DNA of 64,000 bases from Thermanaeromonas toyohensis ToBE (GCF_900176005.1 NZ_LT838272.1:2809587-2873586), one strand, 5' to 3'; shown: positions 1 to 64,000, counted from the first letter of the stretch. Numbers and translations: made by a program. Notes: generated from the sequence alone by a model not told the origin.

Positions 1-1383
1 CTCTGGTATACTGCAGTTCTGGCTTTTACTTTACTTCTCCTTGGTGGATTAGTTTATGCTTTGCTTTCCCATTATCTAGCGAGGGAAGTAGACTATTCCC
101 TAGCTAATAAAGCCCAAGAAGTAAAACGTTCTATTAAGGTAAGCCGTTTTTTACGCCAGCAGGGAATTATATTGCCAGATGTCAATGTCTTTTCTAGTCC
201 TGATACCTTCTTACAAGTAGTAGACTTGGAAGGGGAAATAGTCGCCCGTTCACGCAATCTAGGAAACCAACATCTACCAGTAGATGGAGATACCTTAGCC
301 AAAATTAGTCAGGGGATAGCTTTTTTCGAAACCAGGGAGGTAGGAAATCAAGTTCTTCGTTTATATAATTTTCCCCTCTATTTAGGCGACCAACCGGTAG
401 GCTTGCTCCAGGTTGGGCGGCTTTTACGTCCTATTTTAAGTATTTTAAGTGGGCTAAAGCAAATTTTGTTGTTTCTTAGCCTGCTGGTATTAATTGCTGC
501 AGCAAGCCTGGGGTATCTTCTAGCCCGAGCAGCTTTACGCCCCATCGACCGGATGACCCAGATCGCTGAGGAAATTAGTGAAGGGCGTGACCTGGCAAGG
601 CGAGTACCTTATGAAGGGCCTATGGATGAAGTGGGAAGGCTGGCAGCAACTTTTAATGGTATGCTTTCCCGTCTTCAAAATGCTTACCTAAAGCTAGAAG
701 AAGCTTATGCTGCTCAGCGGCGTTTTGTGGCTGATGTTTCCCACGAACTACGTACACCTTTAACTACTATACGCGGCAATATAGAACTCTTGCAACATAT
801 GGCTTCTACTGGTACTCCATTAGAGCCCGAAGCTTTGGCTGATATAGCTAGTGAAGCCGAACGTATGAGCCGTATGCTTAATAATCTTTTAACTCTAGCC
901 CGTGCTGATGCTGGTTTTACCCTGGAGCGCCGTCCTCTAGATATAGGAAAGTTATTACAAGAAATTGCCCGCCAAGCTCCCTTCCTGGGGCGGGCTTCCT
1001 TTTCTTTTTCTGGGTTGGCCGAATTAGAGGGCAAACTGATTCTAGGAAATAAAGATTTCCTAAAGCAATTATTTTTTATCCTCCTAGATAATGCCTTCAA
1101 ATATACTCCTCTAGAAGGAAAGGTTACCTTAAAAGCTGCTTTGCACGGTCAAGAAGTAGCCATCACTGTTACCGATACAGGTATGGGGATTTCGCCAGAA
1201 GATCTACCCCATATATTTGAACGTTTCTACCGGAGTGAAGCCAGTCGGCGTTATGGCGGTACTGGCTTAGGCTTGGCTATAGCCCGCTGGATCGTGGAAC
1301 AGCATGAAGGAAAAATTACTGTAGAAAGTCAGCCGGGTCAGGGAAGCACCTTTACCGTTTACCTGCCTAAGCTACCTGAATAA
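1..1383 (+). CDS. Sensor histidine kinase, 5' end outside window
   Basis: The reading frame is open from base 1, and a hydrophobic stretch precedes the first possible internal start at 61, so the gene begins upstream of the window. What remains is an extracytoplasmic sensor region, a second membrane helix (about residues 130-155 counted from base 61), a HAMP linker, a HisKA dimerisation domain with the phospho-acceptor His in [13 protein letters not shown], and an ATPase domain with N-box ([10 protein letters not shown]), DTGMGIS and GTGLGLAIA motifs. This is the classical OmpR-partner kinase layout. Its response regulator is presumably just upstream. The signal is not deducible. The secreted protein that follows at 1498 could be a target or sensor partner; that is a guess from proximity only. 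Confidence 0.9.
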
Positions 1384-1497
1384 GCTTCTCTTCAGCAAAG
1401 AGGTTTTTCTTAGCTTTTTCTTAACCTCTTTTCATGTTATTTTAACCTTCTCGCTTTATATTAAAACTAAAGATAAACTTAAGGAGGTGCTTATTCC

Positions 1498-2124
1498 TTG
1501 AACAAAAAGAAAATGTTCCTTTTAAGCGCCGTGTTATTATTGGTTTTGAGCCTGGTAGGAGCTAGCGTTGCCCTGGCGCAAAACAATACCCAAACGCCCC
1601 GCGCTACCCTTCACCAGCTCTTCTGGGAGAAGTTGGCCGCCAATTTAGGTATTGATGTATCTAGACTACAAGAAGCCTTTAAAGTAGCTGGTAGTCAAGC
1701 TTTAGATGAGGCTATCCAACAAGGGTTACTCCCTGCTGACAAAGCTCAGAGGCTAAAGGAAGCCATAGAGAAAGGCCAATGGGGGCCCATGGAAAAATTT
1801 ATAAAATGGGGTGGTCCGCATAAATTTGGCAGGGGCTATGTTGGCGACCTGTTTAGGGATATTGCCAGTATCTTGGGGATGACCCCTCAAGAACTTAAAG
1901 AGGAACTTAAATCTGGTAAGACGCTAGAGGAAATAGCCAGTACTAAAGGCATGACTTTAGAGCAGCTTAAAGAAAAATGGCTGACTACCAAAAAGGCTGC
2001 TCTAGATAACCAGGTCAGCCAGGGTAAACTTTCTGCTGAAAAGGCCCAGCAAATCCTCTCCCGTCTAGAAAAGATAGACTTTAGCAAACTGGGACCGAGG
2101 ATCAAAGGTCCCTTGACAAATTAA
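1498..2124 (+). CDS. Secreted helical protein (DUF2680-like)
   Basis: A 208-residue protein starting at TTG, chosen because AAGGAGGTG lies 8-9 bases upstream. Residues 1-28 form a signal peptide ending at an ALAQ cleavage site. The mature part is rich in amphipathic helices and carries repeated short motifs (LGIDVSRLQEAF, LGMTPQELKEEL, KGMTLEQLKEKW) that resemble DUF2680-type exported Firmicute proteins. No catalytic motif or cysteine is visible, and the function is unknown. It follows the sensor kinase gene by 114 bases and may be co-transcribed. The promoter of the next gene (amt) overlaps its stop codon. Confidence 0.75.
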   Translation: MNKKKMFLLSAVLLLVLSLVGASVALAQNNTQTPRATLHQLFWEKLAANLGIDVSRLQEAFKVAGSQALDEAIQQGLLPADKAQRLKEAIEKGQWGPMEKFIKWGGPHKFGRGYVGDLFRDIASILGMTPQELKEELKSGKTLEEIASTKGMTLEQLKEKWLTTKKAALDNQVSQGKLSAEKAQQILSRLEKIDFSKLGPRIKGPLTN

Positions 2125-2140
2125 AGGGCTCTGCTATAAT
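2113..2140 (+). promoter_or_regulatory. Sigma-A promoter of the amt leader
   Basis: A perfect TTGACA (2113-2118) and a perfect TATAAT (2135-2140) are separated by 16 bases. Transcription should start near 2147, placing the whole hairpin leader at 2162-2229 in the 5' UTR of amt. The -35 box overlaps the end of the preceding coding region. Confidence 0.85.
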
Positions 2141-2161
2141 AAGCCCTAGAAAGAAGGTATA

Positions 2162-2197
2162 TGGGCGCTGCTGCCTAAGTTAACAGCAAAGGGGCTG
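2162..2197 (+). promoter_or_regulatory. ANTAR-type dual-hairpin antiterminator, amt leader
   Basis: Two short hairpins with six-base loops stand in tandem. P1 has TGGGC (2162-2166) and GCCTA (2173-2177) around loop GCTGCT. P2 has CAGC (2184-2187) and GCTG (2194-2197) around loop AAAGGG. They are seven bases apart. The 3' arm of P2 is also the first part of the terminator stem at 2194, so P2 and terminator exclude each other. This is the published layout of RNAs bound by ANTAR-domain antiterminators, whose hexaloops have A at position 1 and G at position 4. P2 fits fully. P1 keeps the G but has G in place of the first A. No ANTAR protein is encoded in the window. Confidence 0.6.
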
Positions 2198-2229
2198 CTA
2201 GTACATTCCGTACTAGCAGCTTTTTTTAT
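2194..2229 (+). terminator. Rho-independent terminator/attenuator before amt
   Basis: A perfect 11-bp stem GCTGCTAGTAC (2194-2204) pairs with GTACTAGCAGC (2210-2220) around ATTCC and is followed by seven T. It lies between the amt promoter and the amt gene, so it must be read through for expression. Confidence 0.92.
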
Positions 2230-2336
2230 TTGTATATGGGCTAGCCCGGAAGGAATTTGGCTGCAGCCGCCGGCGAAGATGTCGGGTTAAGTTCAAGTTA
2301 AAAAATTACCTCAATCCAATATAGGAGGGATATCTT

Positions 2337-3725
2337 ATGCGTTTCTTCGTCGCGGCTGTATTATGGTGGGTGTGGTGGACTAGTTTATCTGGTACGGCTT
2401 GGGCAGCGGAAACGCAAAGTATTAATGCGGGCGATACCGCCTTCCTTTTAGTTACTTCTGCCTTAGTTATGCTTATGACTCCTGGCTTGGCGCTTTTTTA
2501 TGGTGGCATGGTGAGAAGAAAAAATGTTTTAAATACGATTATGCAAAGCTTTATTGTCATGGCTCTTGTGTCGGTACAGTGGATACTTATAGGTTATTCT
2601 TTGGCCTTTGGTCCGGATGTGGGTAATATTATCGGGAACCTCAGTTGGGCAGGTTTCCACCAGGTAGGGTTAACTCCTAACCCCGATTATGCACCTAGCA
2701 TTCCACATCAAGTCTTCGCTGCCTTTCAGCTAATGTTTGCTATAATTACACCGGCTCTGATTTCCGGGTCTATTGCTGAAAGAATGCGGTTTCCTGCTTA
2801 TTTGTTGTTCGCTTTACTTTGGGCAACTTTTGTTTACGATCCTCTAGCCCATTGGGTATGGGGTGTAAATGGGTGGTTGCGAAATCTAGGAGCCCTGGAT
2901 TTTGCAGGCGGTACGGTGGTGCATATCAGCGCTGGTGTAGCCGGTTTAGTGGCTGCCCTGGTTTTAGGCCAGCGGCGAGGGTATGGCAAGTTACCCATGC
3001 CTCCGCATAATTTACCTATGACGGTTATAGGAACTGCTCTTTTATGGTTTGGATGGTTCGGGTTTAATGCGGGCAGTGCCCTGGCAGCCTCTGAGCTAGC
3101 TAGCAATGCTTTTATTACCACCAATACAGCAGCAGGAGCGGCTGTCTTAAGTTGGATGTTCACCGAGTGGATACTCCATGGAAAACCGACTGTACTGGGA
3201 GCGGCAAGTGGAGCTATTGCAGGCCTGGTAGCTATTACACCTGCTGCTGGCTATGTAACGCCCTTAGCCTCTGTAATTATCGGCGTAGTAGCTGGGATAC
3301 TTTGTTGTCTTGCGGTTAGCGTTCTAAAGAAAAGGATGGGTTATGACGATGCCCTCGACGCCTTTGGTTGTCACGGTATAGGAGGTACGTGGGGATCCCT
3401 GGCTACTGGCCTATTTGCCTCGCAAGCTGTGAACCCGGCAGGCAACAATGGTTTATTTTATGGCAATCCTTCCCTATTAATGACGCAGTTTATAGCTGTT
3501 CTGGCAGCTTGGTCCTTTGTCGCTGCCACCACCTTTATAATCCTTAAAGTAGTAGGATTGCTTACACCTTTAAGGGCCAGTGCTGAAGAGGAAGAAATGG
3601 GACTAGACCTGTCCCAACATGGCGAAGATGCCTACCCAGATATGCCTGCAGCATTGTTGCAAGTTAATCATGGTAATGAAAGCCAGGTAGCACCAGAGAT
3701 ATTAGTGGGTAAAAGCATACCTTGA
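2337..3725 (+). CDS. amt: Ammonium transporter Amt
   Basis: A 462-residue Amt/Mep/Rh-family channel. It has an N-terminal signal peptide (about residues 1-23, ending TAWAA) as in many bacterial Amt proteins, then about eleven membrane helices. Family motifs include the N-terminal TPGLALFYGGMVRRKN, the central FAGGTVVHISAG and the C-terminal DALDAFGCHGIGGTWG with one of the pore histidines. The ATG follows AGGAGGG at normal spacing. It is 27 bases upstream of glnK, the usual pairing in which GlnK plugs the channel when nitrogen is plentiful. Expression appears to be set by the conditional terminator in the leader. Confidence 0.96.
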   Translation: MRFFVAAVLWWVWWTSLSGTAWAAETQSINAGDTAFLLVTSALVMLMTPGLALFYGGMVRRKNVLNTIMQSFIVMALVSVQWILIGYSLAFGPDVGNIIGNLSWAGFHQVGLTPNPDYAPSIPHQVFAAFQLMFAIITPALISGSIAERMRFPAYLLFALLWATFVYDPLAHWVWGVNGWLRNLGALDFAGGTVVHISAGVAGLVAALVLGQRRGYGKLPMPPHNLPMTVIGTALLWFGWFGFNAGSALAASELASNAFITTNTAAGAAVLSWMFTEWILHGKPTVLGAASGAIAGLVAITPAAGYVTPLASVIIGVVAGILCCLAVSVLKKRMGYDDALDAFGCHGIGGTWGSLATGLFASQAVNPAGNNGLFYGNPSLLMTQFIAVLAAWSFVAATTFIILKVVGLLTPLRASAEEEEMGLDLSQHGEDAYPDMPAALLQVNHGNESQVAPEILVGKSIP

Positions 3726-3737
3726 AATTAAAGATAG

Positions 3738-4091
<354 letters not shown>

Positions 4092-4129
4092 TTTAATCCT
4101 AGTAACTTGGCCATTTAAATAATTCTATA

Positions 4130-4174
4130 TAGGGCAAGGGAGTCCTAGAATTTTGGTGAGGCAAAGAAGCCTCA
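4130..4174 (+). promoter_or_regulatory. ANTAR-type dual-hairpin antiterminator, glnA leader
   Basis: P1 pairs TAGGGC (4130-4135) with GTCCTA (4142-4147; one G-U) around hexaloop AAGGGA. P2 pairs TGAGGC (4157-4162) perfectly with GCCTCA (4169-4174) around hexaloop AAAGAA. Both loops have A at position 1 and G at position 4, the known ANTAR recognition pattern, and the linker is nine bases. The 3' arm of P2 is also part of the 5' arm of the terminator that follows, so bound P2 would prevent termination. This is a cleaner match than the amt leader. Confidence 0.8.
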
Positions 4175-4212
4175 GCGACTAAAGCTTTAGGTGTCGCTGG
4201 GGCTTCTTTTCT
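4166..4212 (+). terminator. Terminator/attenuator before glnA
   Basis: GAAGCCTCAGCGAC (4166-4179) pairs with GTCGCTGGGGCTTC (4193-4206) with one G-U pair; the loop is 13 bases and a run of four T plus CTT follows. It sits between glnK and glnA and overlaps hairpin P2 of the ANTAR-like site. Confidence 0.88.
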
Positions 4213-4251
4213 TAAAATACCAAACACTACTTGGAGGAGGCTCTAAACTTT

Positions 4252-5673
4252 ATGGAAAGAAAACCGAAAGAACTTTTAACTTGGGCTAAAGATACGGGGA
4301 TCAAGATGGTAGACCTCAAGTTTATTGATCTGCCCGGATTATGGCAGCATTTCAGCGTACCCCTTTCAGAAGTAGATGAAAAAAGTTTAGTAGAAGGGTT
4401 TGGCTTCGACGGCTCTAGCATACGGGGGTTCAAGGAGATCCACGAGAGCGACATGCTTCTCGTACCAGACCTCGATACCGCCTTTATAGATCCCTTCTGT
4501 GACACGCCCACTTTAAGTTTTATCTGTAATGTTGTTGATCCGGTTACTAAGAAAAATTTTGAACGCGATCCCCGTTATGTAGCCCAAAAGGCCGAAGAAT
4601 ACCTTAAATCTACTGGAATCGCTGATACTAGCTATTGGGGACCGGAAGCTGAGTTCTTTATCTTCGATGATGTGCGTTTTGATCAGAATTACCATTATGG
4701 GTACTACTTTCTAGACTCCAAGGAAGGATTCTGGAATTCTGGAGCAGAAGAACGACCCAACCTGGGATATAAGCCTCGCTATAAAGAAGGTTATTTCCCG
4801 GTACCTCCTACAGATAGCTTACAAAATCTGCGTACAGAAATGGTTATGGTAATGGAACAGTGTGGCATCAAAGTGGAATGCCATCACCATGAAGTAGCTA
4901 CTGCTGGCCAGTGCGAAATCGATATGAAATATGCAACCTTAACCAAAATGGCCGACCAGTTGCTCCTATATAAATACATTATTAAAAATGTAGCTCGAAA
5001 GCATAATAAAACTGCCACCTTTATGCCTAAGCCTATTTTCCAGGATAACGGTTCGGGCATGCATGTGCACCAGAGCCTGTGGAAAGATGGTAAACCGCTC
5101 TTTTATGATGCCAATGGCTACGCAGGTTTAAGTGAACTAGCCAGGTATTATATAGGGGGTCTTCTAAAGCATGGTCCGGCCTTGGCGGCCTTCTGCAGCC
5201 CCACAACTAATTCTTTCAAGCGGCTGGTGCCCGGGTTTGAGGCTCCTGTTTACCTAGTTTACTCCCAGAGGAACCGTAGTGCGGCTGTACGTGTTCCCAT
5301 GTATTCCTCCAACCCCCAAGCTAAACGGATAGAATATCGCCCGCCAGACCCCTCTTGCAACCCTTATTTCGCTTTTGCGGCCATGCTTCTGGCAGGGCTG
5401 GATGGTATTCTAAACAAGATCGACCCGGGTGAACCGTTAGATAAGAACATCTATGAATTGACTCCTGAAGAAGTAAAGGCCATACGTTCCCTCCCTGGCT
5501 CACTGGACGAGGCTCTAAAAGCATTAGAAACAGACCATGAGTTCCTCCTCCAAGGAGGAGTATTTACCGAGGAGCTCATTGAAGCATGGATCAACTATAA
5601 GAAGAGCAAGGAAATTGATGCAGTAAGGATGAGACCCCATCCCTATGAATTTATTCTTTACTTTGATGTGTAA
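4252..5673 (+). CDS. glnA: Glutamine synthetase, type I
   Basis: A 473-residue GSI subunit; the enzyme makes glutamine from glutamate, ammonia and ATP. Start ATG 4252 is preferred over an in-frame TTG at 4231 because GGAGGAGG (4233-4240) fits the ATG. Visible motifs are [12 protein letters not shown] (latch), [10 protein letters not shown] (metal ligands), [19 protein letters not shown], the flexible loop with [13 protein letters not shown], and [14 protein letters not shown]. The length and the Tyr in [10 protein letters not shown] resemble the GSI-beta branch, in which this Tyr can be adenylylated; no adenylyltransferase is seen here. Control is inferred to act through the leader antiterminator and through GlnK. 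Confidence 0.97.
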
Positions 5674-5693
5674 TGCCCTTGGTATAATATCAT

Positions 5694-5731
5694 GGGTGGG
5701 TATCCCTCCTTTCTGGATACCCACCCTTTTT
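5694..5731 (+). terminator. Terminator of glnA
   Basis: A perfect 12-bp stem GGGTGGGTATCC (5694-5705) / GGATACCCACCC (5715-5726) with a nine-base loop is followed by TTTTTAT. The next gene converges from the minus strand; no T-run follows the hairpin in that direction. Confidence 0.92.
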
Positions 5732-5755
5732 ATAATGTGTTTATTCTCCCACATA

Positions 5756-6901
5756 TTAGCGTATTAATTCCAAAAAGGCTTCAATGCGGACTTTAAGCTG
5801 CTCAAGATCACTAGGAGAATAATCGGTCTCAATTTGCAGGTAAGGAACACCGTACTCTTCCTGTACCATTTTTTTAAGACTATAAGCTTCTATGTTATAG
5901 GTGTGGCAGGCCTGCCAGGTAAGATCGATAACACCGTTTATCTTATATTCCTGAATTAAACGGCTAAGTAAGGTAAACCGGCCTCGATTGGGCGTTAAAC
6001 AAGGGCAAGGTACTTGCAAATATTTAGTGGCAATGGCCCACCAAGGATCACCTTCCTCTTCCACTAGGGGTTCTAGCGGCTTAATACCGCTACAAGACTC
6101 CAAACAAACTACTACTCCACCCCCGCTTTCTACCAAAGTTATTACTTTTTCTGACCCTAGACCCACCGGACATCCTGTCAAAAGTATTCGCGGTGTACCA
6201 GGAGGTACGGCATATATACCTTTCGCTATTCTTTCTTTTACCACTAAAGTGGCCCGGTGAACAGCAGTAATGTTCGTTTCTAGGTCCAAAGTAAAACCCT
6301 TAGCCCATAATACCTTCAAAACGTCCAACCCCCACAAGGGGGCCGGATCATGGCAATTTAACTGGCTAAATTCTAGTAAAGCCCTCCTTTCCTCGTTGAC
6401 TAAACGGATCGCTTGTCGTAACTTATCAGAGGTTACCTTTACTCCAAATTCTCTTTCTAAGCGATCTTTAAATTTAAGTATTTCTTCGTACCAATAAGTT
6501 AAAGCGTTTTGTCCCTCTGCACTGGGGGGCAACTTTAGAATATGCAGGGGTTTATATTTGCTAAGCAATTCATACATCTTCTTTTTACCGTCACAAGTGG
6601 TTTCGGCCACTAGCAAATCAGCAAAATAAAAGTAAGGGCAAGTATCAGTGATGGCGAAACCGAAGCTCGACTTTATTAAAGGGCAAAGATTCCGGGGCAA
6701 TATTCTTTCAGCAGCAGAAATGGGGTCTGGCCTGGTACCGCAGAGGGAAACCGGGATAGCTCCAGCTGCAAGAATAACTTCCTTGGGAGCAAATGCGCAG
6801 TAAGTACCCACCACCTTTTTGCCCCGTTCTTTAGCTTTCTTGATTTCCATAATATTCCTTTCCCGTAAACCCTCAAAATAAGCTAAAGGATTTGCCTCCA
6901 T
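5756..6901 (-). CDS. Double-cubane-cluster protein, 2-hydroxyacyl-CoA dehydratase superfamily
   Basis: A 381-residue member of the HgdB/BcrBC-like superfamily. Cysteines at about residues 35 (GTYCAFAPKE), 73 (RNLCPLIKSS), 88 (TDTCPYFYFAD) and 103 (TTCDGKKKMYE) match the double-cubane-cluster proteins described from Carboxydothermus, which hold an [8Fe-9S] cluster and reduce small molecules at very low potential when an ATP-driven activator feeds them. No activator ATPase (HgdC type) is adjacent. It is the last gene of a four-gene minus-strand unit, 26 bases after the methyltransferase/corrinoid fusion. RBS AAGGAG supports the ATG. The substrate is unknown; the context suggests methyl or sulfur chemistry of small substrates, or a reductant supply for corrinoid (inference). 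Confidence 0.85.
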   Translation of the reverse strand: MEANPLAYFEGLRERNIMEIKKAKERGKKVVGTYCAFAPKEVILAAGAIPVSLCGTRPDPISAAERILPRNLCPLIKSSFGFAITDTCPYFYFADLLVAETTCDGKKKMYELLSKYKPLHILKLPPSAEGQNALTYWYEEILKFKDRLEREFGVKVTSDKLRQAIRLVNEERRALLEFSQLNCHDPAPLWGLDVLKVLWAKGFTLDLETNITAVHRATLVVKERIAKGIYAVPPGTPRILLTGCPVGLGSEKVITLVESGGGVVVCLESCSGIKPLEPLVEEEGDPWWAIATKYLQVPCPCLTPNRGRFTLLSRLIQEYKINGVIDLTWQACHTYNIEAYSLKKMVQEEYGVPYLQIETDYSPSDLEQLKVRIEAFLELIR

Positions 6902-6927
6902 TTTTAATTCTCCTTAGCCCCCCTTGC

Positions 6928-8562
6928 CTAATTCCCCTTTTTCCTAAGTAGGCGAGCTACTTCATTTACTGCTCCCAAAGCATCAGAAGCATAAGCGTCC
7001 GCTCCAATTTTACGCGCAAATTCCTCGCTGACAGGTGCTCCTCCTACTATAATCTTGACCTTGTCTAGCTTTTCTTTTTTCAAAACTTGTACAGTCTTTT
7101 CCATAGATTTCATGGTGGTGGTAGTTAGAGCTGAAAGTCCTATTATGTCAGGTCGGTATTTTTGGGCTGCTTCTAGAAACTGGCTGGGAGACACGTCTTT
7201 ACCTAGGTCAATAACTTCATAAGCATTAGCGGCCAGCATTAATCCTACTAAATTTTTACCAATATCATGCAAGTCACCCTGCACAGTTCCCAATACTATC
7301 CTGCCACGGGTAGCAGAGTTATCCTTAAGGAGGATGGGCTTTATGATTTCGAGACCGGCATACATGGCCTGGGTAATAAGTAAAAGTTCAGGAATAAATA
7401 TTGCCTGTTGCTGGTAAAGTTCTCCTGCCCTATTTACTCCCGGAATCAGCGCTCCGTGAAGGATAGCCATTGCATCTAAGCCTATATTTAATCCCTGCTT
7501 TACTAGGTCAAGCACCTTTTCTTTATCGCCCTTAAGTATAACCTCCTGTAAAGAACCAAGTAATTTAGAGTGGGAGGGAGAAAGACGGGGAAAGGATTTA
7601 GCTGTGGTAACAAAAACCCGTATATTTTCTGGAGGGACATTTAAAGGCAAGGTACATCCAGTGGATAAAATAAAGTTATTAATGGATTGCATGCTTAAAA
7701 GGAGATTCTTCGTGACATTTTCAACCTGCTCCGGTGTGCCCTCTAACATAACCCCCACGGGATCTATATTGCCAATTAGCACTACATTTTCTGGTACCTC
7801 TCGGGCAATCCCAACCAAGTTAACTGCTGTATCCAAGCTTAAGCCTTGGGCCCCAGTAGCCACTAACTCTTTAATCATATAGGTGGTATCACCACAAATA
7901 TGAAGTATGTTCATGGCTGGAAGGTATAAAAAAATTTCTCGTATATACTGGCCTGAAAACTGCCAAAATTGGGCAGGAGATAATAAAGAACCCAGCGGTT
8001 CAGAAATCCATAAAATATCTGCCCCAGCACCTAGCAAAGCTTCCCCATAACGCTTTAATACTTGAGTAGTAAAGGTAAGTAGGGAATGTAAAAAATAAGG
8101 ATCAGTAACTGCTTTAAGGATGACATTAGTAGGACCGCTTAAAGCGCCGGCTAAAGTAAAAGGCCCCGTTAAAGAGCCTATCACCATTTTTTCTGTTTTC
8201 TTTTTTATCAGGCGTATGGCTTCAATATTGACCGGCAAACGGCCATCGCAATAAGGATCGGGTATCTTCAATTTTCCTAAGTCCGTTAGACTAGCGATAG
8301 GGTGTTCTTCTAGGATAGGGGCGCTCTCATCAGAATAACGCGTTTTTAAGCCTAGAGCCTCAGCTTCTACTACAAGATCAGTAATAGGTCGGATGAAATC
8401 AGGTTGAAATTGTTCTGCTAAGTAACAAGCTGTTTCCGCTAGGAGTAAAGGGGAAAAGTAAACCTCTTTTAAGCTTACTCCCATAAGAGCTGCTCCGGGA
8501 AAACTACCTATGTAAAATACGAGACGCCTTTCACTCTTTTCCACCAGATCGATAAGCCGCAT
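6928..8562 (-). CDS. UroD-type methyltransferase fused to corrinoid-binding protein
   Basis: A 544-residue fusion. Residues 1-330 are a uroporphyrinogen-decarboxylase-fold methyltransferase of the MtaA/MtbA class; the zinc ligands His221-x-Cys223 (NILHICGDT) and Cys303 (STGCTLP) are present. Residues 335-544 are a complete methionine-synthase-like corrinoid protein with a helical cap and a B12 domain carrying GDLHDIGKNLV (axial His432), a Ser/Thr loop LSALTTTTM and IVGGAP. In characterised pathways these are separate proteins. The fusion implies methyl transfer from a substrate to its own cobalamin or from cobalamin to a thiol. It lies 17 bases behind an ABC permease and before a double-cubane protein, suggesting a substrate-specific demethylation unit. 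The substrate cannot be named from sequence. Confidence 0.88.
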   Translation of the reverse strand: MRLIDLVEKSERRLVFYIGSFPGAALMGVSLKEVYFSPLLLAETACYLAEQFQPDFIRPITDLVVEAEALGLKTRYSDESAPILEEHPIASLTDLGKLKIPDPYCDGRLPVNIEAIRLIKKKTEKMVIGSLTGPFTLAGALSGPTNVILKAVTDPYFLHSLLTFTTQVLKRYGEALLGAGADILWISEPLGSLLSPAQFWQFSGQYIREIFLYLPAMNILHICGDTTYMIKELVATGAQGLSLDTAVNLVGIAREVPENVVLIGNIDPVGVMLEGTPEQVENVTKNLLLSMQSINNFILSTGCTLPLNVPPENIRVFVTTAKSFPRLSPSHSKLLGSLQEVILKGDKEKVLDLVKQGLNIGLDAMAILHGALIPGVNRAGELYQQQAIFIPELLLITQAMYAGLEIIKPILLKDNSATRGRIVLGTVQGDLHDIGKNLVGLMLAANAYEVIDLGKDVSPSQFLEAAQKYRPDIIGLSALTTTTMKSMEKTVQVLKKEKLDKVKIIVGGAPVSEEFARKIGADAYASDALGAVNEVARLLRKKGN

Positions 8563-8579
8563 CTTTTACCTCCCATCCC

Positions 8580-9401
8580 TCATTCGACCCATGAAAAACA
8601 TCGGTGCTCAATTAGATGAAATATCTTATCAAAGGCCGTTCCAATAAGCCCAATAATTATAATTCCGGCTAGAGCTACATCCGTACGCAAGAGTTCATGG
8701 GCATACCAGATGAGATATCCCAACCCAGCGGTACTCCCGGGGAGCATTTCAGCTGCCACCACGCACATCCAACCTATACCTAGGCCTATACGGATACCAG
8801 TTAAAATAGAAGGAAAAGCTAAGGGTACAATTATCTTTAATAGTAAGGCTATTTCTGTGGCTCCCTCTGTTTGAGCCGCTCCTATAATTAAAGGGGAGAC
8901 GCTTTGGACCCCGTGAATGGTATTTAAAAGTACAGGGAAGAAAACGCCAATTATAATAATGATTAACATAGAAAGCTGCATATTACCCCAAATCATATTC
9001 CCCGCCGGTAAACTTAAAATCTCCGCTATGCTGATAATCCCTGTCCAGGCTAAAATTAAGGGGACCCAGGCCAGCGGAGGTACTGGCCTTAATAATTCCA
9101 CCAGGGGTTCTACAATGTCCTTTACCCACGAAAAGCGCCCCATAAATACCCCTAAAGGCACAGCTATAACTACGGCCAGGGTAAACCCCATCATTACCCT
9201 GGCTAGACTAACGCAAATATTATCAAAGAGGGAAGTATTGGTTAAGACTTTAGCAAAGGGATGTACTAGAATTACCAGCACTTGCCCTACTCGGGGTAAG
9301 ACACTGGGCTTCTCTAGATAAATAGCTCCCATTTCCCACAACATGACTACCAAGAACGGCAATAGAAGGGAAGAAAATATTTTAGACCACCGGATCCTCA
9401 T
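8580..9401 (-). CDS. ABC transporter permease, SsuC/TauC type
   Basis: A 273-residue inner-membrane permease with about six hydrophobic helices and the BPD_transp_1 EAA-like loop (ILTGIRIGLGIGWMCVVAAEML). It overlaps the substrate-binding gene by four bases (ATGA). Family members import sulfonates, nitrate, taurine or thiamine precursors. No ATP-binding subunit is adjacent, which is unusual; an ATPase encoded elsewhere would have to serve it. Confidence 0.88.
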   Translation of the reverse strand: MRIRWSKIFSSLLLPFLVVMLWEMGAIYLEKPSVLPRVGQVLVILVHPFAKVLTNTSLFDNICVSLARVMMGFTLAVVIAVPLGVFMGRFSWVKDIVEPLVELLRPVPPLAWVPLILAWTGIISIAEILSLPAGNMIWGNMQLSMLIIIIIGVFFPVLLNTIHGVQSVSPLIIGAAQTEGATEIALLLKIIVPLAFPSILTGIRIGLGIGWMCVVAAEMLPGSTAGLGYLIWYAHELLRTDVALAGIIIIGLIGTAFDKIFHLIEHRCFSWVE

Positions 9402-10567
9402 TTCAAAAATCCTTGCTGTCTTAACTTGTGAGCGGCCGCATTATATATATCTAAAGCCAGTATTTTGTGTTCTAACTGGTCAGAGGGCAAATTATGCAAT
9501 TGACCCGATAATAATCCCATCTCATCCATAATTTGGGCAAAGGTGCTTACACTTTGCCGCCAATCGGGGCTGGGCTCTGTAGTAAAGTTGACAGACTGGA
9601 TAGCCTCTCTTTCTACTTCTTCACTTACCCCTAACCAGTTAGCTGCTACCTTAGCTGCTCTGTCGCGATTTTGGTTAGTCTCCTGGGTTGCCAAGATCAA
9701 CAGCTCTTCTAATTTTTGGACCAGATCACGGTGCTGGGCAATTATATCATCGGTGGCTTCTACAGCACAACAAGCATGATTCTTCCAGCGACCTTTTGGA
9801 GGTAAAAGTTCCAGCTTGGTAACCTTTTTTGCCACACCCTCGTGGATAGCTAAAGTGGGGAAAGGTTCCGCGCCTATGAGTCCATCAACGATATGATTGG
9901 TAATAGCAGCGGCTAGATTGCTATGCCCTTTCATGTCTATGAAAATAATATCCGCCTTACGATCCTGAACATCATCGCTAAAGGATATTCCTTCTTCTTT
10001 CAAGGCTGCCCGGAAAATAATACTAGCAATGGTCTGCGCTCCCGGATGTCCAATCTTTAACTGTTTTTTCTTCCCTTTAACTAGCTCCACAAATTCTTGC
10101 CAGTTATTGGCTGGGAGCTCCTTCTTTACTATCAGTAGGTTACCTCCTGTTTGCAAAGGAGAAATCAATTTCGCTCCCAACCCTTTATCAACGGAAAGGA
10201 TCAAAGCTTGGACCCCAGTGATTCCTATGTCGACATTACCTTGGGCCATTAGGCGCTGGATATCTGGACCTTGCTTGGTTGAAATTAACTTGACCCGGGC
10301 TACCTTACGACCATCAGCATAAAAATCGTACCATTCCCTTTCTTGAACAGGTTGTAAGTAAAGGTCATATTTATCGCGAAACTTCTGCCACTCCGATAAG
10401 GCTATAAAAAGCGGGGTATGGTGATCGGACGTAATGTAGGCAAAGTTTATAGTTGGTATTTTTGAGGAGCTAGAATCCTTAACTTCTTTCTTAGAACAAC
10501 TTGTACTCCATATAAGGATAGAAAGTAAAAGGGTTAGAAGGACAAAGCCTTTCTTCATAAAACCCAT
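9398..10567 (-). CDS. ABC substrate-binding lipoprotein, SsuA/NMT1-like
   Basis: A 389-residue protein with a lipoprotein signal (lipobox STSC, Cys24) and a periplasmic-binding fold of the NMT1/SsuA type: NFAYITSDHHTPLFIALSE near the N terminus and a second lobe with MAQGNVDIGITG and NHIVDGLIGAEPF. It is the first gene of a minus-strand unit (binding protein, permease, UroD/corrinoid fusion, double-cubane protein). It probably captures the compound that the methyltransferase fusion acts on. Start ATG follows GGAGG. Confidence 0.86.
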   Translation of the reverse strand: MGFMKKGFVLLTLLLSILIWSTSCSKKEVKDSSSSKIPTINFAYITSDHHTPLFIALSEWQKFRDKYDLYLQPVQEREWYDFYADGRKVARVKLISTKQGPDIQRLMAQGNVDIGITGVQALILSVDKGLGAKLISPLQTGGNLLIVKKELPANNWQEFVELVKGKKKQLKIGHPGAQTIASIIFRAALKEEGISFSDDVQDRKADIIFIDMKGHSNLAAAITNHIVDGLIGAEPFPTLAIHEGVAKKVTKLELLPPKGRWKNHACCAVEATDDIIAQHRDLVQKLEELLILATQETNQNRDRAAKVAANWLGVSEEVEREAIQSVNFTTEPSPDWRQSVSTFAQIMDEMGLLSGQLHNLPSDQLEHKILALDIYNAAAHKLRQQGFLK

Positions 10568-10648
10568 CTTACCTCCAATATTACCTCTATAAATTGATGG
10601 CTTAGCTTGACCAGATCTTAATTATTCGACACTAGCTTTGGCAATCCT

Positions 10649-10665
10649 GTTATACAATTTATAAC
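10649..10665. repeat. Perfect dyad GTTATA-N5-TATAAC upstream of binding-protein gene
   Basis: Lies about 85 bases before the start of the minus-strand unit beginning at 10567, inside a larger imperfect repeat (AATCCT near 10643 and AGGATT near 10676). It could be an operator or a weak hairpin; no known regulator motif is recognised. Confidence 0.4.
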
Positions 10666-10730
10666 TTGTTGTTATAGGATTTTTACAAGTGTTGGCAAAT
10701 TGATGGTCTGCGGCGCCAGGCGCACAATTT

Positions 10731-10760
10731 TGAAGGGCCGGCGTAAATCCCGGCCCTTCA
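10731..10760 (-). terminator. Hairpin after the molybdoenzyme operon
   Basis: A perfect 11-bp stem TGAAGGGCCGG (10731-10741) / CCGGCCCTTCA (10750-10760) lies 12 bases beyond the stop of the molybdopterin subunit. The trailing minus-strand bases are only modestly T-rich, so efficiency is uncertain. Confidence 0.6.
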
Positions 10761-10771
10761 AAACTTAGTTT

Positions 10772-13700
10772 CTAAAGTTTTTCCACTTTAACCCTGGTAT
10801 CGTAAAAAGAAGCGCTCCCTCCAATGGGATCGGTCAAGCAAGTGGTCTTCATGCGCGTATCCAGTAGCATCACCGGGTTGGGGCATAAGCCCTTACCTCG
10901 GCGCCCGTCCCCCTTGATAACTTGGCCGTCTATTACTACATCCCTCGCTCCATAGGCCCAGTGGCCATAATGCCAGGAGGCAGCAATAACGCCTGGCCTA
11001 ATGCCTTCAATTAGTTTCACTTTACCCTTAATTATTTCCACACCAGCCGGGCCCAAGTCCAGCTTGCCTTCGGGGTTGGTGCGGGAGAGAAGCTTTACTT
11101 CCTCGCCATCCTTCAGGCCTAGGTGAGCACCGTCAGCCCTGTTCATAAGGATGAAGTTTTCGGGAAGTAAAGCCACCTGAGCCCAGTAGTTTCCAGCCGT
11201 GCGTGATTGGCCACCAAAAATTTCCTTAAAGGTAATCAAGTAGAAAGGATAATCCTCATCCCGGACGGGCGTACCATCACTGTTCTTTATAGGTTCTAAT
11301 CTAGGCACACCAGAAAAGGGCTGGCCAGTGATGCTATCTTTCCCCAAGGCTACAGGTTCAATATATATACTTAGCAAATTGCCGAAGGGGTGTGGTACAT
11401 AATTTCCTTCTTCGCCTTTAGGAGCACTTTCAAAGCGACCACCCCGGTTCAGTATATAAACAGTCCTGCGCCACCTCTCTTCCCCTACTGCGCGGCGCCA
11501 CTTCTCCTCGCTATATACAGCTTCGGGAAGGTGCCGACGGGCAGCCTTGAAGATCTCTAATTCTCTGTCATCGGCTTCCGGTACTTCGTCTCCCGGCTTG
11601 TCGCCATAAGCCACATTGGCTATAGCCTTAAGGTAATAATCCTCCGGCCGACGGAAGTCCCAGCCGGGACCGAAGCCATCCTTCCCGTAGCCAGGAAGAC
11701 CTAAAGCTTCCGCAATAGCCAGCATAACCGCTTCTACAGATATGGGCATCTTCTCGCCGAATACCTCCACAATTTCCGGTACCGGCGCTGCTATAGGTTG
11801 GCGTACTTTGGTGGTCTTAGTAGTGATAGAAGGGGGAGAGCCTAAGAAAGCCCAGCGCTCCATATAAGAAATATCGGGAAAGATATAGTCGGCGTACATG
11901 GAGGTTTCCCCGATGACGATATCATTGGCGATGAAGAGAGGGATGCGGTCTACATCAGTTAAAATCTTAATCTGCTCGCTCCCGGCAGGTGAAGCCAGGA
12001 CAGGGGTCCCTTTATGCAGCCAAAGGATCTTTATGGGATAGGGGTAACCCGCTCCGGCCGCCGGTATGATCTCATGGTATACGTCAGAAGTAAAGGGAAA
12101 CCATGGCCGTTCAGCCGGGAAACCTTTAAAGAGGGTGCTCTTATCATAATGGGCCCCTTCCCGGGTAAGCTTTATACCCCACGGATTCACTTTCCCCTTA
12201 TGCATCTTAGCCAAATCAAAGGGCTGCCCAGGTTTACCACCCAAAGCCGCCCAGCTACCCCCGCCGGCCGTCAACCCTCCACGCCAGTCCATATTGCCAA
12301 CCAAAAGGTTAAGGATGATGATGGCTTGAGCCGTATAATACCCGTTGGTATGCTGGACGGCTCCCCGGTAAAAATCGATGGCCGCCTGCTTGCCATAACT
12401 GGTAAATTCACGGGCCAGGGCAATTATAGTTTCCGCCGGAATCCCTGCCTCCTTAGCTAGTTCACCTAGATCTTGAGCCTTAGCCGCCTCCTTAAGCAAG
12501 GTAAAAGCTGATTTTACCTTTAGACCGTTGATCTCGGCTTCCACGAAAAGATCTCCTTCTACAGGGTTATGGGCATCATAAGGATCTACAGCATAAAGCT
12601 TGCCGTTACGGAATACTACAAAGAGGTCCTTACCTTTCTCTGGATCAGCCAGGCCGGCTTCACTAGCACGTAAGAAACTCCCAGGTTGCCCATCGGGCCC
12701 TATTTTTACCAACCAGGAAGCGTTGGTCCAGGATTTTTCCCCGTCCTGGAGAGCGGCTGCCTTGTTAGCATTCTCCAAGAACTTCTTATCATAGCGTTCA
12801 TTATCCAATATCCACTGGATCATACCTAAGGCCAAGGCCAGATCGCCGCCAGGTTTAACCGGGATCCACCAGTTAGCTTTGGCTGCTGTCTTGGAAAACC
12901 TAGGATCGATGACCGCTATTTTAAGCCCCTTTTCGGCTAAAGCGCGGGTGATCTGTTCGGCCATAGGGGTGGGGCCGAAATTGGCTTCGAAAGCGCCAGT
13001 CCCCCAGAAAATCACAAAACGCGACCAACGGAAATCTGGCTTCATATGGGTCGGGCCCGGATTCCATTTACCCTGGCTGTACTGAGCTGAAGCCCACTTG
13101 TAAGCTATATGATGGCTTTGCTCGCAGATAGTAGTGTGCTCATACCAATTGATGGAGCCAAAGCTGTTTAAGACAAAACGTTTGGTCCAATCGCTGCGGC
13201 CAGGCTCGATGCGACCAGCCATAAAAACGAATTGGTTATTCTTGGGCCCCAGATCAGGATGGTTAGGATCGATTAAAACATCTAGGTGGGCGGCATACTT
13301 GGCTTTAAAATCCTCCAAACTCATCTCCTTTTTAGCCACTTTGGCCGCATCCTCGGCTAGGGATTTAAAAAGGGCGGGATCCTTTAAAGCAAATACATCC
13401 TTAAAGCCAGGTACCATCCGGTCTTCCCCGATCTCAGCAAAGAGTTTCCCGCCATTTACAATTTCCTTTATAGCCTGCTCGAAGGGAATTATCTTCCATT
13501 TGTTGGATCCACGGGGGCCATTGCGCTTTAGAACCTTTACAAGGCGATAAGGATCATAAAGGGTTTGCACTCCCGCCTGGCCCTTAGGACAAAGTTTACC
13601 ATCTACCAGCGCCGCCTCCTCTGGCGAAGTATTATAGGGTAACTGGGGATAAAGATTTTGGGGACTATAGGGATTACCGTCCAGTTTTACGAGAACCCCG

Positions 13701-13927
13701 TTAGAAATCTTACCTTTTATGTTGCACTGGGTATTACATTGCAAGCATACTCCGTAAATAATATTTTCTGGCTTATCTAGTTGATACTCCCCTTTTGTAT
13801 CTTGCGAAGCCTCTGCACGTCCTCCTAATTGCCCAGTAAGGGAGGAAGCTTCAGCCGCGAGCAAAGCCGCCCCTCCTAATAAAGCCGAAGTCTTTAAAAA
13901 ATCACGGCGCTTTATTTTAAAGCTCAT
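10772..13927 (-). CDS. Tat-exported molybdopterin oxidoreductase, TtrA-like catalytic subunit
   Basis: A 1051-residue complex-iron-sulfur molybdoenzyme. The Tat signal KRRDFLKTSALLGG leads it to the outer face of the membrane. Cys61, Cys64, Cys68 and Cys113 form the FS0 [4Fe-4S] site (CLQCNTQC and KLCPKGQAG). The molybdopterin domains follow, with CEQSHH around residue 255 offering a candidate Mo-ligating Cys, and a C-terminal dinucleotide-binding domain (GLKDGEEVKLLSR). The large size and the B-C-A gene order with NrfD and four-cluster subunits match tetrathionate reductase (TtrBCA) and the related selenate reductase SrdBCA; arsenate or polysulfide reductase are alternatives. The nearby PhnD-type sensor set supports regulation by an external electron acceptor. 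Substrate assignment is inference. Confidence 0.85.
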   Translation of the reverse strand: MSFKIKRRDFLKTSALLGGAALLAAEASSLTGQLGGRAEASQDTKGEYQLDKPENIIYGVCLQCNTQCNIKGKISNGVLVKLDGNPYSPQNLYPQLPYNTSPEEAALVDGKLCPKGQAGVQTLYDPYRLVKVLKRNGPRGSNKWKIIPFEQAIKEIVNGGKLFAEIGEDRMVPGFKDVFALKDPALFKSLAEDAAKVAKKEMSLEDFKAKYAAHLDVLIDPNHPDLGPKNNQFVFMAGRIEPGRSDWTKRFVLNSFGSINWYEHTTICEQSHHIAYKWASAQYSQGKWNPGPTHMKPDFRWSRFVIFWGTGAFEANFGPTPMAEQITRALAEKGLKIAVIDPRFSKTAAKANWWIPVKPGGDLALALGMIQWILDNERYDKKFLENANKAAALQDGEKSWTNASWLVKIGPDGQPGSFLRASEAGLADPEKGKDLFVVFRNGKLYAVDPYDAHNPVEGDLFVEAEINGLKVKSAFTLLKEAAKAQDLGELAKEAGIPAETIIALAREFTSYGKQAAIDFYRGAVQHTNGYYTAQAIIILNLLVGNMDWRGGLTAGGGSWAALGGKPGQPFDLAKMHKGKVNPWGIKLTREGAHYDKSTLFKGFPAERPWFPFTSDVYHEIIPAAGAGYPYPIKILWLHKGTPVLASPAGSEQIKILTDVDRIPLFIANDIVIGETSMYADYIFPDISYMERWAFLGSPPSITTKTTKVRQPIAAPVPEIVEVFGEKMPISVEAVMLAIAEALGLPGYGKDGFGPGWDFRRPEDYYLKAIANVAYGDKPGDEVPEADDRELEIFKAARRHLPEAVYSEEKWRRAVGEERWRRTVYILNRGGRFESAPKGEEGNYVPHPFGNLLSIYIEPVALGKDSITGQPFSGVPRLEPIKNSDGTPVRDEDYPFYLITFKEIFGGQSRTAGNYWAQVALLPENFILMNRADGAHLGLKDGEEVKLLSRTNPEGKLDLGPAGVEIIKGKVKLIEGIRPGVIAASWHYGHWAYGARDVVIDGQVIKGDGRRGKGLCPNPVMLLDTRMKTTCLTDPIGGSASFYDTRVKVEKL

Positions 13928-13941
13928 TTCTTACCCCCCTT

Positions 13942-15108
13942 TTATGAGGAAAATGAACCCGGAGTAGATTCCTTGCGGCTAGAAATTAAGGGCCTAGTTA
14001 TTGGTAAATACTGCTGACCAAGGAGTAAAATAGCTGAGGCTAAGGCCAAAGTGAACAAGGTCACCAACCATTCGTTTAAAGTAGGGGTATAAGAGTATTG
14101 AAGTCTAGCTTCCATATAAGCCGAAGGCAATCCTGGTAAAGGTGGGACTATTAATCCTGGTATAACTATGTTGTAACGCACAGCTAGGAAACCCAAAGAT
14201 ATCAAAAAGGTGGCCCAGGTTATAGAGTTAACTGAGGCTTTGGGTAAAGTAAGCAACACTATAGGAATAAGGGCCCCAAATAAAAGGTGTACTACCCAGA
14301 ATATCCACCAGTTCTGCCCTGCTAAAATAAACTTATAAGGAAGAAAATGCTCTGGACTAGTAGAATAGGTACCTACCATAACTTCGGCTAGTTCAAAGAG
14401 AAGATCTAACGCCAGAAGCCCTACCACCGCCTTGGACAGAAACTTAATGGCTGCCTTAAACTCCTCTGAGGATTTATCGGGCCAAAGAAGACAAGTCACC
14501 AGGGTTAAGAAAGCTGATCCTGAAGACAAGGCCGAGACCAAAAAGAGAAGAGGGAATAGAGGGGTATTCCAGTAGGGCTTAGCTTCTACTACTGCAAAGA
14601 GGGTCCCCACTCCACCATGAAAAGCTATAGCCAATGGGATACCTATAACACCTAAAATTTTAAGCATGAGGGTGTTCCCCACTCCATCTGTCCGTAAAGC
14701 CCCCCAAAGCTCGAGCAAAAGAAGCAAAAAATAGGCTGTATAAAGCCACACCATCCAGGCCATGGCGGAGCGGAAATTGGGGCTTACAAACACCCGCCAG
14801 AACCTCTCCATGTGCCCCAAGTCTAACCAAATAGTAATTAGCGCTGCAATGAGAGTAGCCAGGGCGGTAAGCAAAGAGAGGCGCCCCAAGGGTTCAATTT
14901 CTTTTATCTGGAACACATATACTAAAGTAGAAAACAAAAAAGCTCCTGCCGAAAGACCGATAAAGAAAATATAAACCGAAACCCAAAGACCCCAAGGGAT
15001 GGAGCTAGAATAGGCCGCTACTCCGTGGCCTAGACTTAAGCGTTGATAAACCCCTATACCTCCCAATATTAGAGCAACTATAAGGGTAACCCAGGTAACC
15101 TTTTTCAT
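13942..15108 (-). CDS. NrfD/PsrC-type quinol-oxidising membrane subunit
   Basis: A 388-residue polytopic protein with about nine hydrophobic helices and NrfD-family features (WGLWVSVYIFFIGLSAGAFL, FWRVFVSPNFRSAMAWMVW). It anchors the complex and passes electrons from menaquinol to the four-cluster subunit. I choose ATG 15108 because GAGGGGGAAG precedes it; a GTG at 15123 would overlap the preceding stop (15120-15122) but has a poorer RBS. The catalytic gene follows after 14 bases. Confidence 0.88.
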   Translation of the reverse strand: MKKVTWVTLIVALILGGIGVYQRLSLGHGVAAYSSSIPWGLWVSVYIFFIGLSAGAFLFSTLVYVFQIKEIEPLGRLSLLTALATLIAALITIWLDLGHMERFWRVFVSPNFRSAMAWMVWLYTAYFLLLLLELWGALRTDGVGNTLMLKILGVIGIPLAIAFHGGVGTLFAVVEAKPYWNTPLFPLLFLVSALSSGSAFLTLVTCLLWPDKSSEEFKAAIKFLSKAVVGLLALDLLFELAEVMVGTYSTSPEHFLPYKFILAGQNWWIFWVVHLLFGALIPIVLLTLPKASVNSITWATFLISLGFLAVRYNIVIPGLIVPPLPGLPSAYMEARLQYSYTPTLNEWLVTLFTLALASAILLLGQQYLPITRPLISSRKESTPGSFSS

Positions 15109-15119
15109 AAACTTCCCCC

Positions 15120-15956
15120 TCACCTCAAGTAATAAACTTGCGGCCCTGTCCCGAGCTCATCTTTCAAACGCCAAAGGTTCCCGCGGGACATAACTTCTAC
15201 CACCATACTTTCTTTATCATCCAGATCGCCAAAAAAAGTGGCACCACCAAGGCAAGTAGTGACACAGGTGGGTAACATCCCCTTATTTAAACGGTGAAGG
15301 CAGAAGGTACACTTACGGGCATTCCCTATAGGTGAACGATGACCTTTCCTTACCCATTGCTTGCCATATTCTGGTGAAGGTTCTAATTCATAAGGCTCAA
15401 GCCGGGGAGTATCCTTAGTGTAAAAGAAACCGAAGTCAAAGGTGCGGGCCCCATAAGGGCAGGCTGTAAGGCAATACCGGCAACCTATGCATTTTTCATA
15501 ATCTATCACTACAATACCATCTGGCCTCTTATAGGTAGCTCCTACCGGACACACTTTAACACAAGGTGGCTTCTCACATTGCATACACGGGCGGGGTAAG
15601 AACTTTCGCTCTACATTAGGATAACTACCCATTTCTTCTTCCAGGACTGGACGGTAGACTACCCCTGGGGGTAAGTGATTCTCTGCCTTACAAGCCACCG
15701 TGCAAGCACTACATCCTACACACCGGCCAAGATCAATTACCATACCCCATCTACGCTGTTCCAAGGGCTTTTTTAAAGCTCTCCTAAGTTCCTCTTGCAT
15801 ACGCAAGATACTATTTCCCCACTCGCTTTTTAATGGCCATTTCTTAACAAGGGTTCCTGCCTCTGCCGGACGTAGAGAATGCTGGATAACCCCCAGCGAC
15901 ATGGCTCCCACGGCTAGGCCTATACTCGCCTGGCGCATGAACTCCCGCCGGTCCAC
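15120..15956 (-). CDS. Tat-exported four-cluster ferredoxin subunit, TtrB-like
   Basis: A 278-residue electron-transfer subunit. It has its own twin-arginine signal ([14 protein letters not shown]...AEA) followed by sixteen-cysteine DmsB/PsrB-type motifs: [35 protein letters not shown] and CTFCLH...CVTTC. It is the first gene of the B-C-A operon and should link the NrfD membrane subunit with the molybdopterin subunit on the outer face of the membrane. Confidence 0.92.
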
Positions 15957-16063
15957 CGTTCTTATTCCCCCTTTCTCATAAAAATTTCATCTCTGTGTAA
16001 AGCGCACTATCTAGCACAAGTATCTAATAGGGAAAAGGTGCAGCCAATCAGGATTCTCCCTTA

Positions 16064-16099
16064 AAATTAAAAGCGCCTTAAGGGGTTCCCCTTAGGCGC
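16064..16099 (-). terminator. Terminator after the response-regulator gene
   Basis: GCGCC plus TAAGGGG (16073-16085, one bulged T) pairs with CCCCTTA plus GGCGC (16088-16099); read on the minus strand it is followed by TTTTAATTTT. It ends the sensor unit 19195-16142 and separates it from the molybdoenzyme operon. Confidence 0.85.
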
Positions 16100-16141
16100 C
16101 TCACTAGAATAAATAACATTATAATTGCTAGAACTATATTT

Positions 16142-16795
16142 CTAGATTATTCCCCGGCTTAAGGCATAGCGCACTAGTTCCGCCCGGGTGTTTAAATTCA
16201 ATTTCTTAGCAATATTGGCCTTATGGGTCTCCACAGTCTTTACACTTAAAGCAAGGCTTTCCGCGATCTCTTGGTTGGTGTGCCCTAAGGCTACCAACCT
16301 CAATACCTCTAACTCTCGGGGAGTTAAGTTACTATCCCCAGTAGTCCCTTTTAGTTTATTCCCTTCTTTTAAAGCCTGGACTAAGACCCCAGCTACTGCC
16401 GGGTGGATAAATACCCCTCCTTCTTTTACCGCCCTTAAGGCATGGATAAGATCGTTATCCGCTGCCCTCTTGACCACATATCCCGCAGCACCTGCTGCTA
16501 AAGCCTTCTCTAGATACTCCTGTTCCTCATGCATGGTCAAAACTAAAACTTTTACTGAAGGGATCTCAGCGGTTACCCGCTGTATCACTGTAAATCCATT
16601 GCAATAAGGCATGCTTATGTCCAAAAGAAGTATATCGGGCTTCAAATCCCGGGCTAGCTTAAGGGCTTGATCCCCGTCCGCAGCCTCTCCAACCACTACC
16701 ATATCCGGCTCGGCGTTAATCAAGTGTTTAAGGCCAGCTCGCACTACGCCATGATCTTCAGCCACTACTATCCTTATTTTCCGGGAACAGTTCAT
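16142..16795 (-). CDS. NarL/FixJ-family response regulator
   Basis: A 217-residue regulator. The receiver domain (residues 8-125) has the acidic pair AEDH, phospho-acceptor Asp59 (LLLDISMP) and Lys in YVVKRA; a LuxR-type HTH (about 150-212) reads LTPRELEVLRLVALGHTNQEIAESL. It follows its cognate NarX-type kinase by 28 bases. The likely target is the divergent-side molybdoenzyme operon beginning at 15956; no binding site was identified. Confidence 0.93.
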   Translation of the reverse strand: MNCSRKIRIVVAEDHGVVRAGLKHLINAEPDMVVVGEAADGDQALKLARDLKPDILLLDISMPYCNGFTVIQRVTAEIPSVKVLVLTMHEEQEYLEKALAAGAAGYVVKRAADNDLIHALRAVKEGGVFIHPAVAGVLVQALKEGNKLKGTTGDSNLTPRELEVLRLVALGHTNQEIAESLALSVKTVETHKANIAKKLNLNTRAELVRYALSRGII

Positions 16796-16823
16796 AATTT
16801 CCCTCCTGCTATGCTATACCTTT

Positions 16824-18245
16824 TTAAGAAGCTAAAGGTATATCAGCATAAATGGTAGTCCCCTGACCCACTTGGGATTCAATAACTAACTTGCCACCTA
16901 AGAGGTGAACTCTCTCGCGCATGCTGAAAAGACCTAGTCCCCTTTTGCTCTCTGGCGAATCTTGATCAAACCCCCTACCATTATCTTCCACAATCAGGCG
17001 TAAAATATCTCCCCGGGGTTCGAGTATTATGCTTACTCTAGAGGCCCCAGCATGTTTAATTATATTATTTAAGGCCTCCTGGACTATACGGTAAATGGCC
17101 AGTTTAGCTTTGCTTGATAAGCTTTCCTCAGGAAGGCCCGTGGTTTCCAAGTAAATTTCTAGATTAAACTTAACGCTATAATCCTGCGCTAATTTCTTTA
17201 ATACCCCAGCTAAACCCAATTCTTCAAAGGCCACAGGCCTTAGTTCCAGAGCTATTCTTCTAACGCCATTTAAAGCCTCGGCCACCATCTCCCGGAGCTC
17301 GCGCAAAGAAAAGGCTGCTTTCCCTTCACCGATCTCCTTCTCTAAAGCCTTAAGACGCAGTAAAATAGCCGTAAGTGCCCCTCCGGTCTCGTCGTGCAGC
17401 TCACGGGCAATGCGCTGGCGCTCAGCTTCCTGGGTAGTAACTACCCGGTCGAGCAGTTCGGCACGCAAGTTACTTAGCTCTTCGATCTCTGCTCGCGAAC
17501 GTTTAAGATTATTTACCATCTGGTTAAAAGAAGAGGCCAAATAGCCAAATTCGTCGCGGCTTGTAATATTTACTCTGGCTTTTAAATCGCCTTTCCCAAT
17601 GGCCTTGGTAGCATTCACTAGCTCCCTGACAGGACGAGCCAAGATTTCTGTTAATATAAAGCCTGCTATTATAAAAAATACGGAAAATATAGTAACCGTT
17701 ATAAGGAAGCGCACTGTAGCTGCTATTATAGCCTGCTTTAGCCTAACCTCAGAAAGTCCCACGCGCACAAAACCCAATTGTCCTCCCAAAATAGGGACAA
17801 TAGCTTCATGGATCAACCCCTCATTAGTTCTCAATGCCCTTAAATCCTCTCCCCTTCCCTGGAGTAAAGGGCTATACTTTAATAGTTCTATGGGGAACCC
17901 TGGACCAAAAGTATGGGAAAGGACACGGCCTTTTAAATCCTGGATAAAGATGTATCTTATATCCTCGCTACTCTTTAGCATATCTAAAAGCATCTGATGC
18001 AGGCTGTATAAATTTCCCGTCAAAATAAGCTCGCTGCTCTGAGCCGCTACTGCCTTGGCCGTAGCCAAAGCCCTTTGATCAAGCTGCTGCCTCAATGAAA
18101 TTTCCAAAGTAACCTTAGTCTGCCAGGTAATAGCCATCCCCAATAGTAGGGTGATTCCTAGAACCAACCCCATAATCTTATAGCGAAAACTCAAGGTATC
18201 GTTAAGGATTAAAAGCTTACGCCAGAGCGCTCTCACCCAGTTCAC
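16824..18245 (-). CDS. NarX-type sensor histidine kinase
   Basis: A 473-residue kinase with membrane helices at about 24-42 and 178-200, a roughly 130-residue external domain, HAMP (about 200-252), a HisKA_3 domain with acceptor His284 in ERQRIARELHDETGG, and a C-terminal ATPase domain (VEDNGRGFD, RGLGLFSMRERV). Start GTG 18245 overlaps the stop of the PhnD-type lipoprotein gene by four bases (GTGA), so the two are translationally coupled. The lipoprotein probably presents the ligand to this kinase, as AioX does for AioS or as the fused periplasmic domain does in TtrS. Confidence 0.92.
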   Translation of the reverse strand: MNWVRALWRKLLILNDTLSFRYKIMGLVLGITLLLGMAITWQTKVTLEISLRQQLDQRALATAKAVAAQSSELILTGNLYSLHQMLLDMLKSSEDIRYIFIQDLKGRVLSHTFGPGFPIELLKYSPLLQGRGEDLRALRTNEGLIHEAIVPILGGQLGFVRVGLSEVRLKQAIIAATVRFLITVTIFSVFFIIAGFILTEILARPVRELVNATKAIGKGDLKARVNITSRDEFGYLASSFNQMVNNLKRSRAEIEELSNLRAELLDRVVTTQEAERQRIARELHDETGGALTAILLRLKALEKEIGEGKAAFSLRELREMVAEALNGVRRIALELRPVAFEELGLAGVLKKLAQDYSVKFNLEIYLETTGLPEESLSSKAKLAIYRIVQEALNNIIKHAGASRVSIILEPRGDILRLIVEDNGRGFDQDSPESKRGLGLFSMRERVHLLGGKLVIESQVGQGTTIYADIPLAS

Positions 18246-19195
18246 AGGTAACCCACCCTTCGCGCTATCTCCCGTACTGAATTATAAGCCTCATCTCCAA
18301 TATTAATAAAGCGATCCACACCTAGCCGGGATACTATCTGGGCTCCCGCAGGGGTTTTATGCAAGGAAAGAAAGGCAGATCTTATTTCCTTTTTAAGGGA
18401 AGGATCTAAAGTAGGGCGCATAACTACTGGCGGAGAGGCGAAGGGCCTTGATTTTTGAATAACTTTAATTTTGTTAGTAATATCTGGATGTTCTCGGGCG
18501 AAAGCCTCATAGACCAGGCTATCCACAGCTGCTCCATCTACTATCCCATCCGCCACTGCCCGTATAGACTTATCATGGCTGTAAGTAAAGATATAACTAC
18601 TAAAAAAACTCTCTGGTATTTCTCCCAGCTCTTGGACTAAATAAAGGGGTACCAGGCGACCGCTTAAGGACATGGGATCCGTAAAGGCAAACCGCTTACC
18701 CTTAAGCCCTGCGAAATTGTTAACTGGGCTTGTTCGAGAAACTATTATATAAGAAGCATATTCGGCACGGCCATTAACCTCCGGCGCGGCTACCAATTCC
18801 ATGCCAAAATCGCGCTGCCCTCTAACATAAGCATAGGTACATACGAAGGCTACATCTATATCGCCAGAATTCATTAGTAAATTTACCTCGGCATAAGTTT
18901 GTCGGGTTATAAATTCCACTGGGTGCTGGAGGTAGCTGGACAAGTACTGGACTAGATCAGTATAAGCTTTATAACCTTCTTGGGGGGAAATAACGGGTGC
19001 CGCAGCTACGCGCAGAGGCCGGGCCAAGCTGCTTTTAGAATCTATCCCCGTATAAACTGCTCGGGGATAGTCGTTAGAAAGATTATTAAGGTTAATAACA
19101 ATATCTCGCTGGCCTGAGAAACAGCCTGTCAAGCCTATACCCCCGGCCAGGATAACCGCCGCTGCCATAGCCCATAATCCTCGCCGTATTCTCAC
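18242..19195 (-). CDS. PhnD-type ligand-binding lipoprotein of a three-component sensor
   Basis: A 317-residue protein starting at GTG 19195, chosen because a GGGGGG run lies seven bases upstream and the next residues give a standard lipoprotein signal (lipobox LTGC, Cys25); a TTG at 19234 gives an implausible N terminus. The body is a periplasmic phosphonate/phosphite-binding-like fold (PISPQEGYKAYTDLVQYLSSYL, MNSGDIDVAFVCTYAYV, LKGKRFAFTDPMSLSG). No transporter genes are nearby. Being coupled to a kinase and regulator, it most likely senses an oxyanion such as tetrathionate, arsenate or selenate (inference). Confidence 0.85.
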   Translation of the reverse strand: MRIRRGLWAMAAAVILAGGIGLTGCFSGQRDIVINLNNLSNDYPRAVYTGIDSKSSLARPLRVAAAPVISPQEGYKAYTDLVQYLSSYLQHPVEFITRQTYAEVNLLMNSGDIDVAFVCTYAYVRGQRDFGMELVAAPEVNGRAEYASYIIVSRTSPVNNFAGLKGKRFAFTDPMSLSGRLVPLYLVQELGEIPESFFSSYIFTYSHDKSIRAVADGIVDGAAVDSLVYEAFAREHPDITNKIKVIQKSRPFASPPVVMRPTLDPSLKKEIRSAFLSLHKTPAGAQIVSRLGVDRFINIGDEAYNSVREIARRVGYL

Positions 19196-19284
19196 TCCTA
19201 AGCCCCCCGAAGGTAAAATTTTAAATTCCAACAAAAATTATATCACAATCTTTATTTCTCGGTTCTTGTTGTCAAGCTTCGGTA

Positions 19285-19313
19285 TTGACGTAACGGTTGT
19301 TACATGCTATTCT
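19285..19313 (+). promoter_or_regulatory. Sigma-A promoter of the chrB-like/MFS unit
   Basis: TTGACG (19285-19290), a 17-base spacer and TATTCT (19308-19313). The dyad 19296-19325 covers the spacer and the -10 box. Confidence 0.65.
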
Positions 19314-19325
19314 TTATGTAACAAC
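19296..19325. promoter_or_regulatory. Perfect inverted repeat, probable operator
   Basis: GTTGTTACAT (19296-19305) and ATGTAACAAC (19316-19325) form perfect 10-bp arms separated by 10 bases. The position over the promoter suggests repression. No regulator gene lies beside it unless the ChrB-like protein itself binds it. Confidence 0.7.
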
Positions 19326-19346
19326 TGTCACACAAAGGTGAGTAGC

Positions 19347-19889
19347 GTGGCTGAAGGCCAAAATTGGCTTGTCCTGGTTTACAAGATTCCTCCCGAGCCT
19401 TCTCGCTACCGGGTAGCTGTTTGGCGTCGCTTAAAAGGGGCGGGGGCTATTTACCTACAGAACTCAGTCTGCATCCTACCTGATGGTCCAGAGAGCCGCA
19501 GCCTCTTTTTAGCCCTCTCCCAGGAGATTAGTGAGTCCGGTGGAGAAAGCCTTATCTTTGAAGCCCGGGTTTTAAGCCCCGGGGAACAGGACAAAATAAT
19601 TGAGAAGTTTAATAGCGAGCGAGACGAAGAATACAGCGAATTTCTAGAACAATGCGCGGCCTTTCTAGAGGAAATAAAGAAGGAAACCGAACGGGAAAAT
19701 TTCACCTTCGGCGAACTAGAAGAAAATGAGGAAGGCTTAGGGAGGCTTATAGTTTGGCTGTCCAAAATTAGGGAACGCGATTTTTTTAAGGCGCCTAAAG
19801 GTTACGAGGCTGAAGCTCGCCTGGAGGAATGCAGGAAAGCTTTAGAAAGTTTCGCTTTACGCGTATATACGGCTAGCGAGACCATCTAG
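19347..19889 (+). CDS. ChrB N-terminal-domain protein
   Basis: A 180-residue protein starting at GTG 19347 with AAAGGTGAG upstream; an in-frame TTG at 19266 would put the promoter inside the gene. The N-terminal part (NWLVLVYKIPPEPSRYRVAVWRRLKGAGAIYLQNSVCILP) is typical of the chromate-resistance regulator ChrB, which in other bacteria senses chromate or sulfate. The C-terminal half is charged and helical, and the second ChrB domain is absent. It precedes an MFS transporter rather than the ChrA pump. It may regulate that transporter; direct evidence is lacking. Confidence 0.78.
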   Translation: MAEGQNWLVLVYKIPPEPSRYRVAVWRRLKGAGAIYLQNSVCILPDGPESRSLFLALSQEISESGGESLIFEARVLSPGEQDKIIEKFNSERDEEYSEFLEQCAAFLEEIKKETERENFTFGELEENEEGLGRLIVWLSKIRERDFFKAPKGYEAEARLEECRKALESFALRVYTASETI

Positions 19890-19932
19890 GTAAAGTACCA
19901 CACCTTTTAAAAAGAAGGGAAGGTAAAACATT

Positions 19933-21108
19933 ATGAGCTTAGCTAGTATTCAAAAGAAAAACGCCCTGCGCTTTATATTTCTTTTGGGTATAGTAAGCTT
20001 GTTTGCCGATATGACTTATGAAGGAGGCCGCAGCATCACCGGTCCCTATTTATCCCTATTAGGGGCCGGAGCAGCTACCGTGGGGTTTGTCGGCGGAGCA
20101 GGGGAACTGGCAGGCTATGCCCTCCGGTTAGTTTCCGGCTATATTGCCGACCGTACCCGTAAGTACTGGCTTATAACCATCCTGGGTTACGCTATAAACC
20201 TCCTAGCAGTACCCCTGCTGGCCCTGGCTGGCCGCTGGGAGGTAGCCGCTATCCTGATCGTGGCTGAGCGTTTCGGCAAGGCCTTGCGTACCCCCTCCCG
20301 GGATGCCATGCTATCCTATGCCACCCGCCAGGTAGGCACTGGCTTTGGCTTCGGTTTGCACGAGCTCATGGATCAGATAGGCGCAGTAACCGGGCCCTTA
20401 ATAGCAGCTTCTGCCCTCTATTTTAAGGGCAACCACTACCAGCTAGCCTTTGCTTTTCTTTTCCTTCCAGCCTCTTTGGGGCTTCTAATGCTATTTTTTG
20501 CCCGGCTTCTCTTCCCTAACCCAGAAGAGCTAGAAGAGGAAACCGCGAAACTTTTACCTTCCGCTAGCAAAAAACTACCCCCGGTTTTCTGGCTATACAT
20601 ATCCTTTACTGCTTTAAGTGTAGCTGGCTACGCCCATTTCCAGCTTATCTCTTATCATTTCAAAGCCCAAAATGTCATACCCGATGCCCAAATACCCCTT
20701 CTTTTCGCCCTGGCCATGGGGGTTGACGCCCTGGTGGCCTTGCCTATAGGCAAGCTATTTGACCAAAAGGGCCTTCCATCTTTAGTGGTGCTCCCCCTTT
20801 TTACTCTGCCCGTGCCTTTCTTGGTTTTCTCCTTCAACTATTGGTTAGCCGCCTTAGGCGTCCTCCTCTGGGGAGCAGCCATGGGAGTGCAGGAGACTAT
20901 CATGCGAGCAGCCATAGCGGAAATTATACCCCGGGAAAAAAGGGGCTTGGCTTACGGGATATTTAATACCGCTTATGGAGTAGCATGGTTTTTAGGGAGC
21001 GTTCTTTTAGGCAGCCTTTACGCCATAAATATATTCTATCCTATCCTCGTGGCCGCCATTCTTGAAGCCCTTTCCTTACCCTTGCTGTTTAAGATATTCA
21101 AAACTTAA
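19933..21108 (+). CDS. MFS transporter
   Basis: A 391-residue protein with twelve predicted hydrophobic segments and the MFS loop 2-3 motif ISGYIADRTRKYW (here VSGYIADRTRKYWL). It sits 43 bases behind the ChrB-like gene with RBS GAAGGGAAGG, so both probably form one unit. Substrate is unknown; export of an oxyanion or drug is plausible given the ChrB neighbour. Confidence 0.82.
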   Translation: MSLASIQKKNALRFIFLLGIVSLFADMTYEGGRSITGPYLSLLGAGAATVGFVGGAGELAGYALRLVSGYIADRTRKYWLITILGYAINLLAVPLLALAGRWEVAAILIVAERFGKALRTPSRDAMLSYATRQVGTGFGFGLHELMDQIGAVTGPLIAASALYFKGNHYQLAFAFLFLPASLGLLMLFFARLLFPNPEELEEETAKLLPSASKKLPPVFWLYISFTALSVAGYAHFQLISYHFKAQNVIPDAQIPLLFALAMGVDALVALPIGKLFDQKGLPSLVVLPLFTLPVPFLVFSFNYWLAALGVLLWGAAMGVQETIMRAAIAEIIPREKRGLAYGIFNTAYGVAWFLGSVLLGSLYAINIFYPILVAAILEALSLPLLFKIFKT

Positions 21109-21175
21109 GTTACATTTAATTCCCCCCTCTCCGGACCATCTCCACATCATCTCCGCTTCTACTCCGCTCTTCAAG

Positions 21176-21925
21176 TCAACCCTCGGGCAACCCTAAAGCA
21201 CAAGGTCCGGTGACGCATTTCCCACACACATCACACAGGCCCAAATCAGAGTAAGCTTCTGCTACTTTAAGCAGCCACTGATAGCAGCGCTCCTTATCCA
21301 GCCCCTGGCTGTTTAAAGCCTGGATGGGACAACTAGCAAAGCAAACTCTACACCCCCTTTCCTTAAACCACAAACAATACTCTTCAACTGGCCTGGGCGT
21401 AGGCGATATAAAAGCATCTATTACCAGGCTTCCTATCCGCCCAGCACACCCCTTAGGGGTTATTAACATGTGATGGGCACCAAACCGCCCTAGACCAGCT
21501 ATATAAGCTACATGTTTATGGGACCAGCCCGAAGACAAGGTGACCGGATCGAAATTATGGGTGGGAGGCGCAAAAGCAGATCGAATCCCTAAAACCCTAA
21601 GCTCTGTTTTTAGCCTTTCGCAAATGCGTTTTATAAGTTGGTTGGTCTCTACATAGGCCAAGGCCCACTCCTTTGCTGGCCATTCTCCCTTTCGGTTTTT
21701 GATAACTATTTCTTCCGCAAAAGGCAAGAAAAAAGCTACTACAGACTGGGCTCCAGGCAAAATATCCGATGGTAAAAGATGCTCCCTCGTTGCTATTTCT
21801 TTTAACTTGGGAAATAGGGGATCATGGGCAGCAGCAAACCCTATAACTGGTTCTCGATAAGAAGTGACTCCCTGGGCAGAAGAGACCTCTTCTATTATCC
21901 ACCGGGTTATAAGCTGGGAAAGCAT
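21176..21925 (-). CDS. QueG-like 4Fe-4S protein
   Basis: A 249-residue protein starting at ATG 21925, which has AAAGGGGAT upstream; the frame is open further but starts there lack an RBS. It resembles the N-terminal part of epoxyqueuosine reductase-type cobalamin/Fe-S proteins (PGAQSVVAFFLPF, HKHVAYIAGLGRFGAHHMLITP) and ends in two cysteine groups (RGCRVCFASCP and CDVCGKCVTGPC). It lacks the HEAT-repeat tail of QueG. It lies 140 bases behind the methyltransferase MtgA-like gene. A role in corrinoid reduction or cofactor repair for that operon is inferred only. Confidence 0.75.
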   Translation of the reverse strand: MLSQLITRWIIEEVSSAQGVTSYREPVIGFAAAHDPLFPKLKEIATREHLLPSDILPGAQSVVAFFLPFAEEIVIKNRKGEWPAKEWALAYVETNQLIKRICERLKTELRVLGIRSAFAPPTHNFDPVTLSSGWSHKHVAYIAGLGRFGAHHMLITPKGCAGRIGSLVIDAFISPTPRPVEEYCLWFKERGCRVCFASCPIQALNSQGLDKERCYQWLLKVAEAYSDLGLCDVCGKCVTGPCALGLPEG

Positions 21926-22020
21926 ATTTAAATCCCCTTTTAGCCTAAATTTTCTGCTCACCATTTCGTTCGCTAGCAGCACTGTAGCGCTTCCTTCTAG
22001 TACATCTACCAGTAGAAGAC

Positions 22021-22049
22021 GCGGGAGGTTTTAATTAGCACCCTCCCGC
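22021..22049. other. Intercistronic hairpin
   Basis: GCGGGAGG (22021-22028) pairs with CCTCCCGC (22042-22049). It lies between the MtgA-like gene and the QueG-like gene. On the plus strand CTCTCTTTTT follows; on the minus strand there is no T-run, so it may be an RNA-processing or weak pausing element for the operon. Confidence 0.45.
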
Positions 22050-22065
22050 CCCTCTCTTTTTACGC

Positions 22066-22860
22066 CTATCCTAATCTTCCTTCCCGGTAGGCCTTAAGAT
22101 ATTCACCACAATACTCATCTCTTCCTAGCAAAACTTTGGCGGCATATAGCAACCCCATAAGCTGCCTGTCTAGGGGATCTAATATTACAGCATCTAGCCC
22201 GGCCGTCATGGTACTCACCAGAAAGGCCTGGTTTAAAAGTTTCCGCTGGGGCAAACCATAGGAGACATTGCTTAGCCCACATATAACATGAACACTGGGA
22301 AAACGGGACTTTATCCCGTGAATTGTTTCTAAAACCCGGAGGCCAGCTTTATTGTCCGTGCTGACAGGCCTAACCAAAGGATCTACATATATATCATCCT
22401 GCTCAATGCCTTCCTTGAGCAGTTCCTCTATTAATCTACTTCCCACCTCGATAGCTTGTTCAGCTGTCTCCGGCATCCCCTTATCATCCATACATAAAGC
22501 TACCACTGACGCCCCAAATTCTTTAATAACGGACACCATCTCTTTGAACCTGGCCTTCTCACCAGTAATAGAGTTGACCATGGCTTTACCGCGGTGGTGC
22601 TTAAGGGCAGCCTGGAGAGCGACTGGATTAGGGGTATCTATACATAGGGGAACGTCCACTGCCTCCTGTACCACCTTCACCAGCCAGCTCAAGACCTCCG
22701 GTTCCTCTTTAAGAAATGTACCCGCATTTACATCCACCATAGCTGCCCCAGCTTCCACTTGTTTTTTAGCTTCCCCTCGAATAAAGGCGACATCCCTAGC
22801 TGCCACCGCTGGAGCAATATCTTTCCGGCTAGTGTTAATCCGCTCACCAATAACAAGCAA
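22066..22860 (-). CDS. Methyl-corrinoid:tetrahydrofolate methyltransferase (MtgA-like)
   Basis: A 264-residue TIM-barrel pterin-binding protein of the AcsE/MtgA/MtvA family: GERINTSRKDI at the N terminus, AGAAMVDVNAGTF, CIDTPNPVALQAAL, and GLSNVSYGLPQR, all pterin-site motifs. It should move the methyl group from the corrinoid protein (gene at 24355) to tetrahydrofolate, feeding the Wood-Ljungdahl pathway. It follows the second MttB by 26 bases. The set MttB-corrinoid-MttB-MtgA matches known quaternary-amine demethylation systems such as glycine-betaine MtgABC. Confidence 0.92.
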   Translation of the reverse strand: MLVIGERINTSRKDIAPAVAARDVAFIRGEAKKQVEAGAAMVDVNAGTFLKEEPEVLSWLVKVVQEAVDVPLCIDTPNPVALQAALKHHRGKAMVNSITGEKARFKEMVSVIKEFGASVVALCMDDKGMPETAEQAIEVGSRLIEELLKEGIEQDDIYVDPLVRPVSTDNKAGLRVLETIHGIKSRFPSVHVICGLSNVSYGLPQRKLLNQAFLVSTMTAGLDAVILDPLDRQLMGLLYAAKVLLGRDEYCGEYLKAYREGRLG

Positions 22861-22886
22861 TTTTGATCCCCCCGCTTTAAAAACTT

Positions 22887-24338
22887 TTAAACACCTAACC
22901 TCCTTTCTGCTTTGTTTACTACTTCTTTAACGCGAGCTTCCACATCCGGTGGCAGGGGTTCAGGCTTAAACTCTTCCAGGATCTGTTTTACTTTACGGTT
23001 TGCCTTCTCGCCTAGGCTTAAGCCCCCACTATTTTTCCATTCGTCCCAGCGCTGGCGATTTATTAATTTGGGGAACCACGTCTCATTTTTAAAATGCTTT
23101 AATGTATGCTCTTCTCCTAAGAAATGGCCACCAGGCCCAACCCGGTCTATAACTTCTACAGCAAGAGTCTCCTCATTTACCTCTATACCTCTTATGATAC
23201 GCTTGACCATACCTATAATTTCATCACACATCACAATCATCTCATAGGAACCTGTGAGCCCGTATTCCAGGTATCCCACATCGTGGATTAGGTTAGCCCC
23301 GCTCTGGGCAGCCATCAGGATGGAAATAGCTGCCTCGGCTGCTGCCTGCTGGTCGAGTATCTTAGAATCGGAACATCCTGCGGTGCTAAACATAGGCAAT
23401 CTATAATAGTGGGCCAGGTCAGCCAAGGCGCTGTGGAGGAGATGAAATTCTGGAGCGCCGTAAGAATAGATAGTAGTATTCATATCCATTATGGTGTACA
23501 CTCCGCCAGTGATGAAGGGAGAGCCTTCGCGCTTAAGCTGGTGCATTACTAGCCCGCTTAAGCTTTCGGCTGTACCGGTAACCAGGCCACCAGCCAAAGT
23601 AGCAGGAACAGTAGCGCCGCACATGATACAAGGCGTATAAATCACAGGAATCCGGTGCTCGGCTGCATATAACAATTTCTGAACCGCTTCTTTGCTATGC
23701 TTAAGCGGTGAAGAAGGTTCGGCATAAAGTATTATAAATGGGTTCTTCTGTAGTTCTTCTTCTCCTCCAGCCACTATAGAAGCCATTTCCACAATATCCG
23801 CCATACCTTCCACATCATGGGCTGTAAATACTATAGGTTTTGTAGTATTAAGGAGCATGGCTTCGAATTGATGCCGGTCAGAGACAGGGGTAGGCTTATC
23901 TTGCACTAAAACTAAAGACATAACAAAATCTATGTTAGGAAGGGCCTCGCAGATTTTGGCCGCATTAGCCACATCCTGCTTGGTGCACCGGCGACGTTCA
24001 CCTGTATAAGGGTCTAATATGTTAGGACAGTCTGAACCAGTGCCGAAGTAAATATTGTATCCCTCTAGTATCATAGTCCGTTTCCCGTGACGGTTGGCTA
24101 CAGCGACCCGCCGCGGGGCAGTACGCAAAGCCCATTCTACCAGGTGGCTGGGTACACGCACCCGGTTGCCATCCACATATGCTCCTGCTTTTTTGAAAAG
24201 TTCAAGGGCTTCCGCTTCATAAACTGCTACTCCTGTACGTTCCAATACTTCAAGGGCTGCAGCATGTATCTCTTCTAGCTGGTCTTCCGATAAAACCCTA
24301 AATTGGACGCTAGCCTGGACCGTATAATTGCTCCTCAT
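22887..24338 (-). CDS. MttB-family methyltransferase (second copy, non-pyrrolysine)
   Basis: A 483-residue member of the trimethylamine methyltransferase superfamily. The frame is uninterrupted and ends at TAA, so there is no amber codon for pyrrolysine and it belongs with the MtgB-type enzymes that demethylate quaternary amines (betaine, carnitine, proline betaine). Recognisable blocks are CSDSKILDQQAAAEA, NLIHDVGYLEYGLTGSYEM and VGPGGHFLGEEHTLKHF. It follows the corrinoid gene by 16 bases. The twin MttB gene at 25126 in the same operon is clearly homologous throughout, differing in the N-terminal and substrate-side segments. Confidence 0.92.
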   Translation of the reverse strand: MRSNYTVQASVQFRVLSEDQLEEIHAAALEVLERTGVAVYEAEALELFKKAGAYVDGNRVRVPSHLVEWALRTAPRRVAVANRHGKRTMILEGYNIYFGTGSDCPNILDPYTGERRRCTKQDVANAAKICEALPNIDFVMSLVLVQDKPTPVSDRHQFEAMLLNTTKPIVFTAHDVEGMADIVEMASIVAGGEEELQKNPFIILYAEPSSPLKHSKEAVQKLLYAAEHRIPVIYTPCIMCGATVPATLAGGLVTGTAESLSGLVMHQLKREGSPFITGGVYTIMDMNTTIYSYGAPEFHLLHSALADLAHYYRLPMFSTAGCSDSKILDQQAAAEAAISILMAAQSGANLIHDVGYLEYGLTGSYEMIVMCDEIIGMVKRIIRGIEVNEETLAVEVIDRVGPGGHFLGEEHTLKHFKNETWFPKLINRQRWDEWKNSGGLSLGEKANRKVKQILEEFKPEPLPPDVEARVKEVVNKAERRLGV

Positions 24339-24354
24339 TTTTCCCTTCCCCCTT

Positions 24355-25011
24355 TCACGCTACACAACTACCGGTAAGTTGAGCTACTAATCGCTTAGCC
24401 AAATCTGTAGCCGAGGCAGCATCAGGAGCATATCCATCGGCCCCGATTTCATCGGCGAAATCTTGAGTTACCGGTGCTCCTCCCACCATAACCTTAAATT
24501 TTTCGCGCACCCCTTCTCGCTTAAGAAGCTCTATAACATCCTTCATCACCAGCATGGTGGTAGTAAGCAGGGCAGACATCCCGATGATATCAGCTTTATT
24601 TTCTAAAGCTGTGGTAACAAACTTACTGGGCTCCACGTCTATACCCAAATCTATCACTTTAAAACCTGCACCTTCTAACATCATGCCTACCAGATTTTTC
24701 CCTATATCATGGAGGTCTCCTTTTACTGTTCCTAGAACTACAGTACCAGCAGGTTTAAGTTCGCCCTCTACTATCAATGGCTTTACTAAGCTTAGGCCGG
24801 TGTTCATGGCGCGGGCTGACATTAGTACTTCCGGTACAAACATCTCGCCTGCTTTAAATTTGGCCCCTACCTCGCTCATGCCCGCAATCAGCCCTTGATT
24901 TATCACTTCTAAGGGTGGGATACCTTCATCCAAGGCTTTGCGTGTAAGCTCTTCTACTTTCTGGATGTTACCAGAAATAACGCATTGAGCTAGCTCTTTG
25001 ATTACTGTCAT
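24355..25011 (-). CDS. Corrinoid protein, MttC/MtgC type
   Basis: A 218-residue methyl carrier. Start ATG 25011 is favoured over a TTG two codons earlier because GGGGG lies eight bases upstream. Residues 1-85 form the four-helix cap, and residues 88-215 the B12-binding domain with GDLHDIGKNLV (axial His about residue 101), the SALLTTTM loop and MVGGAPV. It lies between two MttB genes and presumably serves both. It resembles the corrinoid half of the fusion at 6928. Confidence 0.95.
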   Translation of the reverse strand: MTVIKELAQCVISGNIQKVEELTRKALDEGIPPLEVINQGLIAGMSEVGAKFKAGEMFVPEVLMSARAMNTGLSLVKPLIVEGELKPAGTVVLGTVKGDLHDIGKNLVGMMLEGAGFKVIDLGIDVEPSKFVTTALENKADIIGMSALLTTTMLVMKDVIELLKREGVREKFKVMVGGAPVTQDFADEIGADGYAPDAASATDLAKRLVAQLTGSCVA

Positions 25012-25125
25012 TTTCAATACCCCCTGTGTAACAATTTTTGTATTTGATTAAGACTTAATTAACACTTAGCTATTATTTAATTATTTCCCTTTTACTTAAC
25101 TCTTCTCCTTAAATTTACCACCTCC

Positions 25126-26583
25126 TTATCCCACCTCTTGTTCAGCCCTTTCTACAATTTCTGCCAACCTTCTCTTTGTAGTTTCCTCCAAGGGTTCTGG
25201 CTTGTGCCCTTCTACAATGGCTTTAATTTTATCCCTAACTCGCTGGCCCAGATCTTTTTTCCCAGAAGCTACCCAGGCATCATATCTCTGGCGGTCTATA
25301 ATTTCACTAGGTATAAAGCTTTCACGCTTAAAATACTTAAAGGTATGCTCTTCCATTAAGAAATGGCCACCGGGTCCTACGGCCTTTATTACATCTAAGG
25401 CTAGGGTTTCCGGGTTAACATCTATGCCCTCGATAATGCGGCGCACTAGGCCAATAATCTCATTAACCATTACTACCATCTCTAAAGAACCAGTAGAGCC
25501 GTATTCTGTATAACCTACATCATGGACTAAATTAGCCCCGCTTAAGGCGGCCATTAAACAACTGATGGCCGCCTCCAACGCCGCCTGTTGGTCTACCAGT
25601 TTAGAATCAGTACACCCTGCTGTACTGAATACAGGAATCTTGTAATAATGGGCTATTTCCGTAAAGGCAGCCTGGGCCAGGCTCAGCTCGGGTGCGCCAT
25701 AACTTAAAATGGTACTCTTCATATCCATAATAGATACCACGCCGCCCATGATGAAAGGCGCACCCTCACGGACTAGCTGAGCTAACACCAAGCCAGCCAA
25801 GCATTCAGCATTGGATAAGGCGAGCATCCCCGCCAGGGTAGCAGGTCCAGTAGCACCCGCAGTAGTACACGGCGTATACACCTGGGGTATAAGATGGCGA
25901 GCACAAAAGATGTTCTTTTTTAAGGCATCCTCACTGTGCTTTAATGGCGGGCTAGGTTCACCATATAGGGCTAAGAAGGGATATTTTTGAAATTCCTCTA
26001 AGCTCCCCGCAATAGCTATACACATATCTAACATGTACTTGTAATTTACATCGGTATACCCCCAGTGAACTATGGGTTTAGTGGAGTTATTGAACATTGC
26101 CTCTAGTATATGGATATCAGCAATTTTAGGATTGACATCTCTGGGGGTACCTAGATCTTCTAAAAAATCGATATTATCCAAGGCATCACAGACCAGGGCT
26201 ACACGGGCAGAATCGCTCTTTCGGGGATACCTTCTTTCACCCGTAAAAGGATCGCGGTGATAAGTATTGGTCGGCCCAGGACCAAAATAAGTCTTATGCC
26301 CTTCTAAGAAGAGCTTCCTGTTGCCGTTCCGATCACAAAGGACAATCCTGGAAGGGGCTGTCCTTATAGCCCACTCTACTAGACTCGGTGGAAACTTAAC
26401 ATTAATCCCGTCTACATAGCATCCTCCCTTTTTTAAAATCTGCCTTGCCTCTTCGTCGTAAATATTTACCCCCACACTAGACAAAATCTCCAGAGTAGCA
26501 TAATGTATTTCTTCTATTTGGGCATCAGATAAAAGTCTAAATTGAACACTATCATTTACTACATAGTTACTTCTATTCTTCAC
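25126..26583 (-). CDS. MttB-family methyltransferase (first copy, non-pyrrolysine)
   Basis: A 485-residue protein of the trimethylamine methyltransferase superfamily, starting at GTG 26583 behind GAGGAGGT and ending at TAA, without an internal amber codon. Shared family blocks are CTDSKLVDQQAALEA, NLVHDVGYTEYGSTGSLEM and VGPGGHFLMEEHTFKYF. It is the first gene of the corrinoid operon, with a 126-base 5' UTR back to a sigma-54 promoter at 26709-26724. It probably transfers a methyl group from a quaternary or N-methylated compound to the corrinoid protein; the specific amine is not deducible. Confidence 0.92.
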   Translation of the reverse strand: MKNRSNYVVNDSVQFRLLSDAQIEEIHYATLEILSSVGVNIYDEEARQILKKGGCYVDGINVKFPPSLVEWAIRTAPSRIVLCDRNGNRKLFLEGHKTYFGPGPTNTYHRDPFTGERRYPRKSDSARVALVCDALDNIDFLEDLGTPRDVNPKIADIHILEAMFNNSTKPIVHWGYTDVNYKYMLDMCIAIAGSLEEFQKYPFLALYGEPSPPLKHSEDALKKNIFCARHLIPQVYTPCTTAGATGPATLAGMLALSNAECLAGLVLAQLVREGAPFIMGGVVSIMDMKSTILSYGAPELSLAQAAFTEIAHYYKIPVFSTAGCTDSKLVDQQAALEAAISCLMAALSGANLVHDVGYTEYGSTGSLEMVVMVNEIIGLVRRIIEGIDVNPETLALDVIKAVGPGGHFLMEEHTFKYFKRESFIPSEIIDRQRYDAWVASGKKDLGQRVRDKIKAIVEGHKPEPLEETTKRRLAEIVERAEQEVG

Positions 26584-26708
26584 AGGTCGACCTCCTCTCT
26601 AAAATCTATAAGCAAAGCTCGCCCACTTTCACCTTGGTTCCTGCTCAACAAAAGACCTGGAAAGCACCCTCGTTCCTGTCTTTCAGTTGTTTTTACCCAA
26701 TCAATATA

Positions 26709-26724
26709 TGCAAAAAACGTGCCA
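26709..26724 (-). promoter_or_regulatory. Sigma-54 promoter A, MttB/corrinoid operon
   Basis: On the minus strand it reads TGGCACG-TTTT-TTGCA, a full match to the -24/-12 consensus. Transcription should start near 26697, ahead of GTG 26583. A homologous promoter lies at 33786 and a weaker one at 35379. Confidence 0.9.
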
Positions 26725-26773
26725 TTCTTATCAAAATTTGCTTTTGGGCTAGGTTGAATAGTTTATGTTTTAA

Positions 26774-26817
26774 CCCTGCCAAATTGTTTGCATGCAAAAA
26801 ATTAGGCAGGGTGCAAA
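26774..26817. promoter_or_regulatory. Activator-site dyad A (UAS)
   Basis: CCCTGCC (26774-26780) and GGCAGGG (26805-26811) flank 24 bases centred on GCATGC, followed by TGCAAAT. The centre is about 82 bases upstream of the -12 element of promoter A. The same dyad with the same N24 spacing recurs at 33841-33874, and its core recurs at 35423. Confidence 0.75.
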
Positions 26818-26844
26818 TAATCATTATCTACTTTTATCTACTTT

Positions 26845-28683
26845 TTAAGGCAGCCCCAGGCGCTCCAAAGTAGAAGCAAAGGGCCTCCCCCTTGCATCCC
26901 ATCCCCGGAGCTGATAATATTCGTCTAGCATCTTGTCACAATCCTCCGGAGGCAAAAAATGTCCTGCTGCCGGCCCGTCCGGTAAAGGCTCTTCTTGAAA
27001 ACGAGCTGGTAAAGAATCCTGCTCCCGCTCAATACCTTCCCTACAATTGAAGAGACGGGTTAAATTCCAGATTCTTTCACCGATAAGCTCTAAGTCAGCA
27101 GCGGTTATATCCTTGCCTGTAGCCGCCCGCACCAAGCTCGCATAAGTATCAGCCGTAATGCCATAGGCGGCAAAATCGCATTTTACCAGAGTATCAAGAC
27201 CAGCTAGATAGTTTTGGAGGTAAACCACCAGCTCTGCTTTTCCCTCTATTTCCAGACGAGAAAATTTACGCCCCCGCCATCTCTCACCGCCAACTTCATA
27301 CAATATAGGAAAAGCCCGCTGGTGGCAACCGCCTCTATCTCCTGTCATGTAAGCCAAACCCATACCAGGCGCGCCCCGGGGTCCCCAGGCAGGAGTCTCC
27401 AATCCTTTTACATGGACAGCCCATTTTCCGGAACCCTGGCCAATAGCTTCTGCAGCACGCTTAACGCCTTCAGCCAGAATATCACCTATTTCACTGGACC
27501 TATAAGCTATCTGTTTAATTAGTTCTTCGATCCCTTCCGGCTTACCAAAGCCCCATTGGTTAGAACCAGCCGGCCCTAGCCCCCGCTCTACTGTCTCCAA
27601 GAAGTAACCTAAAACACCCCCTGTGGACATAGAATCTAGCCCCAAGGCATCGCACAAGTATACAAGATAGGCGACTTCTTCTAAATTGTCCAAGCCCAGG
27701 TTGGCCCCCATCATAGCAGCGCTCTCATATTCTACTACATCTACAATAGTTCCTCTATGCTTCCCTCGCCGGATAACTCCCACCTTGCTACAAGCCACAG
27801 GGCAGGAAAAGCAGGCTGTATCCTTTAGCCAAAGCCGTTCCCTTTGGGCTTCGTTGTCTATTTTGCGTGAGCCGGAAAAGGTCCCCTGCCGGTAGTTAAA
27901 AACTGGTAGAAGACCTTCAGCATCTGCAAAAGGTATGGAGCCCGGGGTGCCGTCTATCTGGAAGGCCTCAATGTAAGGGCTTGCCCTTAGCTCGTGACGG
28001 GCACGGTTGACCGCTTCTATAAAAGCAGCTTTATCCTTTACCTGTATCCCACGCTCCCCTATCACTGCTATAGCCTTTAGGTTTTTGGAACCCATTACGG
28101 CCCCGCAACCACACCGCCCCGCATGGCGGTTATATTCGCAGCTAATAAGGGCAAAGCGTACCAGATTCTCGCCGGCCGGACCAATACAGGCAATTTTGGG
28201 ATCTTTTTCCTCCCCTATCTCTTGTTTTAAAGTCCACGAAGTCTTAAAGGTATCCAGTCCCCATAAATGCTTGGCAGGACGAAGCTCTACACGTTCTCCT
28301 TCGACTAATAAGTAAACAGGCTCTGGAGCTTTCCCTTTTATCACAATACCATCGTAGCCTGCGTACTTTATTTCCGGAGCCAGGGATCCCCCGAAATAGG
28401 AATCGGCAAAGATGCCGGTCAGGGGAGATTTAGTAACTACACAGCCACGCATGGAGGGGGCTAGAGTACCAGTCAGAGGCCCAGATAAAAACATGAGCAA
28501 ATTGTTTTCGTCAAAGGGATCGGTACCTGGGGGTAACCGATCCCACAATAGCTTGGCTCCCCAACCTTTGCCTCCCAAAAACTTATCAGTAAGGGTTTCT
28601 TTTAGCTCCTCTTTTTCTACAGTTCCGCTGCTTAAATCTACCCATAACAACTGGCCCATATAACCGTAACCCACTTTACCCAC
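26845..28683 (-). CDS. Tungsten aldehyde:ferredoxin oxidoreductase
   Basis: A 612-residue AOR-family enzyme of usual length. It begins GYGYMGQLLWVDLSSGTVE, keeps the tungstopterin-binding domain-1 block (GPLTGTLAPSMRG, EYNRHAGRCGCGAVMGSKNLKAI split across two motifs) and the [4Fe-4S] ligands CFSCPVAC plus the late Cys in LFNCREG. It oxidises aldehydes to acids with ferredoxin. It is the last gene of a six-gene minus-strand unit, directly behind a four-cluster ferredoxin (8 bases) that is probably its electron acceptor, and an iron alcohol dehydrogenase that could supply the aldehyde. Aldehyde identity is unknown. Confidence 0.93.
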   Translation of the reverse strand: MGKVGYGYMGQLLWVDLSSGTVEKEELKETLTDKFLGGKGWGAKLLWDRLPPGTDPFDENNLLMFLSGPLTGTLAPSMRGCVVTKSPLTGIFADSYFGGSLAPEIKYAGYDGIVIKGKAPEPVYLLVEGERVELRPAKHLWGLDTFKTSWTLKQEIGEEKDPKIACIGPAGENLVRFALISCEYNRHAGRCGCGAVMGSKNLKAIAVIGERGIQVKDKAAFIEAVNRARHELRASPYIEAFQIDGTPGSIPFADAEGLLPVFNYRQGTFSGSRKIDNEAQRERLWLKDTACFSCPVACSKVGVIRRGKHRGTIVDVVEYESAAMMGANLGLDNLEEVAYLVYLCDALGLDSMSTGGVLGYFLETVERGLGPAGSNQWGFGKPEGIEELIKQIAYRSSEIGDILAEGVKRAAEAIGQGSGKWAVHVKGLETPAWGPRGAPGMGLAYMTGDRGGCHQRAFPILYEVGGERWRGRKFSRLEIEGKAELVVYLQNYLAGLDTLVKCDFAAYGITADTYASLVRAATGKDITAADLELIGERIWNLTRLFNCREGIEREQDSLPARFQEEPLPDGPAAGHFLPPEDCDKMLDEYYQLRGWDARGRPFASTLERLGLP

Positions 28684-28691
28684 CTCTTACT

Positions 28692-29084
28692 TTATACCGC
28701 TTCTAATTCCAGGGCACCCGTAGGGCATACCTTAACGCATTCCGGTTGGCCCTGGCATAACTCACATTTATAAGCCGTTCCCTCTCGTAAAACAATCACT
28801 TTCCAGGGACAATACTCCGCGCATAACCCGCACCCAGTACAATTATTAGTATCAATTTTAACTATCTCTTCCCGATTAACAGCCTTGCTAGGGCACACCC
28901 TTAAGCAGAAAGCGTTCTCGCACTGTCCACAGGTTACCGGCTGGAAAAAAAGCCCGTCCCGCCTCCTTTCCACCCTCATCAAGGCCAAGTGCGGAGTAAA
29001 CTCACCGGTGAAGTTAAAGGAACAGGCGAGCAGGCAAAGGTTGCAACCGGTACACTTATCAGGCTTAGCCCTAAGTCTTCCCAT
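28692..29084 (-). CDS. Four-cluster ferredoxin, AOR electron-transfer subunit
   Basis: A 130-residue polyferredoxin with four cysteine groups: CTGCNLCLLAC, CGQCENAFCLRVC, CTGCGLCAEYC and CELCQGQPECVKVC. It is of the HycB/DmsB kind often paired with AOR-family enzymes. No signal peptide, so cytoplasmic. It precedes the AOR gene by eight bases and should accept its electrons. Confidence 0.92.
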   Translation of the reverse strand: MGRLRAKPDKCTGCNLCLLACSFNFTGEFTPHLALMRVERRRDGLFFQPVTCGQCENAFCLRVCPSKAVNREEIVKIDTNNCTGCGLCAEYCPWKVIVLREGTAYKCELCQGQPECVKVCPTGALELEAV

Positions 29085-29120
29085 AATTTCCAGCTCCCGT
29101 ATCTTTAACTCCTAATACCT

Positions 29121-30281
29121 CTATACAGCCAGCAATTTTTCGTACATCATGACATAGCTCTCATAGGTGAGATCACGCGGATTACCAATGGTTTGGGGAT
29201 CCTCAAAGGCAAGCCTAGCCAGGAATGGAATATCCTCCCGGGTAACACCCGTACTGCTTAAGGGCGGGATCTCCAAATCAGCCACAAGCTCTTTTACCGC
29301 TTTTATAGCCAGCTTTGCCGCCTCTTCTACTTTAAGACCCCGTATATCTTCACCCATGGCTAAAGCGATCCTGGCGTATTTCTCGGGGCAGCCCATCCAG
29401 TTATATTCCATCACCACAGGCATCATGACAGCAGTTAAGTACCCATGATGTACATCGATGTATCCTCCAAAGGTCTGGGCCATGGCATGGATAGCCCCAG
29501 CGCTCTCTGTGCCATAGCTCATCCCGGCTAGGCAGGCAGCCATGGCCATATTATACCGCGCCTCTAGATCATGACCATAAGCTACTGCTTTACGCAAGTT
29601 TTGGGCAATAAGTTCTATAGCCATAAGGGCCACCGCATCGGTAATAGGTTGGGCATAGGCACAAGTATAGCATTCTATGGCATGGGAAAGGGCATCCATC
29701 CCTGTCCAGGCCGTCAGGTTAGCTGGGAGATCGAGCATTAATTCTGGATCTATCAAGGCTACTGCCGGTGCGATAAGGGGGGTACCACCCACGTTAAACT
29801 TTATTTTTCTAGCCGGGTCAGTAATAACGGCCCAGAGGGTTACTTCGCTGCCCGTACCTGCAGTAGTGGGAATGGCAATTAATGGAGGTATCTTGTTGGT
29901 AATCTCCTGCTTCCCGTATTCATAATTTAGGATACTATCCCCATGAACAACTTCGACACCTATAGCCTTAGCTGTATCTATAGAGCTCCCGCCACCCAGA
30001 GCAATAAGGATATCGGCCTCGCTCTCCTTGTAGGCAGCCGTGCCCCGGCCCACCAGCTCCACCGGCGGGTTGCCCACCACCTCACTAAAAACCCTATATG
30101 GTATCTTCTCTTCCTCTAGCACAGCTGTAAGGCGCTGGAGCAAACCCGCTTTAACTACACCTGCATCTGTAACAATTAACGCCTTGCGGCCACCTAAACG
30201 TTTTATCTCCTCACCTATAGTCTTAAGGCTACCTGGTCCGTGCTTGATAAGGGTGGGGGTGATCCAGCTCTGTACTTTCAT
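29121..30281 (-). CDS. Iron-containing alcohol dehydrogenase
   Basis: A 386-residue group III dehydrogenase. The NAD-binding GGGSSIDTAKAIG motif and the iron-binding residues in DALSHAIECYTC and AIHAMAQTFGGYIDVHHG are present. It interconverts an alcohol and an aldehyde with NAD(P). Paired with the downstream AOR it could oxidise an alcohol to an acid in two steps. It belongs to the sigma-54 unit starting at promoter B. Confidence 0.93.
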   Translation of the reverse strand: MKVQSWITPTLIKHGPGSLKTIGEEIKRLGGRKALIVTDAGVVKAGLLQRLTAVLEEEKIPYRVFSEVVGNPPVELVGRGTAAYKESEADILIALGGGSSIDTAKAIGVEVVHGDSILNYEYGKQEITNKIPPLIAIPTTAGTGSEVTLWAVITDPARKIKFNVGGTPLIAPAVALIDPELMLDLPANLTAWTGMDALSHAIECYTCAYAQPITDAVALMAIELIAQNLRKAVAYGHDLEARYNMAMAACLAGMSYGTESAGAIHAMAQTFGGYIDVHHGYLTAVMMPVVMEYNWMGCPEKYARIALAMGEDIRGLKVEEAAKLAIKAVKELVADLEIPPLSSTGVTREDIPFLARLAFEDPQTIGNPRDLTYESYVMMYEKLLAV

Positions 30282-30308
30282 AATCTTTTCCTCCCCTATT
30301 CAAAAGAA

Positions 30309-31250
30309 TTATCCAGAAGTGAGAAGATACTTTTTAATGCCTGTATCATCTAGATCTATAAGGCACCCCAGCAAAATCCCCTGCTCATAAGAACTCCCAG
30401 GGTTAATGCAAAGGGTTTTACCCAGTCTCTTTATCCCCTTCCCTTCGTGGATATGCCCGAATAAACCTAACGGGGGCTGGTATTTTTCCACAATAACCCT
30501 CACTGCTTTACTACCTACTGGTACTAAAGACCTCCCAGCATATTTGGGTCTTAGCATAGCATCTAGCTCGGGTGCCTCATCTAAACCTGACTGGTACGGA
30601 GGAGCATGGAAATTAAAGATAGCGTATTCGAGAGAGGTATCAAGTTGCTGCACTATATTTTCTAGCCTAACGTGCAGTTCTTCCTCTGAGCATTCCCTAT
30701 ATGTCTGCCAAGGTGTGGGATTGGTCCAACCTGTGCTCACCATGAGCCACCGGCGGTTTATTTCCACTACTTTGCCTTCCGCCACTTTCACCCTTTTACC
30801 TTTTTTAAAAACCTCATCAACTTCAAACATATCGTCGTTACCGGGACAGATGTAACAATCTATTCCCCACTCTTTAAGCCTCGCTTCGGCATATTCCAGC
30901 CATCTCTCTGCCGTCTGTAAAACTAGTCCCTCAAATCGTTTTTTCACCAGGGCTGGATCACGGCATAGTTCTTGGTATTCTTCCTCGCTGACCACTAGAG
31001 GATAATATCCTCGATTCCTAATCAAGCTCTCCATCTCTTCTAACTGGCCCTCTTTAATAGTCATTTGCTGTTCTAAAAAGGATACCTTATATTTTTTACC
31101 TGGAATTGAAACTATAGGAACTAAAGCTTTACCTGTAATATCCCCCCCTAAGATCAGAACCTCGGCCTGATAAAACTTACCGGCATTGATAAATTTCTTC
31201 CAGCAGACTTCCGAACCATGAACATCGGTAGCGAAAAATATCCTAGTCAT
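30309..31250 (-). CDS. Metallophosphoesterase
   Basis: A 313-residue calcineurin-like phosphoesterase. All metal-site motifs are visible: TDVHG, LGGDITGK, CPGNDD, NFHAPP and GHIHEG, with a Cys/Asn-Pro-Gly-Ser end (INPGSSYEQG). It may remove phosphate from a metabolite of the pathway. Its presence with a nucleotidyltransferase-fold protein in the same unit is unusual; a phosphorylated or nucleotidylated intermediate is possible but unproven. Confidence 0.88.
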   Translation of the reverse strand: MTRIFFATDVHGSEVCWKKFINAGKFYQAEVLILGGDITGKALVPIVSIPGKKYKVSFLEQQMTIKEGQLEEMESLIRNRGYYPLVVSEEEYQELCRDPALVKKRFEGLVLQTAERWLEYAEARLKEWGIDCYICPGNDDMFEVDEVFKKGKRVKVAEGKVVEINRRWLMVSTGWTNPTPWQTYRECSEEELHVRLENIVQQLDTSLEYAIFNFHAPPYQSGLDEAPELDAMLRPKYAGRSLVPVGSKAVRVIVEKYQPPLGLFGHIHEGKGIKRLGKTLCINPGSSYEQGILLGCLIDLDDTGIKKYLLTSG

Positions 31251-31273
31251 TCTTAAGGACCACCCGCTCCGTG

Positions 31274-32908
31274 TTATTCTACCGGGATATTACGATATAC
31301 CATCTCTAAATCTATACCCTGTTTACGCCTCAACCACTTGGAAACGACATAGATAGTTATAGCTATAAGGTAAAGGATTAACATATATATAGCCGATACC
31401 GGGTTATTAACCCCATAGGTGCTATCTGTAGCCCACTTATAAATGTTCCAAGCTAAGAAAGCAGCAAAAATAACCCCAGCTATAGATATAACCGGTACTG
31501 TACCCACCTTGTAACGTGAAACAGGTGAGGAAGCAAATAGGGCTTTATCCTTGTAAGGTAGAAGAATTCCTGCAATGGTTGTGCCCAAGTAAGTAATAGC
31601 TATAACTACTGTGGTATCTAGTGTATAAGTAGAGAAGCCTGGTAAGTATGAATATAAAATGCTGATAATAGTAGCAGGAATGGCCATAAGCAACAGTGCG
31701 TTAAAGGGCACCCTCGTACGTGGGGATACATGGGCCACCCATTCTGGTAATACCCTATCGAAGGCAGCCGCAAAGATTACCCGGGTAGAAGATAAGAATA
31801 CGGTACCGCACCAACCGAAGAACCACATGCTAAGGCTTAAGAGAATTATTAGCTGCCATAAAGGATTACTGCTCAAAAGAGCTATGAAAAGGCCTGGATA
31901 AGGGAAAATGGGTAGGAGTGACTCTCCGCCAAAAAATACATTATTGACAGCGAGATAGAATTCCCATCCAAAGGTTTTAGCAAAAAGTACAAGCAACAGG
32001 AGGGCCAGTATTACAGCAACCAGTAAGCCTCCCATCATACTCCAAAAATTACGCTTAAATTCAGTCGCTCCCTGTACTTCACCATATAGGGTAGCTCCCC
32101 AGTTAGGCCATAGGTTCCAGAACAGGACCAGGGGAATAAGCGGCAAGCTGGCTACCAAGGACATCTGATTCCAAGCTACTGGAGTATACCCTGCGCTTTT
32201 AGCCTGTTCTAAAATCTTTTGATATAGGTTAGCGTCCGCCTGAAACATAGATGCGGCAAAGGAGTTAAAATTGTTAATAAAAGCAGCCTTATCCGCACTT
32301 AATAACATGATAATAGAAATCAACAAGCCACCCATACCTACATAAAAACAGAATTTCTGGATGCGGGCATAGGTCTTCATGCCTAGACCTACGAACACAA
32401 AAGCTAGAACTATAACAATAAGCGAGGAAAAAAACAAACCATTTTTGTCAATAAACCATAAAGCGAGGTCAATAAAAGCCTTATTTTGAGTCCAGCTAGC
32501 TAACCATAAAGAAAGGGGTGAAAGTACTTCATAGCTTAAGATATTCCCATAAACAGGTACCCAATGCCATAGTATAAACACCCAACCCGTCATAGAAAGT
32601 ACGAACCCCAAGCCGCCTCCTAAAACCCGGCTCTGCCACACATAGTCTCCGCCTGCCCGCGGCATTACGGAAATTAACATAGAATAAACTACAATTTCGG
32701 CTATTATAAATAGGCTGCTTATAATAATAGCTGGTATTAGGTGGGCTTCAGGGAAAAAAGGGGCAAAAGCAAAAATATATAATCCTAAAGTAATGAGATT
32801 AACGGAAAAGAAAGCATAAATAAAGCCATCAAAAAGGGACCAAGCCCTTACTAACCCGCTAGCTTTTCTTACAAATACTGTCGTCTCGGCCATTTCTCCC
32901 ACCTCCAA
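31274..32908 (-). CDS. APC-family amino acid/amine permease
   Basis: A 544-residue transporter with about twelve to fourteen hydrophobic segments. The N-terminal VRAWSLFDGFIYAFFSVNLITLG and PRAGGDYVWQSRVLGGGLGFVLS are APC hallmarks, and the SSTRVIFAAAFDRVLPEWV loop is typical of amine/amino-acid permeases. It lies in the sigma-54 unit with alcohol and aldehyde oxidation genes, so it is the best candidate for uptake of the substrate that the MttB enzymes demethylate. Start ATG 32908 overlaps a GGAGGTGGGAGA RBS context; a second ATG five codons later is also possible. Confidence 0.88.
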   Translation of the reverse strand: MEVGEMAETTVFVRKASGLVRAWSLFDGFIYAFFSVNLITLGLYIFAFAPFFPEAHLIPAIIISSLFIIAEIVVYSMLISVMPRAGGDYVWQSRVLGGGLGFVLSMTGWVFILWHWVPVYGNILSYEVLSPLSLWLASWTQNKAFIDLALWFIDKNGLFFSSLIVIVLAFVFVGLGMKTYARIQKFCFYVGMGGLLISIIMLLSADKAAFINNFNSFAASMFQADANLYQKILEQAKSAGYTPVAWNQMSLVASLPLIPLVLFWNLWPNWGATLYGEVQGATEFKRNFWSMMGGLLVAVILALLLLVLFAKTFGWEFYLAVNNVFFGGESLLPIFPYPGLFIALLSSNPLWQLIILLSLSMWFFGWCGTVFLSSTRVIFAAAFDRVLPEWVAHVSPRTRVPFNALLLMAIPATIISILYSYLPGFSTYTLDTTVVIAITYLGTTIAGILLPYKDKALFASSPVSRYKVGTVPVISIAGVIFAAFLAWNIYKWATDSTYGVNNPVSAIYMLILYLIAITIYVVSKWLRRKQGIDLEMVYRNIPVE

Positions 32909-32914
32909 GTATTT

Positions 32915-33610
32915 TTAGGCCTGAGGTAATTCGTCTACTTCCTTATACCACTTAACCCTTTCTCCTATTTTGCTCCTCATTTTCCAGGCTAAAGATTTGG
33001 GCTCCTTTTCAATATACCTCCTAATTGCAGCAATCTTTTGTGTTACGTCTTCATAATCTTCTTCCCTAAGCTGAGCCCGATATTGTTCCAATTTTTGACT
33101 AACTTTATCTAAATTCATCGTAATAGTCTTCCATAAACCCCAGTCTTGAGCACAGCGCCTGGCAATCAATTTCGCATTAATTATTTCTGTATCCTCTTCT
33201 CCAATTCCGTGTTCTCGGATAATCATTATTGTATCTATGATGTCCTTCTCATTGAGCTTCACAATCTGCATCTTCTCCATAAAAAGCTCAGCTAAAGGTA
33301 TAGTAGGAAAGTCTACATCAAGCCTATCCCGTAATGGAATTACATGACAGAAATCTAAACAATCTAGGAATACATCACAATGAAGGCCATTGGGATGATT
33401 AAATACCAGCCTCCCCGTCCCATATAAAACTCTAACCTCCATATCCTCTTGATAGCCTAATGCTTTAAAAACCTCTCTAATCCTTTCCCCTTCTTCAGAA
33501 CGGGCTGCCAGATCGATATCTGTAAACACTCGCTTCAAAGTATCTTGTAAATAGTTGTACCGTGGACAATGATGATAAAAAGCTAAGGCCCCTAATAAAC
33601 GTACTGTCAC
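32915..33610 (-). CDS. Nucleotidyltransferase-fold protein, start uncertain
   Basis: At least 231 residues. The segment LLGALAFYHHCP...FTDIDLAA resembles the Gly-Ala-x-Ala...Asp-x-Asp active-site pattern of minimal nucleotidyltransferases, which add nucleotides or sense metabolites. The first allowed start in this frame, GTG 33610, leaves no room for an RBS. Upstream codons remain open to about 33707 and encode a convincing helix (EAKRIIDFCQERKV) before the active site, yet contain no ATG, GTG or TTG. The true start may be a non-standard codon such as CTG 33679, or there is a small frameshift. It is the first gene after sigma-54 promoter B. Confidence 0.65.
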   Translation of the reverse strand: MTVRLLGALAFYHHCPRYNYLQDTLKRVFTDIDLAARSEEGERIREVFKALGYQEDMEVRVLYGTGRLVFNHPNGLHCDVFLDCLDFCHVIPLRDRLDVDFPTIPLAELFMEKMQIVKLNEKDIIDTIMIIREHGIGEEDTEIINAKLIARRCAQDWGLWKTITMNLDKVSQKLEQYRAQLREEDYEDVTQKIAAIRRYIEKEPKSLAWKMRSKIGERVKWYKEVDELPQA

Positions 33611-33785
33611 CTTCCTTTCTTGGCAAAAATCAATTATCCGCTTGGCTTCAGTTAGAAAATGTTCCCTTGAAAACGACAGAAAGACCCCCCCTGCTCTAAC
33701 ATATTTTTAAATCTTACCTATTACCTTTTGCCCTGTTTTTCTCCTTGCATTTCGATTCCTCAACTCTTCCTTAAAATGTGATATA

Positions 33786-33801
33786 TGCAAAAGACGTGCC
33801 A
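33786..33801 (-). promoter_or_regulatory. Sigma-54 promoter B, permease/ADH/AOR operon
   Basis: Minus strand reads TGGCACG-TCTT-TTGCA, a full consensus match differing from promoter A at one spacer base. It lies 176 bases before GTG 33610 and 115 bases after the end of the third MttB gene. Confidence 0.9.
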
Positions 33802-33840
33802 TCCCTAAGAGAATGCCTAAAAATAAAACCACTCGCTATG

Positions 33841-33880
33841 CTGCCAAATTATTTAGCAGCCAAAAATTGGGCAGGTGCAA
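33841..33880. promoter_or_regulatory. Activator-site dyad B (UAS)
   Basis: CTGCC (33841-33845) and GGCAG (33870-33874) flank 24 bases, exactly as at 26774. The interior (AAATTATTT...AAAAATTG) and the TGCAAAA tail are also shared. Centre about 70 bases upstream of the -12 element of promoter B. Confidence 0.75.
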
Positions 33881-33916
33881 AATCATTTGGCAACCCCACA
33901 TCCGTCTACCTGAACT

Positions 33917-35335
33917 CTATCCCTTCTCCACCTTCTCTATGAAGGCATTTAAGTCGCGTTCCAGATCTTTACCCAACCCCGGGGGCTCAAAACAGGCGAG
34001 GATCTCTTGCCAGCGAGAAAAGGCAATAGCCGCCAAGTCTTTACCTTCTTCGGCCCAGTGGCTGTAATTTTCCCGGTTGAGCAACCTGGGTTCCCAGTTC
34101 TCCTGACGGAAATTGTGCAAAGTATGCATTTTATCCAGATAAAAACCCTGTGGTCCAGCTTCTGCAATGGCCTGCAGGGCCAGCCCATTCTCATCTACGG
34201 CAAAACCCCGCCGTAAGCGGCGGACCATACCGCAAAGCTCATCATCGATAACTAATTTTTCATAGGACATAGTTAAATAAGTTTCTAGGATACCAGCGGC
34301 ATGGAGTACAAAATTAACCCCGCTTAAGGCAGTAGCCATAAGGGTATGCATGCTTTCCGCCGCTGCCTGAGCATCTACTATTTTGCTATCTGTTAAAGCC
34401 CCGCCACTCCGACATGGTAGGCCATAATACTTCGCCATCTGAGCACCGCTGATAGTTATTAGAGCCGTCTCTGGTGCGCCGATAGCCATGGCTCCATTGC
34501 GCATATCTACCGGGTGAGAAGCACACCCATAAATTACCGGCGCCCCCTCTTTTACCAGCTGGGCTAGTGTTATACCAGTTAGAATCTCAGCATTAATTTG
34601 GGCCAAGGTACCGCTTATAGTTACAGGAGAGGTAGAACCAGCCTGGGCCATGGAAGCTATTATCACAGCCTGTCCGTGGCGTGCATGTTCTATTAAGGCT
34701 TCAGCCATACGTCCATCTAAACTTAAAGGCGGAAGGGTGTTAATAAGGGTTATTAATACAGTATGAGATTCTAAAAATTCGCGACCGAAGACCACTTCCG
34801 CCATATGAATGGTGTCCAGCGCCTTTTTCTTACCATAAGGGCTACCCATGAGGCACTTATCTGAGTACTTAAGGGAAGCTTCTAGCATTTTAACATGCCT
34901 TATCTCTTCAGGGACATCATTAGGCTCAGTAAGGATCCCGCTAGCTAGATCAAGGTTAGAGCAAGCCTGGGCAATCTTTACTAAGTTTATAAAATCTTCT
35001 ATAGTACCTTCCCGGCGTCCTCGAGAGAGATCAGAGACAAAAGGCGCGCCATACCCAGGAGCCAGCACAAAATTATCCCCGCCAATACGCACACTCCTTG
35101 CAGGATTGCGCGCATGTAGGGTAAACTCCGCGGGCGCCTTTTTTATCTGGGTTTCTACTAATTTAGGAGGTAGGTAAACAGTTTCTCCCTCTACTTTGGC
35201 ACCTGCTTTGGAGAGAATATCCCTGGCTTCGGTAGAAAAGATGCGGATCCCTACACGTTCTAAAATCCAAAGGGAGGCGGCATGAATGTTCTCTATCTCG
35301 TCTGGAGTTAGACAGGTAACTCGAGGACAAGCCAT
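33917..35335 (-). CDS. MttB-family methyltransferase (third copy)
   Basis: A 472-residue MttB superfamily protein with family blocks ALTDSKIVDAQAAAES, NFVLHAAGILETYLTMSYEKLV and AGPQGFYLDKMHTLHNF. It is more divergent from the other two copies (for example VGPGGHFL becomes AGPQGFYL), so a different substrate is likely. It starts at ATG 35335 behind GGAGGT and ends at TAG at the normal family C terminus, so pyrrolysine read-through is unlikely. It forms its own unit behind sigma-54 promoter C and has no adjacent corrinoid gene. Confidence 0.9.
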   Translation of the reverse strand: MACPRVTCLTPDEIENIHAASLWILERVGIRIFSTEARDILSKAGAKVEGETVYLPPKLVETQIKKAPAEFTLHARNPARSVRIGGDNFVLAPGYGAPFVSDLSRGRREGTIEDFINLVKIAQACSNLDLASGILTEPNDVPEEIRHVKMLEASLKYSDKCLMGSPYGKKKALDTIHMAEVVFGREFLESHTVLITLINTLPPLSLDGRMAEALIEHARHGQAVIIASMAQAGSTSPVTISGTLAQINAEILTGITLAQLVKEGAPVIYGCASHPVDMRNGAMAIGAPETALITISGAQMAKYYGLPCRSGGALTDSKIVDAQAAAESMHTLMATALSGVNFVLHAAGILETYLTMSYEKLVIDDELCGMVRRLRRGFAVDENGLALQAIAEAGPQGFYLDKMHTLHNFRQENWEPRLLNRENYSHWAEEGKDLAAIAFSRWQEILACFEPPGLGKDLERDLNAFIEKVEKG

Positions 35336-35378
35336 TTTTATTTACCTCCATTTTTATTTATCTCTTTCAACACATATA

Positions 35379-35394
35379 CGCAAAAATGATGCCA
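35379..35394 (-). promoter_or_regulatory. Sigma-54 promoter C, third MttB gene
   Basis: Minus strand reads TGGCATC-ATTT-TTGCG. The GG and GC dinucleotides and the spacing are conserved, with deviations at the outer bases, so it is weaker than A and B. It lies 44 bases before ATG 35335. Confidence 0.78.
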
Positions 35395-35422
35395 TTCCAT
35401 TTGGGGTTTAAAAACGGAGAAC

Positions 35423-35464
35423 GCAATTTTTTAGGCATGCAAAAAAATAGACATGGTGCTAAAA
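35423..35464. promoter_or_regulatory. Activator-site C (UAS), between divergent genes
   Basis: The core GCATGCAAAAAAATAG (35435-35450) followed by ACATGGTGCTAAAA aligns with dyad A (GCATGCAAAAAATTAG...GGTGCAAAT). The left arm is degenerate. Centre is about 57 bases upstream of the -12 element of promoter C and about 115 bases before the activator gene, so it might also serve autoregulation. Confidence 0.65.
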
Positions 35465-35484
35465 ATTTGTCAGCTATATTCTGC

Positions 35485-35514
35485 TTTTCCGTGATATCAC
35501 CCTTTTGATATAAT
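35485..35514 (+). promoter_or_regulatory. Probable promoter of the sigma-54 activator gene
   Basis: A perfect TATAAT (35509-35514) with a poor TTTTCC -35 (35485-35490) and 18-base spacer. The weak -35 suggests low expression. Confidence 0.5.
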
Positions 35515-35554
35515 TAGTTTCAGGGAGAAATAACCAAAAGCAGGGGGCGGTACA

Positions 35555-37372
35555 ATGCTTTCTCAAGTACTGCCGACGATCCTTGATAGTATTCAGGAGG
35601 GTATTATAATTGTCAATAAATCTCACGAAATTATCGCTTTTAATAGATCTGCCACCGAAATTTTGAACATTTCTAACCTTAAAGGAGCAAAATTGTCAGA
35701 ATTATTTCCTGAACTTGTAGATTTATCCAGGAAAGAAGCTGAAGGAGAATTCTGTCTAAAAGCGAGCCAAGACAGTCCTCCCCGTTGGGTTAAGGTAACT
35801 AAAAAATCCCTTACTGAGGTAGGAGAAGAAATAACTCTTTTCATATTCCAAGATATAACTAAATTGTCACGCTTGCGCCAATGCAAACGAGAACTCCTAC
35901 GTATAAAGAAGCATTATGAATATATTCTAGACTCCCTGGAAGAAGGGGTTATAGTTACCGACCGAGAAGGTTATATTATTTACATTAATGCGGCCCAAGA
36001 GAAGCTAGATCGCGTGCATCGGAAGGATTTCCTGGGACGGCACATAACCCAAGCATATAACCTAAACGAAGAAGGTAGTCTTATCATGCAAGCTTTAAAA
36101 ACCAAAAAGCCTGTACCAGAACAACAGCAATTTTATATAACTATGCTAGGCCAAGCCGTAAATATCGTGGCCAATGCTTTCCCCCTAATGGATGAACATA
36201 ACGAAATTATTGGAGCTGTATGTATCTGCAGGGAAACTACCAAGGCTAGAGAACTAGCAGAGAAGATATTGCATCTTTTTGATAGCAATCCAATTAACTC
36301 TAAAAATATAATAGGGATGTCGCAGTACAATGTTTCCCATACCATGTCTACACGCAAGCCTTCTAATATCCGTTATCAATTCAAAGATATTATTGGAACC
36401 AGCCGCAAACTCCAAACAGCCCTTCATTGGGCTAAGATGGCAGCAGGTACAGATTCTAGTGTCTTAATCTATGGGCCCACAGGTACGGGAAAGGAGCTCT
36501 TCGCCCAGAGTATCCACAGTGCAAGCAGTCGCCACGAAGGGCCCTTTATCGGGGTGAACTGCGCAGCCCTTCCAGAGACATTATTAGAAAGCATTTTGTT
36601 TGGAACCGTAAAAGGGGCTTTCACTGGAGCAGTAGACCGTCCTGGTCTCTTTGAGCAGGCCCATGGAGGAACCCTTTTCCTGGACGAACTTAACTCTATG
36701 CCTCTGGGACTTCAGGCCAAACTACTGCGCGTGTTACAAGACGGGCGGATACGCCGGGTCGGAGGAACCCAAGAAATACCTGTATCCGTACGGATTATCA
36801 GCAGCTTAAACAGGGATCCTTTCTCTGCAGTCCAAGAAGGCCTTTTACGTGCAGACCTGTTTTACCGCTTGGGAGTAATCTTAATAGAAATACCTCCCCT
36901 TTGTGAGCGGAAAGAAGATATACCACAGCTGGTCTCTTATTTTATCAACAAATTTAATACCCTTTTGGGCCGGAAGGTCCAAGGGGTTACTTCAGAAGTC
37001 ATGGATCTGTTTTTAAGTTATGACTGGCCAGGAAATGTAAGGGAGTTAGAACATGTAATCGAGTGCTCTATGAATGTTATTGGGGATCAAACATATATAA
37101 TGCTGGAACATCTACCACCACACCTTAAGCTTAAGCTCCCGCAGGGCCGTCCTGGATCTCAATTATCGTGGAATAACTTAGAAACACGTATCCAGCTCGG
37201 CCGGGGGTCCTTGAAAAAAGAGCTTGCCCTGGCGGAGAAGGACCTAATAATGCAAATACTTAATCAAACCTCAGGAAACATATCCCAAGCTGCCCGTATC
37301 TTAGGTATTAGCCGACAAAGCCTGCAGTATCGATTAAAAAAGTTTGCTTGTCAATCTAAAAACTCAAACTAA
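35555..37372 (+). CDS. Sigma-54-dependent activator (PAS-PAS-AAA+-Fis)
   Basis: A 605-residue enhancer-binding protein. Two PAS domains (about residues 5-105 and 120-230) form the sensory part; there is no receiver domain. The AAA+ domain (about 275-505) has Walker A GPTGTGKE (307-314), the sigma-54 contact loop GAFTGA (354-359) and Walker B LFLDEL. The C-terminal Fis-type HTH reads NISQAARILGISRQSLQYRLKK. RBS AGGGGGCGG precedes ATG 35555. It is divergent from the third MttB gene and flanked by three sigma-54 promoters with shared dyads, so it is very likely their activator. It senses a small ligand or redox state through PAS, identity unknown. The stop overlaps the convergent GlcF-like gene by four bases. 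Confidence 0.95.
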   Translation: MLSQVLPTILDSIQEGIIIVNKSHEIIAFNRSATEILNISNLKGAKLSELFPELVDLSRKEAEGEFCLKASQDSPPRWVKVTKKSLTEVGEEITLFIFQDITKLSRLRQCKRELLRIKKHYEYILDSLEEGVIVTDREGYIIYINAAQEKLDRVHRKDFLGRHITQAYNLNEEGSLIMQALKTKKPVPEQQQFYITMLGQAVNIVANAFPLMDEHNEIIGAVCICRETTKARELAEKILHLFDSNPINSKNIIGMSQYNVSHTMSTRKPSNIRYQFKDIIGTSRKLQTALHWAKMAAGTDSSVLIYGPTGTGKELFAQSIHSASSRHEGPFIGVNCAALPETLLESILFGTVKGAFTGAVDRPGLFEQAHGGTLFLDELNSMPLGLQAKLLRVLQDGRIRRVGGTQEIPVSVRIISSLNRDPFSAVQEGLLRADLFYRLGVILIEIPPLCERKEDIPQLVSYFINKFNTLLGRKVQGVTSEVMDLFLSYDWPGNVRELEHVIECSMNVIGDQTYIMLEHLPPHLKLKLPQGRPGSQLSWNNLETRIQLGRGSLKKELALAEKDLIMQILNQTSGNISQAARILGISRQSLQYRLKKFACQSKNSN

Positions 37373-38679
37373 TATTCTCCTATTACCTCAATAATATGTT
37401 TTGCCTCGACCTTAAGGCCTGCTTTCCTTAAAGCATAGGAGATTTGCATAAGGCAGGCTGGACAACTAGTAACTACTACTTCTGCTCCACTAGCTTGAAT
37501 AGCTTGGACCTTTGATGTTGCCAGTTGTTGCGCGATATCAGGGTGGGTAAGCCAATAGGAACCCGCTGCTCCACAACACCGGTCAGCTCCTGGCATTTCT
37601 CTAAACTCTAATTGAGATACGACCTGTAAAAGCAGCCTCGGTTCTTTACTTACTCCCAGGGCCTTCTTAAGGTGACACGGATCGTGGTAAGTTACAATTC
37701 TCTTAGTTTGGCCAACTCCGTGGCTAGATAATTTGCTCTTTAATTCTTCCACCAGCTCTGCCTTGGTTACAATAAACTGGGAAATATCCTGTACGCGACT
37801 AGCTAGCTCTTTAGCCTCTTTTATCCTTATCCAGCGGGCATACTCTTTCCAAACCGCCCCACAGGAGGCGCAATCAACTATAATGGCTTCATAATTGCCC
37901 TGCTTAAAGGAGAAAATGTTCTGGGTAGCTAGCCTGTGAAAAAGATCTAAATATCCATAGGCCAGGGCTGGAGCACCACAACAGACCTGCTCTGGAAGAT
38001 GAACTTCGTAGCCTAAAGAAGTAAGTAAGTTAATAACCCTTTGCCCCAGGCTAGGGAAAATAAAACCGCTCATACATCCGGTAAAATAAGCCACCACACC
38101 CCGGGGCCGGGAGGTCGGAAAAGGTGGGATTATTTGCGAAGGGTAAGAAGTCCTTAAGGGCCTTCCGGGAGGGGTAGATAATAACTGGGTAAAACGATCC
38201 AGGGAATCTACAAAGGAGAAAGGAGCAGGCAGAAGGGATCCTATCCGCATAAAACCTAAGAACCTAGAAACCCTAGCCAGGTTAGCTAAATACCCCAGCC
38301 TCTTAGGGTAAGGCAAGAGGTTTTTTAAGACTATGGCTGTTATATCTGGCGCCTTTTCCGCAGCTATTTTATTCCTTACTACGCTCACAATAGTCGAAGT
38401 ATCTACGCCGTTTGGGCAGCGGGCAGTACAGGTCTTACAAAGAAGACAATGGGAAAAAAGTTCCGTGAGCCTCCTTGAAGCTTTCAACTCCCCGGCTAGG
38501 TAGGAACGGGCGAGCCTTATAAGTCCGCGCGCTACAAAAGGCTCGTGGTGTTTAACCTCAAAAACAGGACAATGGGCCCGGCAGGTACCACATTTGGAAC
38601 AACGCTCGATCTCCTCCTTTACTTGCTCCAACATATCTGCCATGTCTGGTACGTTTGCCATCTCTCTAGCGTTCAGCAC
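37369..38679 (-). CDS. GlcF-type Fe-S oxidoreductase subunit
   Basis: A 436-residue protein with two N-terminal [4Fe-4S] motifs (CSKCGTCRAHCP and CLLCKTCTARCP) and two CCG domains (CCGAPA...CASCG and CCGAAGSYW...CPACL). Together with the FAD subunit encoded 21 bases upstream it forms a glycolate- or D-lactate-oxidase-type complex; the FAD subunit oxidises the 2-hydroxy acid and this subunit passes the electrons on, as in the GlcDEF and lactate dehydrogenase-Etf systems. Its 3' end overlaps the activator gene on the other strand. Confidence 0.9.
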   Translation of the reverse strand: MLNAREMANVPDMADMLEQVKEEIERCSKCGTCRAHCPVFEVKHHEPFVARGLIRLARSYLAGELKASRRLTELFSHCLLCKTCTARCPNGVDTSTIVSVVRNKIAAEKAPDITAIVLKNLLPYPKRLGYLANLARVSRFLGFMRIGSLLPAPFSFVDSLDRFTQLLSTPPGRPLRTSYPSQIIPPFPTSRPRGVVAYFTGCMSGFIFPSLGQRVINLLTSLGYEVHLPEQVCCGAPALAYGYLDLFHRLATQNIFSFKQGNYEAIIVDCASCGAVWKEYARWIRIKEAKELASRVQDISQFIVTKAELVEELKSKLSSHGVGQTKRIVTYHDPCHLKKALGVSKEPRLLLQVVSQLEFREMPGADRCCGAAGSYWLTHPDIAQQLATSKVQAIQASGAEVVVTSCPACLMQISYALRKAGLKVEAKHIIEVIGEY

Positions 38680-38700
38680 CGTTCTTCTGCTCCCACTTCT

Positions 38701-40107
38701 TTATGTTTTTACAAGCTCCTGGCTTCGTTCAATGAAAATCTTCCCTGGATTTAGAATACCTTTAGGATCTAGGCTCTGTTTTATCTTTTTCATGGCTATC
38801 CATCCTCCCGAGCCCAGATCAGATAACAAAAAGGGAGCCTTAAGCACTCCGATACCATGTTCCCCAGAAAGGGTTCCTCCCAGCTCTAGGGCCGCGTTCA
38901 GAATCTCGGCTATGGCCTGCTCCACCCTCCGCATTTCCCCCTGATCCCGGCGGTCACAGGCGATGTTAGGATGTAGGTTACCGTCACCAGCGTGACCGAA
39001 AATCACCAGATCAATATTGTATTTCTGCCGGATCTCCCCTAGCCTCCGAATCATGGTTGGGATTTGGCTGCGCGGTACAGTTACGTCCTCAGAAATTTTG
39101 GTAGGCTTTATTTTGGCTATGGCTGGGGATACAGCACGCCGGGCCTTCCATAATTTATCAGCTTCCTCGGGATTTTTAGCTAAAGTTACCTCTGCTCCCT
39201 GGCGTGTTAAAAGGGTATGGATCTCCTCTGCTTCCCGTTCGGCCTGCTCCTTTTGACCATCGGTCTCTATAAGTAGCACAGCAGCAGCGTCCAAGGGCAA
39301 ACCACAAGGGCTAAACTTTTCTACTAAAGCTATCGAGATCTGATCCATGATTTCTAAAGTTCGAGGCACTATCCCAGAAGTTAAAATAGCGGTCACAGCC
39401 TCGCCAGCCTGGGCCAGATCTTTAAAAACGGCCAGAAGGGTTCTTACAGTAGATGGTAAAGGTAAAAGACGTACAATAATTTCGGTAATAACCCCTAGGG
39501 TCCCTTCCGAACCTGTGAATAAGCGGGTTAAATCATACCCTGTAGCGTTTTTTATAGTACGACCTCCTGTACGGATCACACTTCCATCAGCCAGGACTAC
39601 TTCCAGCCCTAGGACGTAATCCCGGGTAACACCATATTTCAGGCCCCGAGGCCCGCCAGCGCCTGTAGCCACGTTACCCCCTATAGTGCAAAACTCGGAG
39701 CTACTCGGATCTGGGGGATAAAAAAGACCACACGCCTCTGCTGCCCGGTGAAGGTGGGCGGTAACTACTCCAGGAGCAACCACGGCCAGCATATCCTCAC
39801 GGTGGATTTTGCGGATCTCCCTCATTTCCGTCATTACCAATGCTATACCACCTCCTAATGGGACCGAGCCGCCGCTTAGCCCCGTCCCGGCCCCACGGGG
39901 GTGGATGGGGATTCCTTCCCGGTGGGCTAACTCTAAAATACGGGCCACCTCTTCTGTAGAAGCTGGTTTCACCACTACATCCGGCAAGTGCTCTACAAAG
40001 GTAGCATCATAGGCATAACATAGACGATCTTCCAGGTTCGTGAATACACGATCCCGGCCTACTATTTTAGCTAGTTCTTTGGCTATTTTAGGTACTTGTG
40101 TCATCAT
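38701..40107 (-). CDS. FAD-linked 2-hydroxyacid dehydrogenase, GlcD type
   Basis: A roughly 468-residue flavoprotein of the VAO family. FAD motifs PRGAGTGLSGGSVPLGGG and CTIGGNVATGAGGPRGLKYG and the C-terminal HAGDGNLHPN plus GEHGIGVLK are clear. Start is put at the ATG pair 40107/40104, which follows GCGGGGGT; a TTG at 40137 extends the frame but lacks an RBS. It acts on glycolate, D-lactate or a similar acid with the downstream Fe-S subunit. Confidence 0.92.
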   Translation of the reverse strand: MMTQVPKIAKELAKIVGRDRVFTNLEDRLCYAYDATFVEHLPDVVVKPASTEEVARILELAHREGIPIHPRGAGTGLSGGSVPLGGGIALVMTEMREIRKIHREDMLAVVAPGVVTAHLHRAAEACGLFYPPDPSSSEFCTIGGNVATGAGGPRGLKYGVTRDYVLGLEVVLADGSVIRTGGRTIKNATGYDLTRLFTGSEGTLGVITEIIVRLLPLPSTVRTLLAVFKDLAQAGEAVTAILTSGIVPRTLEIMDQISIALVEKFSPCGLPLDAAAVLLIETDGQKEQAEREAEEIHTLLTRQGAEVTLAKNPEEADKLWKARRAVSPAIAKIKPTKISEDVTVPRSQIPTMIRRLGEIRQKYNIDLVIFGHAGDGNLHPNIACDRRDQGEMRRVEQAIAEILNAALELGGTLSGEHGIGVLKAPFLLSDLGSGGWIAMKKIKQSLDPKGILNPGKIFIERSQELVKT

Positions 40108-40219
40108 CGACCCCCGCAAATTTACTTTATCGAACAAAATACAAATTCTCGAAGGAAGGAGAGTTTCCTACCGCCTAGCAGGCAGGGATTCGCCTTCGTA
40201 AGCAGAAATTTTATATATT

Positions 40220-40765
40220 ATGAAGAAGGAACAGCTAGAAGATTTAATGCGCCGCTTTGGTGACAAAGTCCTACACCTGGCCTATTCTTACTTGGGCGAC
40301 CGGTATCTGGCGGAAGACGTGGCCCAGGAGGTTTTTGTCCGTGTTTTCTTAAGCCTGGATCAATTCCAGGGCAGGAGCTCCCTATTTACTTGGATTTATC
40401 AAATAACCGTGAATTTATGCCGTGACTATCTGCGCTCCCAGAAACGTTGCCGCTTGCAACCCTCCTTTGAGATGCCTCGTTTTGCCGTAAACGTGGAGGA
40501 TGCAGTTTTAGCCGAGATAGAATACCAAGAGCTTTGGCAGGCTATTTTTAATCTACCTGTAGCCTACCGGGAAGTGATCTGGCTCCACTACTATGACCAG
40601 CTGGAGCTCAAAGAAATCGCTCATATCCTGGGTATATCCCTGTCAGCAGTAAAAATACGGTTGTACCGTGCACGCCAGCACCTCTACAAAGTTTTACAAG
40701 AAGGTGAAAACTGTAATGAAGTCTCGCGGGCGGCTGGACAAATTGCTAGCCAACCTGCCCGCTAA
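40220..40765 (+). CDS. ECF-type RNA polymerase sigma factor
   Basis: A 181-residue sigma-70 family protein with region 2 (LAYSYLGDRYLAEDVAQEVFVRVFLSLDQF...LFTWIYQITVNLCRDYLRS) and region 4 (LPVAYREVIWLHYYDQLELKEIAHILGISLSAVKIRLYRARQHL written here in two motifs). No good RBS precedes ATG 40220; an ATG at 40247 is an alternative but would trim region 2. The gene downstream overlaps it by 50 bases and encodes a one-helix membrane protein, the usual position of an anti-sigma factor. Confidence 0.92.
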   Translation: MKKEQLEDLMRRFGDKVLHLAYSYLGDRYLAEDVAQEVFVRVFLSLDQFQGRSSLFTWIYQITVNLCRDYLRSQKRCRLQPSFEMPRFAVNVEDAVLAEIEYQELWQAIFNLPVAYREVIWLHYYDQLELKEIAHILGISLSAVKIRLYRARQHLYKVLQEGENCNEVSRAAGQIASQPAR

Positions 40766-41285
40766 CCTGCCACCCCAACTGATGGGCTTAAGATTTTCTC
40801 CCGCCTTGCGGGAACGGGTTCAAAAGCGGGTAGCCCAATTGATGGATGACCAGGCCGTAAAAGTAACCTTCCCTCTTAAGAAAGATAGGCGAGGGGTACT
40901 GATAGCGGTAGCCATGGCTGTTTTTTTCTTCGCAATACTGAGCTCGCGTTGGATCCTATTTTCAAGAGGTCCCACCCTGGTAGCTGAACCAATAAGCTCC
41001 AACCTAAAAGTGGAAGAAGCAGCTTGGCTTAAGGAACCCTTAAGACGGACGAGACTTCCAACCCCAGCATCCCATGTTCCCATAGTTACCGGCGAAGATA
41101 CCGTCATCATCCCCTTGGAAGTCCTACCCCTACCCCATGGTCAAGGAGCTATAATTTGGATAGTATACCAGCAAGGAACTGAGCAGCATTACTATTATTT
41201 ACTGCTCCATTTTGAGGAAGGAAAAGCCCAGCCGATAAGTTTTGAGCGAGGTGTAACCTCTAAGGGGGTTAGTACGTCTAATTAA
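40716..41285 (+). CDS. Membrane protein, probable anti-sigma factor
   Basis: A 189-residue protein; start ATG 40716 has AAGGTG ten bases upstream. A cytoplasmic N-terminal part (about 60 residues, LDKLLANLPANLPPQL) is followed by one membrane helix (GVLIAVAMAVFFFAILSS) and an external domain of about 105 residues. The zinc-binding His-x3-Cys-x2-Cys motif of common anti-sigma factors is absent, so the assignment rests on gene position and topology. Confidence 0.65.
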   Translation: MKSRGRLDKLLANLPANLPPQLMGLRFSPALRERVQKRVAQLMDDQAVKVTFPLKKDRRGVLIAVAMAVFFFAILSSRWILFSRGPTLVAEPISSNLKVEEAAWLKEPLRRTRLPTPASHVPIVTGEDTVIIPLEVLPLPHGQGAIIWIVYQQGTEQHYYYLLLHFEEGKAQPISFERGVTSKGVSTSN

Positions 41286-41355
41286 ATGGGATATCTTAAA
41301 GATAGAAATGTTAAATTAAAGTTAGTTAAGAACGATAAGAACGAGGTGAAAAGGA

Positions 41356-42531
41356 ATGAGTAAAATGCCAATTCGGTCGATAAGCCGTATAACTGTTTTT
41401 TTCTATGTATTATCCTTACTCACCTTTATCCTAGTACTACCGGCAGCCGAAGCTGGCGGCCTCCTCCTTTCTACTGCCTTCCCAGGGATCGAGGTGCGGC
41501 CAGGGGAAACGGTAACCTTTCCCCTAGAAATACGCAATTATGGGGAACCGCAAAAGGTGGACCTGCAAGTGGTCTCGGGACCCAAAGGATGGTCCACCAG
41601 TTTTAAGGGCGGTGGAATGATTGTTAACCAAGTCTTTGCTACTGATAAGGAACCCGCTAAAGTGGACTTCCAGGTGGAGGTGCCACAAGAGGCTAAGCCC
41701 GGCAATTATAGCTTCGTTATTCAGGCTAGCGGCCCGGGAGGTAGTTCTTCCTTGTCCCTAAAGCTTTTGATTAAGGAAACTCCCAGCGGTAACGATAAGA
41801 TGACTACCCAGTATCCGGTGTTGAGCGGCACCAGCACCACCACCTTCCAGTTCCGCGTAGACCTTACCAACAACGGTGCCCAGGAGAAATCCTATAGTTT
41901 AAATGCCCAGGCTCCTCCCGGCTGGCAAGTTACCTTCAGCCCTGCCTATGAAAGCAAACAGATTGCAAGCTTAAGCTTAAAGCCCGGGCAAAGCCAAGGC
42001 CTGGACGTAACTGTAAAACCTCCGCAAGGTGTCAAAGCCGGCACTTATAACATTCCTATTGAGGCAGTATCCGGTAATAGCAAGGCTGGGGTAGTACTCA
42101 AGGTGGTTATTACCGGCACGTACAGCTTGGAAATAACTACTCCTACTGAACGTTTCAATGCTGAGGCCACAGCTGGTGTAGAAAGCCCGGTAACCTTAAT
42201 AATTAAAAACACTGGTAGCTCCGATATACAAAACGTTACCTTTTCCGCTACTCCTCCTACCAACTGGGCAGTAACCTTTAAGCCGGATACCATTGACGTG
42301 CTCCCGGCGGGAGAAAGCCGTCAGGTTACTGCTTTCATTAAGCCTTCCAAGGAAGCTATAGCCGGAGATTACGTAGTTAATATTACGGCCAACTCTCCAG
42401 CGGCCAGTACTACAGCTACCTTTAGAATTAGCGTAAAAACTTCCACCCTCTGGGGAGTAGTAGGGGTGCTCCTAGTTTTAGGCGTTATAGGTGGCGTGGC
42501 CTGGACTTTCCACAAATATGGGCGGAGGTAA
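41356..42531 (+). CDS. Exported NEW3-domain protein with C-terminal anchor
   Basis: A 391-residue protein with a signal peptide (about residues 1-32, ending AAEAGG), three beta-sandwich repeats of the NPCBM-associated NEW3 type (for example PGETVTFPLEIRNYG, TTTFQFRVDLTNNG and ESPVTLIIKNTGSSDIQNVTF) and a C-terminal membrane helix. It is exposed on the outer face. It is directly followed by an ABC ATPase and permease, a combination seen in other Firmicutes whose substrate is not known. RBS GAGGTGAAAAGG. Confidence 0.85.
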   Translation: MSKMPIRSISRITVFFYVLSLLTFILVLPAAEAGGLLLSTAFPGIEVRPGETVTFPLEIRNYGEPQKVDLQVVSGPKGWSTSFKGGGMIVNQVFATDKEPAKVDFQVEVPQEAKPGNYSFVIQASGPGGSSSLSLKLLIKETPSGNDKMTTQYPVLSGTSTTTFQFRVDLTNNGAQEKSYSLNAQAPPGWQVTFSPAYESKQIASLSLKPGQSQGLDVTVKPPQGVKAGTYNIPIEAVSGNSKAGVVLKVVITGTYSLEITTPTERFNAEATAGVESPVTLIIKNTGSSDIQNVTFSATPPTNWAVTFKPDTIDVLPAGESRQVTAFIKPSKEAIAGDYVVNITANSPAASTTATFRISVKTSTLWGVVGVLLVLGVIGGVAWTFHKYGRR

Positions 42532-42534
42532 ACT

Positions 42535-43491
42535 ATGGGTACCCGTTCGCCTATTATAATTACAGAAAATCTAACTAAACACTATGGCTCAGTGGTAGCC
42601 GTTCAGGATCTTAACCTGAAGATTTACGAAGGTGAGATCTTCGGTCTTTTGGGCCCTAATGGTGCAGGAAAGACCACCACTATCTTGATGCTTCTTGGTC
42701 TTACTGAACCTACCGCCGGCCGGGCCCTCGTGGCCGGCTTAGACCCTACTCGCAACGCCTTAGCGGTCAAGCGCCTGGTAGGTTATTTGCCTGACAATGT
42801 GGGTTTTTACGATGATTTAACGGCCAAAGAAAACCTACTGTATACCGGGCGCTTAAACCAGATCCCTGAAACTGAATTAGAACATCGCGTAAAAGCCGCA
42901 CTAGAGCAGGTAGGGCTAGCGGACCATGGTGACCGCAAGGTGAGGGAATTCTCTCGAGGAATGCGCCAACGGTTAGGAATCGCCGACTTGATAGTTAAAG
43001 ATCCTCGCATATTTATCCTGGACGAACCGACCCTGGGGATAGATCCCGAGGGCGTACGCGAGCTTCTAGCCTTAATTGTCCGCTTATCCCGAGAAAAGGG
43101 GAAGACCATCCTTATATCCTCCCATCTCTTGCACCAGATCCAGCAGATCTGCGACCGGGTAGGTATCTTTGTGGCGGGCAGGCTCCTGGCAGTAGGCCCC
43201 CTGGAAAGCCTGGGCCGGCAAGTCATGGCTGGGAAACCCCTGGAGATCGAACTCCAGGTGGAACCCTTTAACCACGGACTTCTGGAAGTTTTCCGGTCCT
43301 TAGAAGGTGTAGAGCAAGTAGAAACCCAGGGACCATATATACGCTTGCGCTGCGTTAAAGGCCAAGACGTACGGCCCCAGTTAACCTGGCTCCTGGCGGA
43401 AAGAAAGGTTTCTATCCTCCACTTGCGGGCACGGGGTCATGACCTGGATGACATTTACTTAGAATACTTTCAGGGCGAGGGAAGGGTATGA
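42535..43491 (+). CDS. ABC transporter ATP-binding protein
   Basis: A 318-residue ATPase of the CcmA/NosF exporter class: Walker A GPNGAGKTTT, signature FSRGMRQRLG, Walker B FILDEPTLGID, and a long C-terminal regulatory domain. It starts three bases after the NEW3 gene and overlaps the permease gene by four bases (ATGA), so the three are one unit. Confidence 0.95.
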   Translation: MGTRSPIIITENLTKHYGSVVAVQDLNLKIYEGEIFGLLGPNGAGKTTTILMLLGLTEPTAGRALVAGLDPTRNALAVKRLVGYLPDNVGFYDDLTAKENLLYTGRLNQIPETELEHRVKAALEQVGLADHGDRKVREFSRGMRQRLGIADLIVKDPRIFILDEPTLGIDPEGVRELLALIVRLSREKGKTILISSHLLHQIQQICDRVGIFVAGRLLAVGPLESLGRQVMAGKPLEIELQVEPFNHGLLEVFRSLEGVEQVETQGPYIRLRCVKGQDVRPQLTWLLAERKVSILHLRARGHDLDDIYLEYFQGEGRV

Positions 43492-44492
43492 AGGATTGGC
43501 AGGTCAAACTCAAGGAATTTATCAATTGGTGGCGTGAAGCTTTCCGTAGCAGTGGCGGCTTAAAGGTAATATTCTTCAAAGAACTGGCCGATAACTTAAG
43601 CAGCACCCGCATGGGCATCCTCTTCTCCCTGGTAGCGGTAGCTTGCCTCTCCGCTCTGTATGTGGCTGCCCAAAGCATCCGCCAGTCGGTAGGCCAGGAA
43701 GGCTCCGCTTTTGTTTTCCTACGCCTTTTTACCACCAGCGGAGGATCCTTGCCCCCCTTTATCTCCTTTCTTTCCTTTTTAGGGCCCCTGCTGGGTCTAG
43801 CATTGGGGTTCGATGCTATAAACGGAGAATACAATAAGCGCACTTTAAGCAGGCTTTTGGCCCAGCCCATCTACCGGGATGATGTGATAAACGGTAAGTT
43901 TCTGGCGGGTATAGCCGTATTGGCTATTATGATCGCTGCCTTGGGGCTGCTAGTAGCCGGGCTGGGTTTGGTATTTATCGGTGTCCCCCCCAGGGGTGAA
44001 GAGATAGGACGTATTTTGGCTTACCTCATGGTGAGCATAATTTATGTGGCCTTTTGGTTAAGTATATCCCTGCTCTTTTCTTTGCTTTTCCGCCAGGCGG
44101 CTACCTCGGCACTGGCAGGGATAGCTGTGTGGCTGTTCTGTGCTATATTTGCTCCCATGCTAGCCGGTATTATCGCCGATGGCCTTTTCCCTGCAGGTGA
44201 GAACGCCCCAGCGGAGCTTATCTTACGTAACGCTGTCTGGAAGCAAAATCTTAGCCGTCTTTCGCCTACCACCCTCTATGATGAAGCCACCTTATATCTG
44301 CTTAATCCCGGTGTACGCACCTTGGGACCGGTGCTTATTCAACAGGTGATCGGCGCCATCCCCGGGTTCCTTCCTTTAAGTCAAAGTTTGCTCCTTATAT
44401 GGCCCCACCTGGTAGGGCTTATAGCAGGAACCCTCATCATTTTCGCCCTTGCTTATTATTACTTCATGCGGCAGGAAATACGGACCAGTTAA
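43488..44492 (+). CDS. ABC-2 type permease
   Basis: A 334-residue membrane protein with about six hydrophobic helices, of the NosY/ABC-2 type (FFKELADNLSSTRMG at the N terminus; LGLALGFDAINGEYNKRTLSRLLAQP). It pairs with the upstream ATPase. Export substrate is unknown; the NEW3 protein may be a cell-surface partner. Confidence 0.9.
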   Translation: MKDWQVKLKEFINWWREAFRSSGGLKVIFFKELADNLSSTRMGILFSLVAVACLSALYVAAQSIRQSVGQEGSAFVFLRLFTTSGGSLPPFISFLSFLGPLLGLALGFDAINGEYNKRTLSRLLAQPIYRDDVINGKFLAGIAVLAIMIAALGLLVAGLGLVFIGVPPRGEEIGRILAYLMVSIIYVAFWLSISLLFSLLFRQAATSALAGIAVWLFCAIFAPMLAGIIADGLFPAGENAPAELILRNAVWKQNLSRLSPTTLYDEATLYLLNPGVRTLGPVLIQQVIGAIPGFLPLSQSLLLIWPHLVGLIAGTLIIFALAYYYFMRQEIRTS

Positions 44493-44558
44493 GCTTAAGA
44501 AAGGCCCGGCCTTCCTGAAAAGGGGTTAGAAACCGTAGCAAGCCTCCGACTCATGAGT

Positions 44559-45710
44559 TTATTTTACCCAGCCCTTCTCCACCACCAGACTTAACAATGA
44601 TCCCGCCAGGAAGGCAACCCCCATGTTCCAGGTGGCAAAAGCCGCGGTAACCAAGGTAACGAAAAATTCCTCCCGGCTGGCGGCCCCCGGTTTTGCCGTT
44701 ACAGCCAGCTCCGCTCCAGCAAAAAACAAAATCACGCCCAAAACGGCTGGGGGAAAAAGCTGAAAAATGAGATGGACTCCCTGGGCCAGGAAGAGAGCCA
44801 CGACCAGAACCAGGAATCCTAAAATTACCAGGGCACCACCGGTCCGAGCCCCGAAACGCACGTGACCGGCCATTCCCCCGGCACCATGACACATGGGTAC
44901 CCCGCCAAACAGAGGAGCCCACAGGTTCAATAAACCGGTAGAAAGGGCAATCCGGCGTGCGGAAAGGGGGCGGTGAGGAAAAAGTTCGTTATTTTCGGCC
45001 ACCACAGCAATAACCGCATTGCCCAAAGTCAAGGGAACCTGGGGCAAAGCCAGAAGCAGTGAACCCTTGACCAGTTCCGGCCAGGTTAGCTTATTCAAGG
45101 TAAAGGAGGGCAAAGAGAAACCTATGTTCTTCTTTACTTCCACCAATAGGGCCGGATTACCAGCAAGGCTGGCTGCCATTCCTAAGGCCAACAACAAGAA
45201 CATTGCCGGAAATTTTCGGTTATCCAGCAAAGCGAACGTCAAAATAAAAGCTACAGCGGCAAGGAAGTAATTGGTGGCCATGGAGCGCAGGCCTTCCAGC
45301 ATGAAGGTTAAGCCTAAGCCCAAGACAATACCCTGGACAACTGGCCTTTTAGCCAGGGCCGTCACCCGGTCTATGAGGCCAGTAAGGCCCAACAGCAACC
45401 ATACTAATCCGGTAGTTAGACCGGCTCCCCAAACAGTCGCCGGAGTGAACCCCCCTACTCCCGTCACCGCGCTGATCCCGATGGCCTTCATGGGTTGAAC
45501 CGGTATAGGGGTTTTATAGAAAAGACCGGTAACGATCTTGGCTACTCCAAAGGCAAAAAGGAGCCCACCGGGGTCCATCTTTAGTATCGTAATATAAGCC
45601 AGCACAAAAGGGACGAGGGTCCCCAGGTCGCCAAAGGCACCGGCCCATTCCCTTAAATCATACCGATTACCACCCAAGCTCTCCCCCAGTCTTGAAACCC
45701 ACCTTAACAC
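44559..45710 (-). CDS. Molybdate/sulfate transporter, MOT1-like (SulP-related)
   Basis: A 383-residue polytopic protein. The motifs REWAGAFGDLGTLVPFVLAY and PIPVQPMKAIG are the two conserved MOT1 signatures found in molybdate transporters. Start is GTG 45710 with GGGGGAGGT upstream. A ModE-like dyad stands 37-60 bases before the gene, which supports molybdate over sulfate. The molybdoenzyme at 10772 and the tungsten AOR at 26845 would need such uptake. Confidence 0.88.
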   Translation of the reverse strand: MLRWVSRLGESLGGNRYDLREWAGAFGDLGTLVPFVLAYITILKMDPGGLLFAFGVAKIVTGLFYKTPIPVQPMKAIGISAVTGVGGFTPATVWGAGLTTGLVWLLLGLTGLIDRVTALAKRPVVQGIVLGLGLTFMLEGLRSMATNYFLAAVAFILTFALLDNRKFPAMFLLLALGMAASLAGNPALLVEVKKNIGFSLPSFTLNKLTWPELVKGSLLLALPQVPLTLGNAVIAVVAENNELFPHRPLSARRIALSTGLLNLWAPLFGGVPMCHGAGGMAGHVRFGARTGGALVILGFLVLVVALFLAQGVHLIFQLFPPAVLGVILFFAGAELAVTAKPGAASREEFFVTLVTAAFATWNMGVAFLAGSLLSLVVEKGWVK

Positions 45711-45746
45711 TCTATTTGCGACCTCCCCCAGAGTGGATACCTGTAG

Positions 45747-45770
45747 CGCTATGTTTTAACCAACATAACG
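45747..45770 (-). promoter_or_regulatory. ModE-like operator
   Basis: Read on the minus strand: CGTTATGTT, six bases, AACATAGCG. Arms are nine bases with one mismatch. Architecture and ends (ATCGnTAT...N6...ATAnCGAT) follow the ModE consensus. It lies just upstream of the MOT1-type gene. No ModE protein is encoded in the window. Confidence 0.6.
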
Positions 45771-45929
45771 ATCTAAAATTAAATTCGATCACCAGTAACG
45801 AATATCCTGCAAATCCATATCCCTGTCCTATTTACTCTATTCCACTCGTTGGTATTCCTTAAGGGAACACTATCATCCTATATATTGTTGCGCTAACCAC
45901 AGGTTAACAAATTAAGAATAACTAGGAAT

Positions 45930-45964
45930 AAGAATAGAAAAACCACCTTAGCTTCAAGGTGGTT
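45930..45964 (-). terminator. Minus-strand terminator-like hairpin without an obvious gene
   Basis: AACCACCTT (45941-45949) pairs with AAGGTGGTT (45956-45964). Only on the minus strand does a T-run follow (TTTTTCTATTCTT). No minus-strand gene lies upstream before 47198, so it either ends an unseen leader of the MOT1 gene or blocks antisense transcription. Confidence 0.6.
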
Positions 45965-45979
45965 GAGCCCTAGGCTCTA

Positions 45980-46008
45980 TTGACATACTCCCTCAAGATT
46001 GTTAATGT
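45980..46008 (+). promoter_or_regulatory. Promoter of the queuosine unit
   Basis: TTGACA (45980-45985), 17 bases, TAATGT (46003-46008). Transcription would start near 46015, just before the preQ1 aptamer. Confidence 0.75.
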
Positions 46009-46028
46009 AAAAGTTGGCATTATAAGCC

Positions 46029-46064
46029 GGCGGTCGCAGCCACCCGCCTTAAAAAAACAAGGAG
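46029..46064 (+). promoter_or_regulatory. preQ1-I riboswitch
   Basis: P1 GGCGG (46029-46033) / CCGCC (46044-46048) encloses TCGCAGCCAC, and an A-rich tail ends ACAAGG. The loop TCGCAG and the tail AAAACAAGG are the same as in the Thermoanaerobacter tengcongensis preQ1-I aptamer. The tail contains the Shine-Dalgarno AAGGAG (46059-46064), so ligand binding should block translation of the transporter gene starting at 46073. Confidence 0.92.
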
Positions 46065-46072
46065 TGAATTTC

Positions 46073-46753
46073 TTGCGCTACAAACTTTTTCCCTTCGTAA
46101 TGGTAGCCTTCGTAGTGGTATTGCTCCTCTCTAATACCGTAGCCGTCAAAGTAGCAAAATTTGGCCCCTTCTATTTTGACGGTGCAGTAGTCTTATTCCC
46201 CCTTTCGTATATCTTCGGCGATATTTTAACGGAGGTTTATGGTTACAAGCGCAGCCGGGTTGTCGTGTGGACAGGATTTATAGCCTGCTTGTTTATGTCC
46301 TTTGTTTACTGGCTGGTAGGGATACTGCCTGCAGCGCCCCACTGGTCGGGTCAGGAAGCTTACCAGCGCATACTGGGACAAACGCCACGGATAGTGGTCG
46401 CTAGCCTCTTAGCCTTTTTCTGCGGCGAATTCACTAATTCCTATATCCTGGCCAAACTAAAAATCTTAACTAGAGGCCGGTGGCTATGGACCCGTACTAT
46501 CGGTTCTACGGTGGTTGGTCAGCTAGTAGACACATCTTTATTTATCACTATTGCCTTTATGGGTATTTTGCCAGGAGCCGTATTAATACGCATGATAATG
46601 AACAACTATATATTTAAGACCACCTACGAAGCCCTGGCCACTCCGTTGACCTATGCTATTACCGCCTGGCTTAAAAAGGTGGAAGAAGAGGATTACTACG
46701 ACTATGACACCAACTTCAATCCCTTTGTGGTAAGCAGGGAGGATCTGGTATGA
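46073..46753 (+). CDS. Queuosine precursor transporter, VUT family
   Basis: A 226-residue membrane protein with about six helices (YhhQ/VUT family, GDILTEVYGYKRSR motif) that imports queuosine precursors such as preQ0 or preQ1. Start TTG 46073 is fixed by the AAGGAG eight bases upstream within the riboswitch; the frame is open back to 45980 but that part is promoter and aptamer. It overlaps queF by four bases. Confidence 0.92.
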   Translation: MRYKLFPFVMVAFVVVLLLSNTVAVKVAKFGPFYFDGAVVLFPLSYIFGDILTEVYGYKRSRVVVWTGFIACLFMSFVYWLVGILPAAPHWSGQEAYQRILGQTPRIVVASLLAFFCGEFTNSYILAKLKILTRGRWLWTRTIGSTVVGQLVDTSLFITIAFMGILPGAVLIRMIMNNYIFKTTYEALATPLTYAITAWLKKVEEEDYYDYDTNFNPFVVSREDLV

Positions 46754-47130
46754 TGGAGTTCGAAGCCTTAGGGAAACCCGTACGTGAACCCCGTAAAAAA
46801 TTAGAAGTTTTCCCCAAGCCGCCCCACGTGGAAATTGTTACTCTAGAAACTGACGAGGTAACAAGCCTCTGCCCAGTAACTGGACAACCGGACTTTGAAA
46901 CAGTAATAGTAGAATATGCCCCCGATAAGTACTGCATTGAATCTAAAAGCTTCAAGCTTTACTTATGGAGCTTCCGGGAGGAAGGCATCTTTTGCGAGTC
47001 TCTGGCCGATACCATAGCTAAGGACATCTATGAGGCCTGCCAACCCCACTGGTGCAAGGTAACTGTGATTCAAAAACCCCGGGGCGGGATAAAAATAACT
47101 GCTTCTGCCCTGTATGGTGAACGTAAGTAG
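46750..47130 (+). CDS. queF: preQ0 reductase QueF
   Basis: A 126-residue NADPH-dependent 7-cyano-7-deazaguanine reductase of the short type. The active-site Cys is in TSLCPVTGQPDF and the QueF motif EYAPDKYCIESKSFKLYLWSFR is split as EYAPDKYCIESKS and LYLWSFR. It converts preQ0 to preQ1, the ligand of the upstream riboswitch, so feedback control is expected. The ATG overlaps the end of the transporter gene; a second ATG follows at once. Confidence 0.95.
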   Translation: MMEFEALGKPVREPRKKLEVFPKPPHVEIVTLETDEVTSLCPVTGQPDFETVIVEYAPDKYCIESKSFKLYLWSFREEGIFCESLADTIAKDIYEACQPHWCKVTVIQKPRGGIKITASALYGERK

Positions 47131-47197
47131 TAGATGGTAGTACGCGTGGGGCTTTCAGGGCAGAAGCAGCAAAGCTTACACGCTGTTTGAGGAGAAC

Positions 47198-49126
47198 CTA
47201 CAACTCATGGCCGACCCGCATGGCTTCAAATACAGCCTGGGTTATCCTCCTGGGACTTACAGCATCGCCAATAACATAGTAGTCTATGCCGGAACCTTCC
47301 ATCTCATGGGCCAGAGTATCGTTAGCCCGGGATCCAACGGCCAGCACCACTGTATCAAACCCGGTTAAGCTTTCTTCCTGGCCGTTACGCTTATAGGTCA
47401 CCCGGTCACCGTGAATAGCTGTAAGTTCGGCCTCAGTAATTATTTGTACCTCTTGTTTCTCAAGGCGCTTAAGGAGCAGCGGCGCCACCAGAGGGCCGCT
47501 GTCGCCAGCCACTTTAGGCAACATTTCCAAGATAGTCACTTTATGCCCCTTCTCGGCCAGATACTCAGCCGTCTCACAACCTACCAGCCCGCCGCCTATC
47601 ACCACTACCTTTTTCCCTACCTGTGCTTTTCCCCGCAGTACATCCCAGGAGGTTACTACCTTCTCACCTTCACCGCCAGGGATGTCCGGGATAGCCGGCC
47701 GGGCACCGGTAGCCAGTACCACTACATCGGGCTTCTCCTGGCGTATGGCTTCCAGGGTAGCCTCTTTATTAAGCTGCACATTGATTTTAAGCCTCTCCAT
47801 CTGCCCCACTAAATAATCTCTGAAAGTAGCAATTTCGCCTTTCTGGGGTGGGGCATAAGCCAGGGGTAATTGACCCCCTAGCTCACTCTCTTTCTCCCAG
47901 AGGGTTACCTGGTGCCCCCGCAGGGCCGCTACCCGAGCTACTTCCATACCAGCCGGCCCGCCACCCACGACCAACACCTTCCGGGAGCGCTTTACCTTAT
48001 CCAAAGGAAATTCTCGCTCGAAACCTGTGCGTGCGTTTACTGTACAGCCGATGGCGTGGTCCAGGAAAAGCTCGTCGATACACGCTTGGCAACAGGCGAT
48101 GCAGTGGCGGATCTCATCCAACCTTCCTTCCATTATCTTTTTGGGAGTTTCGGGGTCGGCCAGCAGCTGCCGACCGAAGGAGATTAAATCCGCTTTCCCT
48201 GCGGCCAGTATACTTTCCGCCACTTCGGGATCGTTGATTCGCCCCACGGCAATAACCGGAATGCTCACCGCCGACTTGATACCCTGGGCCAGATCTACAA
48301 GGCACCCCCGCGGGAAGTACATAGGTTGAATAATCCACGCTGCCGTTTCATATATGCCTGCGGAAACATGAAGAGCATTGACCCCTTCCTGCTCTAACTT
48401 TTTAGCAAAGGTCCGAGTTTCCTCCAGGGTAAGGCCCCCCGGAACCTTTTCGTCGGCGCTCAGACGATAGATAATGGGGTACTCCGGCCCCACTGCCTGG
48501 CGCACGGCCCGCACCACTTCCAGGGGAAAGCGCATCCTGTTTTCTAGGGGACCGCCGTACTCGTCCGTCCGTTTATTAGCATAAGGAGAGAGAAATTCAT
48601 TGATCAGGTAGCCGTGGGCGCCGTGGATCTCAACGGCATCAAAGCCCGCTGCTTTGGCTCTTCTTGCGGCCTGGGCAAAGGCCTGAATAAGAGACGCGAT
48701 TTCTTCTCTGGTCAATTCTTTAGGTATCTCCCCGATGGTGGCGCAAGGAATAGGGGAGGGAGCTAGCAGGGGCTGTCCCGTAACTTTAGACTTGCTCTGG
48801 CGACCTCCATGGTAGAGCTGAATGGCGATCTTTGCTCCGTAGGCGTGTACAGCCTCAACCAACCGGCGCAAGCCCGGGATGAGGCGATCGGAGTAAATGC
48901 CCACCTGGTTCTTAAATCCCTTGCCTGAAGGGTGGACATAGGAAGCTTCAACAATGATCAGCCCCACCCCGCCCTTGGCCCGTTCCACGTGGTAGGCCAC
49001 CAGCCGGTCGGTCACTGAGCCGTCGCTGTAGGCATAATTGGTTACCATGGGGGGCATGACCATTCTGTTCTTAAGCTCTAAATTACCTATGTTAATAGGG
49101 CTCGTCAATGCGGTTAATTGTCTCAT
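47198..49126 (-). CDS. Old-yellow-enzyme family Fe-S flavoenzyme, FadH/enoate-reductase type
   Basis: A 642-residue enzyme. Residues 1-340 form the FMN TIM barrel (ELKNRMVMPPM, HGAHGYLINEFLSP, GRINDP); cysteines HCIACCQACIDE plus GCTVN bind one [4Fe-4S] cluster; the C-terminal part is an FAD/NAD(P)H module (VVGGGPAGMEVARVAA and VVIGGGLVGCETAEYL). Relatives reduce 2,4-dienoyl-CoA, enoates, or demethylate trimethylamine. The last link is of note given the methylated-amine genes here, but sequence alone does not separate these activities. Confidence 0.9.
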   Translation of the reverse strand: MRQLTALTSPINIGNLELKNRMVMPPMVTNYAYSDGSVTDRLVAYHVERAKGGVGLIIVEASYVHPSGKGFKNQVGIYSDRLIPGLRRLVEAVHAYGAKIAIQLYHGGRQSKSKVTGQPLLAPSPIPCATIGEIPKELTREEIASLIQAFAQAARRAKAAGFDAVEIHGAHGYLINEFLSPYANKRTDEYGGPLENRMRFPLEVVRAVRQAVGPEYPIIYRLSADEKVPGGLTLEETRTFAKKLEQEGVNALHVSAGIYETAAWIIQPMYFPRGCLVDLAQGIKSAVSIPVIAVGRINDPEVAESILAAGKADLISFGRQLLADPETPKKIMEGRLDEIRHCIACCQACIDELFLDHAIGCTVNARTGFEREFPLDKVKRSRKVLVVGGGPAGMEVARVAALRGHQVTLWEKESELGGQLPLAYAPPQKGEIATFRDYLVGQMERLKINVQLNKEATLEAIRQEKPDVVVLATGARPAIPDIPGGEGEKVVTSWDVLRGKAQVGKKVVVIGGGLVGCETAEYLAEKGHKVTILEMLPKVAGDSGPLVAPLLLKRLEKQEVQIITEAELTAIHGDRVTYKRNGQEESLTGFDTVVLAVGSRANDTLAHEMEGSGIDYYVIGDAVSPRRITQAVFEAMRVGHEL

Positions 49127-49470
49127 GGGTATCTCCCCTTCTGTAGTATATACTCAATCCTTACACCCTTTCGCAATTCAAACCATAGCTACAATCCGGG
49201 TTAGCTTCTTTTAGTATTTGCACCCGGCCACCAGGAGTATGACAATGCAGTTTCGGATAACCAAGTTCCCTATTCAACGTTCAGAAAAAGTTGTGAAGTG
49301 CGTCATGTTATCCCCCTTTCTTATTTGTGCTTGTTGCCACAATCTCTAACAACTATATTCGCCATTGCCCTTAATTTTCCTCCTGGCCTACCCGCGGCTG
49401 GAGCCGGTCATAAACCTCGTTTTTCCGGGAAACGCTACGTTGATATAAAGGGGTGGGCCAGCCTTGCCTT
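49127..49470. other. 344-base gap with no recognised gene
   Basis: Between two minus-strand genes. I see no open frame with an RBS, no strong hairpin and no recognisable RNA motif. It should hold the promoter of the OYE-type gene (start 49126, RBS AAGGGGA). Confidence 0.5.
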
Positions 49471-51036
49471 TTAAGTGTGGCTTTTTAGCCTGTCTTGGAC
49501 AGAGGGGAAAAGATGAAGATCAGTATGGGGGAAAAACAAGCCTGCGGTAAAATGGGACATAAATCGCGGGCTGTTATTCATCTCTACATAAGTAACGCGT
49601 CGAGCTATTTCTTCTACTTCCTGGCCTTTTCTAAGATCAGTAAGGATTAAACTAGCACCCATCAAAGAGCTGTTGCCTAATGATATAATGTTCTCTCGCG
49701 GGAGATCAGGATATAAGCCTACGACGACCGCTGATTCAACATCTAGATGTTCACCAAAGGCTCCGGCAGCATAAAAGTATTTTACATCCTTTAAAGTACA
49801 TCCCACGCTCTCTAACAAGGTAAACATAATGGCGTTAGCGGCTGCTTTGGTACGTAAAAAGCGTTGAATGTCTGTTGTAGTTAGCTCGATGGGCTTCCCT
49901 GTGGCGCTTTCCTCAGCCGGTACAACCACTAAAGAAGCAAGAGGGGCACGTAATTCGCCTCGCTGGGTAATAATCCCGGCCAATAATCCTTGAGCAATAG
50001 CATCCACAACACCTGAACCACAAATACCACGTGCCGGCTCGTTTTCAATAGTCTGGTAGGTTATCTTCCCGGTCTGGCTATCTATATACACCTTGTATAC
50101 GGCACCAGGTTCAGCCCGCATACCACAACTTATAACTCCACCTTCCAGGGCCGGCCCAGCTGCTCCAGCTGCAGCCACTAACCATTCTCGATTACCTAGT
50201 ACCATTTCTCCGTTAGTCCCAATATCCGCTAAAAGACCAATATCTTCTTGCCGATGCATTCCACTGGCTAAAATACCTGCTAGGATGTCTCCACCCACAT
50301 AACTACCTACACCAGGTAAAAAGTATACCAGCGCCTGGGGATGTATATAGAGACCTATCTGTTCCGCTGGTATGAAACCCGGAGCATTGACCACAGGAAC
50401 GTAAGGACTCCGGCAAATATTTGTGGGAGGTAGGCCGAGTAATAAATGGACCATGGTAGTATTACCGCTGATTACCCCAGCAGTAATAGCATGGGGCCTT
50501 ATATTAGCCCGCCTGGCCAGAAGAGCAATTACCCTATTTATACTAGCCACTGCGTCCTCTTGCAATTCTCTTAATCCTTGGGAGGTGGCTGCATGATGAA
50601 TTCTGGTAAGAATATCTTCTCCTACTTTGACCTGAGCGTTAAAGGTACTATAAGCAGCGACGAGTCTCCCCACGCCAAGATCCCACAAATACCCTGCTAC
50701 TGTGGTACTACCCAGGTCCACTGCCACCCCAAAAGGGCCGGAGTAATCAAAACCGGGTTCCACTTCCACCAAGCGGGCGGTAAGTCCTTTCAGTCCCCAT
50801 CCTGGTGGCCAATAATATCCTACAGTGACTGTTACTTTCCACTCCTGCTGCCGTAATCTGGTAGGAATCTCTTTAAGTAAATCTAGTGGAATCCCTACTG
50901 GACAACTGCTCCGTCTTTCCAGCGCCTGGCGTAAACGGTCTGTATCCGCTATATTATCTCCACTACCGGGCGGCCTAAGTTCTAACTGAAATTTCTCTGT
51001 TAAAGCCCTCCCCTTAAATTCATATCTTTCTACCAT
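49471..51036 (-). CDS. Corrinoid-protein reductive activator (RACE/RamA-like), no Fe-S domain
   Basis: A 521-residue DUF4445/ASKHA protein. The ATPase motifs FGVAVDLGSTTVAGYLWDL, ISGNTTMVHLLLG, GLLADIGTNGEMV and ARGICGSGVVDAIA are clear. Such proteins use ATP to reduce inactive cob(II)alamin in methyl-transfer corrinoid proteins. Start is placed at ATG 51036; the frame extends to 51174 but overlaps the DsrE-like gene. The N-terminal [2Fe-2S] ferredoxin domain or the C-terminal two-cluster domain typical of this family is missing, so an external electron donor would be needed. Likely clients are the corrinoid proteins at 24355 and 6928. Confidence 0.85.
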   Translation of the reverse strand: MVERYEFKGRALTEKFQLELRPPGSGDNIADTDRLRQALERRSSCPVGIPLDLLKEIPTRLRQQEWKVTVTVGYYWPPGWGLKGLTARLVEVEPGFDYSGPFGVAVDLGSTTVAGYLWDLGVGRLVAAYSTFNAQVKVGEDILTRIHHAATSQGLRELQEDAVASINRVIALLARRANIRPHAITAGVISGNTTMVHLLLGLPPTNICRSPYVPVVNAPGFIPAEQIGLYIHPQALVYFLPGVGSYVGGDILAGILASGMHRQEDIGLLADIGTNGEMVLGNREWLVAAAGAAGPALEGGVISCGMRAEPGAVYKVYIDSQTGKITYQTIENEPARGICGSGVVDAIAQGLLAGIITQRGELRAPLASLVVVPAEESATGKPIELTTTDIQRFLRTKAAANAIMFTLLESVGCTLKDVKYFYAAGAFGEHLDVESAVVVGLYPDLPRENIISLGNSSLMGASLILTDLRKGQEVEEIARRVTYVEMNNSPRFMSHFTAGLFFPHTDLHLFPSVQDRLKSHT

Positions 51037-51052
51037 AACAGGGCACCCAGCA

Positions 51053-51400
51053 TTAAGGCTTGATGTAGGCGTAACCCTCAACTTGTTTTCTCGCGATCTC
51101 AGTAATTCCGGCTGGAACAACTTTAATGAAAGAAGGAAGGTTCCCTTCATCGATTGCTTGACTCCGCAAAGCATTGCGACAAACCATAAACTCTACTCCC
51201 CTCTTTGCTAGTTTCTGCATCTCTTCTAGGAGCAAACCATGGTCAGAGTTGTCAGCAAAAATTGTAACTGCTTCTCCGTTGGCAACTACTTCGATGGCGG
51301 CATTCCCTGGCCCAACGTCATTAATAAAATTAGTGATGTTAGTGAAGACCATCTGCCACCGCCTAGCTTCGTTTATATGGAATAAAACCTTAAGGTTCAT
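51053..51400 (-). CDS. DsrE-family small protein
   Basis: A 115-residue protein of the DsrE/DsrF-like fold (LKVLFHINEARRWQMVFTNITNF, VVANGEAVTIF, GVEFMVCRNAL). One Cys (MVCRNAL) sits where sulfur-relay members carry the active Cys. Such proteins carry persulfide or act in small-molecule binding. It precedes the corrinoid activator by 16 bases. Confidence 0.85.
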   Translation of the reverse strand: MNLKVLFHINEARRWQMVFTNITNFINDVGPGNAAIEVVANGEAVTIFADNSDHGLLLEEMQKLAKRGVEFMVCRNALRSQAIDEGNLPSFIKVVPAGITEIARKQVEGYAYIKP

Positions 51401-51422
51401 TCCTCCTCACCTCCCTTAAGGC

Positions 51423-52187
51423 CTAAGACAGGCCAAAGAGCTCCTCGGCGTTATACCTGGCAATACGCTCTACTATTTCGTGGGGGGCACCTTTGTTCTC
51501 TAAATACCGCACAGCCCGGGGAACGCTTAAAGGATCGCAAGCTTTTAAATTGCTATAATCGCTATTCAGCATCCCCCGCCAGAAGTGTTCCAAGTGCTCC
51601 AGCAGGATTGGGGGTGTAAGCCCGTCCTGGCGTATAGTTAGGCCGGGAATGGCTCCAAACTCCTCAATCAGGTTAATAATATCCAGATTAGCATGATCAA
51701 TAACCACCTTATGCGGTGGTATCCCGATAGCAGCCGCAATTTCCAAAGCTTTACCTGTGATTAGTTCCCTCTGCCGGGGAGGAGTATGGATAATCACTGG
51801 CACCCCATATTCTTTGGCTATTTTCAGTTGCTCCCGCAAAACCTCTTGTTCACGCTTGTCTCCTTCATGCAAGCCGATCTCGCCTAAACCAATAACACCC
51901 GCCCTTTTAAGATAAGTAGGAAGGGCTTCCACTACCCGTGGCCAATCTTCCGGTGTGCCCAGGGGGTGAAGACCAACGGCTACGAAAAGCTTAAGTCCGT
52001 TTTGGATAGCGCTCTGCTGGCAGAGGGTAAGCATCTGCTCAAAATGGTCGAAGAGCGTCTCAGCATGTCTAGCTCCGAAAAATATAGAGCATCCGATAAT
52101 TTTCCTTACTCCTGCTAGAGCCATGTTTTCCAAAGCATCAAAGGGCAACACCGAAACATGGGTATGGGAATCCACCAGGCCCTCCAT
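51423..52187 (-). CDS. TatD-like metal-dependent hydrolase
   Basis: A 254-residue TIM-barrel hydrolase. Metal ligands are visible in VDSHTHVS, GLGEIGLHE, VIIHTPP and VIDHANLD. Start ATG 52187 follows AAAGGAGG; the open frame continues upstream without an RBS. It belongs with amidohydrolase-type TatD relatives; substrate unknown. It precedes the DsrE-like gene by 22 bases. Confidence 0.85.
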   Translation of the reverse strand: MEGLVDSHTHVSVLPFDALENMALAGVRKIIGCSIFFGARHAETLFDHFEQMLTLCQQSAIQNGLKLFVAVGLHPLGTPEDWPRVVEALPTYLKRAGVIGLGEIGLHEGDKREQEVLREQLKIAKEYGVPVIIHTPPRQRELITGKALEIAAAIGIPPHKVVIDHANLDIINLIEEFGAIPGLTIRQDGLTPPILLEHLEHFWRGMLNSDYSNLKACDPLSVPRAVRYLENKGAPHEIVERIARYNAEELFGLS

Positions 52188-52360
52188 ATTGGTGTCCTCC
52201 TTTGCCTTACTCCCGGTCCCTTCTCTTGCTGTAATATATAGTAACAAAAAGCCTTACCCGCGTCTAATCAGTTTAATTTATCTATGATATAAGGGCATCA
52301 AGTGCCTGGCCAAAGGTATAACAAAGCCGGGACCTTTTCTTAGGCCTAAGTAGCTATTTA

Positions 52361-53086
52361 TTAGCCCAGTAGCCATCCGGAAAGCATCTTCAGGCTTCTT
52401 ATCCAGGAATCTTTTTCCCCTCCCCAAGGTTCTCCGAGATAGCGATAGTCGTGCTTCCTTATAAATTCTTTAAGTTCTGATTGCAAGGCTGCCATTTTTT
52501 CCAGTTGTACCTGGGCTAAAAGGCGAATACCAGCAGGATCCTCGGCTAAAGATAAGGCCCGGCGAAAATGGGGCCAACATAGACCGGAAGATTTAGAATA
52601 TAAAGCCGTGATCTGGGGATCCCGCTGAGCCAACTGGAAGTTTAATTCATGCAAAACATTCCCTGTGGTTTCGGCTTCTATCCTGCAAGCCGGGCAAGGT
52701 TGGGTACTTTCTAAAACAGCGGCCATTCTAGTTCCGGCTGAAGCTGGGTTACGTTTTCTTAGAAGGAAGTTGTGTATCAAGGGAGAACAGGATTCCAAAC
52801 CTATATTGAGCGTTTGCCTAACTAACTTAATAGCTTTATCCAGCAATGCTTCATTCAAAATGGCAATACCTAGGCTATATTGGGTAAAATTGGCAAGTTC
52901 CCGAGCATGGGCTTGACAAACTCCCCAGGAGGCTTCCAACATTTCCCGTGTTCCTGGATCATTAACCATTTCATATAGAAGCCCTTCTAAATAACGTATC
53001 CCTGCTTCCCTTGTGATACGGCAGACGGGGCATCCTGGTTTTACTAAGGCCTCTTTCAATTTAATATACAGAGCAGGAAGGGACAT
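52361..53086 (-). CDS. DUF6062-like cysteine-pair protein
   Basis: A 241-residue cytoplasmic, mostly helical protein with two Cys-Pro-x-Cys motifs: CPVCRITREAG (about residue 19) and CPACRIEAETT (about residue 136), each later followed by Cys-x2-His (WGVCQAHAREL and SGLCWPHFRRA). The repeated CPxC...CxxH pattern suggests two metal or cofactor sites. Function is unknown. First gene of the unit that ends with the corrinoid activator. Confidence 0.7.
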   Translation of the reverse strand: MSLPALYIKLKEALVKPGCPVCRITREAGIRYLEGLLYEMVNDPGTREMLEASWGVCQAHARELANFTQYSLGIAILNEALLDKAIKLVRQTLNIGLESCSPLIHNFLLRKRNPASAGTRMAAVLESTQPCPACRIEAETTGNVLHELNFQLAQRDPQITALYSKSSGLCWPHFRRALSLAEDPAGIRLLAQVQLEKMAALQSELKEFIRKHDYRYLGEPWGGEKDSWIRSLKMLSGWLLG

Positions 53087-53133
53087 AAAGGCCAGCTCCT
53101 CCCCTTAATGCAAGCTTCCGTGTTCCGGAGTCC

Positions 53134-53162
53134 TTGACATTTAAAAATACTGTTGTTAAATT
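53134..53162 (+). promoter_or_regulatory. Promoter of the fluoride-riboswitch/GTPase unit
   Basis: TTGACA (53134-53139) and TAAATT (53157-53162) with a 17-base spacer. The start site would fall at the 5' edge of the aptamer. Confidence 0.7.
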
Positions 53163-53170
53163 GTAATTGC

Positions 53171-53221
53171 GGTGATGGAGTCCACCGATAAAATACCCGT
53201 CAAGGGTTGATGACTCCTACC
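53171..53221 (+). promoter_or_regulatory. Fluoride riboswitch (crcB motif), plus strand
   Basis: GGTG (53171-53174) pairs with CACC (53183-53186) around ATGGAGTC; after the GATAAAAT linker comes ACCC-GTCAA-GGGT, then TGATGACTCCTACC. The loop GGAGTC is complementary to GACTCC, giving the pseudoknot of the fluoride aptamer, and the invariant ATGG and TGATG bases are present. The last ten bases are also the 5' arm of the terminator. Confidence 0.93.
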
Positions 53222-53248
53222 CGAAAGAGGAGGTAGGAGTCTTTTTAT
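53212..53248 (+). terminator. Terminator of the plus-strand fluoride riboswitch
   Basis: GACTCCTACC (53212-53221) pairs perfectly with GGTAGGAGTC (53232-53241), followed by TTTTTATTT. Fluoride binding would hold the 5' arm in the pseudoknot and allow read-through into the GTPase gene. Confidence 0.93.
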
Positions 53249-53269
53249 TTGGGTTTGGAGGTTTTCCCA

Positions 53270-55051
53270 ATGGAAAACGTGCAAGATCTGTTACCCCTTT
53301 TGGAACAAAGTTTAATTTATCTATTGGAACTTGGGCCTGAATACGCCCCTAGATACAAGAATATAGGTGCCTTAAAAGAAAGACTTTTACAAGAGCGGTT
53401 CCATTTAGCCATCCTGGGACAATTCAAGCGGGGTAAGAGTACTTTCCTAAACGCTCTCCTCGGAGCCGAACTGCTACCTACCGCTGTTGTCCCTCTAACA
53501 GCTATTCCCACTTTTTTACTGTGGGGGCCTGAACCACGTGTCTCTGTATTGTATGAAAAGGGCTCCAAAGAAGAAGCGTCTTTCTTACACGTAGAAGACC
53601 TAACTTCTTACCTTGTCCAATTTGTTACTGAGGCAGGCAATCCTCATAATCAAAAAGGAGTGTCTGCTGTAGAGGTATACTATCCTTCTCCCCTCCTTAA
53701 GCAGGGGGTGGTGTTAATAGATACGCCCGGTATTGGTTCTACTTTCCAGCATAACACGGAAACCACCCTTAAATTTTTACCCCAGTGTGATGCTGCTGTA
53801 TTCCTCCTTTCTGCCGACCCACCCCTAACCCAGGCAGAGCTTGAATTTCTGCAGGCAGTACGGTCCCAAATTGCCCACCTCTTCTTCATACTTAACAAGG
53901 TAGATTATCTGGATACTCAAGAAATGTCTTCCCTCCTACATTTCGTTAAGAAGGTTTTACAAGAACATGCTGGAATAGAAAAACCTCTTATTTTCTGCGC
54001 CTCAGCACGCCAGGGATTAGAAGCTAGAAAATCAAACAATGCTTCCCTCTGGAGCCTAAGCGGTATGGAAGAAATCTCTAGGTATCTCCTGGACTTCCTG
54101 GCCCGGGATAAGAAAAAAATCCTGCAAGAAGCCTTAGCCAAAAAAGCCTCGGATATACTGGCAGATACATTGATGCAATTAAATATTACTCTTAAGTCCC
54201 TTAAGCTTCCCCTTAGCGAGCTGGACGAGCGCCTGAAACTGTTTGAGCAAAAGCTAAAAGAAGCCGAACAGCAGAAAATCTTAGTAGGAGACCTCTTGGC
54301 AGGGGACAGGAGACGGCTTATAGCATTTTTGGAAGAACAAGCTGAGAACTTGCGCCAGAAGGCCCGTGTTCACTTGGAGGGAATCCTCCAAAGCTGTATA
54401 GCTCAAACTGGTGATGAGCTTGAGGAAGATAAGATCCGCGAAACTTTAGCCGAGGCCATTCCCCGGTTCTTTGACCATGAGCTAAAAGAAATATCCCGCT
54501 CTATGGAAGCACGTATCACCGAGGTGCTACGGCCTTATGAACAGCGTGCTGATGAACTGGTGGAGGCGATCCGCAAAGCGGCTGCCGAGCTTTTTAACCT
54601 TCCTTATTATCCTCCCCTTACTTCTGATGCCTTTGAGAAGAAAAACCAACCTTATTGGGTAACTCATAAGTGGGATTCCAGCCTTAGCGGGTTATCGGAA
54701 GGTTTAGTTTTCAGGTTATTACCACCTAGAATGCGCCGCGCCAAGCTCACTAAGCGTTTAATGGAGCAAATCGAATCCTTAGTCCTGCACAATGTAGAAA
54801 ACTTACGTTGGGCTACGCTGCAAAATCTGGAGCATTCCTTCCGTCTTTTTGAAGCTAGATTGAACGAGCGTCTCCAAAGTACCATTTCGGCAACTCACGG
54901 AGCAATTCAATCAGCTCGGGCCAAGCGGCAGGAACAAGCAGAGAATTTAGCCCAGGAGATGGCTACCCTCCAATCCAGCATCAAAAAACTCCAGGAAATA
55001 AGGACTCAATTGCTGGACGCCTTCATAGGTCAATATGAGCAAATAGGCTAG
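53270..55051 (+). CDS. Dynamin-like GTPase
   Basis: A 593-residue large GTPase. Start ATG 53270 follows GGAGG (53257-53261); an in-frame TTG at 53249 is too close to the terminator. G1 GQFKRGKSTFLNALLG, switch Thr in PTAVVPLTAIPT, G3 DTPGIGS and G4 NKVD are present. The C-terminal part contains long charged helices (about 305-365 and 550-590), as in bacterial dynamin-like proteins that act on membranes. It is the only gene behind the fluoride riboswitch, so it should be induced by fluoride. A link of this family with fluoride stress is unusual; a membrane-repair role is only a guess. Confidence 0.9.
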   Translation: MENVQDLLPLLEQSLIYLLELGPEYAPRYKNIGALKERLLQERFHLAILGQFKRGKSTFLNALLGAELLPTAVVPLTAIPTFLLWGPEPRVSVLYEKGSKEEASFLHVEDLTSYLVQFVTEAGNPHNQKGVSAVEVYYPSPLLKQGVVLIDTPGIGSTFQHNTETTLKFLPQCDAAVFLLSADPPLTQAELEFLQAVRSQIAHLFFILNKVDYLDTQEMSSLLHFVKKVLQEHAGIEKPLIFCASARQGLEARKSNNASLWSLSGMEEISRYLLDFLARDKKKILQEALAKKASDILADTLMQLNITLKSLKLPLSELDERLKLFEQKLKEAEQQKILVGDLLAGDRRRLIAFLEEQAENLRQKARVHLEGILQSCIAQTGDELEEDKIRETLAEAIPRFFDHELKEISRSMEARITEVLRPYEQRADELVEAIRKAAAELFNLPYYPPLTSDAFEKKNQPYWVTHKWDSSLSGLSEGLVFRLLPPRMRRAKLTKRLMEQIESLVLHNVENLRWATLQNLEHSFRLFEARLNERLQSTISATHGAIQSARAKRQEQAENLAQEMATLQSSIKKLQEIRTQLLDAFIGQYEQIG

Positions 55052-55095
55052 AGGAGGCTCTTCTGCACTTTTATAAGAGAGCCTCCCCGCCGGGT

Positions 55096-55524
55096 CTAAC
55101 TTTTACCTTTAACTATCAAAACAGGGCATTTAGCCAGCCTAACTACAGCTTCGGAAACACTACCTAGAAGAAAACGCTTAATGCCGCTTAAACCCCGGGC
55201 CCCCAGGATAATCAAATCATAGCCTTCCTCTTCGGCCAGACGAGCTAGCGTATCAGCCGGGTGGCCAGGTACCACTCTGGTAGTCATGGCGATTCCTTCC
55301 TGAGTAGCTAGCGTTTTAGCCTCTTCTAAAGCTTTCTCAAAGAATCTGCGGGCATCTTCCAAGACTCCGTTTACTTCATCCCGGCTATCTGCAAAGTCGG
55401 GTATATGGGCAATGGACACAGCCGTAACCTCTGCCCCATACTTCTTGGCTAGATCTAAGGCTATCATTAAAGCTTTCCTAGCGTAGGGGGAGCCGTCATA
55501 ACCTAGAAGTATCTTGTTAAACAC
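55096..55524 (-). CDS. Universal stress protein (UspA family)
   Basis: A 142-residue UspA-domain protein with the ATP-binding GARGLSGIKRFLLGSVSEAVVRLAKCPVLIV motif (read as GARGLSG, GSVSEAVV, CPVLIV). It starts four bases after the antiporter gene and should share its fluoride-controlled transcript. UspA and CPA2-type antiporter genes are known partners of fluoride riboswitches. Confidence 0.94.
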   Translation of the reverse strand: MFNKILLGYDGSPYARKALMIALDLAKKYGAEVTAVSIAHIPDFADSRDEVNGVLEDARRFFEKALEEAKTLATQEGIAMTTRVVPGHPADTLARLAEEEGYDLIILGARGLSGIKRFLLGSVSEAVVRLAKCPVLIVKGKS

Positions 55525-55527
55525 CCT

Positions 55528-56703
55528 CTATCCCTTCCTTTCCTGGGGTATCATGGCTAAGGATTGCTTTTTGCTTACGGCCGCCTGTACTAGCTCAGGC
55601 CGGAAAAAGGTTTGGGCAATTAATGTAGGTACTACAGCGCTAAGAATTACCGTGGTAACTAAAATCGTATATTGTTCCTGATTAATAAACCCGTGAGTCA
55701 GGCCAAAGAGGGAAGAAATAGTACCAAAGGTAAGCCCTGTAGACATAAGCAAGGTAGTATACATCCCCTCCCGGGAAGAAAACCGGAAAAGGCGCGTTAC
55801 AGGCCAGACACCAATAAATTTGCTCACCATTTTTACTACCAGAGCTACCATAATAATGCCAGCACTAGCCCATACGGCCGGGAGAGAAACATAAAGCCCG
55901 GCTTTCAAGAAGTAAAAAGGGGTCAAAAAGGAAAAGGCAATAGTTCGCATCCGCAAGGTTAAATTCTTTTCCTCCAAGAAAAAGCCGGCCATGGCTAGCC
56001 CCAAGAGATAAGCAGGTAAGACTGCTTCGCTCCCGGCCAAGGAAGCCAGCCCTCCTAAAAGAAATAGCAGGAAGAACAAGTATTTTACCTCTAGCTGGCT
56101 TACCCGGTTACCATAACGTTGAACAAACCAGGGGGTAAAACGCGGTGTAATAGATAAAACTGCCGCCGTTACCGCCAGGAACAGCAACATCCAGGCATTG
56201 AAGTTGGCAAACAAGATGCCGAGGGCTACCACAGTTCCTAAATCGGTTATAAAGCAAGCCGCCAGGATAATCCGGCCTAGCTCACTCTCATTTAAGCCGG
56301 TTTCCACCATAACAGCGTATACTACAGCTACAGAGGTGGTAGAGAGGGCAATACCGGCAATCTGCGCTGCCCGGAGATCCCAACCAAGACTATAATAGGC
56401 ATAGAGAAAGGCACCTATAAAGGGTAATAGAAAAGATAACAAACCTATGGATAGGCTTTCCTTAAACTTGGTTTTTAAAACTACCGGATCTACTTCCGCT
56501 CCGGCCAGAAAAGTGAGCAAAATACTCCCTGCTCCTGCTAAATAATTTACCCAAGTCTCAGTGTGCAGGCCTAAAAAGTTTCCCGCTAACACACCTACTA
56601 TAATCTCTACCAGAGAAATAGAAATCCCCGTCCAACCTGCCAGCAGCGCACCGGCTAAACTTAAGGCCACCCAGATAGAGGCTGTCAACCACAAGTTTTC
56701 CAT
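55528..56703 (-). CDS. CPA2-family cation:proton antiporter
   Basis: A 391-residue membrane protein with about twelve helices. The DPVVLKTKF and ACFITDLGTVVALG segments carry the acidic residues of the KefB/NhaS-type transport core. There is no C-terminal TrkA-N domain. RBS GGAGGGAGG precedes ATG 56703. The fluoride riboswitch at 56774-56821 lies in its leader, so it may help fluoride or proton balance; it is not a CrcB or CLC-F fluoride exporter. Confidence 0.92.
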   Translation of the reverse strand: MENLWLTASIWVALSLAGALLAGWTGISISLVEIIVGVLAGNFLGLHTETWVNYLAGAGSILLTFLAGAEVDPVVLKTKFKESLSIGLLSFLLPFIGAFLYAYYSLGWDLRAAQIAGIALSTTSVAVVYAVMVETGLNESELGRIILAACFITDLGTVVALGILFANFNAWMLLFLAVTAAVLSITPRFTPWFVQRYGNRVSQLEVKYLFFLLFLLGGLASLAGSEAVLPAYLLGLAMAGFFLEEKNLTLRMRTIAFSFLTPFYFLKAGLYVSLPAVWASAGIIMVALVVKMVSKFIGVWPVTRLFRFSSREGMYTTLLMSTGLTFGTISSLFGLTHGFINQEQYTILVTTVILSAVVPTLIAQTFFRPELVQAAVSKKQSLAMIPQERKG

Positions 56704-56730
56704 AAAGTTTTACCTCCCTCCTTTGCAATA

Positions 56731-56783
56731 TAAAAAATAGAAGGCTCCTACCGTATCTTTGACTTATGATTACGGTAGGAGCC
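56731..56783 (-). terminator. Terminator of the minus-strand fluoride riboswitch
   Basis: A perfect 13-bp stem, plus-strand GGCTCCTACCGTA (56743-56755) with TACGGTAGGAGCC (56771-56783), followed on the minus strand by TTCTATTTTTTAT. The arm nearest the aptamer overlaps the aptamer 3' end. Confidence 0.93.
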
Positions 56784-56821
56784 ATTAGCTCAAACCTGAG
56801 CATTAGGCGAGCTCCATCGCC
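56774..56821 (-). promoter_or_regulatory. Fluoride riboswitch (crcB motif), minus strand
   Basis: Minus strand: GGCG-ATGGAGCT-CGCC, linker TAAT, stem GCTCA/TGAGC, then TAATGGCTCCTACC. Loop GGAGC pairs with GCTCC to form the pseudoknot. A TATAAA at plus 56825-56830 read on the minus strand may be the -10 box, although the start would then fall close to the aptamer 5' end. Confidence 0.92.
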
Positions 56822-56830
56822 ACTTTTATA

Positions 56831-57057
56831 TTCTGAGGTTATTCCATAAGAAAATCAAGGCCGATTTTGCTGCAAAATCTTGTTTGAGGGGTTATGATAT
56901 GAGGTTTTCAGCCATTAACATATGCATATACGCGCTCCAAAATTTCTTCCAGGGTTACCACAATCAACACGTTTCCGGCACGAAGCAGGATTTCGGCTGC
57001 TTGACCGGCCCACCATCCGACGGTTATACTGAAGGTAAATGAAAGGGAGTGGCACCT
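56831..57057. other. 227-base gap between riboswitch and small membrane-protein gene
   Basis: AT-rich, with one short palindrome ATATGCATAT near 56924. No supported gene; should contain promoters for both flanking units. Confidence 0.4.
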
Positions 57058-57351
57058 ATGACTGAAGAAGCAAAAAAAGAAGAATTTCATAGGGTTAGCC
57101 CTTGGGATGTGCTGATCTGGAAGCTAGATTCCTTAGAAAAATATGTCCAACGTGAAATCAGCGACCTGCGCCGGGAAATGGGGGATCTGCGCCGGGAAAT
57201 GGGGGATCTGCGCCAAGAAATTGTCGAACTCCGGCGCGAAGTACGCGAAGAGATGAAAGGGACGCGTCAGAGCTATGCTGTACTAGAATGGACGGCAATA
57301 TTGGGTTTTGTGGCCATTATCGTGACTATTTTTGCTACCAAGTTCCTGTAA
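57058..57351 (+). CDS. Small coiled-coil membrane protein
   Basis: A 97-residue protein starting at ATG 57058 behind AAAGGGAGTGG. Residues 25-75 form a coiled coil built from seven-residue units (LRREMGD, LRREMGD, LRQEIVE, LRREVRE), and a C-terminal helix (ILGFVAIIVTIFATKFL) anchors it in the membrane. Two of the units are encoded by an exact 21-bp tandem repeat. Function is unknown. It converges on the manganese catalase gene. Confidence 0.8.
   Translation: MTEEAKKEEFHRVSPWDVLIWKLDSLEKYVQREISDLRREMGDLRREMGDLRQEIVELRREVREEMKGTRQSYAVLEWTAILGFVAIIVTIFATKFL
57166..57228 (+). repeat. 21-bp tandem repeat inside the coiled-coil gene
   Basis: Units 57166-57186 and 57187-57207 are identical (CTGCGCCGGGAAATGG plus GGGAT); a third, 57208-57228, is degenerate. 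Each codes for one coiled-coil heptad, so copy number can change in frame. Confidence 0.9.
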
Positions 57352-57371
57352 GTATCCCTGTTTTTACTGGC

Positions 57372-58058
57372 TTACTGGGACGGGATTTGCGGCTGGGTAA
57401 AGGACGGAGGTTGCGGGTTATGCAGGGAGGAACCTACATAGTTGCCGGGGGTGGAGAGGTTAAAAAAGAGCCGGGCGTCCTTGTCCACACCCCAATTTTG
57501 GGTGGAGCCAGTGCCTTGGATCTTCTGGAAGCATTCCCTGAACATGGTGTTGTGCGCTTCTTCCCTGTTCAGGAGGAAATCGATCATCTGTCGCACATAT
57601 CGATCTGCAATTTGCCGGTACAGATATTCATAAACAACCTTGGCACGTTGTTCAGCAGCGATATTGGAAAGCAGGTCTGCAGGCAGGTCACCGGTGGCTT
57701 CAATGTAAGACGCAGTCCACACCTGGCCTGAAGCGTTACTGTAAAAGGGATTAAGTCCAGTTGTCACATGAGCCTGAACATTGCCGACGGTGGCGTTCAT
57801 GGCCTGAGGTTCATGGCCATTCAAAAGGTTGACTGCCGTACATACCATTTCCAGGTGACTGAGCTCCTCTGCAGCGATATCAAGGAAAATATCCTTGATA
57901 GCCGGGTCTTGAATGCGAAAACTTTGGGCCAGGTATTGTAACCCAGCTTTCAGCTCCCCGTGAGGGCCTCCAATCTGCTCCTGCAATAGCACCGCGTAGT
58001 TTGGGTTCGGCCGTTCCACACGCACCATTTGTAGCAGGTTCTTATCGTGCTTAAACAT
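57372..58058 (-). CDS. Manganese catalase
   Basis: A 228-residue ferritin-like di-manganese catalase. Ligand segments LQEQIGGPHGELKAGLQYL, DIAAEELSHLEMVCTAV and LNREEAHNTMF carry the Glu and His residues of the two-metal site. It removes hydrogen peroxide without heme, as is common in anaerobes. RBS GGAGGAAT precedes ATG 58058. Independent of the fluoride unit. Confidence 0.94.
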   Translation of the reverse strand: MFKHDKNLLQMVRVERPNPNYAVLLQEQIGGPHGELKAGLQYLAQSFRIQDPAIKDIFLDIAAEELSHLEMVCTAVNLLNGHEPQAMNATVGNVQAHVTTGLNPFYSNASGQVWTASYIEATGDLPADLLSNIAAEQRAKVVYEYLYRQIADRYVRQMIDFLLNREEAHNTMFRECFQKIQGTGSTQNWGVDKDARLFFNLSTPGNYVGSSLHNPQPPSFTQPQIPSQ

Positions 58059-58187
58059 GCTATTCCTCCTTTATCTATAGCCTATTATTCCATGTTGAGC
58101 TTCATGATATGTATCTAGTTGAGCGGTAATAGATAAAATGCTTGTCTAGGTCTTAAGCAGTTGAGCAGGGAGGGCTTTATATCAATT

Positions 58188-60074
58188 TTATTTTAAAGCC
58201 CTGGTAGCATTGAAAATAGCTACCAGCGTTATACCTACGTCGGCAAAAACCGCCTCCCAGATGGTGGCTACGCCCAAGGTGCCTAAAACGAAGAAAAGGG
58301 CTTTGACGCCTAGAGCGAGGATTATATTCTGCCTTACTATACGAATTGTCCAGCGGGCAATGGTAATGGCAGTGACTAGTTTGGAGGGAGCATCCTCCAT
58401 CAATACTACGTCCGCGGCCTGGAGGGTAGCGTCACTCCCTAATCCTCCCATAGCTACTCCTACATCCGCCCTCATTATAACAGGAGCGTCGTTAAGTCCA
58501 TCGCCCACAAAGGCTATCTTTTGTTTATCTGGGTTAAGTAGGGCAGCCTGGAGCTCTTCCACCTTCTTCACTTTGCCTTCTGGAAGAAGTTCAGCAAAGT
58601 AGGCATCCAAACCCAGCTTTTGGGCTACCAGCCGGGCCACGCGCTCCTGGTCACCAGTCAAGAGGATTATTCTTTGTACCCCCAGTTCCTTAAGCTTAAA
58701 TATAGCCTCCTTAGCATCAGGCCTTATCTCGTCAGAGATGATTATATAACCAGCATAGACCCCATCCAGGACTACATGGATACCGGTCCCCTCTTCTATA
58801 TTACATATTTCATGGGGTATACCCTCCCGGTGCAGCAGGCGATCGTTTCCAGCCAGGACCCTCCTGCCTTCTACCACAGCGCTGATACCATGGCCAGGGA
58901 TTTCCTGAAAGTCTTTAACCTCTTCCAGAGGGATTTCTTTTCCGTAAGCCTCACGGATGGATTGTGCAATGGGGTGGGTAGAATAAACTTCTGCCGAAGC
59001 TGCGGCCGCCAGAACTTCTTCCTCCCTAAAACCATTGTATGGTACCACCTTTGTTACCCGGAAAACTCCCCGCGTCAGAGTTCCAGTTTTATCAAAAACT
59101 ACTGTATGCAGGCGAGCTAAGGCCTCTAGAAAGCTTGCCCCCTTCACCAAGATACCCCGGCGAGAGGCTCCGCCTAGGCCACCGAAGTAACTCAAAGGGA
59201 CGGAGACCACCAAGGCGCAGGGGCAGGAGATTACCAGTAGCACTAGGGCCCGGTAAACCCACTCTTTTAGGCTAGCTTCGGGAAAGATAAGAGGAGGTAA
59301 GAAAGCCACTACTAAGGCCCCCAAAACCACCGCTGGGGTATAATAACGGGAGAAGGTGGTGATAAGTTGCTCGGTAGGCGCTTTGCGTTCTGCGGCGTTT
59401 TGCACCAGCTCTAGAATGCGCGCTACAGAGGATTGTTCAAAGGGCTTGGTCACTTTTATTATGAGCAGCCCTTGGCCGTTGATCATCCCGGCCAAAATCT
59501 GGTCTCCCTTTTCTACCTTACGGGGCACAGATTCTCCAGTTAAGGCTGAAGTATCCACGAAAGAAATCCCTTCCACAACCTCACCGTCCAGGGGTACTTT
59601 TTCACCTGGCTTTACTACAATAAGTTGGCCCACTTCTACTTCCTCCGGCCGTACCTTCTTTATTTCCCCATCTAACTTCAGGTTGGCATAATCTGGCCGG
59701 AGATCCAAAAGGGCGGCGATGGAGCGGCGTGAACGATTAACGGCCCGCTCCTGGAAATACTCACCCACGGCGTAGAAAGTCATAACCGCCGCTGCTTCAG
59801 GTAACTGATGAATGGCGAGAGCCCCCAAGGTAGCAATGGTCATCAGGAAATTTTCATCAAAGATCCGACCACGGAAAAGATTCTTAAACGCGCTCTTTAG
59901 TACCTTCCAACCGGAGAGAAAATAAGCGGACAGCAAAACCAGATACTCGACCACGGCATGGGAGGTACGGTGCAAGGGTTCATTAAAGATAACACCTATA
60001 GCCAACAGTACTCCAGAAGCTACAATGAAGGGGTTCCTAAATTCCTTCTTATTAACACATGTACGACAATCCAA
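58188..60074 (-). CDS. Heavy-metal P1B-type ATPase (CadA/ZntA-like)
   Basis: A 628-residue exporter. Transport motif SCPCALVVSVP (Cys-Pro-Cys), actuator TGES, phosphorylation site DKTGTLTRG, soft-metal HP motif STHPIA and hinge GDGLNDAPVI are all present. The CPC motif fits Zn, Cd or Pb. There is no HMA domain; the N terminus has only MDCRTCVNKKEF, a possible metal-binding pair. It lies 65 bases behind the ArsR-family gene and should be controlled by it. Confidence 0.95.
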   Translation of the reverse strand: MDCRTCVNKKEFRNPFIVASGVLLAIGVIFNEPLHRTSHAVVEYLVLLSAYFLSGWKVLKSAFKNLFRGRIFDENFLMTIATLGALAIHQLPEAAAVMTFYAVGEYFQERAVNRSRRSIAALLDLRPDYANLKLDGEIKKVRPEEVEVGQLIVVKPGEKVPLDGEVVEGISFVDTSALTGESVPRKVEKGDQILAGMINGQGLLIIKVTKPFEQSSVARILELVQNAAERKAPTEQLITTFSRYYTPAVVLGALVVAFLPPLIFPEASLKEWVYRALVLLVISCPCALVVSVPLSYFGGLGGASRRGILVKGASFLEALARLHTVVFDKTGTLTRGVFRVTKVVPYNGFREEEVLAAAASAEVYSTHPIAQSIREAYGKEIPLEEVKDFQEIPGHGISAVVEGRRVLAGNDRLLHREGIPHEICNIEEGTGIHVVLDGVYAGYIIISDEIRPDAKEAIFKLKELGVQRIILLTGDQERVARLVAQKLGLDAYFAELLPEGKVKKVEELQAALLNPDKQKIAFVGDGLNDAPVIMRADVGVAMGGLGSDATLQAADVVLMEDAPSKLVTAITIARWTIRIVRQNIILALGVKALFFVLGTLGVATIWEAVFADVGITLVAIFNATRALK

Positions 60075-60139
60075 GCACTAAACCTCCTTAAAACCTACTA
60101 CTTCCCTTCTTCCTAACAAGAACTTATTCTCCTTTTAGC

Positions 60140-60490
60140 TTATCTCCCTTCCGCGAAGTGCGCCTGCGCCTCACGAATCAAGTTTAGGATGTGTTCATCA
60201 TCTAAGGAATAATACACCATTTTACCTTCCCGGCGATACTTCACCAGCCTTAAGGCTTTCATAAGCCTCAAGTGATGGGAAATGGCAGGCAAGCTCAACT
60301 CTAAAATGGAGGCTAGATCGCAAACACATAATTCCTGATGAGCTAAGAGATATAAGATTTTAGTCCGGGTTTCATCCCCCAGGACCTTGAATATCTCTGA
60401 TAAACCAACTACTTCCAGCAACTTCTTTTTTAGCTCTTCAGTTTCACCCGAGGGACAGAAACTATCGCATAAATCACGGTTAGGTTCCAC
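60140..60490 (-). CDS. ArsR/SmtB-family metal sensor (CadC-like)
   Basis: A 116-residue winged-helix repressor. Start GTG 60490 is fixed by GGGAGG upstream and because the promoter and dyad lie at 60518-60568. The recognition helix region ELCVCDLASILELSLPAISHHLRLMK contains the ELCVCDLA Cys-x-Cys site of CadC, and N-terminal Cys residues (DLCDSFCPSG) probably complete it. It should release the operator when Cd, Pb or Zn binds and so induce the ATPase. Confidence 0.92.
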   Translation of the reverse strand: MEPNRDLCDSFCPSGETEELKKKLLEVVGLSEIFKVLGDETRTKILYLLAHQELCVCDLASILELSLPAISHHLRLMKALRLVKYRREGKMVYYSLDDEHILNLIREAQAHFAEGR

Positions 60491-60517
60491 AAGGGTATAC
60501 CTCCCAATGTTATAAAC

Positions 60518-60535
60518 ATTAAGCAATTGTTTAAT
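60518..60535. promoter_or_regulatory. Probable operator of the ArsR-family repressor
   Basis: ATTAAGCAATTGTTTAAT is a near-perfect 18-bp dyad (one mismatched pair). It covers the expected transcription start just downstream of the -10 box. Confidence 0.65.
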
Positions 60536-60538
60536 CAA

Positions 60539-60568
60539 ATTATATACAAATACCCTTTCCTTAGTCAA
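60539..60568 (-). promoter_or_regulatory. Promoter of the arsR/P-type ATPase unit
   Basis: Minus strand TTGACT (plus 60563-60568), 18 bases, TATAAT (plus 60539-60544). Confidence 0.8.
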
Positions 60569-60586
60569 TAAAACTAAAAGGCTAGT

Positions 60587-60628
60587 GTAAAAAGAAAAAG
60601 CAGGCTAAAAAGAAGTTAACCGCCTGCT
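60587..60628 (-). terminator. Terminator of the GH31 unit
   Basis: Plus AGCAGGC (60599-60605) pairs with GCCTGCT (60622-60628); the minus strand then reads TTTTTCTTTTTAC. It lies 26 bases beyond the GH31 stop. Confidence 0.85.
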
Positions 60629-60653
60629 ACAGAGGTTAAAAGGGCCCCAATTT

Positions 60654-62951
60654 TTAAGCCTTAAGGAAAATCTCTCTATCTTTCCCTGCCAGGCTAACTT
60701 CCACTTCCTGCCCGTTAACCCACACTTTCTCGCTACCCTGCCCCCCTTTGAATACCAGTTTAAACACCTTTTGCCCTCCGGCAAAACCCTTGTAAATCGG
60801 CGCCCACGTAAATTTAATCATGGCACCGGAGCGCTCATAGGTTAACCGGTACAAGTTATAAATGCCCTTTTGATAATCAAGGGATGCCCCGTCGTCCTCA
60901 TAGTACACATACTCTCCTCTTACGCCGCCGGGGAACAGTAAAAATTTTACCTCCCAGGGTTTTTCTCCTACATAGTTCTGGGGCTCCGTTAGAGGAAGGA
61001 TAGCTCCCGCCTTTACATAAAGGGGAATCCTCTCTAAAGGAGCATCAGCTACATAATATTTTCCTCCTTTAAAAAGCTCTCCCGACCACCAATCAATCCA
61101 TTCACCTACTGGCAGATAGACCATCCGCTTCGCCTGGCCTGGCTCGCAAACAGGTGCTACCAAGAGGCTATCCCCCAGCAGGAATTCATCCGAGATGTTA
61201 TGGCAGTTCTCGTCCTTCTCGTACTCGAAAACCAGCGGCCTAAAAACAGGAGTTCCCTTTTGCCAAGCGCGGTAGAATAGGTTGTAAATGTAGGGCAGTA
61301 AAGTATATCTTAACTTTATAAACTCCCGGCATATATCCTCGGCTTTCTTACCAAAAGCCCAGGGCTCTTGATCAATGGTGTCCAGATTGGTATGGTTGCG
61401 GCAAAAAGGATAAAATACCCCTACTTGGGTCCAGCGGATGAGCAACTCTTCTGTGGTATCCTCGGCAAATCCCCCTATATCCGCACCGCAAAAGGGCTCC
61501 CCAGAAAGGCCTATATTACACAACATGGGAATAGACATTTTTAAATGCTCCCAGTAGCTCCGGTTATCCCCGGTCCAAATGGCCGCATACCGCTGGATGC
61601 CGGAAAAGCCTGAGCGCGTGAGGATAAAGGGTCTCTCCTGGGGTTTAAACTTTAGCAAGGCTTTACGGGTGGCCAGGGCCATATTCAGGGCATAAAGGTT
61701 ATGGAATTCCTCATGCCTCATAGGCCGGCTATCACCTTTATGGACCAGATTAGGAGGCAGGGTGGAAATAGGAGGCTCAGGTAAGGAAGTATCTACCAGG
61801 GTGGGCTCATTCATATCGTTCCAGATACCGGCTATACCTATCTCTAAAAATTCCCGGTGTAACTCCGCCCACCAGGCCCTTACCTCCTCCCGGGAAAAGT
61901 CAGGAAAAGCGGTCCGGCCCGGCCACACCTTGCCGGTAAACACCAGACCGTCTTCATCAGTCACAAAATAGTTTTTAGCCAGCCCCTCTTTAAAAACCCA
62001 GTAGTCTCCTTCCACCTTTACCCCCGGGTCTACAATGGTGACCACTTTAAATCCCATCTCTTTAAGCTCTTTAATCATTCCCTTGGGATCAGGAAACCTC
62101 TCTTGATCAAAAGTAAATACTTTAAAGCTATCCATATAGTGGATGTCAAGGTATATCACATCGCACGGGATGTCTCGCTTTCTAAATTCTCGGGCTACCT
62201 CTAAAACTCTTTCTTGGGGATAGTAGCTGTACCGGCTCTGCTGATAGCCTAAAGCCCATAAAGGCGGAAGCTCCATTCTCCCCGTTATTTCAGTGTAGCC
62301 TTCCACTACTTCTTTTATGGTGGGACCATAGATCAAAAAGAAGTTTAAAGGCCCTTTTTCCGCCCCGAAAGTCACCATGTCGGGATGGGTCTTGCCCAGG
62401 TCAAAAAAGCTCTTAAAAGTATTATCAAAATAGAGGCCATAACTTCCCGTTGGGCTTACTCCTATATAAAAGGGGTAGCTTTGGTACATGAGATCTGCGC
62501 CCTCTACATAACTGCGGTAGCAGTCGGCATTCCACATGGTGTATCTTTTACCCCGCTTATCTAGGAACCCAGTTCTCTCGCCTAACCCGTAGAAATGTTC
62601 ATCCTCTCGTATACGTAAAGAACAGGACTTTATATTCTCCTCTACCACTAGCTCCTTACCTTCGAGCAGAAAGGGTTCTGCGCTTAAAGTAAAAGAAAAG
62701 TTTTCTTTATTTACCTTAAGCTTTACCGTACCAGTAGTTACAGAAAGGCATTCCTCGCCTTCCTTAACTTTTAGAGATACGGGCTTAGGCTTTATCACCA
62801 CCGCCTGACTAAAGGATTTTTCCTCGCCCCGGGAAGCATAAATATTGATTATCTTGTCGCTAAAAGCCTCGATCTCTACGTTAAAATTCTCGCCAGCTAA
62901 AATTACTCGGCTACCATCTTTTTCCCAGGAATTAACCCCAGTCGCTGTCAT
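60654..62951 (-). CDS. Glycoside hydrolase family 31 (alpha-glucosidase/xylosidase)
   Basis: A 765-residue cytoplasmic enzyme. The catalytic nucleophile Asp is in GIWNDMNEP (about residue 380) and the acid/base Asp in WTGDNRSYW; the N-terminal beta-domain (DEHFYGLGERTG) and C-terminal beta-domains complete the family layout. It has no signal peptide, so it acts on imported oligosaccharides. It lies 14 bases behind the sugar ABC permease gene. Alpha-glucosidase is more likely than alpha-xylosidase, but not decided. Confidence 0.92.
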   Translation of the reverse strand: MTATGVNSWEKDGSRVILAGENFNVEIEAFSDKIINIYASRGEEKSFSQAVVIKPKPVSLKVKEGEECLSVTTGTVKLKVNKENFSFTLSAEPFLLEGKELVVEENIKSCSLRIREDEHFYGLGERTGFLDKRGKRYTMWNADCYRSYVEGADLMYQSYPFYIGVSPTGSYGLYFDNTFKSFFDLGKTHPDMVTFGAEKGPLNFFLIYGPTIKEVVEGYTEITGRMELPPLWALGYQQSRYSYYPQERVLEVAREFRKRDIPCDVIYLDIHYMDSFKVFTFDQERFPDPKGMIKELKEMGFKVVTIVDPGVKVEGDYWVFKEGLAKNYFVTDEDGLVFTGKVWPGRTAFPDFSREEVRAWWAELHREFLEIGIAGIWNDMNEPTLVDTSLPEPPISTLPPNLVHKGDSRPMRHEEFHNLYALNMALATRKALLKFKPQERPFILTRSGFSGIQRYAAIWTGDNRSYWEHLKMSIPMLCNIGLSGEPFCGADIGGFAEDTTEELLIRWTQVGVFYPFCRNHTNLDTIDQEPWAFGKKAEDICREFIKLRYTLLPYIYNLFYRAWQKGTPVFRPLVFEYEKDENCHNISDEFLLGDSLLVAPVCEPGQAKRMVYLPVGEWIDWWSGELFKGGKYYVADAPLERIPLYVKAGAILPLTEPQNYVGEKPWEVKFLLFPGGVRGEYVYYEDDGASLDYQKGIYNLYRLTYERSGAMIKFTWAPIYKGFAGGQKVFKLVFKGGQGSEKVWVNGQEVEVSLAGKDREIFLKA

Positions 62952-62965
62952 AAGCTGGTCTCCCC

Positions 62966-63799
62966 CTATCCCTTAATGGCTCCTGCGGTAAGCCCAGAGA
63001 TAATCCTTTGTTGGAAAACCAATACCATTATAATCAATGGGACAGTGACTATGACGGAAGCCGCCGCCATATCCCCCCAAGGGAGATCAAACTGGCCCGG
63101 GAACATGGCGATGGCTACGGTGACAGTGCGCATGCTCACTTTGCTGTTAAAGACTAAAGCAAATAGAAATTCATTCCAGGCTGCGATAAAGGTGAGGATG
63201 GCAGTAGTAAATACACCTGGGGCGGCCAAGGGGAAAATGATCCGGGCTAGCGTCACTAAAGGTGTAGCTCCATCTACCCTGGCCGACTCTTCTAGTTCTA
63301 AGGGTATGCTCTTAAAGAAGGTGGTCAAGTTCCACAGGGCCAAGGGCAAATTAAAGGCTGTATAGGGGATTATAAGGGCCCAGTAAGTGTTAAGGAGATG
63401 CATCTTCATCATAAAGAGGTAGAGAGGCCCTATCACTGCTATACCAGGGAACATAGAGACGGCCAAAAACAGGGAAAGGATGAGTTTTTTCCCCTTCATC
63501 TTTAGCCTACTTAAGGCATAAGCCGCAAAGGAAGAAAGTAGGATACATAATATGGTAGCACTTCCAGCCACAATAAAGCTATTCTTTACAGGAACTAAAA
63601 AAGAGCGCTTGACCAGTACGGAATAATAGTACTCCATATATAGGTGGCTGGGAATCCACTTAGGCGGTATGCTCCATAATTCAGCTGGCGACTTAAAAGA
63701 GGTCAATACCTGCCATATGAAGGGGAACAAGATGACTGTGACTGCTGCTATCACTCCTAAATAAAACAGGCCGTTATATACTCTCTTCTTAAACCCCAA
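62966..63799 (-). CDS. Sugar ABC transporter permease, MalG type
   Basis: A 277-residue permease with six helices and the EAA loop ELEESARVDGATPLVTLARIIFPLAAPG. Start is TTG 63799 with GAGGAAGG upstream. With the MalF-type partner upstream it imports an oligosaccharide for the GH31 enzyme. Confidence 0.94.
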   Translation of the reverse strand: MGFKKRVYNGLFYLGVIAAVTVILFPFIWQVLTSFKSPAELWSIPPKWIPSHLYMEYYYSVLVKRSFLVPVKNSFIVAGSATILCILLSSFAAYALSRLKMKGKKLILSLFLAVSMFPGIAVIGPLYLFMMKMHLLNTYWALIIPYTAFNLPLALWNLTTFFKSIPLELEESARVDGATPLVTLARIIFPLAAPGVFTTAILTFIAAWNEFLFALVFNSKVSMRTVTVAIAMFPGQFDLPWGDMAAASVIVTVPLIIMVLVFQQRIISGLTAGAIKG

Positions 63800-63816
63800 T
63801 TTGCCTTCCTCTCTCC

Positions 63817-64000
63817 CTACTTTTCATCGGTACTTAAGAGCCGGATATAAATAAGGCTTATCCCGAATACCATAAAGAAGATCACTACCGAAAGGGCAGA
63901 GCCCAGGCCGAAATCCAGATTTCTAAACAAAGTCTTGTAAGCATAGATGGTCAAGGTCTCCGTCGAATTGCCGGGCCCTCCCCCAGTTAGAACATAGATA
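63817..64000 (-). CDS. Sugar ABC transporter permease, MalF type, 3' part
   Basis: The frame enters at 64000 and ends at TAG 63817-63819. The visible residues (LTGGGPGNSTETL, then YAYKTLFRNLDFGLGSALS and a last membrane helix) are the hallmark C terminus of MalF/UgpA-family permeases. The rest of the gene is outside the window. Confidence 0.9.
   Translation of the reverse strand, partial: IYVLTGGGPGNSTETLTIYAYKTLFRNLDFGLGSALSVVIFFMVFGISLIYIRLLSTDEK

Follow-up and report, generated by a model that had tools for sequence, protein, structure and literature searches.

A predicted sigma-54 regulon for choline and glycine betaine use beside a PAS/AAA+ activator gene in Thermanaeromonas toyohensis ToBE

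In the acetogen Sporomusa sphaeroides KIAC, a 58-kb betaine cluster with SigL promoters and sigma-54 regulators is activated on betaine, which the accessible part of its description calls a first report (PMC12456013). In strain DCMF, an MttB/MtgC/MtgA cluster is strongly induced by glycine betaine, according to the accessible part of that paper (PMC9768040), and MttB-family genes are listed as sigma-54 targets in Clostridia in a survey from 2025 (PMC12316311). Inverted triplet pairs 10–12 bp apart are a usual form of activator sites (cf. PMC6615313), and the activator sites of 15 Clostridiales groups follow TGT-N10-12-ACA (Nie et al., PMC6615313); the main text of that regulon reconstruction makes no mention of betaine, choline, methylamine or methyltransferase. 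Sigma-54 control of betaine genes is already known in principle, and the locus described here is a well-supported and extended case of such control.

The locus lies in a 64,000-nucleotide stretch (2809587–2873586, hereafter the window) of the Thermanaeromonas toyohensis ToBE genome, a single contig of 3.33 Mb. Three promoters (P1–P3), each with an upstream element (E1–E3), lie beside the gene of one activator and probably switch on choline oxidation and the harvest of betaine methyl groups together in this anaerobe. The best explanation, with a probability of roughly 0.75 and read from sequence, is that E1–E3 and P1–P3 constitute a regulon for choline and glycine betaine use under this activator. 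A preliminary description of the window had proposed a single local regulon of 12 or more genes, and this is still the best reading, with 12 genes in predicted units of five (P1), six (P2) and one (P3) and the activator gene adjacent. The methylated-amine use proposed there is narrowed, most likely, to choline and glycine betaine, on the basis of the MtgB-like protein encoded at 33917, the choline dehydrogenase cutoff passed by the product of 29121, and a recurrent gene module.

Sigma-54 promoters and their upstream elements

A sigma-54 promoter was defined by a -24 GG and a -12 GC with 10 bp between them, the consensus being TGGCACG-N4-TTGCW. On the minus strand, P1 (TGGCACGTTTTTTGCA, 26709–26724) and P2 (TGGCACGTCTTTTGCA, 33786–33801) match this perfectly; P3 (TGGCATCATTTTTGCG, 35379–35394), ahead of the mtgB-like gene, is a weaker site that keeps the GG and GC and differs at three consensus positions. 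The three sites claimed at 26709, 33786 and, more weakly, 35379 are all present. In the genome, one RpoN gene scores above the family cutoff (437.7 bits), and the strict pattern TGGCAY-N5-TTGCW occurs at 26 sites, P1 and P2 among them, versus 5 for the reversed control pattern, which argues that sigma-54 promoters are in real use.

Upstream of each promoter a related element is present, with its centre about 81, 70 and 57 bp from the -12 GC of P1, P2 and P3, respectively, which reproduces the distances given earlier (about 82, 70 and 57). E1 (CTGCCAAATTGTTTGCATGCAAAAAATTAGGCAG, 26776–26809) consists of two abutting TGC-N10-GCA units (26777–26792 and 26793–26808). E2 (33841–33892 overall) begins with CTGCCAAATTATTTAGCAGCCAAAAATTGGGCAG (33841–33874), formed by TGC-N11-GCA and AGC-N10-GCA, and carries a third unit, TGC-N11-GCA, further out (33876–33892). 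E3 (about 35420–35453) is formed by CGC-N10-GCA (35422–35437) and TGC-N10-ACA (35438–35453). No strand is assigned to the elements, and the starts of the first and second units are 16 bp apart in each of them. The preliminary description had seen upstream dyads; a related element does stand at each promoter, but two TGC-N10/11-GCA units fit better than a simple 34-bp dyad, and this two-unit reading with its 16-bp register accounts for the GCATGC centre pointed out there. Such inverted repeats are present at E1–E3 and upstream of orthologue-linked promoters, with a putative role in activator binding. The element–promoter spacings of P1 and P2 differ by 11.5 bp, about one helical turn, and P3 adds another difference of 13 bp; the spacings are imperfectly phased.

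In E1, 15 of 17 positions pair, and the best 34-mer in 30 shuffled windows reaches 14. E2 and E3 are identical to E1 at 27 and 23 of 34 positions; the best E1 match in 30 shuffled windows is mostly 20–22, once 23 and once 24, which puts E2 beyond chance and leaves E3, taken by itself, only marginal. When the 200-base stretches ahead of a further 24 strict sigma-54 sites in the same genome are compared (27 sites in all), P1, P2 and P3 take ranks 1, 2 and 3 in identity to E1 (34, 27 and 23; all others ≤19), and E3, third of 27, thereby becomes convincing by its position. The tandem-triplet score gives the same three ranks (12, 11 and 10; others ≤9), the identity ranking being more telling because the triplet score was designed on these three sites. 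Similarly, a composite pattern of -24/-12 site and upstream element occurs three times in 3.33 Mb, only at P1–P3 (reversed control, 0), and being fitted to the three sites it shows specificity, not independent support.

E1 and E2 each follow a stop codon at a distance of roughly 35–45 bp, and as RNA E1 forms a strong hairpin (-19 kcal/mol, z -3.4); both elements could accordingly act as transcription terminators, or as RNA hairpins closing the upstream genes at their 3' ends, the promoters being controlled otherwise. However, the folding of E2 is not clearly better than that of shuffles (z -0.9 for a short stretch, -0.1 for a long one), no U run follows E1 or E2, and a terminator scan returned nothing at either. 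In addition, E3 is located between divergent genes, and the elements at orthologue loci keep TGC-N11-GCATGCAAA without long complementary arms. Given the E2 fold and the empty terminator scan, this reading was dropped as very improbable.

The activator and its orthologue loci

The activator gene (35555..37372, plus strand) encodes a sigma-54 enhancer-binding protein (EBP) with an AAA+ domain bearing GAFTGA, a Fis-type HTH and an N-terminal sensor region in which Pfam finds two PAS domains, bearing out the PAS/AAA+ activator claimed at this place. The promoter of the gene itself, on direct reading of the sequence, resembles a sigma-A extended -10 (TGATATAAT, 35506–35514). An identity as PrdR was dropped, the NCBIfam model NF041552 scoring 405.5 against a cutoff of 795 bits. 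No close orthologue was found in the organism's own genus or family; the best matches, about 53–59% identical over predicted ORFs, come from Syntrophaceticus, Thermacetogenium and related MAGs. In a tree of 93 activators, the 35555 protein and six orthologue rows form one clade (SH-aLRT 100), all adjoining MttB-type genes, and the clade amounts to about five other genomes since some of the six rows duplicate one genome. Over the whole tree, the label "beside MttB-type genes" is clustered, with 10 changes versus 22 expected by shuffling.

Around the activator, the orthologue loci contain an mtgB-like gene with a corrinoid protein gene, an mttB–corrinoid–mttB–hydantoinase-like–mtgA operon, and a BCCT transporter gene. 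Glycine/sarcosine/betaine reductase genes are also present in locus L080, and the corresponding position in L082 is occupied by genes of matching size. The decamer GCATGCAAAA, found in both E1 and E3, has 6 copies in 73 kb of orthologue loci versus 7 in 1.4 Mb around other activators. Five of the six copies lie upstream of sigma-54-type sites preceding mtgB-like or BCCT genes, as does GCATGCAAAG in L083, and TGC-N11-GCA stands to the left of each of these five copies and of GCATGCAAAG. The orthologue mttB promoters carry TGC-N11-GCA as well; the form in L081, CTGCCATATTATTTTGCA, is identical to E2 at 16 of 18 positions, a match for which shuffled loci reach 14. The element-bearing transporter of L080 exceeds the NCBIfam glycine betaine BCCT cutoff (656.8 vs 650), and the BCCT homologue of L083 scores 571, under that cutoff. 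The preliminary description had said that dyads not conserved upstream of orthologous operons would speak against it; on examination, the units recur at orthologue-linked sigma-54 promoters.

The conserved part is the TGC/GCA triplets with the GCATGCAAA core, not the whole 34-bp dyad, and 20-base stretches of E1 and E3 do no better than shuffles in the orthologue loci. In a phylum-wide sample, a motif-plus-promoter scan matched three of four clade genomes and nine others, so the motif by itself does not define the regulon. Relatives outside the activator clade also have GCATGCAAA near sigma-54 sites, and this motif is therefore not unique to the 35555 activator. Since the orthologous activator loci lack the choline module, the membership of P2 in the regulon depends on E2 alone, in one genome.

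The genome encodes about 17 sigma-54 activators at the search threshold and binding cannot be read from sequence, so another activator, encoded elsewhere, could bind E1–E3 while 35555 controls something else. Such an arrangement is very unlikely: 35555 adjoins the sites, gene linkage and motif are conserved in the orthologue clade, and the element is absent from the promoters elsewhere (24 other strict sites), those beside the closest paralogue included.

Genes of the three units

All genes of the three predicted units lie on the minus strand. The P3 gene (33917..35335) encodes an MtgB-like glycine betaine:corrinoid methyltransferase of the non-pyrrolysine MttB superfamily. Its product scores 493 bits over the full length to 9yce, a glycine betaine methyltransferase, versus 196 bits to trimethylamine methyltransferase; among solved structures, a glycine betaine methyltransferase is the closest, and the frame is open without an internal stop. 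By sequence comparison, the protein is clearly nearest glycine betaine methyltransferase and can be called MtgB-like.

The predicted P1 operon opens with a non-pyrrolysine MttB-superfamily methyltransferase (25126..26583; Pfam MTTB; trimethylamine (TMA) equivalog 463 vs cutoff 525 bits), followed by an MtgC/MtbC-like corrinoid protein (24355..25017; Pfam B12-binding; above the cutoff of NCBIfam TIGR02370) for which the MtgC models of NCBIfam score best yet stay below cutoff. A second non-pyrrolysine MttB-superfamily methyltransferase (22887..24338) and an MtgA-like corrinoid:tetrahydrofolate methyltransferase (22066..22860; Pfam Pterin_bind; NF005719 356.6 bits, cutoff 259) come next. A cysteine-rich protein (21176..21982), placed at the operon's end by its spacing, has no Pfam family and has a homologue in L068, about 51% identical, near another activator. 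A pyrrolysine TMA methyltransferase label was dropped for the MttB proteins, which score 380, 463 and 500 against the TIGR02369 cutoff of 525 bits. Within the cluster, neither a betaine transporter of known type nor a reductive activator was identified.

The predicted P2 operon begins with a nucleotidyltransferase-like protein (32915..33610; no more than weak Pfam hits; the start probably lies further upstream), an APC-type permease that is a candidate choline/amine importer (31274..32908; Pfam AA_permease_2), and a calcineurin-like phosphoesterase (30309..31250; Pfam). The choline-oxidation module follows. It comprises a GbsB-type iron-containing choline dehydrogenase (29121..30281) scoring 576.8 bits against the equivalog cutoff of 550 (NCBIfam NF053866), a 4Fe-4S ferredoxin-like protein (28692..29084; Pfam) that is a candidate partner of aldehyde:ferredoxin oxidoreductase (AOR) and in relatives is encoded in linkage with the GbsB-type enzyme and AOR, and the AOR itself (26845..28683; Pfam; 439 bits to 1aor), conserved next to the GbsB-type gene. 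Close homologues of 29121 were surveyed in 11 other Bacillota genomes. In all eight loci that were extended, both an AOR and a ferredoxin-like gene lie no more than 20 kb from the dehydrogenase, directly next to it in seven, and in L184, a shorter stretch, the AOR also adjoins the dehydrogenase. By gene content, choline dehydrogenase, ferredoxin and AOR are a recurrent module, and L193 has the entire six-gene P2 set, beside a PucR-type regulator. The simplest reading is a route from choline through betaine aldehyde to glycine betaine in which AOR would be the second enzyme. Searches of the open-access literature gave no paper that links AOR with choline oxidation.

The regulon could also be real and serve another substrate, the dehydrogenase and AOR acting on methanol, ethanol or ethanolamine and the methyltransferases on tri- or dimethylamine. 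Methanol use in Desulfotomaculum kuznetsovii relies on an ADH–AOR pair (cited in PMC11505543, in the part of that paper accessible), and for the 25126 and 22887 proteins the resemblance to glycine betaine enzymes does not clearly exceed that to trimethylamine enzymes. However, the 29121 protein and its homologues in L193, L194 and L197 exceed the choline dehydrogenase cutoff, L194 and L200 carry ProV-type betaine/proline/choline transporter genes in the neighbourhood of the module, and the L080 orthologue locus combines a betaine transporter with the reductase genes mentioned above. Furthermore, 33917 is clearly MtgB-like, and the reading frames of the three MttB proteins contain no stop codon that could encode pyrrolysine. 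These features make a different substrate unlikely.

For choline and glycine betaine as substrates, the following mechanism is proposed. The 35555 protein would be a one-component PAS/AAA+ EBP responding to choline, to glycine betaine or to a product of their breakdown; it would bind E1, E2 and E3 at their tandem TGC-N10/11-GCA units and drive RpoN–RNA polymerase at P1–P3. Through P2, the APC permease, GbsB-type dehydrogenase, ferredoxin and AOR would convert choline to glycine betaine, with NAD and ferredoxin reduced. Through P3, MtgB would transfer a methyl group from glycine betaine to a corrinoid protein. Through P1, the corrinoid protein would be supplied together with two more MttB-type methyltransferases, which may act on dimethylglycine or a similar amine, and with the MtgA-type enzyme, which would pass the methyl group to tetrahydrofolate and on to the Wood–Ljungdahl pathway. 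With mtgB on one side of E3 and the divergent activator gene on the other, the activator may, speculatively, also act on its own gene.

Comparison with described systems

Among the methyl donors of anoxic environments, choline and glycine betaine are plentiful, and they fuel acetogenesis or methane formation. With an explicit candidate operator for the betaine activator clade, such regulons become predictable in further genomes, and co-regulation of the choline module suggests an AOR-based betaine aldehyde step, which would save reducing power as ferredoxin. More tentatively, and with somewhat less than even confidence, one activator may couple choline oxidation, AOR replacing betaine aldehyde dehydrogenase, with corrinoid demethylation, and the gene triplet may represent a widespread, undescribed anaerobic choline–betaine route yielding reduced ferredoxin.

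In Bacillus, the second step of the GbsAB pathway is carried out by the aldehyde dehydrogenase GbsA. The GbsB-type choline dehydrogenase family (NCBIfam) is common to both systems, whereas AOR and ferredoxin stand here in the place of GbsA. In Eubacterium limosum, MthKBCA likewise moves choline methyl groups to tetrahydrofolate in a cobalamin-dependent manner, but choline is phosphorylated and demethylated directly, whereas here choline is likely to be oxidised to betaine first (PMC12155760). The EBP regulons of Clostridiales (PrdR, SarR, AorR and others) resemble the present one in their PAS-type one-component activators and inverted-repeat upstream sites, with the difference that the TGT-N10-12-ACA of the 15 groups is replaced here by TGC/GCA in tandem, in a 16-bp register (PMC6615313).

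In the case of 'Ca. Formimonas warabiya' DCMF, Acetobacterium woodii and Desulfitobacterium hafniense, the clusters contain MtgB, MtgC, MtgA and extra MttB-superfamily proteins, as here, a likeness that concerns protein types, not sequence comparison (PMC9768040 and works cited there). Unlike here, the accessible part of that paper describes no sigma-54 regulator or operator for these clusters, and DCMF has HydA-like and BCCT genes, both absent from the window (PMC9768040). A close counterpart is the KIAC cluster, which has several TGGCA-N6-TTGC promoters, sigma-54-interacting regulators, betaine transport, mtgABC and mttBC (PMC12456013). It differs in its 58-kb extent with betaine reductase and transporters, and its description, as far as accessible, names no operator and no choline dehydrogenase/AOR module (PMC12456013). 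The earlier statement that no regulon with this set had been described is only partly true, because the Sporomusa work of 2025 describes this sigma-54 betaine cluster (PMC12456013). Beyond the described systems, the present locus offers a specific candidate for the operator, delimits an activator clade together with its target promoters, and brings choline oxidation into the same predicted regulon.

Choline-dehydrogenase-type, ferredoxin-like and AOR genes

Genes for a choline-dehydrogenase-type protein, a ferredoxin-like protein and an aldehyde:ferredoxin oxidoreductase (AOR) are grouped repeatedly in several Bacillota families, in the window (26845-30281) and at the fetched loci L193-L200, and this set is a candidate for an undescribed ferredoxin-linked choline oxidation module. 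ProV-type betaine/choline transporters are situated close to the three genes in L194 and L200. A nucleotidyltransferase-like protein (window 32915-33610) and a calcineurin-like phosphoesterase (window 30309-31250) both accompany the module in two distant genomes, that of the window and that of L193 (L193:11082-12899).

Activator gene and its relatives

Ahead of the predicted sigma-54 PAS/AAA+ activator gene, a perfect palindrome, GTGATATCAC, is located within window 35491-35514 and adjoined by an extended -10, TGATATAAT; the palindrome is possibly the site for an additional regulator.

The closest paralogue of the activator (approximately 36-41% identity; locus L222, G000:C1:2755950-2768007 in the source genome) has strict sigma-54 sites (TGGCAY-N5-TTGCW) on either side. 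MttB-type genes are absent from the 19 kb fetched there, and no E1-type element, with its tandem TGC-N10-GCA units, exists at the flanking strict sites. In another Bacillota family, GCATGCAAA was also observed upstream of sigma-54-type sites (L177-L179, from genomes G030, G317 and G338), and in G030 this arrangement immediately adjoins an activator gene. Such a site type may be common to related activators.

Other gene clusters of the window

A GlcD/GlcF-like pair, consisting of an FAD oxidase and an Fe-S protein (window 37369-40137), and the activator gene have convergent ends. Window 10772-19234 contains a TAT-signal molybdopterin oxidoreductase, NrfD and a ferredoxin subunit, followed by a LuxR-type response regulator, a histidine kinase and a PhnD-like binding protein; the set presumably resembles a sulfur-oxyanion (tetrathionate-type) reductase with its own sensor system.
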